Shown here piece after piece: positions 1 through 43,895 of a DNA stretch of 43,895 nucleotides (the first letter of the stretch is position 1; each line of letters starts with the position of its first letter). This DNA comes from Ramlibacter sp. (GTDB taxonomy: Bacteria; Pseudomonadota; Gammaproteobacteria; Burkholderiales; Burkholderiaceae_C). Made by a program: the position numbers and the translations under genes. Location of the stretch: contig NZ_JARXAB010000110.1 in NCBI RefSeq assembly GCF_029866045.1, positions 1-43,895 on the forward strand, written 5' to 3'. Under the pieces are notes generated by a model. The model made no database searches. It was not told where the DNA came from and was given only the letters and a program-made list of their open reading frames with translations.

Positions 1-6
1 AGGAGG
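1..6 (+). promoter_or_regulatory. Ribosome binding site of the first gene
   Basis: A perfect AGGAGG lies 7 nt before the GTG at 14. It supports that GTG as the true start of the crotonase-family gene. A TGA at 9-11 may be the stop of a gene lying outside the window. Confidence 0.75.
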
Positions 7-13
7 CCTGAGC

Positions 14-793
14 GTGCCCGCCGAACTCAAAAGCAGCAGCCAGGGCCACACCCTGGTACTCACCATTTCCAACCCCGAGCACCGCAACGCCGGTTCGCCG
101 GAGGTTTACGCTGCCGGCGTTGAGGCGCTCTCGGTTGCCGAAACATCGCCCGATGTGCGCGCCATCATCATCACTGGCGAAGGTTCCACCTTCTGCGCCG
201 GCGGACAACTGCAGCGTCTGCAGGCCAACCGGCAGCTGGCGCCCTCGGTGCAGGCCGAGGCACTGGAGAGCCTGCACGCCTGGGTCGAGGCAATCCGTAC
301 CTGCCCCAAGCCGGTGATCGCTGCAGTCGAGGGCGCGGCGGCGGGCGCAGGTTTCTCCCTGGCCCTCGCCTGCGATTTTCTGGTGGCTGCCGAGAACGCG
401 GTCTTTGTCATGGCCTATGCCACCGTCGGGATCTCACCAGACGCAGGTGGCAGCTGGAGCCTGGGGCGCGCCCTGCCCCGTGCGCTGGCCAGCGAGCTGC
501 TGATGATGGGTGAGCGCATCGACGCGCCACGGCTGCAAGCGCTAGGCGTGGCCAATCGCGTGACCCCGCCTGGGCAGGCGCTGGGCGAGGCCCTGGCACT
601 CGCCGAGCGCTTGCAGACCAAGGCACCCAATGCCCTGGCCAGCATCAAGGAGCTGCTCAATGAGGCAACGGTGAGCGATCTGCACAGCCATCTCACGCGG
701 GAGCGCGATCACTTTGTCCGCAACCTGCACCACCGCAACGCCGGCATCGCCATCGACGCCTTCCTTAACAAGCAGACCGCCCGCTTTGAATGA
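14..793 (+). CDS. Enoyl-CoA hydratase/isomerase (crotonase) family protein, possibly the alternative-type oxepin-CoA hydrolase
   Basis: A 259-residue cytosolic crotonase-fold protein, normal length for the family, starting at a GTG with a perfect Shine-Dalgarno. The oxyanion-hole segments are visible: FCAGG near residue 61-65 and the glycine/alanine-rich GAAAGAGFSLALACDF near 108-123. Aligned by eye to mitochondrial enoyl-CoA hydratase, the two catalytic glutamates (in GGGCEL and QPEI) are replaced by Ser (GFSL) and Tyr (MAYA), so ordinary hydration of trans-2-enoyl-CoA is doubtful. Isomerase, ring-opening or thioesterase-like chemistry on a CoA thioester is more likely. The sequence resembles Burkholderiales proteins I recall being annotated as alternative-type oxepin-CoA hydrolase in phenylacetate breakdown; that name is from memory. 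It heads a + strand group with a Crp-type regulator, an acyl-CoA dehydrogenase and a phosphotransferase, consistent with acyl-CoA catabolism. Confidence 0.85.
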   Translation: MPAELKSSSQGHTLVLTISNPEHRNAGSPEVYAAGVEALSVAETSPDVRAIIITGEGSTFCAGGQLQRLQANRQLAPSVQAEALESLHAWVEAIRTCPKPVIAAVEGAAAGAGFSLALACDFLVAAENAVFVMAYATVGISPDAGGSWSLGRALPRALASELLMMGERIDAPRLQALGVANRVTPPGQALGEALALAERLQTKAPNALASIKELLNEATVSDLHSHLTRERDHFVRNLHHRNAGIAIDAFLNKQTARFE

Positions 794-851
794 GAGCGCC
801 CGGTCTCGCAGGCGACAATCGCGCGACGCTCAGTCGCTGACATGACAGAAC

Positions 852-1580
852 ATGGACGAACCGATTCTTAACATCGAGGAACGCGAGGCGATCAATGCGG
901 GCCGCTGGTTCAGCTCCCTATCGCCCTCGCTACGACATGACATTCTTCGATGTGCCTACGTCAAGCGATACAAGGACGGCGACCTGATCGTCGCCCGGGG
1001 CGACCCGGGCGAGGAGTGGACTGCCTGTGCCAAAGGCGCGGTACGGGTGTCATCGACCTCGATCACCGGCAAGCAGATCACCTTCACCTATGTCGAGCCG
1101 GGGATCTGGTTCGGCGACATCGCCATCTTCGACGGCGACGCCCGCACCCACGACGCCTACGCACATGGGGAAACCACCCTGCTGTGTGTCGCCAAGGCCG
1201 ATTTCCACAAAATTTTGGCTCAGCATGTCGAGCTGTATGCGGCACTGCTGCGCCTGCAGGCGCGGCGCAGCCGGCAACTGTTCGGGCTGATCGAGGATCT
1301 CAACACGCTTCCCCTGCGCGCGCGCCTGGCCAAGCAGTTGCTGCATTTGGTGCGAAGCTACGGCGTCACCAGTCTGTCCGACGGCAGCGAGGTGCGTATC
1401 GGCTTGCAACTGGCGCAGGAAGAACTGGCCCAACTCCTGGGCGCCTCGCGTCAAAGAGTCAACCAGGAGCTCAAGGCAATGGAGCGGGAGAACGCCATCC
1501 GCATCGAGCCCGGCGGCCTGGTGGTTCGGGACCGGCCGGCCCTGCTGCGCATTGTCGAGGCCGACAGCGACCGGGCCTGA
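852..1580 (+). CDS. Crp/Fnr family transcriptional regulator
   Basis: A 242-residue cytoplasmic regulator. Residues about 15-125 form a cyclic-nucleotide-binding-like beta roll (YKDGDLIVARGDPGEEW and EPGIWFGDIAIFDG are the conserved turns). A long helix follows at about 125-160, then a winged helix about 165-225 whose recognition motif is LAQEELAQLLGASRQRVNQELK. There is no N-terminal cysteine cluster, so it is not an oxygen-sensing FNR. The cAMP-pocket arginine of Crp is not obvious and the ligand is unknown. It sits between the crotonase and the phosphotransferase/dehydrogenase genes on the same strand, so local control of this acyl-CoA module is a fair inference. The gene starts at an ATG 58 nt after the previous stop. 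Confidence 0.9.
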   Translation: MDEPILNIEEREAINAGRWFSSLSPSLRHDILRCAYVKRYKDGDLIVARGDPGEEWTACAKGAVRVSSTSITGKQITFTYVEPGIWFGDIAIFDGDARTHDAYAHGETTLLCVAKADFHKILAQHVELYAALLRLQARRSRQLFGLIEDLNTLPLRARLAKQLLHLVRSYGVTSLSDGSEVRIGLQLAQEELAQLLGASRQRVNQELKAMERENAIRIEPGGLVVRDRPALLRIVEADSDRA

Positions 1581-1644
1581 GTGCCCATCACGGCCGCAGG
1601 CTCGGCAGCGACGTCCCTTTGACACCCGAGAGCGAGCCCCTGCC

Positions 1645-2736
1645 ATGAGCACCGATTTTTCCTCCTTCGAGGGCACCCGACCGGTCGCAGACAAGCATGC
1701 GTTCGATACCGCTGCCCTATCGGCCTGGCTCGCTGGTCAACTGCCCGATTTCCAGGGCCCGCTCACGGTCGAAATGTTCAAGGGCGGGCAGTCCAACCCC
1801 ACCTACAAGCTCATCACGCCTGGCCGGTCCTATGTGATGCGGGCCAAGCCTGGCCCGGTTGCCAAGCTGCTGCCCTCTGCCCACGCGATCGAACGGGAGT
1901 TCAAGGTCATGCGGGGCCTGGCCGGCACCGACGTTCCGGTGCCGGAGATGCTGTGCCTGTGCGAAGACGAGTCCATCATTGGCCGCGCCTTCTACCTGAT
2001 GGAGTTCAAGCAAGGCCGGGTGCTGTGGGACCAGTCTCTGCCCGCCATGACGCCCTCCGAGCGCGGCGCGATTTACGACGAGATGAACCGTGTGATTGCC
2101 GCCCTGCACACGGTGGATGTATCCGCCCGCGGCCTGTCGGACTACGGCAGGCCAGGTAGCTACTTCGAGCGGCAAATTGGGCGCTGGACCAAGCAGTACC
2201 TGGCTTCGGTGACCGAGCCCATCGCCGAAATGAACCGCCTGATCGATTGGCTGCCGGCCCAGATGCCTACCACCGCCCGGGACGAATCCTGCGTGTCGAT
2301 CGTGCATGGCGACTTCCGGCTGGACAACCTGATCTTTCACCCGACCGAGCCGCGGGTCATCGCGGTGCTCGATTGGGAGCTGTCGACCCTGGGTCACCCA
2401 CTGGCCGACTTCAGCTACCACTGCATGTCCTGGCACATCCCGCCCGGGCAGTTCCGTGGGATCGGCGGCCTGGACCTGCCGGCCTTGGGCATTCCTTCGG
2501 AGGCCGACTACATCCGCCGCTGGTGCGAACGCACCCGCATCGCCACACCCGAAGGGCTGGCCCAGGACTGGAACTTTTACTTGGCCTACAACCTGTTCCG
2601 CCTGGCAGCGATCCTCCAGGGCATCGCCAAGCGGGCACTGGACGGCACCGCCTCCAGCGCACAAGCGGGCAGCGCCGGCGCCGGCGCTCGGGGCCTGGCC
2701 GAATTAGCCTGGGCCTTTGCCCAACGTGCGCATTGA
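1645..2736 (+). CDS. APH-family phosphotransferase (acyl-CoA dehydrogenase-associated)
   Basis: A 363-residue protein of the aminoglycoside phosphotransferase/choline kinase fold. The nucleotide-binding loop is [10 protein letters not shown] (about 45-54). The Brenner motif HGDFRLDN places the catalytic Asp at residue 223 and Asn at 228, and the metal-binding LDWE follows with Asp243. The ATG at 1645 is chosen because similarity to the family begins shortly after it; the reading frame stays open upstream without a better start. It lies directly before an acyl-CoA dehydrogenase, the arrangement fused in mammalian ACAD10/11 and present as lvaA/lvaC in levulinate-degrading Pseudomonas. There the kinase phosphorylates the 4-hydroxyl of a hydroxyacyl-CoA. 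A similar role on a hydroxyacyl-CoA is inferred; antibiotic modification is unlikely in this context. Confidence 0.85.
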
Positions 2737-2800
2737 CGACCCGAGTACGTCCCTCAAAACACGCCCTCCCCTCACAGACCACCACCCCAGCGAGACCACC

Positions 2801-4075
2801 ATGGACTTCCAATACTCCCAGCGCACACAGGATCTGCAAGCCCGCCTGATCCAGTTCATGGAGGACCACATCTACCCCTCGGAAAAGATCTTCGACGAGC
2901 AACTCGCAGCCCAGACGGCTGCCGGGAAGCGCTGGTCGCCAATCCCCGTCATCGAGGAACTCAAGCAAAAGGCCCAGCGCGCCGGCCTGTGGAACCTCTG
3001 GTTGCCGGCGGATACCGCCGCCATTGCCGGGGTGGAAGGTGCGGGCCTCACCAACCAGGAGTACGCGCCCCTGGCCGAGACCATGGGCCGTGTGCCCTGG
3101 GCGTCGGAGGTCTTCAACTGCAGCGCGCCAGACACCGGCAACATGGAGACCATCGCACGCTACGGCACGCCCGAGCAACGCCAGCGCTGGCTGCTCCCCC
3201 TCTTGCGCGGTGAAATCCGCTCGGCCATCGTGATGACCGAGCCCGAGGTGGCCTCGTCTGACGCCACCAACATCTGCACCCGCATTGAGCGCCAGGGCGA
3301 TGACTACGTGATCAACGGCCACAAGTGGTGGATTTCTGGCGCGCTCGACCCGCGCTGCGCGATCTTCATCCTCATGGGCAAGACCGATCCCGATGCGCCC
3401 AAGCACTCGCAGCAAAGCATGATCCTGGTGCCTGCCACTACCCCCGGCATCCGCATCGTGCGGCCACTGCCGGTGATGGGCTACGACGACGCGCCGCACG
3501 GGCACGCCGAGATGTACTTCGAGAACGTGCGCGTTCCGGCCGAGAACATCCTGCTCGGCGAAGGACGCGGCTTCGAGATCGCCCAGGGTCGCCTGGGCCC
3601 CGGCCGCATCCACCACTGCATGCGCCTGATCGGCCTGGCCGAGCGCGCCTTAGAGTACATGTGCAAGCGGGTGATCTCCCGCGTGGCCTTCGGCAAGCCG
3701 ATCGCCCACCAGACAGTGACCCAGGAGCGAATCGCAGAGGCCCGCTGCCGCATCGAGATGGCGCGCCTGCTAACGCTCAAGACGGCCTGGATGATGGACG
3801 TCGCCGGCAACAAAACCGCCAAGAGCGAGATCGCCATGATCAAGGTGGTCGCGCCGACCATGGCCTGCCAGGTCATCGACTGGGCCATTCAGGCCCACGG
3901 CGGCGGCGGTATGAGCGACGACTTCCCGCTGGCCTACGCCTACGTGGCGGCGCGCGCCCTGCGATTTGCCGACGGCCCGGACGAGGTGCACCGCAATGCC
4001 ATCGCCAAGTGGGAGTTGGGTCGCTGGGGCAGCGTCGGCCGCCAGGAACCCGTCCCTGTCACCCGCGGCGGCTGA
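2801..4075 (+). CDS. Acyl-CoA dehydrogenase (ACAD10/11-like)
   Basis: A 424-residue FAD-dependent acyl-CoA dehydrogenase with the full three-domain layout: an N-terminal helical domain (about 1-135), a central beta domain carrying [16 protein letters not shown] and [13 protein letters not shown], and a C-terminal helical domain ([28 protein letters not shown]). The segment [11 protein letters not shown] near the C terminus is characteristic of the ACAD10/11-type branch. The ATG at 2801 fits the usual N terminus. It takes two hydrogens from an acyl-CoA and passes electrons to ETF in the cytoplasm. Pairing with the upstream APH-type kinase suggests it acts on a 4-phospho- or other substituted acyl-CoA; this is inferred from the gene pair, and the exact substrate is not visible. 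Confidence 0.92.
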
Positions 4076-4098
4076 ACTCAAACCCACTGGCAGTACCC

Positions 4099-4734
4099 AT
4101 GATCGACCTCTACTCCTGGCCCACGCCCAACGGGCACAAGATTCACATCATGCTGGAGGAATGCGGCCTTCCCTACCGCGTGCATTCAGTCAACATCTCG
4201 GCCAACGAGCAGTTCAAGCCCGAGTTCCTCGCCATCAGCCCCAACAACAAGATCCCGGCCATGGTCGATAACGAGGGCCCCGACGGCAAGCCCATGTCGG
4301 TGTTCGAGTCTGGCGCCATGCTGCTCTATTTGGCAGGCAAGACAGGCCGGTTCCTCGGCAAGACCGACCGCGCCCGCTACGAGACGCTGCAATGGCTGAT
4401 GTTCCAGATGGGCGGGCTCGGCCCCATGCTGGGACAGGCCCACCACTTCCGGTTCTACGCCCCTGAAAAAGTCCCCTACGCCATCGAGCGCTACACCCAG
4501 GAGGCCAAGCGCCTCTACGGCGTATTGGACAAGCGTCTGTCGCAAAGCCGCTACCTGGCCGGCCGCGACTACACCATCGCCGACATGGCGGTTTTCCCCT
4601 GGCTGCGCACTTGGGAGCGCCAAGGGGTGCAAATGAGCGACTACCCGGCGGTGCAGAAATGGTTTAACGCCATTGAAGCCCGGCCTGCGGTGCGGCGCGG
4701 CGTTCAGGTGCTGGCAGACCTGCGCAAGCCCTGA
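4099..4734 (+). CDS. Glutathione S-transferase (nu-class/YghU-YfcG-like)
   Basis: A 211-residue two-domain GST. The N-terminal thioredoxin fold begins YSWPTPNGHKIHIMLEE; the TPNGHK segment is typical of nu-class enzymes such as YfcG and YghU, which favour glutathione disulfide-bond reductase activity. The cis-proline turn is NNKIPAMVD and the GSH gamma-glutamyl contact is FESGAMLLYLA. The all-alpha C-terminal domain contains YTIADMAVFPWLRTW, the usual N-capping box. The start at ATG 4099 is 23 nt after the dehydrogenase stop, so it is probably cotranscribed with the acyl-CoA genes. A detoxifying role towards electrophilic acyl intermediates is possible but only inferred. Confidence 0.9.
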   Translation: MIDLYSWPTPNGHKIHIMLEECGLPYRVHSVNISANEQFKPEFLAISPNNKIPAMVDNEGPDGKPMSVFESGAMLLYLAGKTGRFLGKTDRARYETLQWLMFQMGGLGPMLGQAHHFRFYAPEKVPYAIERYTQEAKRLYGVLDKRLSQSRYLAGRDYTIADMAVFPWLRTWERQGVQMSDYPAVQKWFNAIEARPAVRRGVQVLADLRKP

Positions 4735-4795
4735 AGGTCCCAGGGGCGCCAGGCGCCGCCTGCAGACGTGCAAGCTGCTGGGGTCACTGGGCCCC

Positions 4796-6061
4796 TCAGC
4801 CGGCAGAGCCCGCCCGCTGCGCCAGCGCGCGGGAGAACTGCCAAGCAACCAGGGGCAGGGCCACCACCGAGGCGGACAACATGACGCCGCCTCCCAAATG
4901 GTCAAAGGCCCAACCGGCCCCTGTCACCCCCAAGGCCTGGCCGAAGAAAAATGCAAACGAGAACAGCGAGACGGCTGTCCCCCGGGACTCGGGAGCCATC
5001 TGCGTGGCCAGCGTTTGCAGCGTGCTGTGATAGAGGTAGGTGCCAAAGCCAACCAACAGCGCCACGGGCGCAGCCGTCCAGGCCAGGGGCGAGAGCCACC
5101 AGGCGGCCATGCCCAAGCCCATCAGCAGGCCACCGATCAGCACCATCCGGCGCTCGCCCAGGGCCAGCACCACGCGGCGGGCCATGAAGGCGTAGATCAA
5201 CCCCCCCAGAGCGTAGAAGGCGATCAGCCCGGAAGCGGCCGACAGGCTTAGCCCGAATTCGCGGTGCAGCATCGTCGGAACGAAAGCCAGGGGGCCCAGA
5301 AGAAACAGGCCTTCCAAAAAGGTGGCTGCCAGAACCAGACGATTCCAAGGCGCAGCCACCACAGCGAGGGTCTGCCTGCGAGCGCGCGTCAGAGCGCCTT
5401 CGGCCGTCGCAAGGGGCTCGGCGGCGGCAGCACCCGTGTGACGACTTGCAAGCGCTGCGCGTTGCGCCGAGGCCGATCGCGACAAGCGCCACACCAGCAG
5501 CGCGGCGATGAGGGTGTAACCCAGGGCGAGGGCAAGGAAAGCGCCACGCCATCCGGGCGCAGCGTCGCCGAAAAGTCCACCTGCCAGTTGCCCCGCAGCC
5601 ATCCCGGACAGCGTCCCCACCAACAGACGGGCCAGCGTGGCCTGTCGCTCGGCATAGGGCACGTTGTCGCCGATCCAGGCCATGGCCATGGGAATGATCC
5701 CGGCAGCGGCAATGCCCCAGGCGATTCGAACCCCCAGCAGGAGCTCGAACCGGGGCATCAGGCTGGCCACGGCAGACATCAAAGCGCATCCCGACAGCGC
5801 CAGCGCCACCATGCGAGCCTTGCCGAAGCGGTCTCCCAAAGGCCCTGAAACCAGTTGCATCAGGCTGTAGGCCACTGAAAACGCGAGCACGACTTGGCCC
5901 GCGGTGCCGACGGTGATCGAGAAGTCGCTCGCCAGCCGCGGGATCAGGCCGTCGCAGATGCGCAAGGCGACAGCGCTGAAGAAGGCAGCGCCGGCCAGCA
6001 AGAGCACCGTGCCGCGGGTGTCGGCGGCGAGGTGGGCTTGGGCCGGCTCCGTTGAATGCAT
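4796..6061 (-). CDS. MFS transporter
   Basis: A 421-residue inner-membrane protein with about 12 hydrophobic helices and a central cytoplasmic loop near residues 185-225, which is the major facilitator layout. Motif A between helices 2 and 3 reads GPLGDRFGKARMVAL. The DHA1-like pattern (two six-helix halves, short termini) suggests a proton-driven exporter or small-molecule permease. The substrate cannot be told from the sequence. It is convergent with the GST gene (62 nt apart) and divergent from the small unknown gene at 6165, so it is probably transcribed alone. The ATG at 6061 is the first start before the first transmembrane helix. Confidence 0.9.
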   Translation of the reverse strand: MHSTEPAQAHLAADTRGTVLLLAGAAFFSAVALRICDGLIPRLASDFSITVGTAGQVVLAFSVAYSLMQLVSGPLGDRFGKARMVALALSGCALMSAVASLMPRFELLLGVRIAWGIAAAGIIPMAMAWIGDNVPYAERQATLARLLVGTLSGMAAGQLAGGLFGDAAPGWRGAFLALALGYTLIAALLVWRLSRSASAQRAALASRHTGAAAAEPLATAEGALTRARRQTLAVVAAPWNRLVLAATFLEGLFLLGPLAFVPTMLHREFGLSLSAASGLIAFYALGGLIYAFMARRVVLALGERRMVLIGGLLMGLGMAAWWLSPLAWTAAPVALLVGFGTYLYHSTLQTLATQMAPESRGTAVSLFSFAFFFGQALGVTGAGWAFDHLGGGVMLSASVVALPLVAWQFSRALAQRAGSAG

Positions 6062-6164
6062 GCGGGGACTTTAGCTTGTCAGCTTATGGGCGCCTTTCTG
6101 CGCTGTCGCGCAGGGATCATCCACCGCGCCTCCCCCCTTCGAACCTTGACCGAGCACTGCCCTC

Positions 6165-6611
6165 ATGTCCCAGTCACCTCGCCCAGATGTCCTGCCTGCC
6201 CCTTCATCGCCGTCCGTCGGCAATCCGCCTGCAGCAGCGGCAGTCACCGACGCCCTGGCACCCGCGCACGAGGCGCTGGGCCGCTTGGGGGAACTCATCT
6301 CCAGCAGCCACAGCCCAAGCTCCGAGCTGATACCCACCGCCCGGCTACTCGCAGAGCAAGCCGGGGGGCCGCGCATCGCTCCCGGTCATTTCTGCGCCTT
6401 GCTGCTGGACATTTCCGACCGGATCGGCCGGGTGCCCTCCGCCACCTGGCTGTCCATCTGCCGAGGCCTGGCACTGGGCGCATCGGTCCCCGGACAAGGC
6501 GCCCTGCCCTTGCCCCTCAGCCAGGCTGCGCGCCGGTTACTGACCAGCCTCGACCTGTCGCCGTCGCGCCGGTTGGCCATGGCCGAGGCGCTGATGCTCG
6601 GACCCCTGTAA
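6165..6611 (+). CDS. Hypothetical protein
   Basis: A 148-residue protein I do not recognise. The first 40 residues are Pro/Ala/Ser-rich and probably disordered; residues about 40-148 look helical and amphipathic (HEALGRLGELISSS, LLAEQAGGPRIAPGHFCALLLDIS, SQAARRLLTSLDLSPSRRLAMAEALM). No signal peptide, transmembrane helix or cysteine motif is visible. It starts at an ATG 103 nt from the divergent MFS gene. Codon use resembles its neighbours, with GC-rich third positions, which supports real coding. A CCCC-AGC-GGGG hairpin sits just after the stop (6613-6623). No function is proposed. Confidence 0.6.
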   Translation: MSQSPRPDVLPAPSSPSVGNPPAAAAVTDALAPAHEALGRLGELISSSHSPSSELIPTARLLAEQAGGPRIAPGHFCALLLDISDRIGRVPSATWLSICRGLALGASVPGQGALPLPLSQAARRLLTSLDLSPSRRLAMAEALMLGPL

Positions 6612-6868
6612 ACCCCAGCGGGGTCATCGCGCAAGGTCATCGCACAAGGTCTTCTGCCGAACAGGGCATGGCGCGTCATGCCACGCCCGGACGTGCCTGC
6701 ACCGGGGCCCGTCGAGGTCCGCACGAGGGCCGCACGAGAGCGGCCCGTCACACTCGGAAATGCAAGCAACTGCAAGCGCAACATCTCGCACGCACCTGCG
6801 TGCTAAGGTGATCGGCCGCGCAACACATTCCGTCAAATCACAGCGCGTGGCACTGTCAGGCCGGCCAC
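6612..6868. other. Intergenic stretch with short repeats before the sensor kinase
   Basis: No convincing gene is seen in these 257 bases. They hold a 13-nt direct repeat (GGTCATCGCGCAA at 6622-6634 and GGTCATCGCACAA at 6635-6647, one mismatch) followed by a third partial copy. A 16-nt inverted repeat, GCACGCA-CC-TGCGTGC at 6788-6803, lies 65 nt before the kinase ATG. The inverted repeat could be an operator or part of the kinase 5' region; neither has a recognised regulator. Confidence 0.4.
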
Positions 6869-9034
6869 ATGCAAGCTCCACCCGTGCTCGAGAACGAACC
6901 CCAGCGGCTGCACCGCCTGCAGCAACTGGGCATGCTGGATACGGGGGCTGAGGCGCTTCTTGACGCCTTCACCGAGCTGGCCGCCGCCATCACCGGAATG
7001 CCGATTGCCTTGATCACCCTGGTTGACCGGAACAGGCAGTGGTTCAAATCGGCGGTAGGACTGCCGCAAGGCAGCCAGACACCGCGGGCGATCTCGTTCT
7101 GCGGCCATGCGATCGCCGGCGAGGGTTTGTTCGAGGTCGAGGATGCCCGGCTTGACCCCCGCTTTGCCGACAACCCGCTGGTCACCGGCAGCCCCCTTGT
7201 CACGCATTACGCCGGCGCGCCCTTGGTCATGCCGAGCGGCGAACGCATCGGGACGCTGTGCGTCATCGGCGACCGGCCCGGCCGGCTGGACGAGCGCGCA
7301 CGCCAGCACCTGATCAAAATGGCCCAGAACGTGGTGCGCGTGCTGCTGCTGCGCGAGAACGAGCGCAGCCTCGAACAAGGACTGAAGGTCGAACGCGCGC
7401 TGCGGGAGAGCGAAGCGCGCTGGCACGCGATCACCGAGTTGCTGCCCCAAATCATCTGGTCGGCAAATGCCCAGGGCGAGCAGGAGGAGTTCAACCAGCG
7501 ATGGCTGGACTTCACCGGAGAAAGCGCCAGTGGCCGCCCGGGGGCCTGGATGGCTCGGGTCCATGGCGACGATCAGGAGAATCTGCGCAAGGTCTGGGCG
7601 CACCACCTGAAGAGTGGCCGGCCCTTCGAGCAAGAATTCCGACTGTGGCACCACAGCGGCGGCTTCCACTGGATCCTGGCCCGCGCCCTGCCGATGCGCG
7701 ACGACAGCGGCCGCATCGTTCGCTGGATCGCCACCCTCACAGACATACAGACGCAGAAGCAGGCCCAGCTAGACCTGATAGAGATCAACCGGCAGAAAGA
7801 CGAGTTCCTGGCCATGCTGGCCCATGAATTGCGCAACCCGCTCGCGCCCGTCAGTACCGCCGCGCAGCTCCTGCAGCTCAGCGCAGACGACCCGCAGCGG
7901 GTTCGCAAGACCAGCGAGCTGATCGCACGGCAAGTGAGGCATATGACTGAACTGGTGAACAACCTGCTGGACGTCTCCCGGGTCACCCGGGGTCTGGTGC
8001 GGATCAGCCAGGAGCGGGTGGATTTGCGCCAAGTGCTCCACGATGCACTCGAACAGACCCGGCCCCAGATCGAAGCTCGCCACCACCACCTGGAGCCGCC
8101 GGAAACACCCGCCCCGCTCACAGTCATCGGCGACTCGGTCCGCCTGGTGCAGGTGCTGGCGAACCTGCTGGGCAATGCTGCCAAGTACACCCCTGAGGGC
8201 GGGCAGCTGAAGGTCAAGATGGAGATCTGCGGTGAGCGAGTGTCCATTGAGGTCAGCGACAACGGCATCGGCATTGACGCCAAGTTGCTCCCCCATGTGT
8301 TCGACCTCTTCACCCAGGCCGAGCGCATGCCGGACCGCGCCCAGGGCGGCCTGGGCGTCGGGCTGGCCCTGGTGCGCAGCTTGGTGGAGTTGCATGGCGG
8401 CACCATCCAGGCCCACAGCGACGGTCCGGGCACGGGCAGCACCTTCACTGTGTACCTGCCTCTCGCAGAGGAGGCAGGGAACCGTGAACCCCCGCTGGGC
8501 GGCGAGACCCCAGTCGGGGTGTTGGCCTCGAAGGACTCATCGGTGCCCACGCCACCTTCTGCGGTCTACGCACCAGCAGCTGCGCAGCCGCCCCCTTTGG
8601 AGCCCGGGATCCTCTCTCAGCCGCTGGCCCCGGATCAACCCCAAGTGAAAACGCGTACTGGCCTGGCCGTGATGGTGGTCGACGACAACGCAGACGCAGC
8701 CGATCTGATGGGCATCTGGCTGGAGTCTCAGGGCCACGAGGTGCGGGTATGCCTGGACCCGCTGGAGGCACTGGCCGCCGCGCATGTCAGGCCAGCCAAG
8801 GTCTACGTACTCGACATTGGCCTGCCGGGCATGGACGGCAACAGCCTGGCGCGGCGCTTGCGCGAGGACCCGCGTAACCGGGACGCCACCCTGATCGCCC
8901 TCACCGGCTACGGGCAGGCGCAGGACATCTTGCAATCCAAGGAAGCTGGGTTTGACCAGCACTTTGTGAAGCCGGCCGACCCCAGCCGGCTGGCGGCGGT
9001 GATCGACAGCCTGCCGCGGCCTGGTGTGTCTTGA
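6869..9034 (+). CDS. Hybrid sensor histidine kinase (GAF-PAS-HisKA-HATPase-REC)
   Basis: A 721-residue soluble signalling kinase with no transmembrane helix. The domains in order are a GAF domain (about 20-165), a PAS domain with PAC extension (about 182-300), a HisKA dimerisation helix with the phospho-accepting His319 in LAHELRNPLAP, a HATPase domain (N-box LLGNAAKYTP, DNGIGID, GGLGVGLALVRSL; about 425-545), a Pro/Ala-rich linker, and a C-terminal receiver (about 595-715) with Asp649 in VLDIGLPG and Lys in FVKP. It probably senses a cytoplasmic cue through GAF/PAS and passes phosphate within itself, then to an unidentified partner. No response regulator with an output domain lies nearby, so it is an orphan. 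The nearest possible target operon (10287-17626) has its own HxlR regulator. Confidence 0.93.
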   Translation: MQAPPVLENEPQRLHRLQQLGMLDTGAEALLDAFTELAAAITGMPIALITLVDRNRQWFKSAVGLPQGSQTPRAISFCGHAIAGEGLFEVEDARLDPRFADNPLVTGSPLVTHYAGAPLVMPSGERIGTLCVIGDRPGRLDERARQHLIKMAQNVVRVLLLRENERSLEQGLKVERALRESEARWHAITELLPQIIWSANAQGEQEEFNQRWLDFTGESASGRPGAWMARVHGDDQENLRKVWAHHLKSGRPFEQEFRLWHHSGGFHWILARALPMRDDSGRIVRWIATLTDIQTQKQAQLDLIEINRQKDEFLAMLAHELRNPLAPVSTAAQLLQLSADDPQRVRKTSELIARQVRHMTELVNNLLDVSRVTRGLVRISQERVDLRQVLHDALEQTRPQIEARHHHLEPPETPAPLTVIGDSVRLVQVLANLLGNAAKYTPEGGQLKVKMEICGERVSIEVSDNGIGIDAKLLPHVFDLFTQAERMPDRAQGGLGVGLALVRSLVELHGGTIQAHSDGPGTGSTFTVYLPLAEEAGNREPPLGGETPVGVLASKDSSVPTPPSAVYAPAAAQPPPLEPGILSQPLAPDQPQVKTRTGLAVMVVDDNADAADLMGIWLESQGHEVRVCLDPLEALAAAHVRPAKVYVLDIGLPGMDGNSLARRLREDPRNRDATLIALTGYGQAQDILQSKEAGFDQHFVKPADPSRLAAVIDSLPRPGVS

Positions 9035-9126
9035 GGCACTGCGGTGCAGACTAGCGCAACGCTTTCAGGCCTTGTCGATGGGCCGGTGTCAGTCGCTTGG
9101 GCAAGGACGTTACCTTTGGCGGTAGG

Positions 9127-10152
9127 TCAGTCGAAGCGCAGTTTCGAACGCTCCAGAGCCTGCTGGCAGTGAGCACACTGCCAACGCAGGCGAAAGGCCT
9201 GGCCGCAGCGCAGGTGACGGATCGTCATCGGTGGCTGTCCCTGCCACAGCCAACGGTCTCCCCAGCGAATGATTTCAAGTGTGATCGGGAACATCGCGAC
9301 TGCGGCACTGGTGAGGCGGTATTCGCTGCGCGAGCCTGCATAGGCACGGCTACGGAGCAATCCAACAGCCTGCAATTCCTGCAGCCGGCGCGTGAGGGGG
9401 CCGGCCCCGATCCCGGTGGCTTCACTGAAGTCGGTAAAGGTACGCGCGCCTTGAAGCGCAGCGGCCATGACGCTGGAGTTCCATCGGTCGCCGTAGACCC
9501 GCATCAAGGTCGGCAAGTCGTCACGGCGTGCACTGTGGGATTGTCGGAAGCGCCGTTGGGTGTCTCCCGCAGGCGCTGAATCGGTCAAAGGCCCACTGGT
9601 AGGCGTCACGCTCGTGATTTCACCGCGGGTCTCGAAAGCCGTCACGACTTCGCCACAACAGTCGCAAACCGGCCGTGGATCGGCAACTTCACCACAGTCG
9701 ATATGCACCGGCTCCTCACGGGGCCGGTCGTACGGGATGGGTGGACGTACGAGACCGGTTCCCCAACGCGACTCCCATTGCCACATCGCCAGCAGCACAC
9801 GCCAAAAATCCAAGCCGCAATCGGTCAGCCAGTACTGGGCATGCCGCCCTGGAGACTCCGCCTTCCGGATGAGTCCTGCTCCGCACAGCCGCTCCAAGCG
9901 GTCGGCGAGTACCGCCCGGGAAACCCCGGTTTCCTTGATCAGGCCGCTGAAACGGCGCTGGCCCCGGAAGAGGGATCGCAACAACCGCAGGACCCATGCA
10001 TCCCCCAGCAAATCGAGGGCCAGCGCCGCGCCACTGGCCTGCAACTGGCGCCGCTGGCCCTGTGGAGGGGGCGAGCTGGCGCTTGGGTGTTCGCCACTTG
10101 ACGAGGCCGCGGGGTGACCGCCAGCATCCGAGGCAGAGGTTCGCCCTATCAC
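9127..10152 (-). CDS. Tandem HxlR-family regulator with duplicated Cys/His tail
   Basis: A 341-residue DNA-binding protein made of two HxlR winged-helix units. Unit 1 (about 38-122) contains LLGDAWVLRLLRSLFRGQRRF and GLIRKAESPGRHAQYWLT. Unit 2 (about 212-300) contains VYGDRWNSSVMAAALQGARTF and GLLRSRAYAGSRSEYRLT. HxlR proteins are normally a single domain of about 100-150 residues that dimerise, so this is a covalent pseudo-dimer. Each unit is followed by the same pattern, H-X2-C-G-X8-C-X2-C: HIDCGEVADPRPVCDCC after unit 1 and HLRCGQAFRLRWQCAHC after unit 2, suggesting two metal-binding sites. The gene is divergent from the thiolase-to-ligase operon with a 134-nt AT-rich gap, so it is the likely regulator of that operon. 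The effector is unknown. Confidence 0.85.
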   Translation of the reverse strand: MIGRTSASDAGGHPAASSSGEHPSASSPPPQGQRRQLQASGAALALDLLGDAWVLRLLRSLFRGQRRFSGLIKETGVSRAVLADRLERLCGAGLIRKAESPGRHAQYWLTDCGLDFWRVLLAMWQWESRWGTGLVRPPIPYDRPREEPVHIDCGEVADPRPVCDCCGEVVTAFETRGEITSVTPTSGPLTDSAPAGDTQRRFRQSHSARRDDLPTLMRVYGDRWNSSVMAAALQGARTFTDFSEATGIGAGPLTRRLQELQAVGLLRSRAYAGSRSEYRLTSAAVAMFPITLEIIRWGDRWLWQGQPPMTIRHLRCGQAFRLRWQCAHCQQALERSKLRFD

Positions 10153-10286
10153 AATTTTTTTGATCTGCTTATTGGAGTTTACGGGATGGCGTCTGGATAG
10201 TGGGAGAGGATAAATTTGGTCTGTCTATACAAGTAACTGCCTTTCAGTATGAGACTCTGCAGCAGTTCGTTCCGCATGGATTCTTC
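10153..10286. promoter_or_regulatory. Divergent control region between the HxlR regulator and the catabolic operon
   Basis: This gap is clearly more AT-rich than the surrounding genes, with a run of seven T at 10155-10161 and a TATACA hexamer near 10225. It must hold the promoters for both directions and probably the regulator binding sites. No clean -35/-10 pair could be fixed by eye. The reading frame of the thiolase stays open back to 10200, but the extra N-terminal sequence there does not look like a thiolase. Confidence 0.5.
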
Positions 10287-11477
10287 ATGGCCCAGGCTCT
10301 GATCGCAGCCGCATTCCGCACGCCACGCGGCGCCGCCAAGTCCAGCGGTAGCCTGCATGGACTGACACCAGCTGGCTTGCTCGGCAGCCACTTGCGCTCC
10401 GTTCGCGAGCGGGTGGGCTCCGCTTGCGAGGCGGTGGAGGACGCGCTCATTGGGTGTGTGACTCAAACGGGCGAACAAGGCGGCAACGTTGGCAAGGTCG
10501 CCACTCTGCTGGCCGGGTGGAGCCCCTACATGTCTGCGCTGACGATCAATCGGTACTGCGCGTCCGGCTTGAGCGCCGTCAACCTTGCGGCGCTGGAGGC
10601 CCTGCAGGGGGATAGCCTGGTGCTGGCGGGCGGCGTCGAGATGATGTCGCGGGTCCCGATGTTCGGTGATGCAGCTCCCCACTATTCGGACAAGGCCTTG
10701 AGCGAGGTGATCGGCTTCATGCCTCCGCCTTGGACATCAGACCTGGTGGCCACCCGCAACGGATTCAGCCGGGCAGCCTGCGACGAGTACGCGGCGCTAT
10801 CGCAAGCCCGCGCCGCCCAGGCCCGCAGGGAGCGACCCATGCCCTCGATGCTGCCGGTGGTCAATGATGCGGGCGAGGTACTCCTGGCTCAAGACGAGAA
10901 CATTCGCGAGGGAAGCACCGCAGAAAAATTGGCTACGCTCAAGGCCGTCTATGAGGGGGGAGCCCCCGATCTGGATGCCTGGGCGCTGGCGCGTGAACCG
11001 CAGCTAGGCACCGTCGTCCATGTGCACACCGCCGGTAACGCACCCTGCATGGCCGACGGCGCCGCAGCCGTGATCGTGGGCAGTGCAGGTGCGCTCAGCC
11101 GGCACGGGCTGCAACCACGCGCAAGGATTCTGGCCATGGCCGAAGCCTGTGTGCCGCTGGTCCAGACCGGAGCGGTCGATGCCACGCGGCGAGCGCTGTC
11201 CCGGGCCGGGCTCGACGTTGCCGATATCGACCTTTGGGAAGTGCGCGACTCCTTTGCTGCGATCACCTTGCATTACATCCAGACCCTGGGTCTGGACCTG
11301 GCCCGATTCAACGTCAATGGCAGCTCGATCGCCCTGGGGCATCCGATGGGTGCCACCGGGGCCATGCTGGTCAGCTGCCTCCTTGACGAACTAGAGCACC
11401 GCGACCTGCGCCGCGGCATCGTGGCCATCGCGGGTGCAGCCGGCGTCGCCACTGCCGCAGTGATCGAACGCTGCTGA
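10287..11477 (+). CDS. Thiolase-family protein with an altered active site
   Basis: A 396-residue protein with the complete thiolase fold, starting at ATG 10287 (MAQALIAAAFRTPRG, the usual N terminus). The acyl-accepting cysteine is present as Cys91 in NRYCASGLSAVN, and His352 is present in GHPMGATGA. Two other catalytic positions are changed. The NEAF motif reads VRDSF (Arg320 in place of Asn), and the C-terminal CxGGG motif that carries the second catalytic Cys reads AIAGAAG (Ala382). Standard acetyl-CoA acetyltransferases use Cys, His, Cys and Asn, so ordinary thiolytic cleavage or Claisen condensation is uncertain. It may be a specialised acyl transferase or a non-decarboxylating variant. 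It is the first gene of the operon, 23 nt before the oxygenase. Confidence 0.85.
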   Translation: MAQALIAAAFRTPRGAAKSSGSLHGLTPAGLLGSHLRSVRERVGSACEAVEDALIGCVTQTGEQGGNVGKVATLLAGWSPYMSALTINRYCASGLSAVNLAALEALQGDSLVLAGGVEMMSRVPMFGDAAPHYSDKALSEVIGFMPPPWTSDLVATRNGFSRAACDEYAALSQARAAQARRERPMPSMLPVVNDAGEVLLAQDENIREGSTAEKLATLKAVYEGGAPDLDAWALAREPQLGTVVHVHTAGNAPCMADGAAAVIVGSAGALSRHGLQPRARILAMAEACVPLVQTGAVDATRRALSRAGLDVADIDLWEVRDSFAAITLHYIQTLGLDLARFNVNGSSIALGHPMGATGAMLVSCLLDELEHRDLRRGIVAIAGAAGVATAAVIERC

Positions 11478-11500
11478 CCCCCGAACCCTGGAAGCCCTCA

Positions 11501-12985
11501 ATGCTTGAAATTCACGACCGCAAGACGCTCACCTGCCTGGAGGGCGACAACCCCTACCTCAATGGAGCCTGGGAGCCCTGTGCTACCGAGTGGACTGCCA
11601 GCACGCCCACGCTGAAAGTGCTGCAGGGGGAAATACCCAGAGACCTGCAGGGTGTGTACATGCGCAATGGGCACAACCAGGTCCATGCGCCCATCGGCAA
11701 GTACCACCCCTTCGACGGCGACGGCATGGTGCATGCGGCGCACTTCGAGAACGGCCAAATGACTTACCGCAACCGGTGGACTCGCACCACCGGTTTCCTG
11801 GCCGAGGCGGCCGCTGGCCATTCGTTGTGGCCTGGGATCATCGAGCCGCGCAAGGCGGTACGGCGCGGCTGGGGGTCGATCGGCGCGATGAAGGACAACG
11901 CCGGCACCGACATCATCGTGCATGCGGGCAAGGCTATCGTTGCCATGAGCCAATGCAGCGAACCCTACCGGCTTGATCCGATCACGCTCGAGACCCTCGG
12001 CCCGGACGCCGCCTGGTCAAGGGCCCTGGGCGAGCGCGGAATCTGCTCGCATTTCCAGATTGACGAGCATACGGGCGACATGATGTTCTTCAACTACGGT
12101 GAACATGCCCCCTACTTCAACTACGGTGTGGTGAATGCCCGAAACGAGTTGGTGCATTACACGCCGATCGAACTGCCTGGGCCACGCTGGCCGCATGACC
12201 TGGGCATGACCCAGAACTACTGCATCCTCCACGACCTTCCGATGTTCTTTGATCAGGTGGCCCTGACCAAGGGGCAGCACCGGCTGAAATTCCATCGCGA
12301 CGTACCGGCCCGCTTTGGCATCGTTCCCAGGATGGGGCACAACCGTGATGTGCGTTGGTTCGAGGGCCAGCCCTGCTACATCCTGCACCTGTCCAACAGC
12401 TACGAGTTGGGGGATGAGGTGGTGATGGAGGGCTGCATACAGACCAATCCGGTGCCGGATATCAGCGCCTTGCCCAAAGAAGGCTACGAGCGCATGAAAG
12501 CGTTGCTGGACACGCACCTGCAGGAAACCCGTATGCACCGCTGGCGCTTCAATCTGAAGACGGGCCAGACACACGAGGAAGATCTCGACGACGAAGTGAC
12601 CGAGTTCCCCATGGTCAACGGCCGCTACAAGGGGCGACCGAACCGGTACGTCTATACCGCCTACATGGTCCCGGGGTTTTGGCTGCTCGATGGCCTCAAG
12701 AAGTACGACTTGCAGACCGGCCACACCCAAAGCTGGCGCTGCCCACCCGGCTGCTACATCAGCGAGGCGCCCTTTGCGCCCCGTGTCGGCGCCCAAAGCG
12801 AAGATGACGGCTATGTGCTGACATTCATGAACGACGCCACCCACCAACGCGCCGAATGCGTGATCTTTGATGCCAAGGCGATTGATCGGGGGCCTTTGTG
12901 TCGTGTCGCACTGCCTGGCTTCATCCCCTTGGGAGCGCACGCCTACTGGATGCCCCTGACCGACCTGCAGGGCCGCGGCGGATGA
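11501..12985 (+). CDS. Carotenoid oxygenase family protein (carotenoid/stilbene cleavage-like)
   Basis: A 494-residue non-haem Fe(II) dioxygenase of the RPE65/CCD/lignostilbene dioxygenase family. The family cleaves a C=C bond with O2 to give two carbonyls. Four iron-ligand histidines can be assigned in order: His184 (CSHFQIDEHTG), His232 (HDLGMTQNY), His296 (ILHLSNSYE) and His480 (GAHAYWMP). The N-terminal landmarks YMRNG and YHPFDGDGMVH fit the first propeller blades. Length is normal for bacterial members. No signal peptide is present, so it acts in the cytoplasm. The substrate may be a stilbenoid, phenylpropene or apocarotenoid; the neighbouring CoA ligase and hydrolase favour a route where the cleavage product is oxidised or activated to a CoA ester. 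Its stop overlaps the hydrolase start (ATGA). Confidence 0.9.
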   Translation: MLEIHDRKTLTCLEGDNPYLNGAWEPCATEWTASTPTLKVLQGEIPRDLQGVYMRNGHNQVHAPIGKYHPFDGDGMVHAAHFENGQMTYRNRWTRTTGFLAEAAAGHSLWPGIIEPRKAVRRGWGSIGAMKDNAGTDIIVHAGKAIVAMSQCSEPYRLDPITLETLGPDAAWSRALGERGICSHFQIDEHTGDMMFFNYGEHAPYFNYGVVNARNELVHYTPIELPGPRWPHDLGMTQNYCILHDLPMFFDQVALTKGQHRLKFHRDVPARFGIVPRMGHNRDVRWFEGQPCYILHLSNSYELGDEVVMEGCIQTNPVPDISALPKEGYERMKALLDTHLQETRMHRWRFNLKTGQTHEEDLDDEVTEFPMVNGRYKGRPNRYVYTAYMVPGFWLLDGLKKYDLQTGHTQSWRCPPGCYISEAPFAPRVGAQSEDDGYVLTFMNDATHQRAECVIFDAKAIDRGPLCRVALPGFIPLGAHAYWMPLTDLQGRGG

Positions 12986-13797
12986 GTATGCAGACCTGTC
13001 CCGACTTCAGCATCACCCACCCGCAGGGCCAGCCGTCTGGCGTGACCGTGGTCCTGTTGCATGGTGCGTTCGGCGCCAAGGAATACTGGCGCGCACAAAT
13101 CCAAGCCTTGGTCCGCGACGGACACCGGGTCGTGGCGTGGGATGCACCAGGCTACGGCCTCTCGCCGCTGCCGCCAGATTTCAGCATCGACTTCTGCGCC
13201 ACCGCACTCTGCGACTTGTTGCGCCGGGAGGGCGGCGCCTGCAACGTGGTACTGGGGCACAGCATGGGCGGCATGATCGCCCAGCGTGCCTGGGCCTACG
13301 CCCCACAATTGATTCAAGGCTATGTCCTCTCGGCGACCAGCGCAGCGTTCGGAAAGTCGGATGGGGATTGGCAAAGAGAATTCGTGCGGCAGCGGGTCGC
13401 CCCACTAGACGCTGGCCGCACATTGCCGGACCATGCGCCGGGAATGCTGCGCACCATGATGGCAGCCGGCGCTGCGGGGCCCGCCGTCAACCTGTTGATC
13501 GCCACAGTCAGCCTGATGCGGGAAGAAACCTTCCGCGCCGCTGTAGCAGCCATCGCGACCTTTGAAGGCCGCGCCCTGCTGCCGACGATGCACGTGCCGG
13601 TGCTTTGTGTCGCTGGCGAGCTGGACCGAACCGCTCCAGCCGAGGTCATGGCCAAAATGGCGACCAAGTTGCCGCGTGCCCAATTCGTTTCACTCCCGGG
13701 TGTCGGTCATTTTGGCTGGGCCGAGCAACCCGATGCATTCAACCAGCTACTTCTGCAATTCCTGTCCGACCACTTCCCCTCAAGGAGCGCCTCGTGA
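12982..13797 (+). CDS. Alpha/beta hydrolase
   Basis: A 271-residue alpha/beta hydrolase. The oxyanion strand is VVLLHGAFGAKEYW, the nucleophile elbow is GHSMGG with Ser94, the acid is the Asp in CVAGELDRTAP, and the base is the His in PGVGHFGW, so the triad is complete. The start ATG overlaps the oxygenase stop by 4 nt, which implies translational coupling. Members with this form hydrolyse esters, lactones or C-C bonds of ring-cleavage products. In this operon it could act on an ester or lactone of the imported substrate or on an oxygenase product; the choice cannot be made from sequence. Confidence 0.9.
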   Translation: MSMQTCPDFSITHPQGQPSGVTVVLLHGAFGAKEYWRAQIQALVRDGHRVVAWDAPGYGLSPLPPDFSIDFCATALCDLLRREGGACNVVLGHSMGGMIAQRAWAYAPQLIQGYVLSATSAAFGKSDGDWQREFVRQRVAPLDAGRTLPDHAPGMLRTMMAAGAAGPAVNLLIATVSLMREETFRAAVAAIATFEGRALLPTMHVPVLCVAGELDRTAPAEVMAKMATKLPRAQFVSLPGVGHFGWAEQPDAFNQLLLQFLSDHFPSRSAS

Positions 13798-14768
13798 AAG
13801 CAGTTCAATCCAAGCCCTGGGCCCGTGCACTCTCCGCCCTCATCTCGGTTTTCATGGCCACTAGCGCGTTTGCGCAGGCTTACCCCGACAAGCCGATCAC
13901 CCTGATCATTCCTTTCCCTCCCGGCATCGTAGACAGCAATGCCCGAGTACTCGCCACCAAGGCAAGCGCGATTCTGGGTCAGCCCATCGTGGTCAGGAAC
14001 CTCGCTGGAGCGGGTCAGCGAATCGGCACCGACGCTCTGGCCAAGGCCCCCAAGGACGGGTACACCATCGGTGTCGTGACCAATGCGGGGGTGGTGGCCG
14101 GACCCGCTCTGGGCACCGGCATCCCGTATGACCCCATCAAGGACCTGACCTACCTGTCGATGGGATTCGAGTCCCACTACCTGGTCAACACTCACCCGGG
14201 CTCGGGTATCACCAGTCTCAAGCAACTGGTCGACCGCGCGCGCGCAACCCCTGACAAGCTGCGCTTTGGATCAACCGGCATCGGTACCGGCTTCCATGTG
14301 TCGACCGAGCAGTTCCTGCGGGCGGCCAAGATCCAACTTCAGCACATCCCCTACAAGGGCGAGAGCCCACTGCTGGTCGATCTCACCGGTGGCCAGGTGG
14401 AATTGGCCTTTTCATCGGTATCCAGCCGCCAGATGGCCGAGGCCGGCAAGCTGGTCATGCTGGCATATACCGGCGAGACCCGCTCTCCCCTGATGCCCAA
14501 CGTGCCCACTGCCAAGGAGATGGGAATTCCCCATGTGAGCTCTGGCTGGCTGGGCTTTGCTGCCCCTGCTGGGATCCCTGCTGCGGTACGCGAGAAGCTG
14601 GTGAATGCCTTTGCGACCGCCGCGCGAGACGCCGATATCGGAGCCAACTTTGTCAAAGCCGGCATGGAGCCGCGCACACTGAGCGGGGACGCTTTCGCCG
14701 CCCGCGTGAAGCGAGAGGTTGACGAGCTCAAGGAACTGAACAAGGAACTCAAAATCGTCCTGGAATAA
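13794..14768 (+). CDS. Bug-family (TctC-like) tripartite tricarboxylate transporter substrate-binding protein
   Basis: A 324-residue periplasmic solute receptor. It begins at a GTG overlapping the hydrolase stop by 4 nt and carries a Sec signal peptide ending near ATSAFAQA (about 22-29). The mature protein shows Bug landmarks: YPDKPITLIIPFPPGIVDSNAR, the ligand-loop region near ATKASAILGQPIVVRNLAGAGQRIGTDALAKAPKDGYTIG (read in parts), IQLQHIPYKGESPLLVDLTGGQVELAF and VPTAKEMGIP. In Burkholderiales such receptors bind small carboxylates, amides or aromatics, and many are encoded away from TctA/TctB membrane subunits, as here. Its place inside the operon suggests it captures the operon's substrate or a related acid. 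Confidence 0.92.
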   Translation: MKAVQSKPWARALSALISVFMATSAFAQAYPDKPITLIIPFPPGIVDSNARVLATKASAILGQPIVVRNLAGAGQRIGTDALAKAPKDGYTIGVVTNAGVVAGPALGTGIPYDPIKDLTYLSMGFESHYLVNTHPGSGITSLKQLVDRARATPDKLRFGSTGIGTGFHVSTEQFLRAAKIQLQHIPYKGESPLLVDLTGGQVELAFSSVSSRQMAEAGKLVMLAYTGETRSPLMPNVPTAKEMGIPHVSSGWLGFAAPAGIPAAVREKLVNAFATAARDADIGANFVKAGMEPRTLSGDAFAARVKREVDELKELNKELKIVLE

Positions 14769-14774
14769 GCGCGC

Positions 14775-15806
14775 GTGACGGCCTCTCTCGCTCGCCCGCC
14801 CCCCTCCCGGCTTCGGGAAGAAGTGGCCCAGGGCCTGGCCCTGCCCCTGGTGCTGGCGCCGATGTTCCTGGTGACATCGGTCGAAATGATGCTGGCATCC
14901 ATGGCTTCGGGGGCAGTAGCGGCCATGCCCACGCTGAATGCGCGCAGCCCGGACATCTGGGATGAATGGGCAGGCCGGCTCGCAGCGGAGCACGCAACCC
15001 TGGGACGGCGGGTCCCCTGGGCAGCCAACTTGGTGGTCCACGGCAGCAATCCGCGTCTGGCCGCCGATCTGGCGGTGTGTGTGCGCCATCGAGTTCCCTG
15101 GGTGATCACGGCCCTGGGAAACCCGCGTGCCGTGGTCGAGACGGTCCATGGCTATGGCGGGCTTGTATTTGCAGACGTCAACACCCCCCAACTGGCCCGA
15201 AAGGCGGCCGGCGCCGGGGTGGACGGCCTGGTCCTGATTTGCGCGGGGGCCGGCGGCCATACGGGGCCGATGACACCCACGGCCTTTGTCGCCGCTGTTC
15301 GGGAATTCTTCGATGGTCCCCTGATCGTCGGTGGCGGGCTCGTTGACGGCAATGGCATCCGCGCGGTCCAGGCCATGGGAGCGGACCTTGCTTACCTGGG
15401 TACCCGCTTCATCGCCACACGGGAGAGCGCCGCGGTAGACGCCTACAAGCGCATGGTCGTCGACAGCGACTTCACCGACATCATCTGCACCAATGCCTTC
15501 ACCGGGGCCTGGGCCAACAAGCTGCGACCCAGCCTGGTGGCGGCCGGCCTGGATCCGGACAAGCTGGTGGCCCGCGATCGGTTTGATTTGAACCGGCCCG
15601 AAGAAGAGGTCAAGGCTTGGAAGGACCTGTGGTCTGCCGGGCATGGCGTTGGCAGCGTCCACGAGATCGAAACGGTGGCCGAGGTCGTCGAGACGCTGGG
15701 GCGAGAGTACGTCCAATGCTTGGCGCGCCTCGACCAAGATCCTTGGGCAGCGCGCTGGCGGGCCGCCGCTATCGCGGCTCAAGCAGAGCAGGCGAGCAAC
15801 ACGTGA
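14775..15806 (+). CDS. Nitronate monooxygenase / 2-nitropropane dioxygenase-like flavoprotein
   Basis: A 343-residue FMN-dependent TIM-barrel protein starting at GTG 14775, 6 nt after the Bug gene. Family marks are the N-terminal PLVLAPMFLVTSVEMMLAS, the strand GVDGLVLICAGAGGHTG, and the phosphate-binding GGGLVDGNGIRAVQAMGADLAYLGTRF. NMO-family members oxidise alkyl nitronates, but many homologues in catabolic clusters have other oxidative or reductive roles (for example FabK-like enoyl reduction). The catalytic His of class I NMO appears to be in GAGGHTG. In this operon a flavin-linked oxidation, reduction or isomerisation of a CoA ester is equally possible. Its stop overlaps the ligase start. 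Confidence 0.85.
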   Translation: MTASLARPPPSRLREEVAQGLALPLVLAPMFLVTSVEMMLASMASGAVAAMPTLNARSPDIWDEWAGRLAAEHATLGRRVPWAANLVVHGSNPRLAADLAVCVRHRVPWVITALGNPRAVVETVHGYGGLVFADVNTPQLARKAAGAGVDGLVLICAGAGGHTGPMTPTAFVAAVREFFDGPLIVGGGLVDGNGIRAVQAMGADLAYLGTRFIATRESAAVDAYKRMVVDSDFTDIICTNAFTGAWANKLRPSLVAAGLDPDKLVARDRFDLNRPEEEVKAWKDLWSAGHGVGSVHEIETVAEVVETLGREYVQCLARLDQDPWAARWRAAAIAAQAEQASNT

Positions 15807-17626
15807 GCAAGCCACAGCAGCCCAAGCCAGCGAACAGCGCCGAGGCAAAGGGAGCCGACGACACCGAGCGGGGCACCACCGCCCGAGATCGCCAGCGCCA
15901 CTATCGCGAGCAAGGCTGGTGGGGCGAGACACGCCTTCAGGATCTTTTTGACCACTGGGTAAAGACGCGGCCGCAAGCTTGCAGTGTGGTCGACCCGCCA
16001 AACCGCGACCGCTTTACCAGCGGAGCCGCATGCCGTCTCAGCTGGCTGGAGATCGACGCCAAAGTCCAAGCGCTGTGCGGCGTCATGCTGGACAGGGGCT
16101 TGGCATGTGGCGACGTGGTGTTGTTGCAGTTCCCGTCCGTCCATGAGTTTCTGGTGGCCTACCTGGCCTGCTTCCGCCTGGGACTGGTGGCATCGCCGGT
16201 CCCCCTCGCCTACCGCGCCCATGAGCTGAACCACATCGTTCCGCAGGGCCAGGTAAAAGCTCTGCTCGGCATGAACCGTGTCGCGACCTTCGACCACGGG
16301 CAGTTGTTGGTGCAGGTCGCCCGTCAGGCTGGCGGTCAACAGGTCATGCTCTGGGGCGACAATCTCCCCGAGGGCGCTGTGAATCTGGGCACCGAGATGG
16401 ACCGCCAGGCGAAAGACCCGACCCTGCGCGTACGGGTCCATCAAGCAACGGAAAAAAATCCGGTGACCGCGGATGATGTCTGCCTGATCCTGTGGACGTC
16501 GGGTACCGAGGCCCTGCCCAAGCCCGTGCCGAGGACACACAACCACTGCCTGGTCTCGCGCAAGTTGATGACGGAGCCCGCAGCTCTGGAAATCGGCGAA
16601 TGCATGCTCTCGCCCCGCCTGCTCAATACGATGGGGGGATTCGCGGGCACGGTCGTGACCTGGCTGGACTGCGCGGCTCAGGTCGTCTTGCACCAACCCC
16701 TGGATCTGCCGGTGTTCCTGCAGCAAATTGCCAACGAGCGCCCAGTCTTTACCAGCGGCCCGCCGGCCCTGTTGCAAACCCTGATGGCAGACCCTGAGGC
16801 GATGCGCCTGCTGGCCAACAGCCCCTTGCGCTGCATCTCCAGCGGCTCGGCCGCCCTCCCCGAGGAAGTCATGCTGCGGTTCAAACAGGAATGCGGCATC
16901 GACATCCTTAACTTTTATGGCTCCAGCGAGGGCGGATCCCTGTCTGCAACGCCGCGGGACATGGACGACCTGGGCGCAAGGGCGCGCTATTTCGCCCGCT
17001 TCGGCGCGGCCCACTGCACGTCCACGCTCAGCACAGCTCGCTATGTAGAGACGCGCCTGATTGATCCGGAAACAGAGGATACGATTGAGCAACCCGGCAT
17101 GGTGGGCGAGCTTTGCTTCGACGGCCCTACGATGTTCACCGGCTACCTGAACATGCCCGAAGCCACTCGGGCGGCATTCACCCGGCGAGGAGAGTACCGA
17201 TCGGGCGACCTGTTCGAGATCGCAGGTGATCGCGGTCAGTGGCTCCGGTTCGTGGGTCGGCGCAAGGAAATCATCGTCCGTGGCGGGATGAACATCTCCG
17301 CCCTGGAGGTCGAGGGCCTGCTGGCCCAGGTACCGGGCGTTCGGGAGGTGGCGGCGGTGGGCCTGCCCGACGAGCGGCTGGGAGAGATCGTCTGCGCGGT
17401 CGTGGTGCTCGCGCCGGGTACGGCCCTGGAACTGCCAGCGCTGACACGCTACCTGCAGGAAACGCTGTCGGTGGCGATCTACAAGTGCCCAGAGGCTTTG
17501 CTACGGGTGGAAAGCCTGCCACGCAACCCGGCCGGCAAGGTGATCAAGTCGGCCCTGCGTCAACAGGTGCAAGAAGCTGCTTCTAGCAGCGATGGTTCGT
17601 TGGAGCGGCGCGGATCCAGAAGCTAA
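15803..17626 (+). CDS. AMP-dependent acyl/aryl-CoA ligase (DhbE/EntE-like)
   Basis: A 607-residue adenylate-forming enzyme. The GTG start at 15803 overlaps the previous stop by 4 nt. The first 30 residues are polar and unstructured. The phosphate-binding motif reads WTSGTEALPKPVPRTHN (from residue 231); the PRTHN ending is like 2,3-dihydroxybenzoate-AMP ligases, and the loop has Glu-Ala where most enzymes have Thr-Gly. Further motifs are NFYGSSEGGS, YRSGDLFE, the hinge GRRKEIIVRGGMNISALEVE, and the catalytic Lys in NPAGKVIKSALR (about 577). It would activate a carboxylic acid, perhaps aromatic, to the adenylate and CoA thioester. It is the last gene of the six-gene operon. An inverted repeat without a T run follows. 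Confidence 0.9.
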   Translation: MSKPQQPKPANSAEAKGADDTERGTTARDRQRHYREQGWWGETRLQDLFDHWVKTRPQACSVVDPPNRDRFTSGAACRLSWLEIDAKVQALCGVMLDRGLACGDVVLLQFPSVHEFLVAYLACFRLGLVASPVPLAYRAHELNHIVPQGQVKALLGMNRVATFDHGQLLVQVARQAGGQQVMLWGDNLPEGAVNLGTEMDRQAKDPTLRVRVHQATEKNPVTADDVCLILWTSGTEALPKPVPRTHNHCLVSRKLMTEPAALEIGECMLSPRLLNTMGGFAGTVVTWLDCAAQVVLHQPLDLPVFLQQIANERPVFTSGPPALLQTLMADPEAMRLLANSPLRCISSGSAALPEEVMLRFKQECGIDILNFYGSSEGGSLSATPRDMDDLGARARYFARFGAAHCTSTLSTARYVETRLIDPETEDTIEQPGMVGELCFDGPTMFTGYLNMPEATRAAFTRRGEYRSGDLFEIAGDRGQWLRFVGRRKEIIVRGGMNISALEVEGLLAQVPGVREVAAVGLPDERLGEIVCAVVVLAPGTALELPALTRYLQETLSVAIYKCPEALLRVESLPRNPAGKVIKSALRQQVQEAASSSDGSLERRGSRS

Positions 17627-17634
17627 TGTGCAAG

Positions 17635-17657
17635 AGTGGCGCCGCGGGGGGGCCACT
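17635..17657 (+). terminator. Weak hairpin after the catabolic operon
   Basis: AGTGGC (17635-17640) and GCCACT (17652-17657) form a 6-bp stem around a G-rich loop shortly after the ligase stop. There is no T tract, so this is at best a weak or Rho-assisted end. Confidence 0.3.
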
Positions 17658-17718
17658 GGCTAGGTCAAGGGGAATAGAGGATCTGGCCGTGATACCGGGC
17701 TGGGGATCCTGGAGCTGC

Positions 17719-17795
17719 TGGCCTGCCCGGAGGGAATCGAACCCCCGACCCACAGCTTAGAAGGCTGTTGCTCTATCCAACTGAGCTACGGGCAG
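17719..17795 (-). tRNA. tRNA-Arg (anticodon TCT)
   Basis: Read on the minus strand, the sequence folds into a standard 77-nt cloverleaf with encoded CCA. The acceptor stem is CTGCCCG/CGGGCAG, the D arm contains GCTCAGTTGGATAGAGC, the anticodon loop is CTTCTAA with anticodon TCT, and the T loop is GTTCGATTC. The discriminator is G. It reads AGA codons. It lies 22 nt downstream of tRNA-Pro and is probably cotranscribed with it. Confidence 0.95.
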
Positions 17796-17817
17796 CCGAA
17801 GGCCGAAAAGAAAGAAA

Positions 17818-17894
<77 letters not shown>

Positions 17895-17903
17895 CCGGCG
17901 CTG

Positions 17904-17909
17904 ATTCTA
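17904..17909 (-). promoter_or_regulatory. Candidate -10 box of the tRNA-Pro/tRNA-Arg unit
   Basis: TAGAAT on the minus strand, 9 nt before the 5' end of tRNA-Pro, is a good -10 hexamer (5 of 6). No strong -35 is seen at the expected distance. Confidence 0.4.
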
Positions 17910-18111
17910 CGGCCTGGGCCTGTGCCGCGGGAATTTCACTGCATTCCGGCCCCGCACTGATGCCTCAGGACGAATGCAGCGCCGCATGGCCCTCAGAGCG
18001 CTCAGCGCACCGCCGGGGACGCCGATTCCATCCAATGGAATTTACCGATGACGGGCCCTCGCCCTGCTGAGGACAATCGCCCGGCGATTTCCCAATAACC
18101 AGGAGACAGAC

Positions 18112-19110
18112 ATGCCACACATGCCCACCCGACGCGACTGCCTGAGCCTGCTGGCGCTGCCCGCACTGGGTGCCGCCTTGCTGCCCGCCCGCACCCAGGC
18201 GCAAGCGCCGGCGCCGGTCTACACCCAGCCCCTGCGCATCGTCCTGCCCTTCGCTCCCGGAGGCCCGACCGACATGATGGCCCGGGCCATCTCCAAGAGC
18301 ATGAGCCAGACGCTGGGCCAGCCCGTGGTGATCGACAACAAGCCTGGCGGGGGTGGCCTGGTCGCTTTCGCTGACGTCGTCCGCGCGCCGGCCGACGGCT
18401 ACACCCTGGCCTTCCCCTCCATCCTGGCGGTGACCAACCCGGCGCTGATGCCCAAGTATCCCTACGAGACCCTGCGTGACTTCACGCCAGTGACGGTGGT
18501 GGGCTTCATCCCCCACGTGCTGGCTGTACGCACCGACCATCCAGCCAAGAGCTTGGCCGACTTGGTGGCCACCGCCCGCGCCAAGCCCGATTCGGTCACC
18601 TATGCATCCTCGGGCAACGGCACCTCGGCGCACCTGGCAGCCGCGCTGCTCGCTTCCGAGGCCAAAGTCTCGATGCTGCACGTGCCCTACAAGGGCGCAG
18701 GTCCCGCCCTGACAGACCTGCTCTCAGGTCAAGTGGAGTGCATGTTCCTGGACACCAACTCTGCGATACCCCAGATCCGCGCCGGCAAGCTGCGCGCATT
18801 GGCGGCCGCGCCGCGGCGACGCATCGCCCTCCTGCCCGACGTACCCACGGTTGCCGAACAGGGCTATCCCAATTTCGACGTCCATGGCTGGTACGGGCTG
18901 TTGGCCCGCGCCGGTACGCCCGAGCCGATGGTCAACTTGCTGCACAACGCGGTTCGCATCGCCCTGGCGACACCCGAAGTGCGCGAGCAATTCCGCGGCG
19001 CGGCAGTCGACGCGGGCGGCATGCCACCTGCCGAATACCGCGAAATCATCCGCAACGATCTGGTCAAATGGAAAACGCTGGTCGATCGACTACAAATCAA
19101 ACTGGACTGA
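18112..19110 (+). CDS. Bug-family (TctC-like) substrate-binding protein
   Basis: A 332-residue periplasmic solute receptor. The leader has a twin-arginine-like start (TRRDCLSLLALPALGAALLPARTQAQA), so Tat export is possible though Sec cannot be excluded. Mature landmarks are LRIVLPFAPGGPTDMMAR, NKPGGGGLVAF, ADGYTLAFPS, VPYKGAGPALTDLLSGQVECMF and LPDVPTVAEQGYP. AGGAGA at 18101-18106 supports ATG 18112; an in-frame ATG at 18121 is an alternative. No TctA/TctB partner lies in the window. It is followed after 13 nt by a D-2-hydroxyacid dehydrogenase, so the ligand may be a 2-hydroxy or 2-oxo acid; that link is inferred from adjacency only. Confidence 0.93.
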   Translation: MPHMPTRRDCLSLLALPALGAALLPARTQAQAPAPVYTQPLRIVLPFAPGGPTDMMARAISKSMSQTLGQPVVIDNKPGGGGLVAFADVVRAPADGYTLAFPSILAVTNPALMPKYPYETLRDFTPVTVVGFIPHVLAVRTDHPAKSLADLVATARAKPDSVTYASSGNGTSAHLAAALLASEAKVSMLHVPYKGAGPALTDLLSGQVECMFLDTNSAIPQIRAGKLRALAAAPRRRIALLPDVPTVAEQGYPNFDVHGWYGLLARAGTPEPMVNLLHNAVRIALATPEVREQFRGAAVDAGGMPPAEYREIIRNDLVKWKTLVDRLQIKLD

Positions 19111-19123
19111 AGGACACCGCCTC

Positions 19124-20098
19124 ATGCGCATCGTCATCCCCGACGACTACCAAGATATCGTTCGTCGCCTCGACTGCTGGCAGCTCCTTCAAGGGCAGGA
19201 GGTCACTGTGCACCACGACACCGTCAAGGGCGTGGACGCCCTCGCCGAGCGCTTCGCGCAGGCCGAGGCCATCGTCCTGACCCGCGAGCGAAGCGTGATC
19301 ACTGCAGCCCTGCTGGATCGCCTTCCACAGCTTCGGATCATCAGCCAGACGGGGGCCGTTGCGGCGCACCTGGACGTGGCGGCCTGCACCGAGCGCGGCA
19401 TCGCGGTGGCCGCCGGCGAAGGCGCCGGCACTGCGACCGCCGAGCTGGCTTGGGGTCTGATCCTGGCCAGCGCCCGGCGTCTGGTCGACGAGGCCAACCG
19501 ACTCAAGGGCGGACAGTGGCAGGGCCATGTCGGCTACAAGTTGCAGGGTCGGCGCCTGGGCGTCTGGAGCTACGGCCGCATTGGCAAGCGCGTGGCCGAG
19601 TACGGCCGGGCCTTTGGCATGCAGGTCTGGGTCTGGGGTGGTCCCGACTCGACTGCGAGGGCACGTTCCGACGGCTTTGAGGTGGCGCCCTCGCGCGATG
19701 CCTTCTTCGAACAAACCGACGTCCTGAGTCTGCAAATTCGCCTCAGCCCCACCAGCCGCGGCATCGTGCGGCGGGAGGACCTGGCGCGAATGAAGCCGTC
19801 AGCGTTGATCGTCAACACCAGCCGTGCAGAGCTGATCGAGCCCGGCGCCTTGGTCGATGCCCTGAAGGCCGGCCGGCCTGGTTTCGCCGCGGTTGACACC
19901 TTCGAGGACGAGCCGATTTTGGGGGCGAGCCACCCACTGCTCGCTTTGCCCAATGCCTTGTGCACCCCGCATCTGGGGTTTGTCGAGCAGGACAACTACG
20001 AGAACTACTACGGCACCGCCTTCCGCAACATCGTCGCCTTTGCGGCAGGCACGCCACAAGGTCTGGTCAATCCCGAGGCACTGTCGCGGGGGCGCTAA
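19124..20098 (+). CDS. D-2-hydroxyacid dehydrogenase family protein
   Basis: A 324-residue NAD(P)-dependent oxidoreductase. ATG 19124 gives the family N terminus MRIVIPDDYQD. The Rossmann motif is GVWSYGRIGKRVAEYGRAFGM; the first glycine-rich position is GRLGVWSYGRIG, so the usual GxGxxG is changed to WSYGRIG. The catalytic Arg is in LSLQIRLSPTSRGI, the Glu in FEDEP and the His in PHLGFVEQDNYE. It interconverts a 2-hydroxy acid and a 2-oxo acid with NAD(P). The gene forms a two-gene unit with the upstream Bug receptor. A hairpin (20103-20138) follows the stop. Confidence 0.9.
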   Translation: MRIVIPDDYQDIVRRLDCWQLLQGQEVTVHHDTVKGVDALAERFAQAEAIVLTRERSVITAALLDRLPQLRIISQTGAVAAHLDVAACTERGIAVAAGEGAGTATAELAWGLILASARRLVDEANRLKGGQWQGHVGYKLQGRRLGVWSYGRIGKRVAEYGRAFGMQVWVWGGPDSTARARSDGFEVAPSRDAFFEQTDVLSLQIRLSPTSRGIVRREDLARMKPSALIVNTSRAELIEPGALVDALKAGRPGFAAVDTFEDEPILGASHPLLALPNALCTPHLGFVEQDNYENYYGTAFRNIVAFAAGTPQGLVNPEALSRGR

Positions 20099-20102
20099 CT
20101 GT

Positions 20103-20138
20103 TGCCCTGTGCGCCGCCTCGCCAAGCGCACAGCGGCA
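20103..20138 (+). terminator. Hairpin after the dehydrogenase gene
   Basis: CTGTGCGC (20107-20114) pairs with GCGCACAG (20126-20133), extended by TGCC/GGCA across a one-base bulge. The stem is strong but there is no T run after it, so termination may be partial. Confidence 0.45.
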
Positions 20139-20186
20139 GTCGGATGAATCTTGATAAAGTCCTCGCATACCCATCCAGGAGTCCCC

Positions 20187-20459
20187 GTGCCCCGTACCGT
20201 CCAATGCATCAAGCTCGGCCAAGAGGCCGACGGCCTCGACTTTCCGCCCTACCCGGGCGAGCTCGGCAAGCGCATCTTCGAGAGCGTGAGCAAGCAGGCC
20301 TGGGCCGACTGGCTCAAGCACCAGACCATGCTGGTCAACGAGAACCGCCTCAACCTGGCCGACCAGCGCGCGCGTGAGTACCTCAAGCGTCAAATGGAAA
20401 GCCATTTCTTCGGTGGTGGTGCCGACCAGGCGGCCGGCTACGTACCGCCTGCTGCCTGA
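20187..20459 (+). CDS. yggX: Oxidative damage protection / Fe(2+)-trafficking protein (YggX family)
   Basis: A 90-residue cytosolic protein, the same length as E. coli YggX (91). The start is the GTG at 20187, preceded by AGGAG at 20177-20181, giving the family N terminus [10 protein letters not shown] with the conserved Cys7. Family landmarks are [33 protein letters not shown] and the C-terminal GGYVPP-like AAGYVPP. YggX protects iron-sulfur proteins from oxidative damage and helps iron supply. It precedes an FAD oxidoreductase and the iron-sulfur-rich sulfate reduction operon; whether that proximity matters is unknown. Confidence 0.95.
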
Positions 20460-20473
20460 GCATTACCCTCTCC

Positions 20474-21700
20474 TTGCCTGCACCGCACGCCCTGGTGATT
20501 GGTGCCGGCCTGGCCGGTGCCTCCGCGGCCTCGGCCCTCGCGCGCCAGGGCTGGCAGGTGCAGGTGCTGGACGCAGCCCCAGCGCCTGCCTTGGGCGCCT
20601 CCTCCCTGCCCGCGGGGCTGATGGCGCCCCACCTTTCGGCAGACGATGGCTTGCTTTCTCGTTTGACGCGCCAGGGGCTCCTGGCAACGCGTGTCGAGCT
20701 CGATCGTCTTAGCGCGACAGGTCGACTGCGACCAGGCCTGGACTGGCAGGCAGACGGCACCCTGGAGCACCGCGTGCGCCACAGCCGGCCGGTGGCTTTG
20801 CCCGAGCAGGGCGCGGGCGCAAGCCGTCCCGCGCACCCCGAGGAGTTGGCTACGGCCGGTCTGCCAGCCGACGCCACGGCGATTTGGCACCCGCAGGCCG
20901 GATGGGTGCGGCCCAGCGCACTGGTTCGCGCCTGGCTGGCGGAGCCGGGGGTCCACTTCCAGGGCAGCACTCGCGTCGAACGCCTGGTGCCTGGCCAGGC
21001 CGATCAGGCAGATACCCGCCCGACCTGGCAAGCCCAAGACGAATCCGGCCGCGTCGTCGCGGAAGCGCAATTGGTGGTGATAGCAGCCGCACTGGGCAGC
21101 GCCGCGCTGGCCGAGGGCCGGCTGAGACTCCAGCCGGTGCGCGGCCAGGTGTCCTGGGGCCTGCGCAGTACGGAAGACACGCTCCCGCCCTTTCCGGTCA
21201 ACGGCAGCGGCCATCTGCTGACTGGCGTGCCGCTGGGCGAGGGCCTGGCCTGGCTCACGGGCTCGAGCTACGGCCACGGCGAGCGCGATACCCAACCCCG
21301 GCAAGAGGACCATGCCGCCAACCTCGCCCGCATTCGCGCCTTGCTGCCAGCCGCCGCCGAGGCCTTGGCGCCCGCCTTCGCCGATGGCACCGTGCAGGCC
21401 TGGACCGGGGTGCGTTGCGCGAGCACCGACCGCAGGCCGCTGGTGGGCCTGCTGGCCCCCGGCCTATGGACGCTGACCGCCCTGGGATCGCGCGGTCTGA
21501 CGTTTGCTGCGCTGTGTGCGGCGCTGCTGACCTCACGGGTGGCGGGCCAGGGCCTGCCTCTGCCTGCCGACTTGGCGGCCGCCCTCGACTTGGCGCGGCA
21601 GGGCGCGGCTGCTTCACCGGCCTCCGCCGACAACAGCCCGCCAAGCCGCGCCAATGCTGGCGAATTTGCTTATCCGGATAAGACGCCAACTAAAAATTAG
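20474..21700 (+). CDS. FAD-dependent oxidoreductase, MnmC C-domain-like (DAO family)
   Basis: A 408-residue flavoprotein of the D-amino-acid oxidase family. It begins at a TTG, and the FAD Rossmann motif VIGAGLAGASAASALARQG starts within 8 residues, leaving no later start that would keep it. The segment LGASSLPAGLMAPHLSADD resembles the FAD-binding part of MnmC, which converts cmnm5s2U34 to nm5s2U34 in tRNA. The methyltransferase half of bifunctional MnmC is absent, so this may be the stand-alone oxidase or another amine oxidase. The C terminus has GVRCASTDRRPLVG and TALGSRGLTFAALCAALL, typical of MnmC2. The last codons overlap an inverted repeat in front of cysI. Confidence 0.8.
   Translation: MPAPHALVIGAGLAGASAASALARQGWQVQVLDAAPAPALGASSLPAGLMAPHLSADDGLLSRLTRQGLLATRVELDRLSATGRLRPGLDWQADGTLEHRVRHSRPVALPEQGAGASRPAHPEELATAGLPADATAIWHPQAGWVRPSALVRAWLAEPGVHFQGSTRVERLVPGQADQADTRPTWQAQDESGRVVAEAQLVVIAAALGSAALAEGRLRLQPVRGQVSWGLRSTEDTLPPFPVNGSGHLLTGVPLGEGLAWLTGSSYGHGERDTQPRQEDHAANLARIRALLPAAAEALAPAFADGTVQAWTGVRCASTDRRPLVGLLAPGLWTLTALGSRGLTFAALCAALLTSRVAGQGLPLPADLAAALDLARQGAAASPASADNSPPSRANAGEFAYPDKTPTKN
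21669..21682. promoter_or_regulatory. 14-bp perfect palindrome upstream of cysI
   Basis: CTTATCCGGATAAG is a perfect palindrome lying in the 3' end of the preceding gene, 55 nt before the cysI ATG. It may be a regulator site for the sulfate operon. No known consensus is claimed. Confidence 0.45.
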
Positions 21701-21704
21701 TTGG
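21686..21704. promoter_or_regulatory. Inverted repeat upstream of cysI, candidate LysR-type operator
   Basis: CCAACTAA-AAA-TTAGTTGG is a perfect 8-bp inverted repeat with a 3-nt spacer, spanning the stop codon of the previous gene. An AT-rich patch in GC-rich DNA just upstream of cysI fits an activator site (CysB-like regulators bind AT-rich dyads), but the regulator is inferred. GCATAAGG just after it might contribute a -10. Confidence 0.45.
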
Positions 21705-21737
21705 GATGCATAAGGTGCGCGCCTAGAGTCGCGCCCC

Positions 21738-23549
21738 ATGTACCAGTACACCGAATTCGACCGTCAGTTCGTCCGCGCACGGGCTGACCAATACCGCGAC
21801 CAGCTCGAGCGCCGCCTCAGCGGCCAGTTGGCCGAGGAAGAGTTTCGCCCCCTGCGCCTGCAAAACGGCTGGTATGTGCAGCGCTTTGCGCCCATGCTGC
21901 GGGTTGCGGTCCCCTACGGCGAGATCGCCAGTCGCCAGTTGCGGGTTCTGGCCCGCATCGCCCGCGAGTACGACCAGCCCTCGGCCGAGGTGTTCGACGG
22001 AGCCCGCCAGCGCCAGGACTCACTGGGCCCAGTGCCCCTGCCAGGCGGCGGCTTCGCGCACTCCAGACTGACCGTGGGCTATGGCCATTTCACCACCCGC
22101 CAGAACGTCCAGTTCAATTGGATCCCGCTGGAAAAAAGCGCCGATGTGATGGACCTGCTGGCCAGCGTCGACATGCACGGCATCCAGACCAGCGGCAACT
22201 GCATCCGCAACATCACCACCGACGAGCTCGCCGGCATCGCCCCCGATGAGGCTGCTGACCCTCGGCCCTGGTGCGAAATCATTCGCCAGTGGAGCACCCT
22301 GCATCCGGAGTTCGCCTTCCTGCCCCGTAAGTTCAAGATCGCCATCACCGGCGCCGCCGAGGACCGCGCGGCCTCCGCCTGGCACGACGTGGGTTTGCAA
22401 CTGGTTCGGGATGCGGCTGGCAGCCTGGGCTTTCGGGTTCTAGTCGGTGGCGGCATGGGCCGCACACCGGTCATCGCCTCGGTGATCCGCGAATTCATTG
22501 CGGCCGACCAGATCCTCAACTACCTGGAAGCCGTGGTGCGGGTCTACAACCGCTGGGGCCGCCGGGACAACAAGTACAAGGCCCGAATCAAGATTCTGGT
22601 CAAGGCAGAAGGCCAGCGCTACACCGACGAAGTGGAGGCGGAGTACCAGGCCATCGTGTCGCAGGACGGCGCACCGCATACCGTCACTGCCGCCGAGATC
22701 AACCGCATCAGCGCCTGCTTCCGCGCGCCAGCCGTTCAGGCCGGTGCGGCCACCGAACTGCCGCAGACCGACCTGTCCCCGGCCTACCAGCGCTGGCTGC
22801 AGCAAAACGTGGCCGCACACCGCGATCCGCACCTGCGCGCGGTGACTCTGTCCTTCAAGCGCCTGGGCCAGGCGCCAGGCGACGCCACCGCCGACCAGCT
22901 CGATGCCGCCGCCGACCTGGTGGACCGCTTCTCGGCCGGCGAAGCCCGCGTCACCCACAGCCAAAACCTGCTGCTGCCCTGGGTGCGCGTGTCCGACCTG
23001 CCCGCGCTCTGGGAGGCGGCCCGCGCACTCGGCCTGGCATCGGCCAATATCGGCCTGATCACCGACATGATCGCCTGCCCGGGTGGTGACTACTGCGACC
23101 TGGCCAACGCCCGGTCGCTGCCGATTGCCGAAGCCATCACCCAGCGCTACCAAGACCTCGACGAGCTGCACGACATCGGCCCGGTCGACCTGCACATCTC
23201 CGGCTGCATCAACTCCTGCGGTCACCACCACAGCGGCCACATCGGAATTTTGGGCGTCGACAAGGACGGCAAGGAGTGGTACCAGGTCACCCTGGGCGGG
23301 TCCGATGGGTCGCAGCTGTCAGGCGCAGCCACCCCTGGCAAGGTGGTCGGCCCCTCTTTCTCCGCCGCTGAGGTGCCCGAGGTCATCGAAGCGGTCCTGG
23401 ACACCTACCGGCGCGAGCGGATCAGCCAAGGCGACCGCTTCGAGGCCTTCATTGACACCCTCAGGCGGATTGGCCTGGACCCGTTCAAGTCCGCTGCGAA
23501 CGGCGCGCGCCTTGGCGTGACCGAGGACAGCGCGAAGGAGGTCGCGTGA
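21738..23549 (+). CDS. cysI: Assimilatory sulfite reductase, siroheme/[4Fe-4S] subunit
   Basis: A 603-residue nitrite/sulfite reductase hemoprotein that reduces sulfite to sulfide with six electrons. It has the duplicated ferredoxin-like/siroheme-binding halves: LTVGYGHFTTRQNVQFNWI and GIQTSGNCIRNITTDE in the first, VTHSQNLLLPWVR in the second. The cluster ligands are CPGGDYC (CX5C) and SGCINSCGHHHSGHIG (CX3C). No flavoprotein subunit gene (cysJ) is in the window, so the electron donor is probably a ferredoxin or other reductase, and a ferredoxin and its reductase lie 3.7 kb downstream. It is the first gene of an overlapping five-gene operon ending with cysN. Confidence 0.94.
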   Translation: MYQYTEFDRQFVRARADQYRDQLERRLSGQLAEEEFRPLRLQNGWYVQRFAPMLRVAVPYGEIASRQLRVLARIAREYDQPSAEVFDGARQRQDSLGPVPLPGGGFAHSRLTVGYGHFTTRQNVQFNWIPLEKSADVMDLLASVDMHGIQTSGNCIRNITTDELAGIAPDEAADPRPWCEIIRQWSTLHPEFAFLPRKFKIAITGAAEDRAASAWHDVGLQLVRDAAGSLGFRVLVGGGMGRTPVIASVIREFIAADQILNYLEAVVRVYNRWGRRDNKYKARIKILVKAEGQRYTDEVEAEYQAIVSQDGAPHTVTAAEINRISACFRAPAVQAGAATELPQTDLSPAYQRWLQQNVAAHRDPHLRAVTLSFKRLGQAPGDATADQLDAAADLVDRFSAGEARVTHSQNLLLPWVRVSDLPALWEAARALGLASANIGLITDMIACPGGDYCDLANARSLPIAEAITQRYQDLDELHDIGPVDLHISGCINSCGHHHSGHIGILGVDKDGKEWYQVTLGGSDGSQLSGAATPGKVVGPSFSAAEVPEVIEAVLDTYRRERISQGDRFEAFIDTLRRIGLDPFKSAANGARLGVTEDSAKEVA

Positions 23550-23953
23550 TGGACTTGCACCTCCTGCTGATCACTGCGGCCGACCACCAAGCCCAGGCCG
23601 CCGCTGCCTACCCGGGTGTGCTGGCCCTGGCCAATGACATCGATGTGGCAGGCATATCCCTCGAAGGCGTTGAGCGCATCGACCTGCATTTCCCCAGCTT
23701 TGCCGACGGCCGCGCCTTCAGCCAGGCCTTTCAACTGCGCCGCCGCCGAGGCTTTGCGGGCGAGATCCGGGCGACCGGTGACGTGCTGATTGACCAGTTG
23801 GTGCAAATGCAGCGGACCGGCTTTAACAGCGCGGTGCTAAGGGCCGACCAGAACCCGGCCCACGCCGCGCGCCAGTTCGCGCGCTTTGAGCGCTACTATC
23901 AGGGTGACGCGGTCACCCGGGCACCGCGCTTCCAAGAAGCGGCTGCGACATGA
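23549..23953 (+). CDS. DUF934 domain protein
   Basis: A 134-residue protein of the DUF934 family, which is regularly found next to cysI in proteobacteria. Typical segments are LANDIDVAGISLEGVERIDLHFPSFADGRAFS, RRGFAGEIRATGDVLIDQL, and FARFERYYQGDAVTR at the end. ATG 23549 overlaps the cysI stop by one base (TGATG); a GTG at 23546 is possible. The biochemical role is not established; its constant linkage suggests a helper for sulfite reduction. It has no cysteine motif and no membrane segment. Confidence 0.92.
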   Translation: MDLHLLLITAADHQAQAAAAYPGVLALANDIDVAGISLEGVERIDLHFPSFADGRAFSQAFQLRRRRGFAGEIRATGDVLIDQLVQMQRTGFNSAVLRADQNPAHAARQFARFERYYQGDAVTRAPRFQEAAAT

Positions 23954-24756
23954 CCGTCCCTCAGGCAGCCAGCGTTCCAGACGAGGCAGCCCCGGCTGCC
24001 CGGGCTATGCAAGTGCATGCGAAACCCAGCGCCGACTTCGACGCCAAACTGGCGGCCACCCAGGCCCTGCTGCGGCACGCCGCCGCTGAAGCCGCGCCGG
24101 TGACGCAGGCCTCGAGCCTGGGCGCCGAGGACGTGGTCATCACGCACATCGTCAACGCGCTAGCCCTGCCAATTCCCGTCTTCGTGCTCGACACCGGCGC
24201 CCTGCATGCCGAGACACTGGCCCTGCTGGCGCGCACCCGTGCCAACTCGCGCGCTCCGGTGAATGTCTATCGCCCGGTACCGGAGGCGGTGGTGCAGTTC
24301 GTCGCCCGCGAAGGGCGGGACGCGATGTACCGCAGCGTCAACCTGCGCAAGGCCTGTTGCGGAATCCGCAAGATGGAGCCCCTGGCCCGCGCCCTCGAAG
24401 GCCAACGCGCCTGGATTACCGGGCTGCGCCGCGAGCAATCCAACGCCCGCGCCGACGTGCCTGCCATCGACACCCGCGAGCCCCGACTCAAGTTCAACCC
24501 CTTGGCTGACTGGACCTGGGGCGACGTCTGGCACTACATCGCGACCCGGGGCGTGGACTACAACGCCCTGCACGACCGCTTCTTCCCCAGCATCGGATGC
24601 GAGCCCTGCACCCGGGCGATCAGCCTGGGCGAGGACTTCCGCGCGGGTCGCTGGTGGTGGGAAAGCAATGACCTCAAGGAGTGCGGCCTGCACGTCAAGC
24701 CGCCGGCGGACGATCGATCGCCAGCCCCCCAGACCCACGAAGAAAGCCCCGCATGA
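23950..24756 (+). CDS. cysH: Phosphoadenylyl/adenylyl-sulfate reductase, APS-type
   Basis: A 268-residue thioredoxin-dependent sulfonucleotide reductase. The PP-loop-like region is ASSLGAEDVVITHIV. Two cysteine pairs, KACCGIRK and GCEPCTR, ligate a [4Fe-4S] cluster and mark the APS-reducing (plant/Pseudomonas-type) branch rather than the PAPS enzyme of enteric bacteria. The catalytic Cys is in LKECGLH near the C terminus. Absence of an APS kinase (cysC) in the operon fits direct APS reduction. The start overlaps DUF934 by 4 nt and the stop overlaps cysD by 4 nt. Confidence 0.95.
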   Translation: MTVPQAASVPDEAAPAARAMQVHAKPSADFDAKLAATQALLRHAAAEAAPVTQASSLGAEDVVITHIVNALALPIPVFVLDTGALHAETLALLARTRANSRAPVNVYRPVPEAVVQFVAREGRDAMYRSVNLRKACCGIRKMEPLARALEGQRAWITGLRREQSNARADVPAIDTREPRLKFNPLADWTWGDVWHYIATRGVDYNALHDRFFPSIGCEPCTRAISLGEDFRAGRWWWESNDLKECGLHVKPPADDRSPAPQTHEESPA

Positions 24757-25685
24757 ATGCGCGTACCGAGTCGCAATACCTGCAGACACTGAGCAACCAG
24801 CACCTGGACGCTCTGGAGGAGGAGACCATCTTCATCCTGCGGGAGGTCGCGGCCACTTTCGAGCGCCCCGCCCTGCTTTTTTCTGGCGGCAAGGATTCCC
24901 TGGTGCTTCTGCAATGCGCCGAGAAGGCCTTCGGCCGCGGCCGCATTCCCTACCCGCTGCTGATGATCGACACCGGCCACAACTTCGCCGAGGTCACCGA
25001 GTTCCGCGACTTCCGCGCCCAGGAACTTGGCGCCGAGCTGATCGTACGCAGCGTCGAAGACTCGATGAAGCGGGGCACCGTGCGCCTGGCGCACGCGGGT
25101 GAGTCGCGCAACGTGCACCAGTCGGTCACGCTCCTGGAGGCGATCGAGGAATTTCGCTTCGACGCCCTGATCGGTGGCGCCCGCCGTGACGAAGAAAAGG
25201 CCCGCGCCAAGGAGCGCATCTTTTCCCACCGGGACAGCTTCGGCCAGTGGCAGCCCAAGGACCAGCGTCCCGAGCTGTGGACCCTGTTCAATACCCGCCT
25301 GCAGACAGGAGAACATTTCCGGGTTTTTCCGATCTCCAACTGGACCGAGCTCGACGTGTGGCAGTACATCGCCCGCGAGCACGTGGCGCTGCCCTCCCTC
25401 TACTACGCCCATGCCCGCCAGGTGGTGGAACGCCGCGGCTTGCTGGTGCCGGTGACGGATCTCACCCCGGCGCGCGAGGGCGAGACGGTCGAAACCCGCA
25501 GGGTGCGGTTTCGCACCGTGGGCGACATCACCTGCACATGCCCGGTGGAAAGCCCGGCCGCCACCGCCGCCGAGGTGGTGATCGAAACGATTTCAGCCAA
25601 CGTTTCCGAGCGCGGCGCCACCCGGATGGACGACAAGACCTCCGACGCCTCGATGGAAAAACGCAAAAAGGACGGGTACTTCTGA
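24753..25685 (+). CDS. cysD: Sulfate adenylyltransferase subunit 2
   Basis: A 310-residue ATP-sulfurylase catalytic subunit. The PP-loop is FSGGKDSLVLL near residue 46. Other landmarks are LMIDTGHNFAEVTEFRD, GGARRDEEKARAKERIFSHRD, the Trp/Asp-rich SNWTELDVWQYI, and the C-terminal MEKRKKDGYF. Together with CysN it makes APS from sulfate and ATP, coupled to GTP hydrolysis. The ATG at 24753 overlaps the cysH stop, and its own stop overlaps cysN (TGATG). Confidence 0.97.
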   Translation: MNARTESQYLQTLSNQHLDALEEETIFILREVAATFERPALLFSGGKDSLVLLQCAEKAFGRGRIPYPLLMIDTGHNFAEVTEFRDFRAQELGAELIVRSVEDSMKRGTVRLAHAGESRNVHQSVTLLEAIEEFRFDALIGGARRDEEKARAKERIFSHRDSFGQWQPKDQRPELWTLFNTRLQTGEHFRVFPISNWTELDVWQYIAREHVALPSLYYAHARQVVERRGLLVPVTDLTPAREGETVETRRVRFRTVGDITCTCPVESPAATAAEVVIETISANVSERGATRMDDKTSDASMEKRKKDGYF

Positions 25686-27025
25686 TGACCGACGCCACCT
25701 TGGAACACCTGCCCACACCGACATCTACTGAGGCCCCGGTGTCGGCACTGGGCTCGGCCGCGGGTGACCACGCCACTGCCTTGCGCTTCATCACCTGCGG
25801 CAGCGTCGACGACGGCAAGAGCACCCTTATTGGCCGCCTGCTGGTCGACAGCCGCGCCGTGATGCAAGACCAACTGGCCAGCGTCTCTCGTTCCGGCGAA
25901 ACCGACCTGGCCCTCCTCACGGACGGCCTGTCTGCTGAACGCGAGCAGGGGATCACGATCGATGTGGCTTATCGCTATTTCGCCACTCCCAAACGCAAGT
26001 TCATCATCGGCGACGCTCCGGGCCACGAGCAATACACCCGCAACATGGTGACAGCCGCCTCCAGTGCCGACGCGGCAGTGGTTCTCGTCGACGCCACCAA
26101 ACTGGACTGGCAGGACGCCGCGCTCGCCCTGCTCCCCCAAACCCGCCGACACACCCTGCTGGCGCACCTGCTGCGTGTTCCCTCCCTCGTGTTTGCGGTG
26201 AACAAGCTCGATGCGGTGGCAGACCCGGCTCTGGCCTTTGCCCATATCAGCGGCTCGCTCAAGGCGTTCGCCCGAGCGGCAGGTGTCGCAGTGCGGGCGA
26301 TCGTGCCGATCTCCGCCCTCAAGGGCCACAACGTGGTGGCCGCCATGCCGGGCTGGTGCGGCTACGAGGGACCCTCCCTGCTGGCGCTCCTCGAGACTCT
26401 CGATGTCACCGCCGCCGAAACCTCAGAAGACCTGGCCTTCCCCGTGCAGTGGGTGGAGAAGTTCTCCGGCAGCGCCGACACCACCCAGGGCCGCCGCGTC
26501 TTTTGGGGTCGGGTGGCTACCGGCCAGCCCGAGGTCGGCCAGTCGGTCCGTGTGCTGCCCTCAGGGCAGCAAGCGGTGATCGCCCAGGTCCTGAACCATG
26601 TGCGTCTCCCGGCCCCGGTGGCCGCAGGCCACAGCGCCGGCATCGTGCTGGACCGCGAGGTCGACGTCTCTCGCGGTGATTGGCTGCTCGCAGAAGGCGC
26701 ACATTCGCCCGAGCCCTCGCGGGAGATCTCGGCCACCGTCGCCTGGCTGGACGATGAACCGCTGGTCGCTGGCCGGATCTATTGGGCCCTCCATGGTCAC
26801 CGCTGGGTCAAGGCCAAGGTGCGACGGGTGGTGCACCGTTTGGACATCCAGACACTGCAGGAAGCCGACGCCAGCCAACTCGAGCCCAATGCGATAGGCC
26901 ATATTGAGCTCACGCTCCAGGAAGCGCTGCCCACCCTGCCCTTTGCCCGTTCGCGCCTGCGCGGCAGCCTGGTTCTGGTAGACACCTCCTCCCACAAGAC
27001 TGCGGGGGCCGTTCTGGTGCGCTGA
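25685..27025 (+). CDS. cysN: Sulfate adenylyltransferase subunit 1 (GTPase)
   Basis: A 446-residue EF-Tu-like GTPase that drives APS synthesis. The G motifs are CGSVDDGKSTLIGRLL (G1), the EQGITIDVAYRYF switch (G2), GDAPGHEQYTRNM (G3) and FAVNKLD (G4); two beta-barrel domains follow. The protein stops after the barrels, so there is no fused CysC APS kinase, in agreement with the APS-type reductase upstream. ATG 25685 overlaps the cysD stop by one base. It is the last gene of the operon; no clear terminator is seen in the next 190 nt. Confidence 0.96.
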   Translation: MTDATLEHLPTPTSTEAPVSALGSAAGDHATALRFITCGSVDDGKSTLIGRLLVDSRAVMQDQLASVSRSGETDLALLTDGLSAEREQGITIDVAYRYFATPKRKFIIGDAPGHEQYTRNMVTAASSADAAVVLVDATKLDWQDAALALLPQTRRHTLLAHLLRVPSLVFAVNKLDAVADPALAFAHISGSLKAFARAAGVAVRAIVPISALKGHNVVAAMPGWCGYEGPSLLALLETLDVTAAETSEDLAFPVQWVEKFSGSADTTQGRRVFWGRVATGQPEVGQSVRVLPSGQQAVIAQVLNHVRLPAPVAAGHSAGIVLDREVDVSRGDWLLAEGAHSPEPSREISATVAWLDDEPLVAGRIYWALHGHRWVKAKVRRVVHRLDIQTLQEADASQLEPNAIGHIELTLQEALPTLPFARSRLRGSLVLVDTSSHKTAGAVLVR

Positions 27026-27179
27026 TTGCACTTTGCCCCTACAGGCCGATTGCCACAGGCCGGGCCTAGGGCCAAGTCGCCCCGCGCAGGGCCTGGGCCA
27101 GGCGGCAACGAATCCTGTGGCCCTTCGACTGACTCGGCGCCCCTATCCCCCCACCGGTTTCGCCCCTCGCAGAGCCCGT

Positions 27180-27185
27180 TAAAAT
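27180..27185 (+). promoter_or_regulatory. Candidate -10 box for fdxA
   Basis: TAAAAT, 30 nt before the fdxA ATG, is a 5-of-6 match to the -10 consensus in an AT-rich patch. The -35 at the right distance is poor. This suggests that fdxA has its own promoter separate from the cys operon. Confidence 0.4.
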
Positions 27186-27215
27186 CAAATCTTTGTTCGG
27201 CACAAGCTTTTCACC

Positions 27216-27545
27216 ATGACCCACGTCGTCACCGAATCCTGCATCCGCTGCAAATACACCGATTGCGTTGACGTCTGCCCTGTGGACTGCTTCCGCGAGG
27301 GGCCGAACATGCTGGTGATCGACCCGGACGAGTGCATCGACTGCGCGGTGTGCATCCCGGAGTGCCCCGTCAACGCCATCTATGCCGAAGAGGATGTGCC
27401 GGCCGACCAGATCCCGCTCGTCAAGCTCAACACCGAACTCTCCCGCGCACCCGGCTGGAAAAGCATCACCAAGCGCAAGCCCTCCCTGCCCGACGCCGAC
27501 GAGTGGAAAGACAAGACCGGCAAGCTCTCCGAGCTGGTGCGCTGA
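27216..27545 (+). CDS. fdxA: 7Fe ferredoxin FdxA
   Basis: A 109-residue cytosolic electron carrier. The first cysteine set is [17 protein letters not shown] (CX2CX4CX3CP), and the second is [12 protein letters not shown] (CX2CX2CX3CP). Together they bind one [3Fe-4S] and one [4Fe-4S] cluster, as in the Azotobacter/Pseudomonas FdI type. The C-terminal extension of about 45 residues ([18 protein letters not shown]) is usual for FdxA. It is followed after 22 nt by a ferredoxin-NADP reductase. The two may supply electrons to sulfite reductase or other iron-sulfur enzymes; that link is inferred. Confidence 0.96.
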
Positions 27546-27567
27546 CGCTACTGTGCCTCACGCCTTC

Positions 27568-28671
27568 ATGCAGCCCAACGCGAACCCAGAAGTGATTGAT
27601 ACCGCCGGTGCCCACGAGGGCCCGATCGAGACAGACGCCGTCATCATCGGCGCCGGACCGGTCGGCCTGTTTCAGGTCTTCGAACTCGGCCTTCTCGAGC
27701 TCAAGGCCCATGTGATTGACTCCCTGGCCTACCCAGGCGGCCAGCCGATCGAGCTGTATCCGGACAAGCCCATCTACGACATCCCGGCGATCCCTGTCTG
27801 CACTGGCAAGGAGCTCACCGACGCCCTGATGAAGCAGATCGAGCCTTTTGGTGCGACCTTCCACCTCGGGCAGACGGTCGACGTGGTGCGTAAGCAGGAA
27901 GACGGGCGCTTTTTTGTCGAAACCAGCAAGGGCACCCGTTTCCTCACCAAGACCATCTTCATCGCCGCCGGTGTCGGCGCCTTCGAGCCGCGCAGACTGA
28001 GGGTAGAGGGCCTGGACGCCTTCGAAGATCAGCAACTGTTTTATCGCGTGAAGAACCCGGCCGACTTTGCCGGCAAAAACCTCCTCATCGTCGGCGGTGG
28101 CGACTCCGCACTCGACTGGACGCTCAACTTCGCGGCCGAAGGCCCGAACAAGGCCGAGAGCGTGATCCTGGTGCACCGTCGCGACGGATTCAAAGCAGCA
28201 CCCGCGTCGGTCGCCAAGATGCACGAGTTGTGCGAGCAGTACGAGATGCAGTTCATCGTTGGCCAGGTCACCGGCTACGAAGAGCGCGAGGGCCGCATGG
28301 TGGGCGCCAAGGTCACCGGCGCCGACGGTGTGACCCGTGTGGTCCCGATGGACCTGCTCCTGGTCTTCTTCGGCCTTTCGCCCAAGCTCGGCCCGATCGC
28401 AGACTGGGGCTTGGCCATTGAGCGCAAACAATTGGTGGTCGACACCGAGAAGTTCTCCACCAGTGTGCCCGGCATCTTTGCGGTGGGCGACATCAACACC
28501 TACCCGGGCAAGAAGAAGCTCATTTTGTCGGGCTTCCATGAGTGCGCGCTGGCGGCCTTCGCGGCGGCGGCGATTGTCTTCCCCGAGAAGGGCAAGATCC
28601 ACCTGCAATACACCACCACATCGCCCAAGCTGCACAAGGTGCTGGGCGTGGAGTCACCGGTCTTCGACTGA
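27568..28671 (+). CDS. Ferredoxin--NADP reductase (TrxR-like type)
   Basis: A 367-residue FAD/NADPH oxidoreductase of the thioredoxin-reductase-like ferredoxin-NADP reductase family. The FAD motif is [17 protein letters not shown], the NADPH motif is [17 protein letters not shown], and the second FAD motif is [15 protein letters not shown]. The CxxC redox pair of thioredoxin reductase is absent, as expected for the Fd-reducing branch. ATG 27568 is chosen; a GTG at 27553 would add five residues. It directly follows fdxA, so NADPH to FdxA electron flow is plausible. The tRNA-Asn gene follows 87 nt after the stop. Confidence 0.92.
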
Positions 28672-28741
28672 GGCTGCGACAGCGCATCTGCGCCTCAGAC
28701 GTTTCAGGGCGGAGGCTGCAGGGAGCCCCGATTTTTCTGGC

Positions 28742-28747
28742 TATAAT
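28742..28747 (+). promoter_or_regulatory. -10 box of the tRNA-Asn gene
   Basis: A perfect TATAAT lies 12 nt before the tRNA 5' end. No good -35 is visible 16-18 nt upstream. The position suits transcription starting a few bases before the tRNA. Confidence 0.7.
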
Positions 28748-28758
28748 TTGAGGCTTAT

Positions 28759-28834
28759 TCCCCGATAGCTCAGTCGGTAGAGCGCCGGACTGTTAATCCG
28801 TAGGTCCCTGGTTCGAGCCCAGGTCGGGGAGCCA
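28759..28834 (+). tRNA. tRNA-Asn (anticodon GTT)
   Basis: A 76-nt cloverleaf with encoded CCA. The acceptor stem is TCCCCGA/TCGGGGA, the D arm has GCTCAGTCGGTAGAGC, the anticodon loop is CTGTTAA with anticodon GTT, and the T loop is GTTCGAGCC. The discriminator is G, as in tRNA-Asn. A perfect -10 box precedes it and a strong terminator follows, so it is a single-gene unit. Confidence 0.97.
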
Positions 28835-28845
28835 AAAAAGTCGAG

Positions 28846-28874
28846 ATGCCTCGCACGAAAGTGCGGGGCATTTT
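28846..28874 (+). terminator. Intrinsic terminator after tRNA-Asn
   Basis: ATGCCTCGCAC pairs with GTGCGGGGCAT (one G-T pair) around a GAAA tetraloop and is followed by TTTT. This is a textbook Rho-independent terminator 11 nt past the tRNA CCA. It also separates the tRNA from the convergent radical SAM gene. Confidence 0.9.
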
Positions 28875-28947
28875 GCTTTGGGCAGTCGTTTCGAGCGCCG
28901 TCGCCCAGGGCACTGTGGCAAGCAAAGCGGCAGGGCTCAGGAGGGCC

Positions 28948-30933
28948 TCACAGCAAGGCCTGCGCAATCCGGTCCTTGCGCACAGCCGGCCGTGGCACGG
29001 CCCCCTTTGGCAGCTCGAACCAAGCCCGCACATCCTGCTCCAAGCCCACGCCGTGCATGTAGTTGTAGATCGCTTTTTTCAGACCACGACCCAGGAGGTC
29101 GTGGTCCACACCTTTGGGCATCGGTGTGCGGTCGATGAAGCCGATGTCGTTCTTCGCAAAATTGCCCGGCGGCAGTGGCACCAGCTCCACGCCGTAAGCG
29201 GCCGGGTCCTTGCCTACCGGCGAGTGGACGGTACAGACGAAGCGGTGGAAAAAGCCGCTGTGAATACAGCCGTTTTCGAACAACTGGCGCACATATTCCA
29301 GCGCGTCGACGGTGTCCTGCACCGTCTGCGTCGGGAAGCCGTACATCAGGTAGGCGTGCACCAGGATTCCCGCGTCGGCCATGCCACGCGTCACCTTTGC
29401 CACCTGGTCCACCGTGACGCCCTTTTTCATCAGGGCCAGCAACCGATCGGAAGCCACCTCCAATCCACCCGACAGCGCGATGCAGCCGCTCTCGGCGAGC
29501 AGTTCGCTCAGGTCGGGGGTGAAAGTCTTTTCGAAGCGTATGTTGCCCCACCAGGAAATGGGCAGTTGCCGGCGCAGTAACTCCTCGGCCAGGGCCTTGA
29601 GCATCTTCGGCGGGGCGGCCTCGTCGACGAAATGGAATCCCGTCTGGCCAGTCTCCTCGACGATGCGCTCGATACGATCGACCAAGGTGCTGGCCGAAGC
29701 CGTCTCGAAGCGGCTGATGTAGTCCAGGCTCACGTCGCAGAAACTGCACTTCTTCCAGTAGCAGCCGTGGGCGACGGTGAGCTTGTTCCAACGCCCGTCG
29801 CTCCAGAGGCGGTGCATGGGGTTGAGCATGTCCAGCAAGCTCAGGTATCGGTCGATGGGCAAACCATCCCAGGTAGGCGTACCCACCTCCTCGAAAGGGA
29901 TGTCGGGCTCGGGCCAGTTCACGAACCGCACCGCGCCGCCGGGCGCGCCCGGGTTGGCGACCTCGTCACGGATGAAGGTCCGCACCAAGCGCTCGCGTCC
30001 GCGCTCGCCGCGCAGGTGCGCCACCAAGGCCAGCACCGGCCTTTCACCGCTGTCGAGGGTGACGAAATCGACAAAGTCAAAGAGGCGCGGCTCGGACAGT
30101 TCACGCAACTCGGTGTTGACGTAACCGCCGCCCAGGGCAATGCGCACCTGGGGGTGCCGGCTCCGGATCACCTGGGCAATACGCAGCGCGCCATAGACGG
30201 AGCCCGGGAACGGCACCGAGAGCAAAACGAGGTCGGGCTGGTGTGTATCGACCGCCTCCAAGGTCAGCTCCGCGAGCAGGCGATCGAGCAGGTTGGGCGC
30301 CGCGGCCAGTGCCTGGGAAAGCGGCTCGAAACTCGGCTGGGCCGCAGCCAGCGACTCCGCATAGCGCACGAACTCAAAGCGCGGGTCTACCGCATCACGC
30401 ACCACGTCGGCCAGGTCATTCAGGTACAGGGTCGCCAGATGCCGAGCCCGGTCGGTGGTGCCCAGGGCGCCGAAGGCCCAGGCCAGACCATCGTCGCCCG
30501 CATCACCCGCATCCCCTTCATCGCCTGCCTCACTGTCGTCCTGGCCAAGATAGACATCAAGCGATGCAAAGCGAGGCCCCTCCGGCAGCAAGCCACGGCC
30601 AGCGATACGGTGCGCCAGAGTGTCATCACGCCCCTGGAGAAATGCAATCACCGGGCCGATGGTCCTGGCGTAGCGGGGATAGTGGTCGAGGAAGCAATTG
30701 ACCGGCGCACTGCGGGCGTCCTCTGGCACTGCCATGGCGGCGGTGCGCAGGCCCTCCAGCCCTGATGGACTGAGCAGACGAAGGACAAGTCCCAGGGCCA
30801 GATCGGCCTGCGCGGCCTCAACATCACGCGAGCGTAAAAAGCCGGTGAGGTAGGCGGTTGAGGGGTACGGGGTGTTGAGTTGCGTCATCGGTGGGATGAG
30901 GCTCAACACGCGAAGGGCGCGGGTGCTGGACAT
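28948..30933 (-). CDS. Radical SAM protein with Rossmann-like N-terminal domain
   Basis: A 661-residue protein (start at ATG 30933 giving MSSTRALRVLSLIPPM; an ATG at 30975 would add 14 residues). It has an N-terminal helical region, then a B12-binding-like Rossmann domain (PDLVLLSVPFPGSVYGALRIAQ to RIALGGGYVNTELREL) without the DxHxxG cobalamin motif, then a radical SAM barrel. The cluster motif is GCYWKKCSFCD, i.e. CX4CX2C rather than the usual CX3CX2C. Barrel marks include ISWWGNIRFEKTF, CIALSGGLEVASDR and GILVHAYLMYGFPTQT. An acidic low-complexity insertion (EAGDEGDAGDAGDDG) sits in the N-terminal half. It is divergent from a phosphopantetheinyl transferase 90 nt away. The substrate is unknown; Elp3-like, methylthiolation and B12-dependent roles cannot be assigned. 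Confidence 0.85.
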   Translation of the reverse strand: MSSTRALRVLSLIPPMTQLNTPYPSTAYLTGFLRSRDVEAAQADLALGLVLRLLSPSGLEGLRTAAMAVPEDARSAPVNCFLDHYPRYARTIGPVIAFLQGRDDTLAHRIAGRGLLPEGPRFASLDVYLGQDDSEAGDEGDAGDAGDDGLAWAFGALGTTDRARHLATLYLNDLADVVRDAVDPRFEFVRYAESLAAAQPSFEPLSQALAAAPNLLDRLLAELTLEAVDTHQPDLVLLSVPFPGSVYGALRIAQVIRSRHPQVRIALGGGYVNTELRELSEPRLFDFVDFVTLDSGERPVLALVAHLRGERGRERLVRTFIRDEVANPGAPGGAVRFVNWPEPDIPFEEVGTPTWDGLPIDRYLSLLDMLNPMHRLWSDGRWNKLTVAHGCYWKKCSFCDVSLDYISRFETASASTLVDRIERIVEETGQTGFHFVDEAAPPKMLKALAEELLRRQLPISWWGNIRFEKTFTPDLSELLAESGCIALSGGLEVASDRLLALMKKGVTVDQVAKVTRGMADAGILVHAYLMYGFPTQTVQDTVDALEYVRQLFENGCIHSGFFHRFVCTVHSPVGKDPAAYGVELVPLPPGNFAKNDIGFIDRTPMPKGVDHDLLGRGLKKAIYNYMHGVGLEQDVRAWFELPKGAVPRPAVRKDRIAQALL

Positions 30934-31023
30934 GGCGAGGTACCGCAGTCTAGCTGGCTGCAGAGGTGGCCCCATCGAGTGCCGCCTCGTTCAAGGGGGG
31001 CCGACTCATGCCAAGATGTCGCC

Positions 31024-31734
31024 ATGCAGATCTGGCACCTTGATCTCAGACTCGACCGCAGCACCTTCCACCGTGCCTGCGCCCTGCTGGACCCGCAAGA
31101 GCGGGCACGCTGCGACCGCCTGGCCAGCAGCACCTTGCGGCATCGCTATGCGGCCGCGCATGCTGGGCTGCGCCGGGTGCTGGGGCATCGCTTGCACTGC
31201 CCACCAGCGCAGGTCCTTCTGGCCCGGGATCCAGGCGGCAAGCCCCGCCTCCGGCCCGGACCCGGTAGGGCCCTGCATTTTTCACTTTCCCACGCCGGGG
31301 ACCACGCACTTGTGGCGATCAGCGGGGAGCATCCCGTCGGGGTTGACCTCGAACTCCTGCCACCGGGGCAGGAGTTCGCGGCAGACCTCGCCGGGCAGAT
31401 GTCGCCACAGGAGACCCAGGCCATCGCCGCCCTGCCGGAGACCGCGCGCGGTCTTGCCGCGCTGCGCTGCTGGGTACGCAAGGAGGCTCTGCTCAAAGCG
31501 AGTGGCCACGGGCTGGCGCTTGCGCCGGCTGCGCTGTCGGTGTCCTGTGACGAGTCGCCGCGCCTACTTGGTAGCGCCATTTCCCAATACGAGCCTGGCC
31601 ACTGGCAATTGGCCGCCCAAGAACACAGCGGGGCATGGACCGGCGCCGTGGCCTGGCCCGGCGCGCCGGAGACAGTCGAGTGGCTGCGCTGGCCCGAGGA
31701 CGCTGCCCGCGCGGACGCGGGGCGGCACGCATGA
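31024..31734 (+). CDS. 4'-phosphopantetheinyl transferase (Sfp-type)
   Basis: A 236-residue enzyme that moves 4'-phosphopantetheine from CoA to a carrier-protein serine. Sfp-type motifs are present: KPRLRPGPGRALHFSLSH (in parts), the metal-binding GVDLEL, and WVRKEALLKASGHGL, the W/KEA-LK-G signature. Size is that of the two-lobed Sfp class, not AcpS. ATG 31024 is chosen because the family N terminus IWHLDL follows. No polyketide, nonribosomal peptide or carrier protein gene is in the window, so the target is elsewhere or is the fatty acid ACP. The stop overlaps the aat start (ATGA). Confidence 0.9.
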   Translation: MQIWHLDLRLDRSTFHRACALLDPQERARCDRLASSTLRHRYAAAHAGLRRVLGHRLHCPPAQVLLARDPGGKPRLRPGPGRALHFSLSHAGDHALVAISGEHPVGVDLELLPPGQEFAADLAGQMSPQETQAIAALPETARGLAALRCWVRKEALLKASGHGLALAPAALSVSCDESPRLLGSAISQYEPGHWQLAAQEHSGAWTGAVAWPGAPETVEWLRWPEDAARADAGRHA

Positions 31735-32504
31735 CCCGGCGCTCCCCTCCACTGCCCTGGCTGGAGCCGGGACAGCCCTTTCCGGACCCGGCGCAGGCCT
31801 GGGGCCCACAGGCCCCTGCCCCCGGCCTGCTTGCGGCCGGCGGCGCCCTGGACACAGAAACACTGCGGCAGGCCTACAGCCGGGGGATCTTCCCCTGGTT
31901 CAGTCAGGGTCAGCCTATTCTCTGGTGGAGCACCGACCCGCGGATGGTGCTGCACACCGCCGAGTTCCGACTCCACCGATCGCTCCGCAAAACCCTGCAG
32001 CAGTTCATCAGCGATCCCGCCTGCGAGCTGAGGGTGGACCAGTCCTTCGATGCAGTCATCCAGGCCTGCGCGGACAGTCCACGGGAGGGCCAAACAGGCA
32101 CCTGGATCGTTCCGGAGATGGTCGAGGCCTACCGGTCATTGCACCGGGCAGGGCTGGCCCACAGCATCGAGACCTGGCGCAAGGGGCAACTGGTCGGCGG
32201 CCTGTACTGCGTCGCCATTGGCCGGGCTGTGTTCGGCGAATCGATGTTCAGCCGCGAGCCGGACAGCTCCAAGATCGCCCTGGCGGGGTTGGTGGCCCTG
32301 GCCCGTGCCCAAGGCGTCGAGCGTATCGACTGCCAGCAAGAGACCCGGCACCTGGCCTCCCTGGGGGCCAGGCCTGTGCCTCGGACGCAGTTCCTGGCGG
32401 GGCTGCCCGAAGCGCTTGCCGCCGGGCCATTGGCCTGGCAGTTTGACTCCGTATACTGGCGCGAACTCCTGCATTCCTCCCCGACTTCTTCGACGGACGC
32501 GTGA
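31731..32504 (+). CDS. aat: Leucyl/phenylalanyl-tRNA--protein transferase
   Basis: A 257-residue cytoplasmic enzyme that adds Leu or Phe to N-terminal Arg/Lys of proteins and so creates N-degrons for ClpS/ClpAP. Hallmarks are [83 protein letters not shown] and [22 protein letters not shown] 31731 overlaps the PPTase stop by 4 nt, and the stop overlaps the bpt start by 4 nt. Length is normal for beta-proteobacteria. Confidence 0.97.
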
Positions 32505-33265
32505 CCCATCTCCAGGACCTCCCGCTACAGACGCTGCAGTTCTATGCAACGGCGCCCTACCCCTGCAGCTACCTGCCCGGGCGCCAAGCGCGCTCGCAGG
32601 TGGCAACCCCGAGCCACCTGATTCACAACGACGCCTACTCCGACCTGGTGGCGCGGGGTTTCCGGCGCAGCGGCATGTTCACCTACCGGCCCTATTGCGA
32701 TGGGTGCCAGGCCTGTGTCGCACTGCGGGTCCGGGTCAACGACTTCACGCCAGACCGGAGCCAGCGACGGGCCTGGCGCCAGCACGCCAACCTGCAGGCC
32801 CGGGTCCTTCGCATGTGCTTCATGCCCGAGCACTACCAGCTCTACCTTCGCTACCAGGCCGGCAGGCACAGCGGTGGTGGCATGGACCAGGACAGCATCG
32901 ACCAGTACACCCAGTTCCTCTTGCAGAGTCGGGTCAATTCTCGCCTCGTAGAGTTCCGCGAGACCCTGCCCGATGGCAGCCCGGGTCCCTTGCGCATGGT
33001 GTCGATCCTCGATGTCCTGACCGACGGCCTGTCGGCCGTCTATACCTTCTACGAGCCCGAAGCCGGCGCCAGTTACGGCACCTACGGCGTGCTCTGGCAA
33101 ATCGCCCAGGCACGCCAACTGGGCCTGCCACGCGTCTACCTGGGCTACTGGATCGCCGAGAGCCCCAAGATGGACTACAAGTCCCGCTTCCGACCCTACG
33201 AGGTACTGGCCGACGGGCGGTGGGTTGACCCGACCGAGTTCAGCAAGACGGCGACCCCGGCTTGA
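32501..33265 (+). CDS. bpt: Aspartate/glutamate leucyltransferase (bacterial ATE1-like)
   Basis: A 254-residue aminoacyl-tRNA--protein transferase of the Bpt group, which adds Leu to N-terminal Asp/Glu and thereby widens the N-degron set made by Aat. The N-terminal cysteine pattern is visible as [12 protein letters not shown] and [15 protein letters not shown]. The C-terminal GNAT-like half has [22 protein letters not shown] and [26 protein letters not shown]. The GTG start overlaps the aat stop. aat-bpt neighbours are usual in beta-proteobacteria; coupling to a PPTase upstream is less expected. Confidence 0.95.
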
Positions 33266-33287
33266 GGGCGACGGGGATTTCATCAGA

Positions 33288-33293
33288 TAAAAT
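33288..33293 (+). promoter_or_regulatory. Candidate -10 box of the IclR gene
   Basis: TAAAAT matches the -10 consensus in 5 of 6 positions and lies 22 nt before the ATG at 33315. No strong -35 was found. Confidence 0.4.
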
Positions 33294-33301
33294 GGGCTCT
33301 C

Positions 33302-33308
33302 AGGAGGG
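33302..33308 (+). promoter_or_regulatory. Ribosome binding site deciding the IclR start
   Basis: AGGAGGG is a near-perfect Shine-Dalgarno. It is only one base or less from the first ATG (33309), which is too close, and 6 nt from the second (33315), which is ideal. It therefore favours 33315 as the start. Confidence 0.75.
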
Positions 33309-33314
33309 ATGCCC

Positions 33315-34100
33315 ATGAAAAAGACCGCAGGCGGGGCTGCACCCAAGCCAACCATCCAGGTGATTGAGCGGATGTTCGCGTTGATTGACGTGCTGGCCTC
33401 CCGAGAGGACTCCATGCAGCTCAAGGAAATCAGCGAGCGCACCGGGCTGCACCCCTCTACAACCCACCGCATCCTCAATGATCTGACGCTGGGTCGCTTC
33501 GTCGACCGACCGGAGCCCGGCAGTTATCGGCTCGGCATGCGTCTGCTCGAGCTGGGTAATCTGGTCAAAGGCCGCCTGAACGTGCGTGACGCCGCCCTGC
33601 TGCCGATGCGAGAGTTACACAAGCAGATCCAGCAACCGGTGAACCTCTCGATGCGGCAAGGCGACGAGATCGTTTACATCGAGCGCGCCTACAGCGAACG
33701 CTCCGGAATGCAGGTGGTGCGTGCGATCGGCGCCCGGGCGCCCCTGCACCTCACCTCCACCGGCAAACTGTTTCTGGCGGCCGACGACGCGCCGCGGGTG
33801 CGCGCCTACGCCACACGCACCGGCCTGGCCGGTCACACCCGCAACAGCATCACGCAGCTGCCCGTGCTCGAGCGGGAGCTATACAAGGCACGTCAACACG
33901 GTATCGCACGTGACAACGAGGAACTGGAGTTGGGTGTGCGATGCATGGCGGCTGGCATCTACGACGACCAGGATCGTCTGGTGGCCGGCCTGTCTATCTC
34001 CGCGCCAGCCGACCGCCTCGATGAGGCCTGGCTGATCCGCCTGCAAGCCACCGCAGCCGAGATATCTGCGGCGCTAGGACACCATCTGGAATCTGCCTAG
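33315..34100 (+). CDS. IclR family transcriptional regulator
   Basis: A 261-residue regulator. The N-terminal winged helix (about 12-75) contains IQVIERMFALIDVLAS and LKEISERTGLHPSTTHRILNDL. The C-terminal GAF-like effector domain (about 85-255) contains RAIGARAPLHLTSTGKLFLA and DNEELELGVRCMAAGIYDDQDRLVAGLSISAPADRL. IclR proteins usually control catabolic or stress operons from a divergent promoter, but here the neighbours are bpt (same strand) and a convergent D,D-peptidase, so the target is not evident. The start is set by the ribosome site at 33302-33308. A bidirectional terminator follows. Confidence 0.93.
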   Translation: MKKTAGGAAPKPTIQVIERMFALIDVLASREDSMQLKEISERTGLHPSTTHRILNDLTLGRFVDRPEPGSYRLGMRLLELGNLVKGRLNVRDAALLPMRELHKQIQQPVNLSMRQGDEIVYIERAYSERSGMQVVRAIGARAPLHLTSTGKLFLAADDAPRVRAYATRTGLAGHTRNSITQLPVLERELYKARQHGIARDNEELELGVRCMAAGIYDDQDRLVAGLSISAPADRLDEAWLIRLQATAAEISAALGHHLESA

Positions 34101-34144
34101 GGCTGCCCCCAAAGCCACCGCATGGCTTGTGCATGTGCCTCAAG

Positions 34145-34172
34145 AGAAACGGCTCCCCCAGGAGCCGTTTCT
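34145..34172. terminator. Bidirectional intrinsic terminator
   Basis: AGAAACGGCTCC (34145-34156) pairs perfectly with GGAGCCGTTTCT (34161-34172) around a 4-nt loop. The A-rich and T-rich stem ends let it work in both directions, between the convergent iclR-type gene and the D,D-peptidase gene. The T run on the + strand is short. Confidence 0.8.
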
Positions 34173-34218
34173 TTGAGCGTACAGCGCGCAGGGCTTAGAG
34201 GATCGAGCCGGTAGCCGA

Positions 34219-35412
34219 TCAGCCGTTGGTGCCGGGAACGGCGCTACTGGTGCGCGTCGGCAGCGCGCCCGTAGGCCTCAGACTGCCGGCGTTGTGCTCG
34301 ACCCAGCGACGGACGCGCTCTGCATCGCCAAGACGGCTGAGCTTACCCGCGGAGTCGAGAAAAACAATGATCACCTTGCGACCCGCGATACGGGCCTGCA
34401 TCACGAGGCACTGGCCTGCCTCGGAGATGTAGCCGGTCTTTTGCAAGCCGATGTCCCAATCGGGATTTTTCACCAGGCGATTGGTGTTGTTGTACTGGAG
34501 GACGCGTTTGCCGACAGCCACCTGGGCGCCGTGAGAGGTGGAGTACTCACGGAGCATCGGATCGATCGCAGCCGCCGCGACCAGAATTGCTAAGTCTTGG
34601 GCCGAGGACTGGTTCCGGCTCGACAGGCCAGTGGGTTCGACATAGGTCGTGGCCTGCATGCCAAGCTGGCGCGCCTTGGCGTTCATTGCGCTCACAAAGG
34701 CCGAGAGGCCTCCCGGGTAGGTGCGGCCCAGCGCATGGGCAGCCCGGTTTTCACTGGCCATCAAGGCGAGATGCATGGCTTCAGCTCGGGTGAGCGCGGC
34801 ACCGACACGAAGGCGCGAACCGCTTCCCTTCTCGGTATCCACATCATCCTGCGTGATGGTGATCATCTCGTCCATCGGCAACTTGGCTTCGGAAATGATG
34901 GTCCCCGTCATCAGTTTGGTCAGCGAGGCAATGGGCAACACCGCTCGCTGGTTCTTTTGGAGCAAGACCTCCTGGGTGTCCTGGTCGATCACCAGGGCAA
35001 CGCTCGACTTGAGAGCAAGGTCATCCGGGGTAGCGTGCAGGCCAGCGATCTGACCGTAGGACGGTCGGGCAGGCGCAGCAGACATTGCGGACCGGCGCTT
35101 GGCCTTGGGGGAAGCCTTGGAGCCAGCCCTGGCCGTAGCCGATTTGCTCGTGTTAGCCGATTTGCCGGTGTTAGCCGATTTGCCCGATTCTCCCGATTTG
35201 GCCGAGTTGGCGGATTTGGTCGACTTAGGCGCATTGACCCCGGGCTTGCTCTGGCCCGCCTCCGAACTGCCGGCCGCCTGGGCCGCGGGAGCCAAGGCGG
35301 AGGCGGCAAACACCAAGGTCACGGCCGACAGCATCGCACGCCAATGTGTAGCGTAGCCAGCAACGCTGGCGAATGGCAGGGCAACAGCAGAAACGCAGGG
35401 CTTGAGGGGCAT
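34219..35412 (-). CDS. D-alanyl-D-alanine endopeptidase/carboxypeptidase (PBP7-like, S11)
   Basis: A 397-residue periplasmic serine peptidase acting on peptidoglycan cross-links. The start at ATG 35412 gives a long N terminus with a Sec signal ending near ASALAPAAQA. ATG 35457 and TTG 35466 are in-frame alternatives, and the promoter seen at 35487-35515 is compatible with all of them. After the signal comes a Ser/Lys/Ala-rich linker with five 6-residue repeats (such as TGKSAN, TSKSAT). The catalytic domain has SLTKLMTG (SxxK), ASENRAAHALG (SxN) and LQKTGYISEAG (KTG). The domain size and lack of a long C-terminal domain resemble PBP7/PbpG. The linker probably gives reach across the periplasm. 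Confidence 0.9.
   Translation of the reverse strand: MPLKPCVSAVALPFASVAGYATHWRAMLSAVTLVFAASALAPAAQAAGSSEAGQSKPGVNAPKSTKSANSAKSGESGKSANTGKSANTSKSATARAGSKASPKAKRRSAMSAAPARPSYGQIAGLHATPDDLALKSSVALVIDQDTQEVLLQKNQRAVLPIASLTKLMTGTIISEAKLPMDEMITITQDDVDTEKGSGSRLRVGAALTRAEAMHLALMASENRAAHALGRTYPGGLSAFVSAMNAKARQLGMQATTYVEPTGLSSRNQSSAQDLAILVAAAAIDPMLREYSTSHGAQVAVGKRVLQYNNTNRLVKNPDWDIGLQKTGYISEAGQCLVMQARIAGRKVIIVFLDSAGKLSRLGDAERVRRWVEHNAGSLRPTGALPTRTSSAVPGTNG
35135..35224. repeat. Five 18-nt tandem repeats inside the D,D-peptidase gene
   Basis: Five adjacent 18-nt units: GTAGCCGATTTGCTCGTG, TTAGCCGATTTGCCGGTG, TTAGCCGATTTGCCCGAT, TCTCCCGATTTGGCCGAG and TTGGCGGATTTGGTCGAC. They encode, on the minus strand, five 6-residue units with a central Lys-Ser. 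As a multiple of three, copy-number changes keep the frame, so linker length could vary between strains. Confidence 0.85.
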
Positions 35413-35486
35413 TCTCGATTCCGGCAGAAAGGCTCCGCGGCGTCTCAACGGGTCCATATCGTGCAAATTTCCACGATCAAGACCCG

Positions 35487-35515
35487 ATTAAAACCGCAAA
35501 CCTTCACAAATTCAA
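35487..35515 (-). promoter_or_regulatory. Promoter of the D,D-peptidase gene
   Basis: On the minus strand TTGAAT (35510-35515; 4 of 6) and TTTAAT (35487-35492; 5 of 6) are separated by exactly 17 nt. Transcription would start near 35480. The -35 lies within a longer inverted repeat (35508-35551). Confidence 0.65.
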
Positions 35516-35551
35516 TGAGTTAGAAACGATTCCTAAGACTCATCTGAAATT
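35508..35551. promoter_or_regulatory. AT-rich imperfect inverted repeat between leuA and the D,D-peptidase gene
   Basis: About 44 nt with nested dyad symmetry. The inner part TTAGAAA-CGA-TTCCTAA is nearly perfect, and the outer parts are AATGAGT and ACTCATCT with flanking AAATT/AAATT. It covers the -35 of the promoter on the minus strand and lies just after the leuA stop, so it could be an operator, a leuA transcript end, or both. There is no T run typical of an intrinsic terminator. Confidence 0.45.
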
Positions 35552-35564
35552 ATAGGTTGCCTCA

Positions 35565-37103
35565 TCAGCCCTGAGCCGCCACCCGCTCAGCTTTACTCTG
35601 TAACTTATTGAGCGCACTCAGGTAAGCCTTGGCGGACGCAACCACAATGTCGGGGTCGGAACCCACGCCATTGACCACTCGGCCAGCGTTCTGCAGACGG
35701 ACGGTCACCTCGCCCTGGCTCTCGGTCGACCCGCTGATCGCGTTGACCGAATAAAGCACCATCTCGGCGCCACTCTTGACATGACTCTCGATGGCCTTGA
35801 GCGAGGCGTCGACCGGGCCGTTGCCATCGGACTGCCCATGCACCTCCTGACCGGCCACGGTGAAAACCACCCGGGCCTGGGGGCGCTCGCCGGTCTCACT
35901 ATGTTGGGCCAGCGAGACGAATCCATACGTCTCGGCGCTACTGCCTGAAGCCTCACCGCTGACCAAAGCCAGAATGTCCTCGTCGAAGATTTCGCTCTTT
36001 CGGTCAGCGAGGTCCTTGAATCGAGTGAAGGCGGCGTTGATCTCGGCCTCACTCTGCAATTCCACGCCAAGCTCCAGCAGGCGCTGCTTGAAGGCATTGC
36101 GACCGGAGAGCTTGCCCAGAACGATCTTGTTGGCACTCCAGCCCACATCCTCAGCACGCATGATTTCATACGTGTCGCGGGCCTTGAGCACGCCGTCCTG
36201 GTGAATGCCCGAGGCATGCGCAAAGGCATTAGCGCCCACCACCGCCTTGTTTGGCTGGATCACGAAGCCGGTGGTCTGACTAACCATGCGGCTGGCTGCG
36301 ACGATGTGTTGGGTGTCGATTCCCACGTCGAGGCCGAAGAAGTCACGGCGCGTCTTGAGCGACATCACCACTTCTTCGAACGAGCAGTTGCCGGCGCGCT
36401 CGCCCAGACCGTTGATCGCGCACTCAATCTGGCGGGCACCACCGATCTTCACACCGGCCAGGGAGTTGGCCACCGCCATGCCCAGGTCGTTATGGCAGTG
36501 GACCGACCAGATCGCCTTGTCGGAGTTGGGGATTCGCTCACGCAGGCTGCGAATGAACTCGCCGTACTGCTCGGGCACCGCGTAGCCCACCGTGTCAGGC
36601 ACGTTGATGGTGGTGGCGCCTTCGCGAATGACCGCCTCGAACACCCGGCAAAGAAAGTCAATCTCGCTGCGCGAGCCGTCCTCGGCGGAGAACTCGATGT
36701 CAGCGCACAGGTTGCGGGCAAAGCGCACCGACTGCACTGCCTGCTCGAAGACCTGGTCGGGCGTCATCCGCAGCTTCTTTTCCATGTGCAGCGGAGAGGT
36801 GGCAATGAAAGTGTGGATGCGGGCGCGATTGGCACCTTTGAGCGCCTCGGCCGAGCGGGCGATGTCACGGTCATTGGCCCGGGCCAGCGAGCAAACGGTG
36901 GAGTCCTTGATCGCATTGGCGATCGCCTGAACCGCCTCAAAGTCGCCGTTTGAGCTGGCGGCAAAACCCGCCTCGATCACATCCACCTTCAGGCGCTCGA
37001 GCTGGCGCGCGATACGCAGCTTTTCGTCGCGGGTCATCGACGCGCCGGGCGATTGCTCACCGTCACGCAAGGTGGTGTCGAAAATGATGATCTTGTCGGA
37101 CAT
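35565..37103 (-). CDS. leuA: 2-isopropylmalate synthase
   Basis: A 512-residue enzyme for the first committed step of leucine synthesis, condensing 2-oxoisovalerate with acetyl-CoA. The N terminus has the signature [16 protein letters not shown]; the barrel shows [31 protein letters not shown] and [13 protein letters not shown]. The C-terminal regulatory LeuA dimer domain (about 390-505, with [17 protein letters not shown]) allows leucine feedback. ATG 37103 has AGGAAA 8 nt upstream. A leucine-rich leader peptide and a terminator lie in the 180 nt upstream, so expression is probably controlled by attenuation. It follows pssA on the same strand. Confidence 0.97.
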
Positions 37104-37152
37104 GTTGCGGTTTCCTAGGTTTCCGAGGTCAGGTCCCAGCAGTTCCCCAAGT

Positions 37153-37185
37153 AAAACGGCCCGCTGCTGGTGGCATACGGGCCGT
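37153..37185 (-). terminator. Attenuator terminator in the leuA leader
   Basis: On the minus strand ACGGCCCG (37178-37185) pairs with CGGGCCGT (37156-37163) around a 14-nt loop, followed by TTTT. It stands 21 nt after the stop of a leucine-rich leader peptide and 50 nt before leuA. The GCCCGT part of its 5' arm can instead pair with ACGGGC (37217-37222) inside the leader peptide gene, giving a possible antiterminator. Confidence 0.75.
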
Positions 37186-37205
37186 GAGAGGTTGTCGCGC
37201 GCGCG

Positions 37206-37259
37206 CTACCTACTCCGCCCGTGGGGGGATAGCAGTAGGGGCAGCACGAGGCGCGACAT
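37206..37259 (-). CDS. leuL: leuA leader peptide (attenuator peptide)
   Basis: An 18-codon minus-strand reading frame reading MSRLVLPLLLSPHGRSR then TAG. Five of the first ten residues are leucine (codons CTC, CTG, CTA, CTG, CTA), with a valine among them; CTA is rare in this GC-rich DNA. A terminator hairpin lies just after it, and the leucine biosynthesis gene leuA follows. This is the layout of a transcription attenuator: with plenty of charged tRNA-Leu, the ribosome reaches the stop and the terminator forms; when leucine is scarce, stalling favours the alternative pairing. The ribosome site is weak (CGGGCG just upstream). The name leuL is by analogy with enteric bacteria. It is too short for usual gene callers. 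Confidence 0.75.
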   Translation of the reverse strand: MSRLVLPLLLSPHGRSR

Positions 37260-37285
37260 CGCCCGAAATGTATCACAGGCGCTGA

Positions 37286-38104
37286 TCACTTATGCAAGCC
37301 CTGCTCGTCGGGTTCATCGGTCGAGGTACTGATCACGCTGGTGGGCTGCCCTTTGGCTTTGCGCCAGCCGTAAACAAAGTAGCCTGAAAGACCGTAGACA
37401 ACGAAGAGCGAAAACAGCACGATGGGCGGATCGATATTGATGACCGCAATGCCCAGAGCGATCAGCACGATGACAGCGAAAGGCACGCTGCGCTTCATCG
37501 AGATGTCCTTGAAGCTGTAGAACGGCACATTGGTGACCATGGTCAGACCAGCAAAGAGCGCCACACCAAAGGTGACCCAGGCCACGCCTGCAGGCTCCAC
37601 CGACTGTTCATTCATCAGCCAGATGAAGCCGGTGAGCAGGGCCGCGGCAGCTGGCGATGGCAACCCCTGAAAGTACCGCTTGTCCACCACGGCAGTGTTC
37701 ACGTTGAATCGGGCCAGCCGCAGGGCGGCACAGGCGCAATACACAAAAGCGGCGATCCAGCCCCAGCGACCCAAGCCTCTGAGCGTCCACTCGTAAGCCA
37801 CGAGGGCGGGCGCAGCGCCAAAGGAGACCATGTCGGAGAGGGAGTCCATCTGCTCACCGAAGGCACTCTGGGTGTTGGTCATCCGGGCCACACGGCCGTC
37901 CAGGCTGTCGAGCACCATGGCGGAAAAGACGCCCGCAGCGGCGAGGTCGAAGCGGCCGTTCATGGCCATGACCACCGCGTAGAAGCCGCCAAAGAGCGCC
38001 GCCAGGGTGAACAAATTGGGAAGGACGTAGATTCCCTTGGGGCGCCTGGGGGTCACCGCCACCTCGGTGTCGGCGGACGGCTGGCTATCGTTTCCATCGT
38101 GCAT
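37286..38104 (-). CDS. pssA: CDP-diacylglycerol--serine O-phosphatidyltransferase
   Basis: A 272-residue inner-membrane CDP-alcohol phosphatidyltransferase making phosphatidylserine, the precursor of phosphatidylethanolamine. The family signature DSLDGRVARMTNTQSAFGEQMDSLSD (given here in overlapping parts: DGRVAR, then SAFG, then DSLSD) matches DGX2ARX8GX3DX3D. Several hydrophobic helices surround it (LPNLFTLAALFGGFYAVVMA, VTFGVALFAGLTMVTNVPF, VPFAVIVLIALGIAVINI). It lies downstream of a strong terminator that follows ilvC, so it needs read-through or a promoter of its own within about 22 nt or inside ilvC. The link with ilv and leu genes is typical of beta-proteobacteria. Confidence 0.95.
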   Translation of the reverse strand: MHDGNDSQPSADTEVAVTPRRPKGIYVLPNLFTLAALFGGFYAVVMAMNGRFDLAAAGVFSAMVLDSLDGRVARMTNTQSAFGEQMDSLSDMVSFGAAPALVAYEWTLRGLGRWGWIAAFVYCACAALRLARFNVNTAVVDKRYFQGLPSPAAAALLTGFIWLMNEQSVEPAGVAWVTFGVALFAGLTMVTNVPFYSFKDISMKRSVPFAVIVLIALGIAVINIDPPIVLFSLFVVYGLSGYFVYGWRKAKGQPTSVISTSTDEPDEQGLHK

Positions 38105-38126
38105 GGCGGCAGTGTAACCAAGGAAG

Positions 38127-38152
38127 AAAAAAAGGCCACCCGAAGGTGGCCT
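38127..38152 (-). terminator. Intrinsic terminator after ilvC
   Basis: On the minus strand AGGCCACC-TTCG-GGTGGCCT forms a perfect 8-bp stem with a stable UUCG loop, followed by seven T. It stands 21 nt after the ilvC stop and just ahead of pssA, so it should end most ilvBNC transcripts. Confidence 0.92.
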
Positions 38153-38173
38153 GGGCGGTACGAGCGAAACCGC

Positions 38174-39729
<1,556 letters not shown>

Positions 39730-39829
39730 TTTTTTCGACTCCTCTTTTTGCCGCCCTCCCCCGCGCACGGTAATGCGCAGGCTTGGCGGTCAATAGATTC
39801 GTTCAGAGTTTGGAAAAGGGTGAATGGGC

Positions 39830-41602
39830 TCAGAGATCTTCAGACCCCAGCAGCATCTCGGTGATGCCCTTGCCGGCCTGGACCATCGGGAACACGTTTT
39901 CTGTGGGGTCCGTGCGGAAGTCCATGAACACGGTGCGGTCCTTGAGCTTGCGCGCCTCGCGCAGGGCGGGCTCCACATCGCGAGGATGTTCGATCAGCAT
40001 GCCCACGTGCCCATAGGCCTCGGCCAGCTTCACGAAATTGGGTAGCGCGTCCATGTAGCTGTGGCTGTAGCGTCCCTCGTAGTCGAGCTCTTGCCACTGA
40101 CGCACCATACCGAGGTAGCGGTTGTTCAGCGCCAGCACCTTGATCGGCGTGTTGTACTGCAGGCAGGTCGACAACTCCTGGATGCACATCTGGACAGAGC
40201 CCTCGCCGGTGACGCAGTAAACCTCGGACTCGGGCTTGGCCAGCTTGATGCCCATGGCGTAGGGGATGCCCACGCCCATGGTGCCCAGACCGCCCGAGTT
40301 GATCCAGCGGCGTGGCTCGTCGAACTTGTAGTACTGAGCGGCCCACATCTGGTGCTGACCGACATCGGACGTGATGTAGGTGTCGACGCCGCGGGTCAGG
40401 GCCGAGAGAGTCTCAATCACATACTGAGGTTTGATGACATCCTGGTTACCGCGGTCGTAGCGCAAGCAGTCCCGCTTGCGCCAACCCTCAATGGTTTCCC
40501 ACCAGCCGGCCAGGGCCGCGGCGTCGGGCTTAACGCCGGACTCCTTGATCATGGCGATGAGCTCAGAGAGGACTTCTTTCACATCGCCCACGATGGGAAT
40601 ATCGACCTTGACCCGCTTGGAAATGCTGGAGGGGTCGACGTCAATGTGAACGATCTTGCGCTCGTTCTGGGCGAAATGCTTGGGATTGCCAATCACACGG
40701 TCGTCGAACCGGGCACCGACAGCCAGCAGCACATCGCAGTTCTGCATCGCGTTATTGGCTTCCAGCGTGCCGTGCATGCCGAGCATGCCCAGAAACCGGG
40801 GGTCGCTGCCCTTGATCGCGCCCAACCCCATCAGCGTGTTGGTGCAGGGGAAGCCCAGCATGTCTGCCAGCTCACGCAACTCCGCGGTGGCATCGCCGAG
40901 GATGACCCCGCCGCCTGTGTAGATGTAAGGGCGCTTGGCCGTCATGAGCAGTTGCAGGGCCTTGCGGATCTGCCCGCTGTGTCCCTTGCGCACCGGGTTG
41001 TAGGAGCGCATCTCGACGGATTCGGGGTAACCGGTCCAGGCCGTCTTGTTGAAAGAGACATCTTTCGGAATGTCTACCACCACCGGGCCGGGGCGACCGG
41101 AGCGCGCGATGTGGAAGGCCTTGCGCATGACGTCGGCCATCTGCCGAACGTCCTTGACCAGAAAGTTGTGCTTGACGATGGGGCGGGTTATGCCCACGGT
41201 GTCGCACTCCTGAAAAGCATCCAGGCCAATCGCTGCAGTGGGCACCTGGCCGGTGATGATCACCATCGGGATGCTGTCCATGTAGGCGGTCGCGATCCCG
41301 GTGACGGCGTTCGTGACGCCCGGGCCCGACGTCACCAGCGCGCAGCCGACGTCACCGGTGGCGCGGGCATAGCCATCGGCCGCATGCACAGCGGCCTGCT
41401 CATGGCGCACCAGCACATGCTGCATGGTGTCCTGTTTGTAGAGGGCATCGTAAATGTGCAGTACGGCACCGCCGGGGTAACCCCAAATGAACTTCACGCC
41501 CTCGGCCTGAAGACATTTGACGAGGATTTCCGCGCCGCGCAGATCTTGAGAGGCGGCATTAGCCGCAGCTGCCGAGGTGAGCTCGGCTTTAGTGATTTCC
41601 AT
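39830..41602 (-). CDS. ilvB: Acetolactate synthase catalytic subunit
   Basis: A 590-residue TPP-dependent enzyme that joins two pyruvates, or pyruvate and 2-oxobutyrate, at the entry to valine, leucine and isoleucine synthesis. ATG 41602 with GAAAGG upstream is chosen over TTG 41608. The PYR domain has GVKFIWGYPGGAVLHIYDAL with RHEQAAVHAADGYARATG, carrying the TPP-activating Glu. The FAD-binding central domain is about 195-340. The PP domain has YVTGEGSVQMCIQELSTCLQ and ALNNRYLGMVRQWQ, a GDGS-type motif here read as GEGS. An extended -10 promoter lies 150 nt upstream. It could equally be called ilvI. Confidence 0.97.
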   Translation of the reverse strand: MEITKAELTSAAAANAASQDLRGAEILVKCLQAEGVKFIWGYPGGAVLHIYDALYKQDTMQHVLVRHEQAAVHAADGYARATGDVGCALVTSGPGVTNAVTGIATAYMDSIPMVIITGQVPTAAIGLDAFQECDTVGITRPIVKHNFLVKDVRQMADVMRKAFHIARSGRPGPVVVDIPKDVSFNKTAWTGYPESVEMRSYNPVRKGHSGQIRKALQLLMTAKRPYIYTGGGVILGDATAELRELADMLGFPCTNTLMGLGAIKGSDPRFLGMLGMHGTLEANNAMQNCDVLLAVGARFDDRVIGNPKHFAQNERKIVHIDVDPSSISKRVKVDIPIVGDVKEVLSELIAMIKESGVKPDAAALAGWWETIEGWRKRDCLRYDRGNQDVIKPQYVIETLSALTRGVDTYITSDVGQHQMWAAQYYKFDEPRRWINSGGLGTMGVGIPYAMGIKLAKPESEVYCVTGEGSVQMCIQELSTCLQYNTPIKVLALNNRYLGMVRQWQELDYEGRYSHSYMDALPNFVKLAEAYGHVGMLIEHPRDVEPALREARKLKDRTVFMDFRTDPTENVFPMVQAGKGITEMLLGSEDL

Positions 41603-41753
41603 GATCAACCTTTCGATTTTTCTCTGACGAAAAATGTGGGGTGCTCCTTGCCAACCCTTGTGGGGCCGCGTCGGAACTTAGAGCACCTGGCCATGGGCAG
41701 CATGGATGCGCCGCCGGACCAGGACTCGTTTGCCTTTTGACTTGCAACCCAAG

Positions 41754-41762
41754 ATTATCGCA
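41754..41762 (-). promoter_or_regulatory. Extended -10 promoter element of ilvBNC
   Basis: TGCGATAAT on the minus strand combines an extended TG motif with GATAAT (5 of 6). GGCACA 17 nt upstream is a weak -35. A start near 41747 gives a leader of about 145 nt, in which GGTGCTC (41681-41687) and GAGCACC (41640-41646) can pair ahead of a TTTTT run. Confidence 0.55.
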
Positions 41763-41819
41763 TCGCAGCACAGGCTTGTGCCAGCTCGTGAAGTGGCGAT
41801 GCCATAATCCCCCCGTTTC

Positions 41820-42491
41820 GTGCCGGGATCGCTTCTGCGTAACCGGTCGGGGGCCCCCAGCGCCCCTGCGCCGCTGAAAGCGTGCGAAGACCTGTTTTAC
41901 CGACTACATCGCGCCCCCCCTTTGGCCACCGAACGCGAACTGTCCGACTTCTTGCGGAGCGTAGAAAAGCGCGCTTTCAAAAGATCTGCCTACCACGTCC
42001 GTGACGAAGAGGCGGCGCTGGACATCGTTCAGGACAGCATGATGAAGCTCGCCGAACACTACGGCGACAAGCCGGTCGCGGAGCTACCCATGCTCTTCCA
42101 GCGCATCCTTTCCAACTGCACATTGGACTGGTTCAGGCGCCAAAAGACCCGCAATGCGCTGTTCTCCAGCATGGGCGAGTTCGAGTCCGACCTTTCTGAG
42201 GGGTCGGACTTCGATTTGCTGGAAACCTTTTTGCCAGGGGATCTTTCTAATAGAGTCGAGAGCGCAGAGGATGAGGTGAGACGGGCCCAGACCTTGCGCG
42301 AGATAGAGGTCGAGATCCTCCAACTCCCCCCTCGTCAACGGGAAGCCTTCATGATGCGTTACTGGGAGGAGATGGATGTGGCTGAAACGGCCGCAGCCAT
42401 GGGCTGCTCCGAAGGCAGTGTCAAAACACACTGTTCTCGGGCGGTTCAGGCCCTCAGCAAAGCACTGAAGGCAAAGGGATTAGAACTATGA
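41820..42491 (+). CDS. ECF-type sigma-70 family RNA polymerase sigma factor
   Basis: A 223-residue protein if the GTG at 41820 is used. By similarity to beta-proteobacterial homologues I recall, the real start may be the TTG at 41922 (giving ATERELSDFLRSVEKRAF), 189 residues. Region 2 is AFKRSAYHVRDEEAALDIVQDSMMKLAE with LFQRILSNCTLDWFRRQK; region 4 is LPPRQREAFMMRYWEEMDVAETAAAMGCSEGSVKTHCSRAV. An acidic linker (SDLSEGSDFDLLE) joins them. The next gene overlaps by 4 nt and encodes a membrane protein that could be its anti-sigma partner. A CATAAT at 41802-41807 may be its -10. Confidence 0.9.
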   Translation: MPGSLLRNRSGAPSAPAPLKACEDLFYRLHRAPPLATERELSDFLRSVEKRAFKRSAYHVRDEEAALDIVQDSMMKLAEHYGDKPVAELPMLFQRILSNCTLDWFRRQKTRNALFSSMGEFESDLSEGSDFDLLETFLPGDLSNRVESAEDEVRRAQTLREIEVEILQLPPRQREAFMMRYWEEMDVAETAAAMGCSEGSVKTHCSRAVQALSKALKAKGLEL

Positions 42492-42937
42492 GCTACATCA
42501 ATACCTTCCGCGGTACGGCGGGCGTAGGTTCTGGTGAGGCCGGCCAGGCCCAGGACCGGTTCGGTCGCCGGATCGCCATCCGCCTTGAGCAGGGCAGCCA
42601 GGAGCTGCCGCACGACATCAGCGAGCGCTTGCGCGCTGCGCGGGTGCGTGCAATCAGTCAACGCAAGCGCGAAGCGGGGGTGGCTATGGCCCTGCCCCAG
42701 CTCGCTGCCGCCGGTATCGGCCAGCAATTCGGTCAAGGGCCTGGCCTCTGGAGCCGACTCGCCTCGGGCCTGCCGGTCTTGGTGCTGGCCGCTGGCCTGG
42801 TGTGCATTCAGGCCCTGGAGGCCGACCGCCGCGCCAACGAAGTGGCCGAGGTCGACGCTGCGCTACTCGCCGACGACCTGCCGCCTGAGGCCTATGCCGA
42901 TGCGGGATTCGTGCAGTTCCTCAAGTCCGACCGCTGA
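42488..42937 (+). CDS. DUF3619 family membrane protein
   Basis: A 149-residue protein starting at an ATG that overlaps the sigma factor stop by 4 nt. The N-terminal 85 residues are cytosolic and basic (RLRAARVRAISQRKREAG). One transmembrane helix follows (LPVLVLAAGLVCIQAL), then a short acidic tail (DAALLADDLPPEAYADAGFVQFL) that would face the periplasm. This layout and the coupling to an ECF sigma gene suggest an anti-sigma-like role, although no zinc anti-sigma motif is seen. DUF3619 has no established function. Confidence 0.88.
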   Translation: MSYINTFRGTAGVGSGEAGQAQDRFGRRIAIRLEQGSQELPHDISERLRAARVRAISQRKREAGVAMALPQLAAAGIGQQFGQGPGLWSRLASGLPVLVLAAGLVCIQALEADRRANEVAEVDAALLADDLPPEAYADAGFVQFLKSDR

Positions 42938-42951
42938 CCGAGGGGAGCCCG

Positions 42952-43671
42952 TTGTTCCTCCAAGCGGCTGTCTCTGCCGATCAAACGCCTCGCTGGCGCC
43001 TGCTGACCCGGTCAGCCGGCGGCTTGGCGCTGCTTGGGCTGGCGGCGCTATTTGTCTGCCAAGCGGTGAGCGCCCAATCCCAGGCGCAGCAGCAGCCCCA
43101 GCCAAATGCATCTGCTTCGGCATCCGCTTCAGCCAGGGCGCCAGCCAGCCGCGCGGCCCGCGCACCTGCCAAACCAGTATGGTCCGAGCTCAGTGAGTCC
43201 CAGAAGAAGGCCTTGGCGCCGCTGGCAGGCCAATGGGAAACCCTCTCTGAGCCCCACAAACGCAAATGGGTGGCACTGGCCGCCAACTTCCCCAAGCTGC
43301 CCCCGGCCGAGCAGGCAAAGATGCACGGCCGAATGGCAGAGTGGATTGCACTCAGCCCAAGCCAGCGCACCGAGGCCAGGCTTAATTTCGGCGAAACCCA
43401 GCAGTTCTCTGGCGACGAGAAAAAAGCCAAGTGGGAGGCCTATCAGGCCCTCCCGCCTGAAGAAAAGCGCAAGCTAGCAGCCAGCGCGGTGGCCAAGCCG
43501 CCGTCGACCGCAGCGGCGATTCGGCCTGTCCCCTCCGAGAAGCTGGCCAGCGTCCCTCGAAGCGTCGGGTCAGAGGCCAAGCCCGCACGCATCGTGATGG
43601 CAGCACCGCCAGAGGCTGGCGCCGCCTCTGCCCCCGTGCTAGCGCCGGCTCCAGCCGGCAACAGCCGTTGA
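42952..43671 (+). CDS. DUF3106 domain protein, exported
   Basis: A 239-residue exported protein. It starts at a TTG with GAGGGGAG upstream, and has a Sec signal helix (LALLGLAALFVCQAVSAQ, about 27-44). A Gln/Pro/Ala/Ser-rich linker follows, then the DUF3106 domain (about 72-175) with repeated Trp-containing helices: WSELSESQKKALAPL, WETLSEPHKRKWVALA, MAEWIALSPSQRTEARLNF and KWEAYQALPPEEKRKL. The C-terminal tail is Pro/Ala-rich. The repeated helices resemble a periplasmic stress sensor such as CpxP-like proteins, but this is only a resemblance. The gene belongs to the sigma-DUF3619 unit. Confidence 0.88.
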   Translation: MFLQAAVSADQTPRWRLLTRSAGGLALLGLAALFVCQAVSAQSQAQQQPQPNASASASASARAPASRAARAPAKPVWSELSESQKKALAPLAGQWETLSEPHKRKWVALAANFPKLPPAEQAKMHGRMAEWIALSPSQRTEARLNFGETQQFSGDEKKAKWEAYQALPPEEKRKLAASAVAKPPSTAAAIRPVPSEKLASVPRSVGSEAKPARIVMAAPPEAGAASAPVLAPAPAGNSR

Positions 43672-43685
43672 GCCCTGTGGCGTCC

Positions 43686-43895
43686 ATGGCGCCAGACATG
43701 CCGCTCAAGGCACCCAGCCTGCGCCGTCGTATGGCCTGCTGGCTTTACGAGGGCATGTTGCTTTTCGCGGTCGTTTTTATTGCAGGCTGGCTCTTTAGCA
43801 CGCTGGGGCAGATGCGTGATGCCATGGACGCACGCCGCCCCCTCCTTCAGGCTTTTCTGTTCGTCGTCTTCGGCATCTACTTCGCCTGGTTCTGG
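43686..43895 (+). CDS. RDD family membrane protein (cut by the window end)
   Basis: Seventy residues of an open frame reach the window edge without a stop. ATG 43686 is chosen; GTG 43677 and ATG 43698 are also in frame. The visible part has LRRRMACWLYEGMLLFAVVF, a first membrane helix with the Arg and acidic residues expected of an RDD protein (usual RDD motif altered to Arg-Arg-Met), and a second helix QAFLFVVFGIYFAWFW. It follows the DUF3106 gene by 14 nt. Homologous clusters I recall in Comamonadaceae have an RDD gene at this position. The family call is likely but rests on a fragment. Confidence 0.75.
   Translation, partial: MAPDMPLKAPSLRRRMACWLYEGMLLFAVVFIAGWLFSTLGQMRDAMDARRPLLQAFLFVVFGIYFAWFW

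Follow-up and report, generated by a model that had tools for sequence, protein, structure and literature searches.

A conserved, modular operon around a carotenoid-cleavage-type oxygenase and a variant thiolase in Ramlibacter sp.

Six open reading frames (ORFs) on the plus strand of a Ramlibacter sp. contig, NZ_JARXAB010000110.1, occupy positions 10287-17626 of the 43,895-nt stretch analysed, hereafter the window. They encode a variant thiolase, a carotenoid-cleavage-type oxygenase (CCO), an alpha/beta hydrolase, a Bug/TctC receptor, a flavoprotein and an acyl-CoA ligase, and appear to represent a conserved, modular bacterial pathway built around the oxygenase. We see an even chance that the operon serves to degrade a non-phenolic unsaturated compound, with an isoprenoid acid or a molecule resembling an apocarotenoid as the likeliest candidates, by the steps proposed below. 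The substrate and one of the reactions are probably undescribed so far. No described operon combining a CCO with this gene set was found among the literature matches listed (subscription papers lay outside the search), in agreement with the initial annotation, which knew of no pathway with this exact set.

Operon layout and conservation

The six ORFs are tightly packed. Their junctions are, in order, a gap of 23 nt, two overlaps of 4 nt, a gap of 6 nt and a further overlap of 4 nt, exactly as first annotated. Curated Pfam cut-offs were exceeded for Thiolase_N, Thiolase_C, RPE65, Abhydrolase_6, TctC, NMO and AMP-binding. Hydratase and hydroxyacyl-CoA dehydrogenase genes are both missing from the six, as had been stated. 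Two upstream genes of the window, for enoyl-CoA hydratase (14-793) and acyl-CoA dehydrogenase (2717-4075), were rejected as the missing beta-oxidation steps because more than 6 kb separates them from the thiolase gene, and an MFS gene on the opposite strand and a hybrid kinase gene lie in between.

A divergent gene on the minus strand (9127..10152) encodes a regulator with two HxlR domains, matched by Pfam in two stretches, each followed by a Cys-rich motif. In 20 of 29 clade-I loci (defined below), the window among them, a relative of this regulator is encoded no more than 7 kb from the CCO gene. The regulator may control the operon. The intergenic region between the two (10153..10286, 42.5% G+C) is a likely operator/promoter. 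It contained no match to a sigma-70-type consensus; the promoter and terminator scan gave 0 promoter-like sites and 7 terminator-like sites against 5.9 expected. The regulator gene and five further CCO genes of the host genome were absent from the initial annotation. A genomic island was considered and set aside: a tRNA-Arg/tRNA-Pro pair lies 3' of the operon in the window and in loci L001 and L002, no tRNA was found in the nine other loci scanned, and the G+C content was unremarkable.

Conservation was assessed on a CCO tree from which rows shorter than 400 aa were dropped (106 of 107 remained; two added references sat on very long branches, and L016_5672, labelled 'thiolase' there, is in fact a second CCO, located close to a thiolase of clade I). 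The window CCO belongs to a clade, here clade I, with SH-aLRT support of 100. This clade comprises 29 loci, 11 of which, the window among them, have 5 kb or more of flanking sequence on each side; totals over the 29 clade-I loci and the 51 loci outside include loci with cut flanks. Neighbours were counted within 7 kb and their families named through one Pfam-tested member per cluster. In the 11 full-flank loci the thiolase and the hydrolase were always present, the Bug receptor was found in 10, the regulator in 9, the ligase in 7, the NMO-like flavoprotein in 7 and a class III CoA-transferase in 5. The four loci without flavoprotein and ligase carry the CoA-transferase, so that all 11 have one or the other activating enzyme. 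Close neighbours on the tree differ in the same way, with flavoprotein and ligase in L013 and L016 and the CoA-transferase in L014 and L020. This interchange supports the predicted activation of an acid to its CoA ester, which the initial annotation had also proposed.

All six genes occurred together in 6 of the 11 loci and in identical order in 5. The block recurs elsewhere with CCO identities of 67-91% and thiolase identities of 56-89%, and therefore represents more than chance. Outside clade I the hydrolase was found in 39 of 51 loci, Bug in 30, the flavoprotein in 9, the ligase in 4 and the thiolase in 2, and a second hydrolase, instead of the thiolase, is the usual partner of the CCO. On the question first raised, whether the six genes travel together, the answer was yes for thiolase and hydrolase in clade I, but not for flavoprotein and ligase, missing from 4 of 11 loci. 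Oxygenase genes found routinely without the other five, which had been named as a refutation, were encountered only in part, since thiolase and hydrolase stay with the CCO in clade I while outside it the set is not kept. The 30 of 51 Bug occurrences are a weak signal, Bug genes being abundant.

The oxygenase and its likely substrate

The CCO (11501..12985, plus strand) matched PF03055 (RPE65) with 421 bits against a cut-off of 27, which places it in the CCO superfamily. Its AlphaFold model had a pLDDT of 92, and all 50 Foldseek matches listed were CCO-family entries. The iron-binding histidines H184, H232, H296 and H480 were kept at 94-100% in 109 aligned rows, two references included. Among the matches listed, the best in both sequence and fold was the plant enzyme CCD1 (Osmanthus fragrans; PDB 9luz, 9m6z and 7vud). 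CCD1 shares the superfamily and the four histidines with the window CCO; it differs in having only about 29% identity and in being a plant enzyme outside any bacterial CoA-linked operon. A profile built from 43 homologs scored CCD1 at 348 bits, LsdA at 265 and Synechocystis ACO at 227. Fold comparison was dropped as an arbiter between carotenoid and stilbene enzymes, as among the matches listed it barely separated CCD1 (TM 0.84) from LsdA and NOV1 (TM 0.83-0.84).

The stilbene-cleaving enzymes LsdA, LSD4 and NOV1 and the isoeugenol-cleaving MapADO share the fold, the iron site and the equivalent of Phe59 with the window CCO; this residue is Phe in 96 of 107 CCO homologs. They differ in a phenol-binding pair that the window CCO lacks. 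According to two reports (PMC8191317, PMC12308385), Tyr101 and Lys134 of LSD4 bind the 4-hydroxyl of the substrate, and mutation of their equivalents strongly cuts MapADO activity. In the alignment of 107 CCO homologs (matches of at least 330 residues, with rows that are partly non-independent, L032 and L033 being identical), Tyr was found at the first position in 0 and Lys at the second in 0. The window CCO has Ile113 and Ser150 there, and plant CCD1 likewise has Ile and Ser. Because the pair is missing in all 107 homologs, the stilbenoid or isoeugenol-type phenylpropene included in the original substrate list is not supported. Phenolic stilbenes and isoeugenol were accordingly rejected as candidates and are unlikely substrates, to judge from these residues, while the apocarotenoid on the same list is possible and the better fit: an isoprenoid, apocarotenoid-like alkene is favoured. 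These oxygenases form a family whose substrate is probably outside the known phenolic alkenes. Absence of Tyr and Lys rules out the known phenol-binding mode, though not every aromatic alkene.

The window CCO scored below the cut-off of both specific NCBIfam models: the lignostilbene model NF053778 gave 233.9 bits against a cut-off of 800, and the 8'-apo-carotenoid 13,14-cleaving dioxygenase model NF052295 gave 222.4 bits against 675. The host genome contains six CCO paralogs, this one included, which suggests more than one substrate.

The variant thiolase and the remaining proteins

The first gene (10287..11477, plus strand; Pfam Thiolase_N and Thiolase_C) encodes a thiolase in which motif alignment placed RDSF at the position of NEAF and Ala at that of the CxG base Cys. 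The initial annotation had rightly called it a variant, and the change carries more weight than was then claimed: among the 24 thiolases encoded close to clade-I CCOs, every one has RDSF, with Arg in place of the NEAF Asn, and Ala or Pro in place of the base Cys. The Asn contributes to the oxyanion hole, and the roles of both residues are as given in PMC3406046. The nucleophilic Cys was kept in all 23 rows that could be read there (one row was cut) and the GHP His in 24 of 24. Twenty-three of these thiolase genes directly adjoin the CCO gene, and one (L026, from Cupriavidus laharis LMG 23992) lies 4.9 kb away. Purifying selection is indicated by dN/dS of 0.05-0.20 in four pairs, rough values at dS of 0.7-1.4.

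Five paralogous thiolases of the islands, at 51-53% identity, retain the standard NEAF and base Cys. When genomes were searched starting from the thiolase (399 of the family and 399 of the order, in overlapping sets; up to four scored candidates per genome, E up to 1e-100), at least 18 places emerged: 5 with RDSF, each beside a CCO, 12 of standard type and 1 ending before the motif. Degradative thiolases such as FadA Rv0859 (PDB 4b3h) share the fold family, the nucleophilic Cys and the GHP and HVHT histidines with the variant, but have NEAF and the CxG Cys where the variant has RDSF and Ala or Pro. A reproducible change in catalytic residues tied to one CCO clade offers a starting point for a new reaction. 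Standard-type thiolases likewise adjoin CCOs of other clades (L091, L103).

The hydrolase (12982..13797, plus strand; Abhydrolase_6) has a conserved triad of S94, D215 and H243, and its matches to PcaD- and HsaD/BphD-type NCBIfam models were far below cut-off. Like their known counterparts, the Bug/TctC receptor, the NMO/FabK-like flavoprotein and the AMP-forming ligase gave Pfam matches above cut-off. The receptor (13794..14768, plus strand) matched PF03401 with 184.5 bits against 27. Capture of an external compound by Bug, as first suggested, is plausible, but no TctA or TctB partner is encoded among the six genes, which do not make up a complete tripartite tricarboxylate transporter. The host genome has 142 TctC-family matches, so a nearby Bug gene has little weight unless it is orthologous, and Bug was less than 60% identical in 6 of 24 clade-I loci that carry it. 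The flavoprotein (14775..15806, plus strand) matched PF03060 with 82 bits against 28 and keeps H162 in at least 97% of 27 rows, the GGH histidine that we take to be catalytic in NMO-like flavoproteins.

The ligase (15803..17626, plus strand) matched PF00501 with 175 bits and keeps T232-S233-G234 and K579, the C-terminal Lys with a role in AMP-forming ligases, in at least 97% of 23 rows. Its original description as EntE-like was loose. The best PDB match is indeed a DHB-AMP ligase, but the NCBIfam models for a medium-chain acyl-CoA ligase (276 bits) and a cyclohexanecarboxylate-CoA ligase (219 bits) outscored the DHB-AMP ligase models of EntE type (177 and 182 bits against cut-offs of 724 and 783); all were below cut-off, and the ligase was not assigned as an EntE-type aryl-acid adenylase. 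Between L005 and L016 the ligases share only 43-44% identity, and their dN/dS, again a rough value, is near 0.55; separate acquisitions of the ligase may therefore have occurred.

Proposed pathway and alternatives

The favoured reading begins with import of a carboxylate, in which the Bug receptor would help, as its family suggests. The four-His iron CCO would then cleave a C=C bond to carbonyl products, a reaction class expected from its family and intact iron ligands. The hydrolase, which accompanies the CCO more constantly than any other neighbour, may act on the product or on an ester, lactone or dicarbonyl intermediate. The ligase would then activate the acid product as its CoA ester, a task that would fall to the class III CoA-transferase in sister loci; the replacement of one enzyme by the other supports this step. 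The flavoprotein may reduce or desaturate the acyl-CoA, and the variant thiolase, to judge from its residues, would break a C-C bond by handing the acyl group to CoA, with a leaving group other than the usual acetyl-CoA enolate. The order of steps is likewise putative. We tentatively suggest, as a doubtful but specific proposal, that the RDSF thiolase represents a novel type of C-C-cleaving acyltransferase, which keeps the Cys-His pair, has lost the acetyl-CoA enolate machinery, and performs thiolysis of a product of the CCO pathway (e.g. a beta-keto acid or beta-diketone rather than a beta-ketoacyl-CoA). It would be the counterpart of the second alpha/beta hydrolase of sister loci, which would use water. 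The operon as a whole would then constitute a novel aerobic pathway that turns an isoprenoid alkene into acyl-CoAs. Should an apocarotenoid acid prove to be the substrate, these genes would serve the breakdown of a major plant and algal compound class.

An ordinary beta-oxidation end, with normal thiolysis despite the changed residues and an operon without unusual chemistry, would fit the retained nucleophilic Cys and GHP His and a nearest solved relative that is the FadA beta-chain of the fatty-acid beta-oxidation complex; we hold it unlikely, given replacements in every variant at two positions that the five island paralogs keep. Ring opening resembling meta-cleavage, in which the CCO would cleave a ring C=C to one dicarbonyl and the hydrolase would then cut a C-C bond, as do extradiol dioxygenases and C-C hydrolases, is a still poorer prospect. 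No other partner accompanies the CCO as constantly as an alpha/beta hydrolase (72 of 80 loci encode one or both kinds within 7 kb), and the operon's hydrolase matches the PcaD- and HsaD/BphD-type models, but those distant matches are generic, and we know of no CCO that cleaves an endocyclic bond. Catabolism of phenolic stilbenes or isoeugenol-type phenylpropenes, with the CCO as a lignostilbene-dioxygenase relative and the ligase activating an aromatic acid, is highly improbable in view of the missing Tyr/Lys pair, whose roles the reports above describe, and of the 234 bits against 800 for the lignostilbene model, even though the superfamily is the same, LsdA follows CCD1 as the closest solved family among the matches listed, and the closest solved ligases include DHB-AMP ligases.

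Products of CCO enzymes frequently act as signals, and modification or detoxification of a signal might account for the operon in place of growth on a carbon source. Catabolism is indicated instead by the uptake receptor, the two alternative modes of CoA activation and the thiolase, together with the ALDH and ABC or TonB transporter genes also carried by relatives' loci, which makes this account improbable. Within catabolism, abscisic acid (ABA) or a similar apocarotenoid acid is chemically apt, with a carboxylate, an isoprenoid C=C bond and CoA steps. Here the CCO would cut the terminal side-chain C=C to give dehydrovomifoliol, a known bacterial product, and the remaining genes would degrade the ring compound. 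According to one report (PMC7996341), Rhodococcus P1Y forms dehydrovomifoliol by a mechanism left open, double-bond cleavage being one option, and a Rhodococcus locus (L074) encodes a CCO family member and hydrolases. ABA itself is nevertheless a long shot, as the clade-I records are nearly all metagenome bins and the host genome has six CCO paralogs; no ABA-degradation gene set was present in the literature matches listed. Related genomes hold islands with multiple CCO genes.

Conservation of the gene cluster

The operon at 10287-17626 (plus strand) had been described as six genes, for a variant thiolase, a carotenoid-cleavage-type oxygenase (CCO), an alpha/beta hydrolase, a Bug receptor, an NMO-like flavoprotein and an AMP-forming ligase; all were found in the window with the coordinates and junctions of the initial annotation, and Pfam assigned each protein to the named family. 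Genome contigs scanned with the CCO gave 79 loci (from the best 80 of 96 matches), on which seven window proteins were located by tblastn, with further neighbor families added later. The CCO was at least 66% identical in 29 of 80 loci, window included, and the same 29 rows formed one clade (clade I) in the CCO tree (SH-aLRT 100). In eleven clade I loci the sequence extended 5 kb or more to each side of the CCO (full-flank loci).

Within 7 kb of the CCO, the thiolase was found in 24 of the 29 clade I loci (11 of the 11 full-flank loci), the hydrolase in 26 (11 of 11), Bug in 24 (10 of 11), the ligase in 10 (7 of 11), the flavoprotein in 8 (7 of 11), and a class III CoA-transferase in 10 (5 of 11). 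All six genes were present in six full-flank loci (the window, L001, L002, L013, L016 and L026), five of which kept the window's gene order, while L026 had two divergent groups. The operon is a real, conserved module, and is probably catabolic. A divergently transcribed gene at 9127-10152 (minus strand), for a regulator with a pair of HxlR domains (Pfam and sequence), is probably a seventh element of the unit; 20 of the 29 clade I loci, window included, and 9 of the 11 full-flank loci have a relative no more than 7 kb from the CCO. Both HxlR domains sit in a single chain, and after each comes a Cys-rich, zinc-ribbon-like motif.

In full-flank clade I loci the ligase and flavoprotein occurred in the same seven loci, and the CoA-transferase in four others; L013 had the first pair plus a more distant CoA-transferase. 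L004 and L005, whose left flank is short, had the ligase with no flavoprotein within 7 kb. Because closely placed CCOs differed in module (L013 versus L012 and L014; L016 versus L020), the ligase-flavoprotein pair and the CoA-transferase seem to have been swapped more than once, though misassembly of single metagenome bins may be a source of these differences. Proximity of Bug to the CCO is weaker evidence than it appears, because the window's 3.85 Mb genome contained 142 TctC-family matches, versus 28 AMP-binding, 18 Thiolase_N and 10 NMO matches. Two TctC/Bug-family matches (13794-14768 and 18112-19110) lie in the window itself.

The hydrolase triad S94, D215 and H243 (65 rows), the GGH histidine H162 of the flavoprotein (27 rows) and the ligase motifs (23 rows) were conserved. 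With these residues, the catalytic ones of their families, conserved, all three enzymes look active.

The variant thiolase

The consistently altered thiolase is the strongest new point of this analysis. Relative to mycobacterial FadA, its NEAF motif is RDSF and the Cys of CxG is Ala. RDSF with Ala or Pro was found in all 24 thiolases within 7 kb of clade I CCOs (31 thiolase rows); 23 adjoined the CCO directly, and the remaining one (L026) was 4.9 kb away. Five island paralogs (51-53% identical) had NE(S/G)F and kept the Cys, and two distant thiolases (33-34% identical) had standard residues. A thiolase-led search of overlapping genome sets, 399 from the family and 399 from the order (E ≤ 1e-100, no more than four candidates scored in any genome), gave 18 places: 5 RDSF, 12 standard, and one (G186) ended by the contig before the motif. 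The RDSF places were in the window's own genome, G262, G382, G569 and G604, and a CCO adjoined each; G262 was the only new case, because the last three duplicate L021, L016 and L020. A CCO neighbor alone does not mark clade I, because standard-type thiolases were also found near CCOs from other clades (L091, L103); the distinguishing feature is the residue change.

The dN/dS of the thiolase was 0.05-0.20 in four pairs, versus 0.04-0.24 for the oxygenase, so it is a kept protein and is not decaying. In the Zoogloea thiolase, Cys378 acts as the base, and Asn316 of NEAF contributes to the oxyanion hole (PMC3406046). Loss of this Asn and of the base Cys, with retention of the Cys nucleophile and the GHP His, suggests that the variant may carry out acyl transfer without an acetyl-CoA enolate.

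In a wider family of 51 loci with CCOs 50-60% identical, the hydrolase was found in 39 and a second, different alpha/beta hydrolase (ABH_B) in 43. The variant thiolase was absent within 7 kb in all 51; the only thiolase matches, in two loci, were 33-34% identical with standard residues. ABH_B occurred in 3 of the 29 clade I loci (L019, L022 and L025), and L019 and L022 lacked the thiolase, as did L027, where an ABH_B-cluster gene was farther out. This near-exclusive occurrence suggests a common role for the variant thiolase and ABH_B; few events lie behind the pattern, because it tracks the CCO tree closely (four changes).

Active site and substrate class of the oxygenase

The iron ligands of the window CCO were assigned by alignment as H184, H232, H296 and H480. 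In the lignostilbene dioxygenase LSD4 a Tyr101/Lys134 pair binds the 4-hydroxyl (PMC8191317), and in the isoeugenol-cleaving MapADO the equivalents, Y136 and K169, are required for activity (PMC12308385). The corresponding positions in LsdA were located by fitting the published residue numbers onto the chain, shifted by one. In an alignment that included LsdA and CCD1, the window CCO has Ile113 and Ser150 there, the same residues as CCD1. Among 107 CCO homologs, window included, none had Tyr at the first place (Ile 52, Leu 39, Met 15, Val 1) or Lys at the second (Ser 83, Tyr 22, Gly 2), which excludes the known phenolic binding mode for the whole group. The initial annotation's scheme of uptake, cleavage and activation remains reasonable, but its stilbene branch does not stand.

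Carotenoid-like compounds are the favored candidate substrates for this group. A profile of 43 CCO homologs scored CCD1 at 348 bits, LsdA at 265, VP14 at 240 and Synechocystis ACO at 227. In an AlphaFold model (mean pLDDT 92) CCD1 was the nearest fold (TM 0.84), with LsdA and NOV1 almost equal (TM 0.83-0.84).

No described pathway joining a CCO, thiolase and ligase, and no bacterial apocarotenoid catabolism, was found among the papers listed in searches of the open-access literature. A published table of lignin-dimer pathways, with eight stilbene-type CCOs of SYK-6, shows a different gene set (PMC12997858). Abscisic acid catabolism is one possible setting, not evidence: its bacterial conversion to dehydrovomifoliol is reported, with the enzymes given as unknown (PMC7996341), and the genome announcement of a Rhodococcus strain growing on it names no pathway genes (PMC12509608).

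Related islands and surroundings

At E ≤ 1e-100, a CCO was found in 17 of 200 genomes of the same family, own included. The window's genome has six, and several related genomes have islands of two to four CCOs each. Taken together, the islands carry ligases, ABH_B, Bug, NMO, two further thiolase types, aldehyde dehydrogenase, branched-chain-type ABC transporter genes and a lipocalin-like protein. One such island is a separate 21.9 kb contig of the window's genome (L086, L087), with three more CCOs, two ligases, ABH_B, Bug, NMO, two thiolase types, aldehyde dehydrogenase and a lipocalin-like gene; it resembles islands carried by other members of the family. In L041, L087 and L093 a lipocalin-like gene and an aldehyde dehydrogenase-like gene form a pair next to CCO genes; the lipocalin-like gene at L041:4094-4759 is Lipocalin_5. 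Such a protein could carry a hydrophobic substrate.

A beta-keto acid cleavage enzyme match near the CCO in five Bacillota loci (Pfam-tested in L068) hints that related pathways may involve a beta-keto acid. Five Bacillota loci (L036, L042, L059, L068, L071) have an unusual, chaperonin-like neighbor no farther than about 4 kb from the CCO, accompanied in four by TctA and Bug genes; these ORFs belong to one cluster, whose tested member, L042:4926-6545, matches Cpn60_TCP1 (E 3e-79).

Two tRNA genes lie downstream of the operon in the window, L001 and L002; a scan of nine further loci found no tRNA. Immediately upstream of the regulator gene is a hybrid histidine kinase with GAF/PAS domains (6869-9034), a relative of which is also upstream in L001 and L002. 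Consecutive genes at 1-4075 encode an enoyl-CoA hydratase, a Crp-type regulator, an APH-type kinase and an acyl-CoA dehydrogenase.
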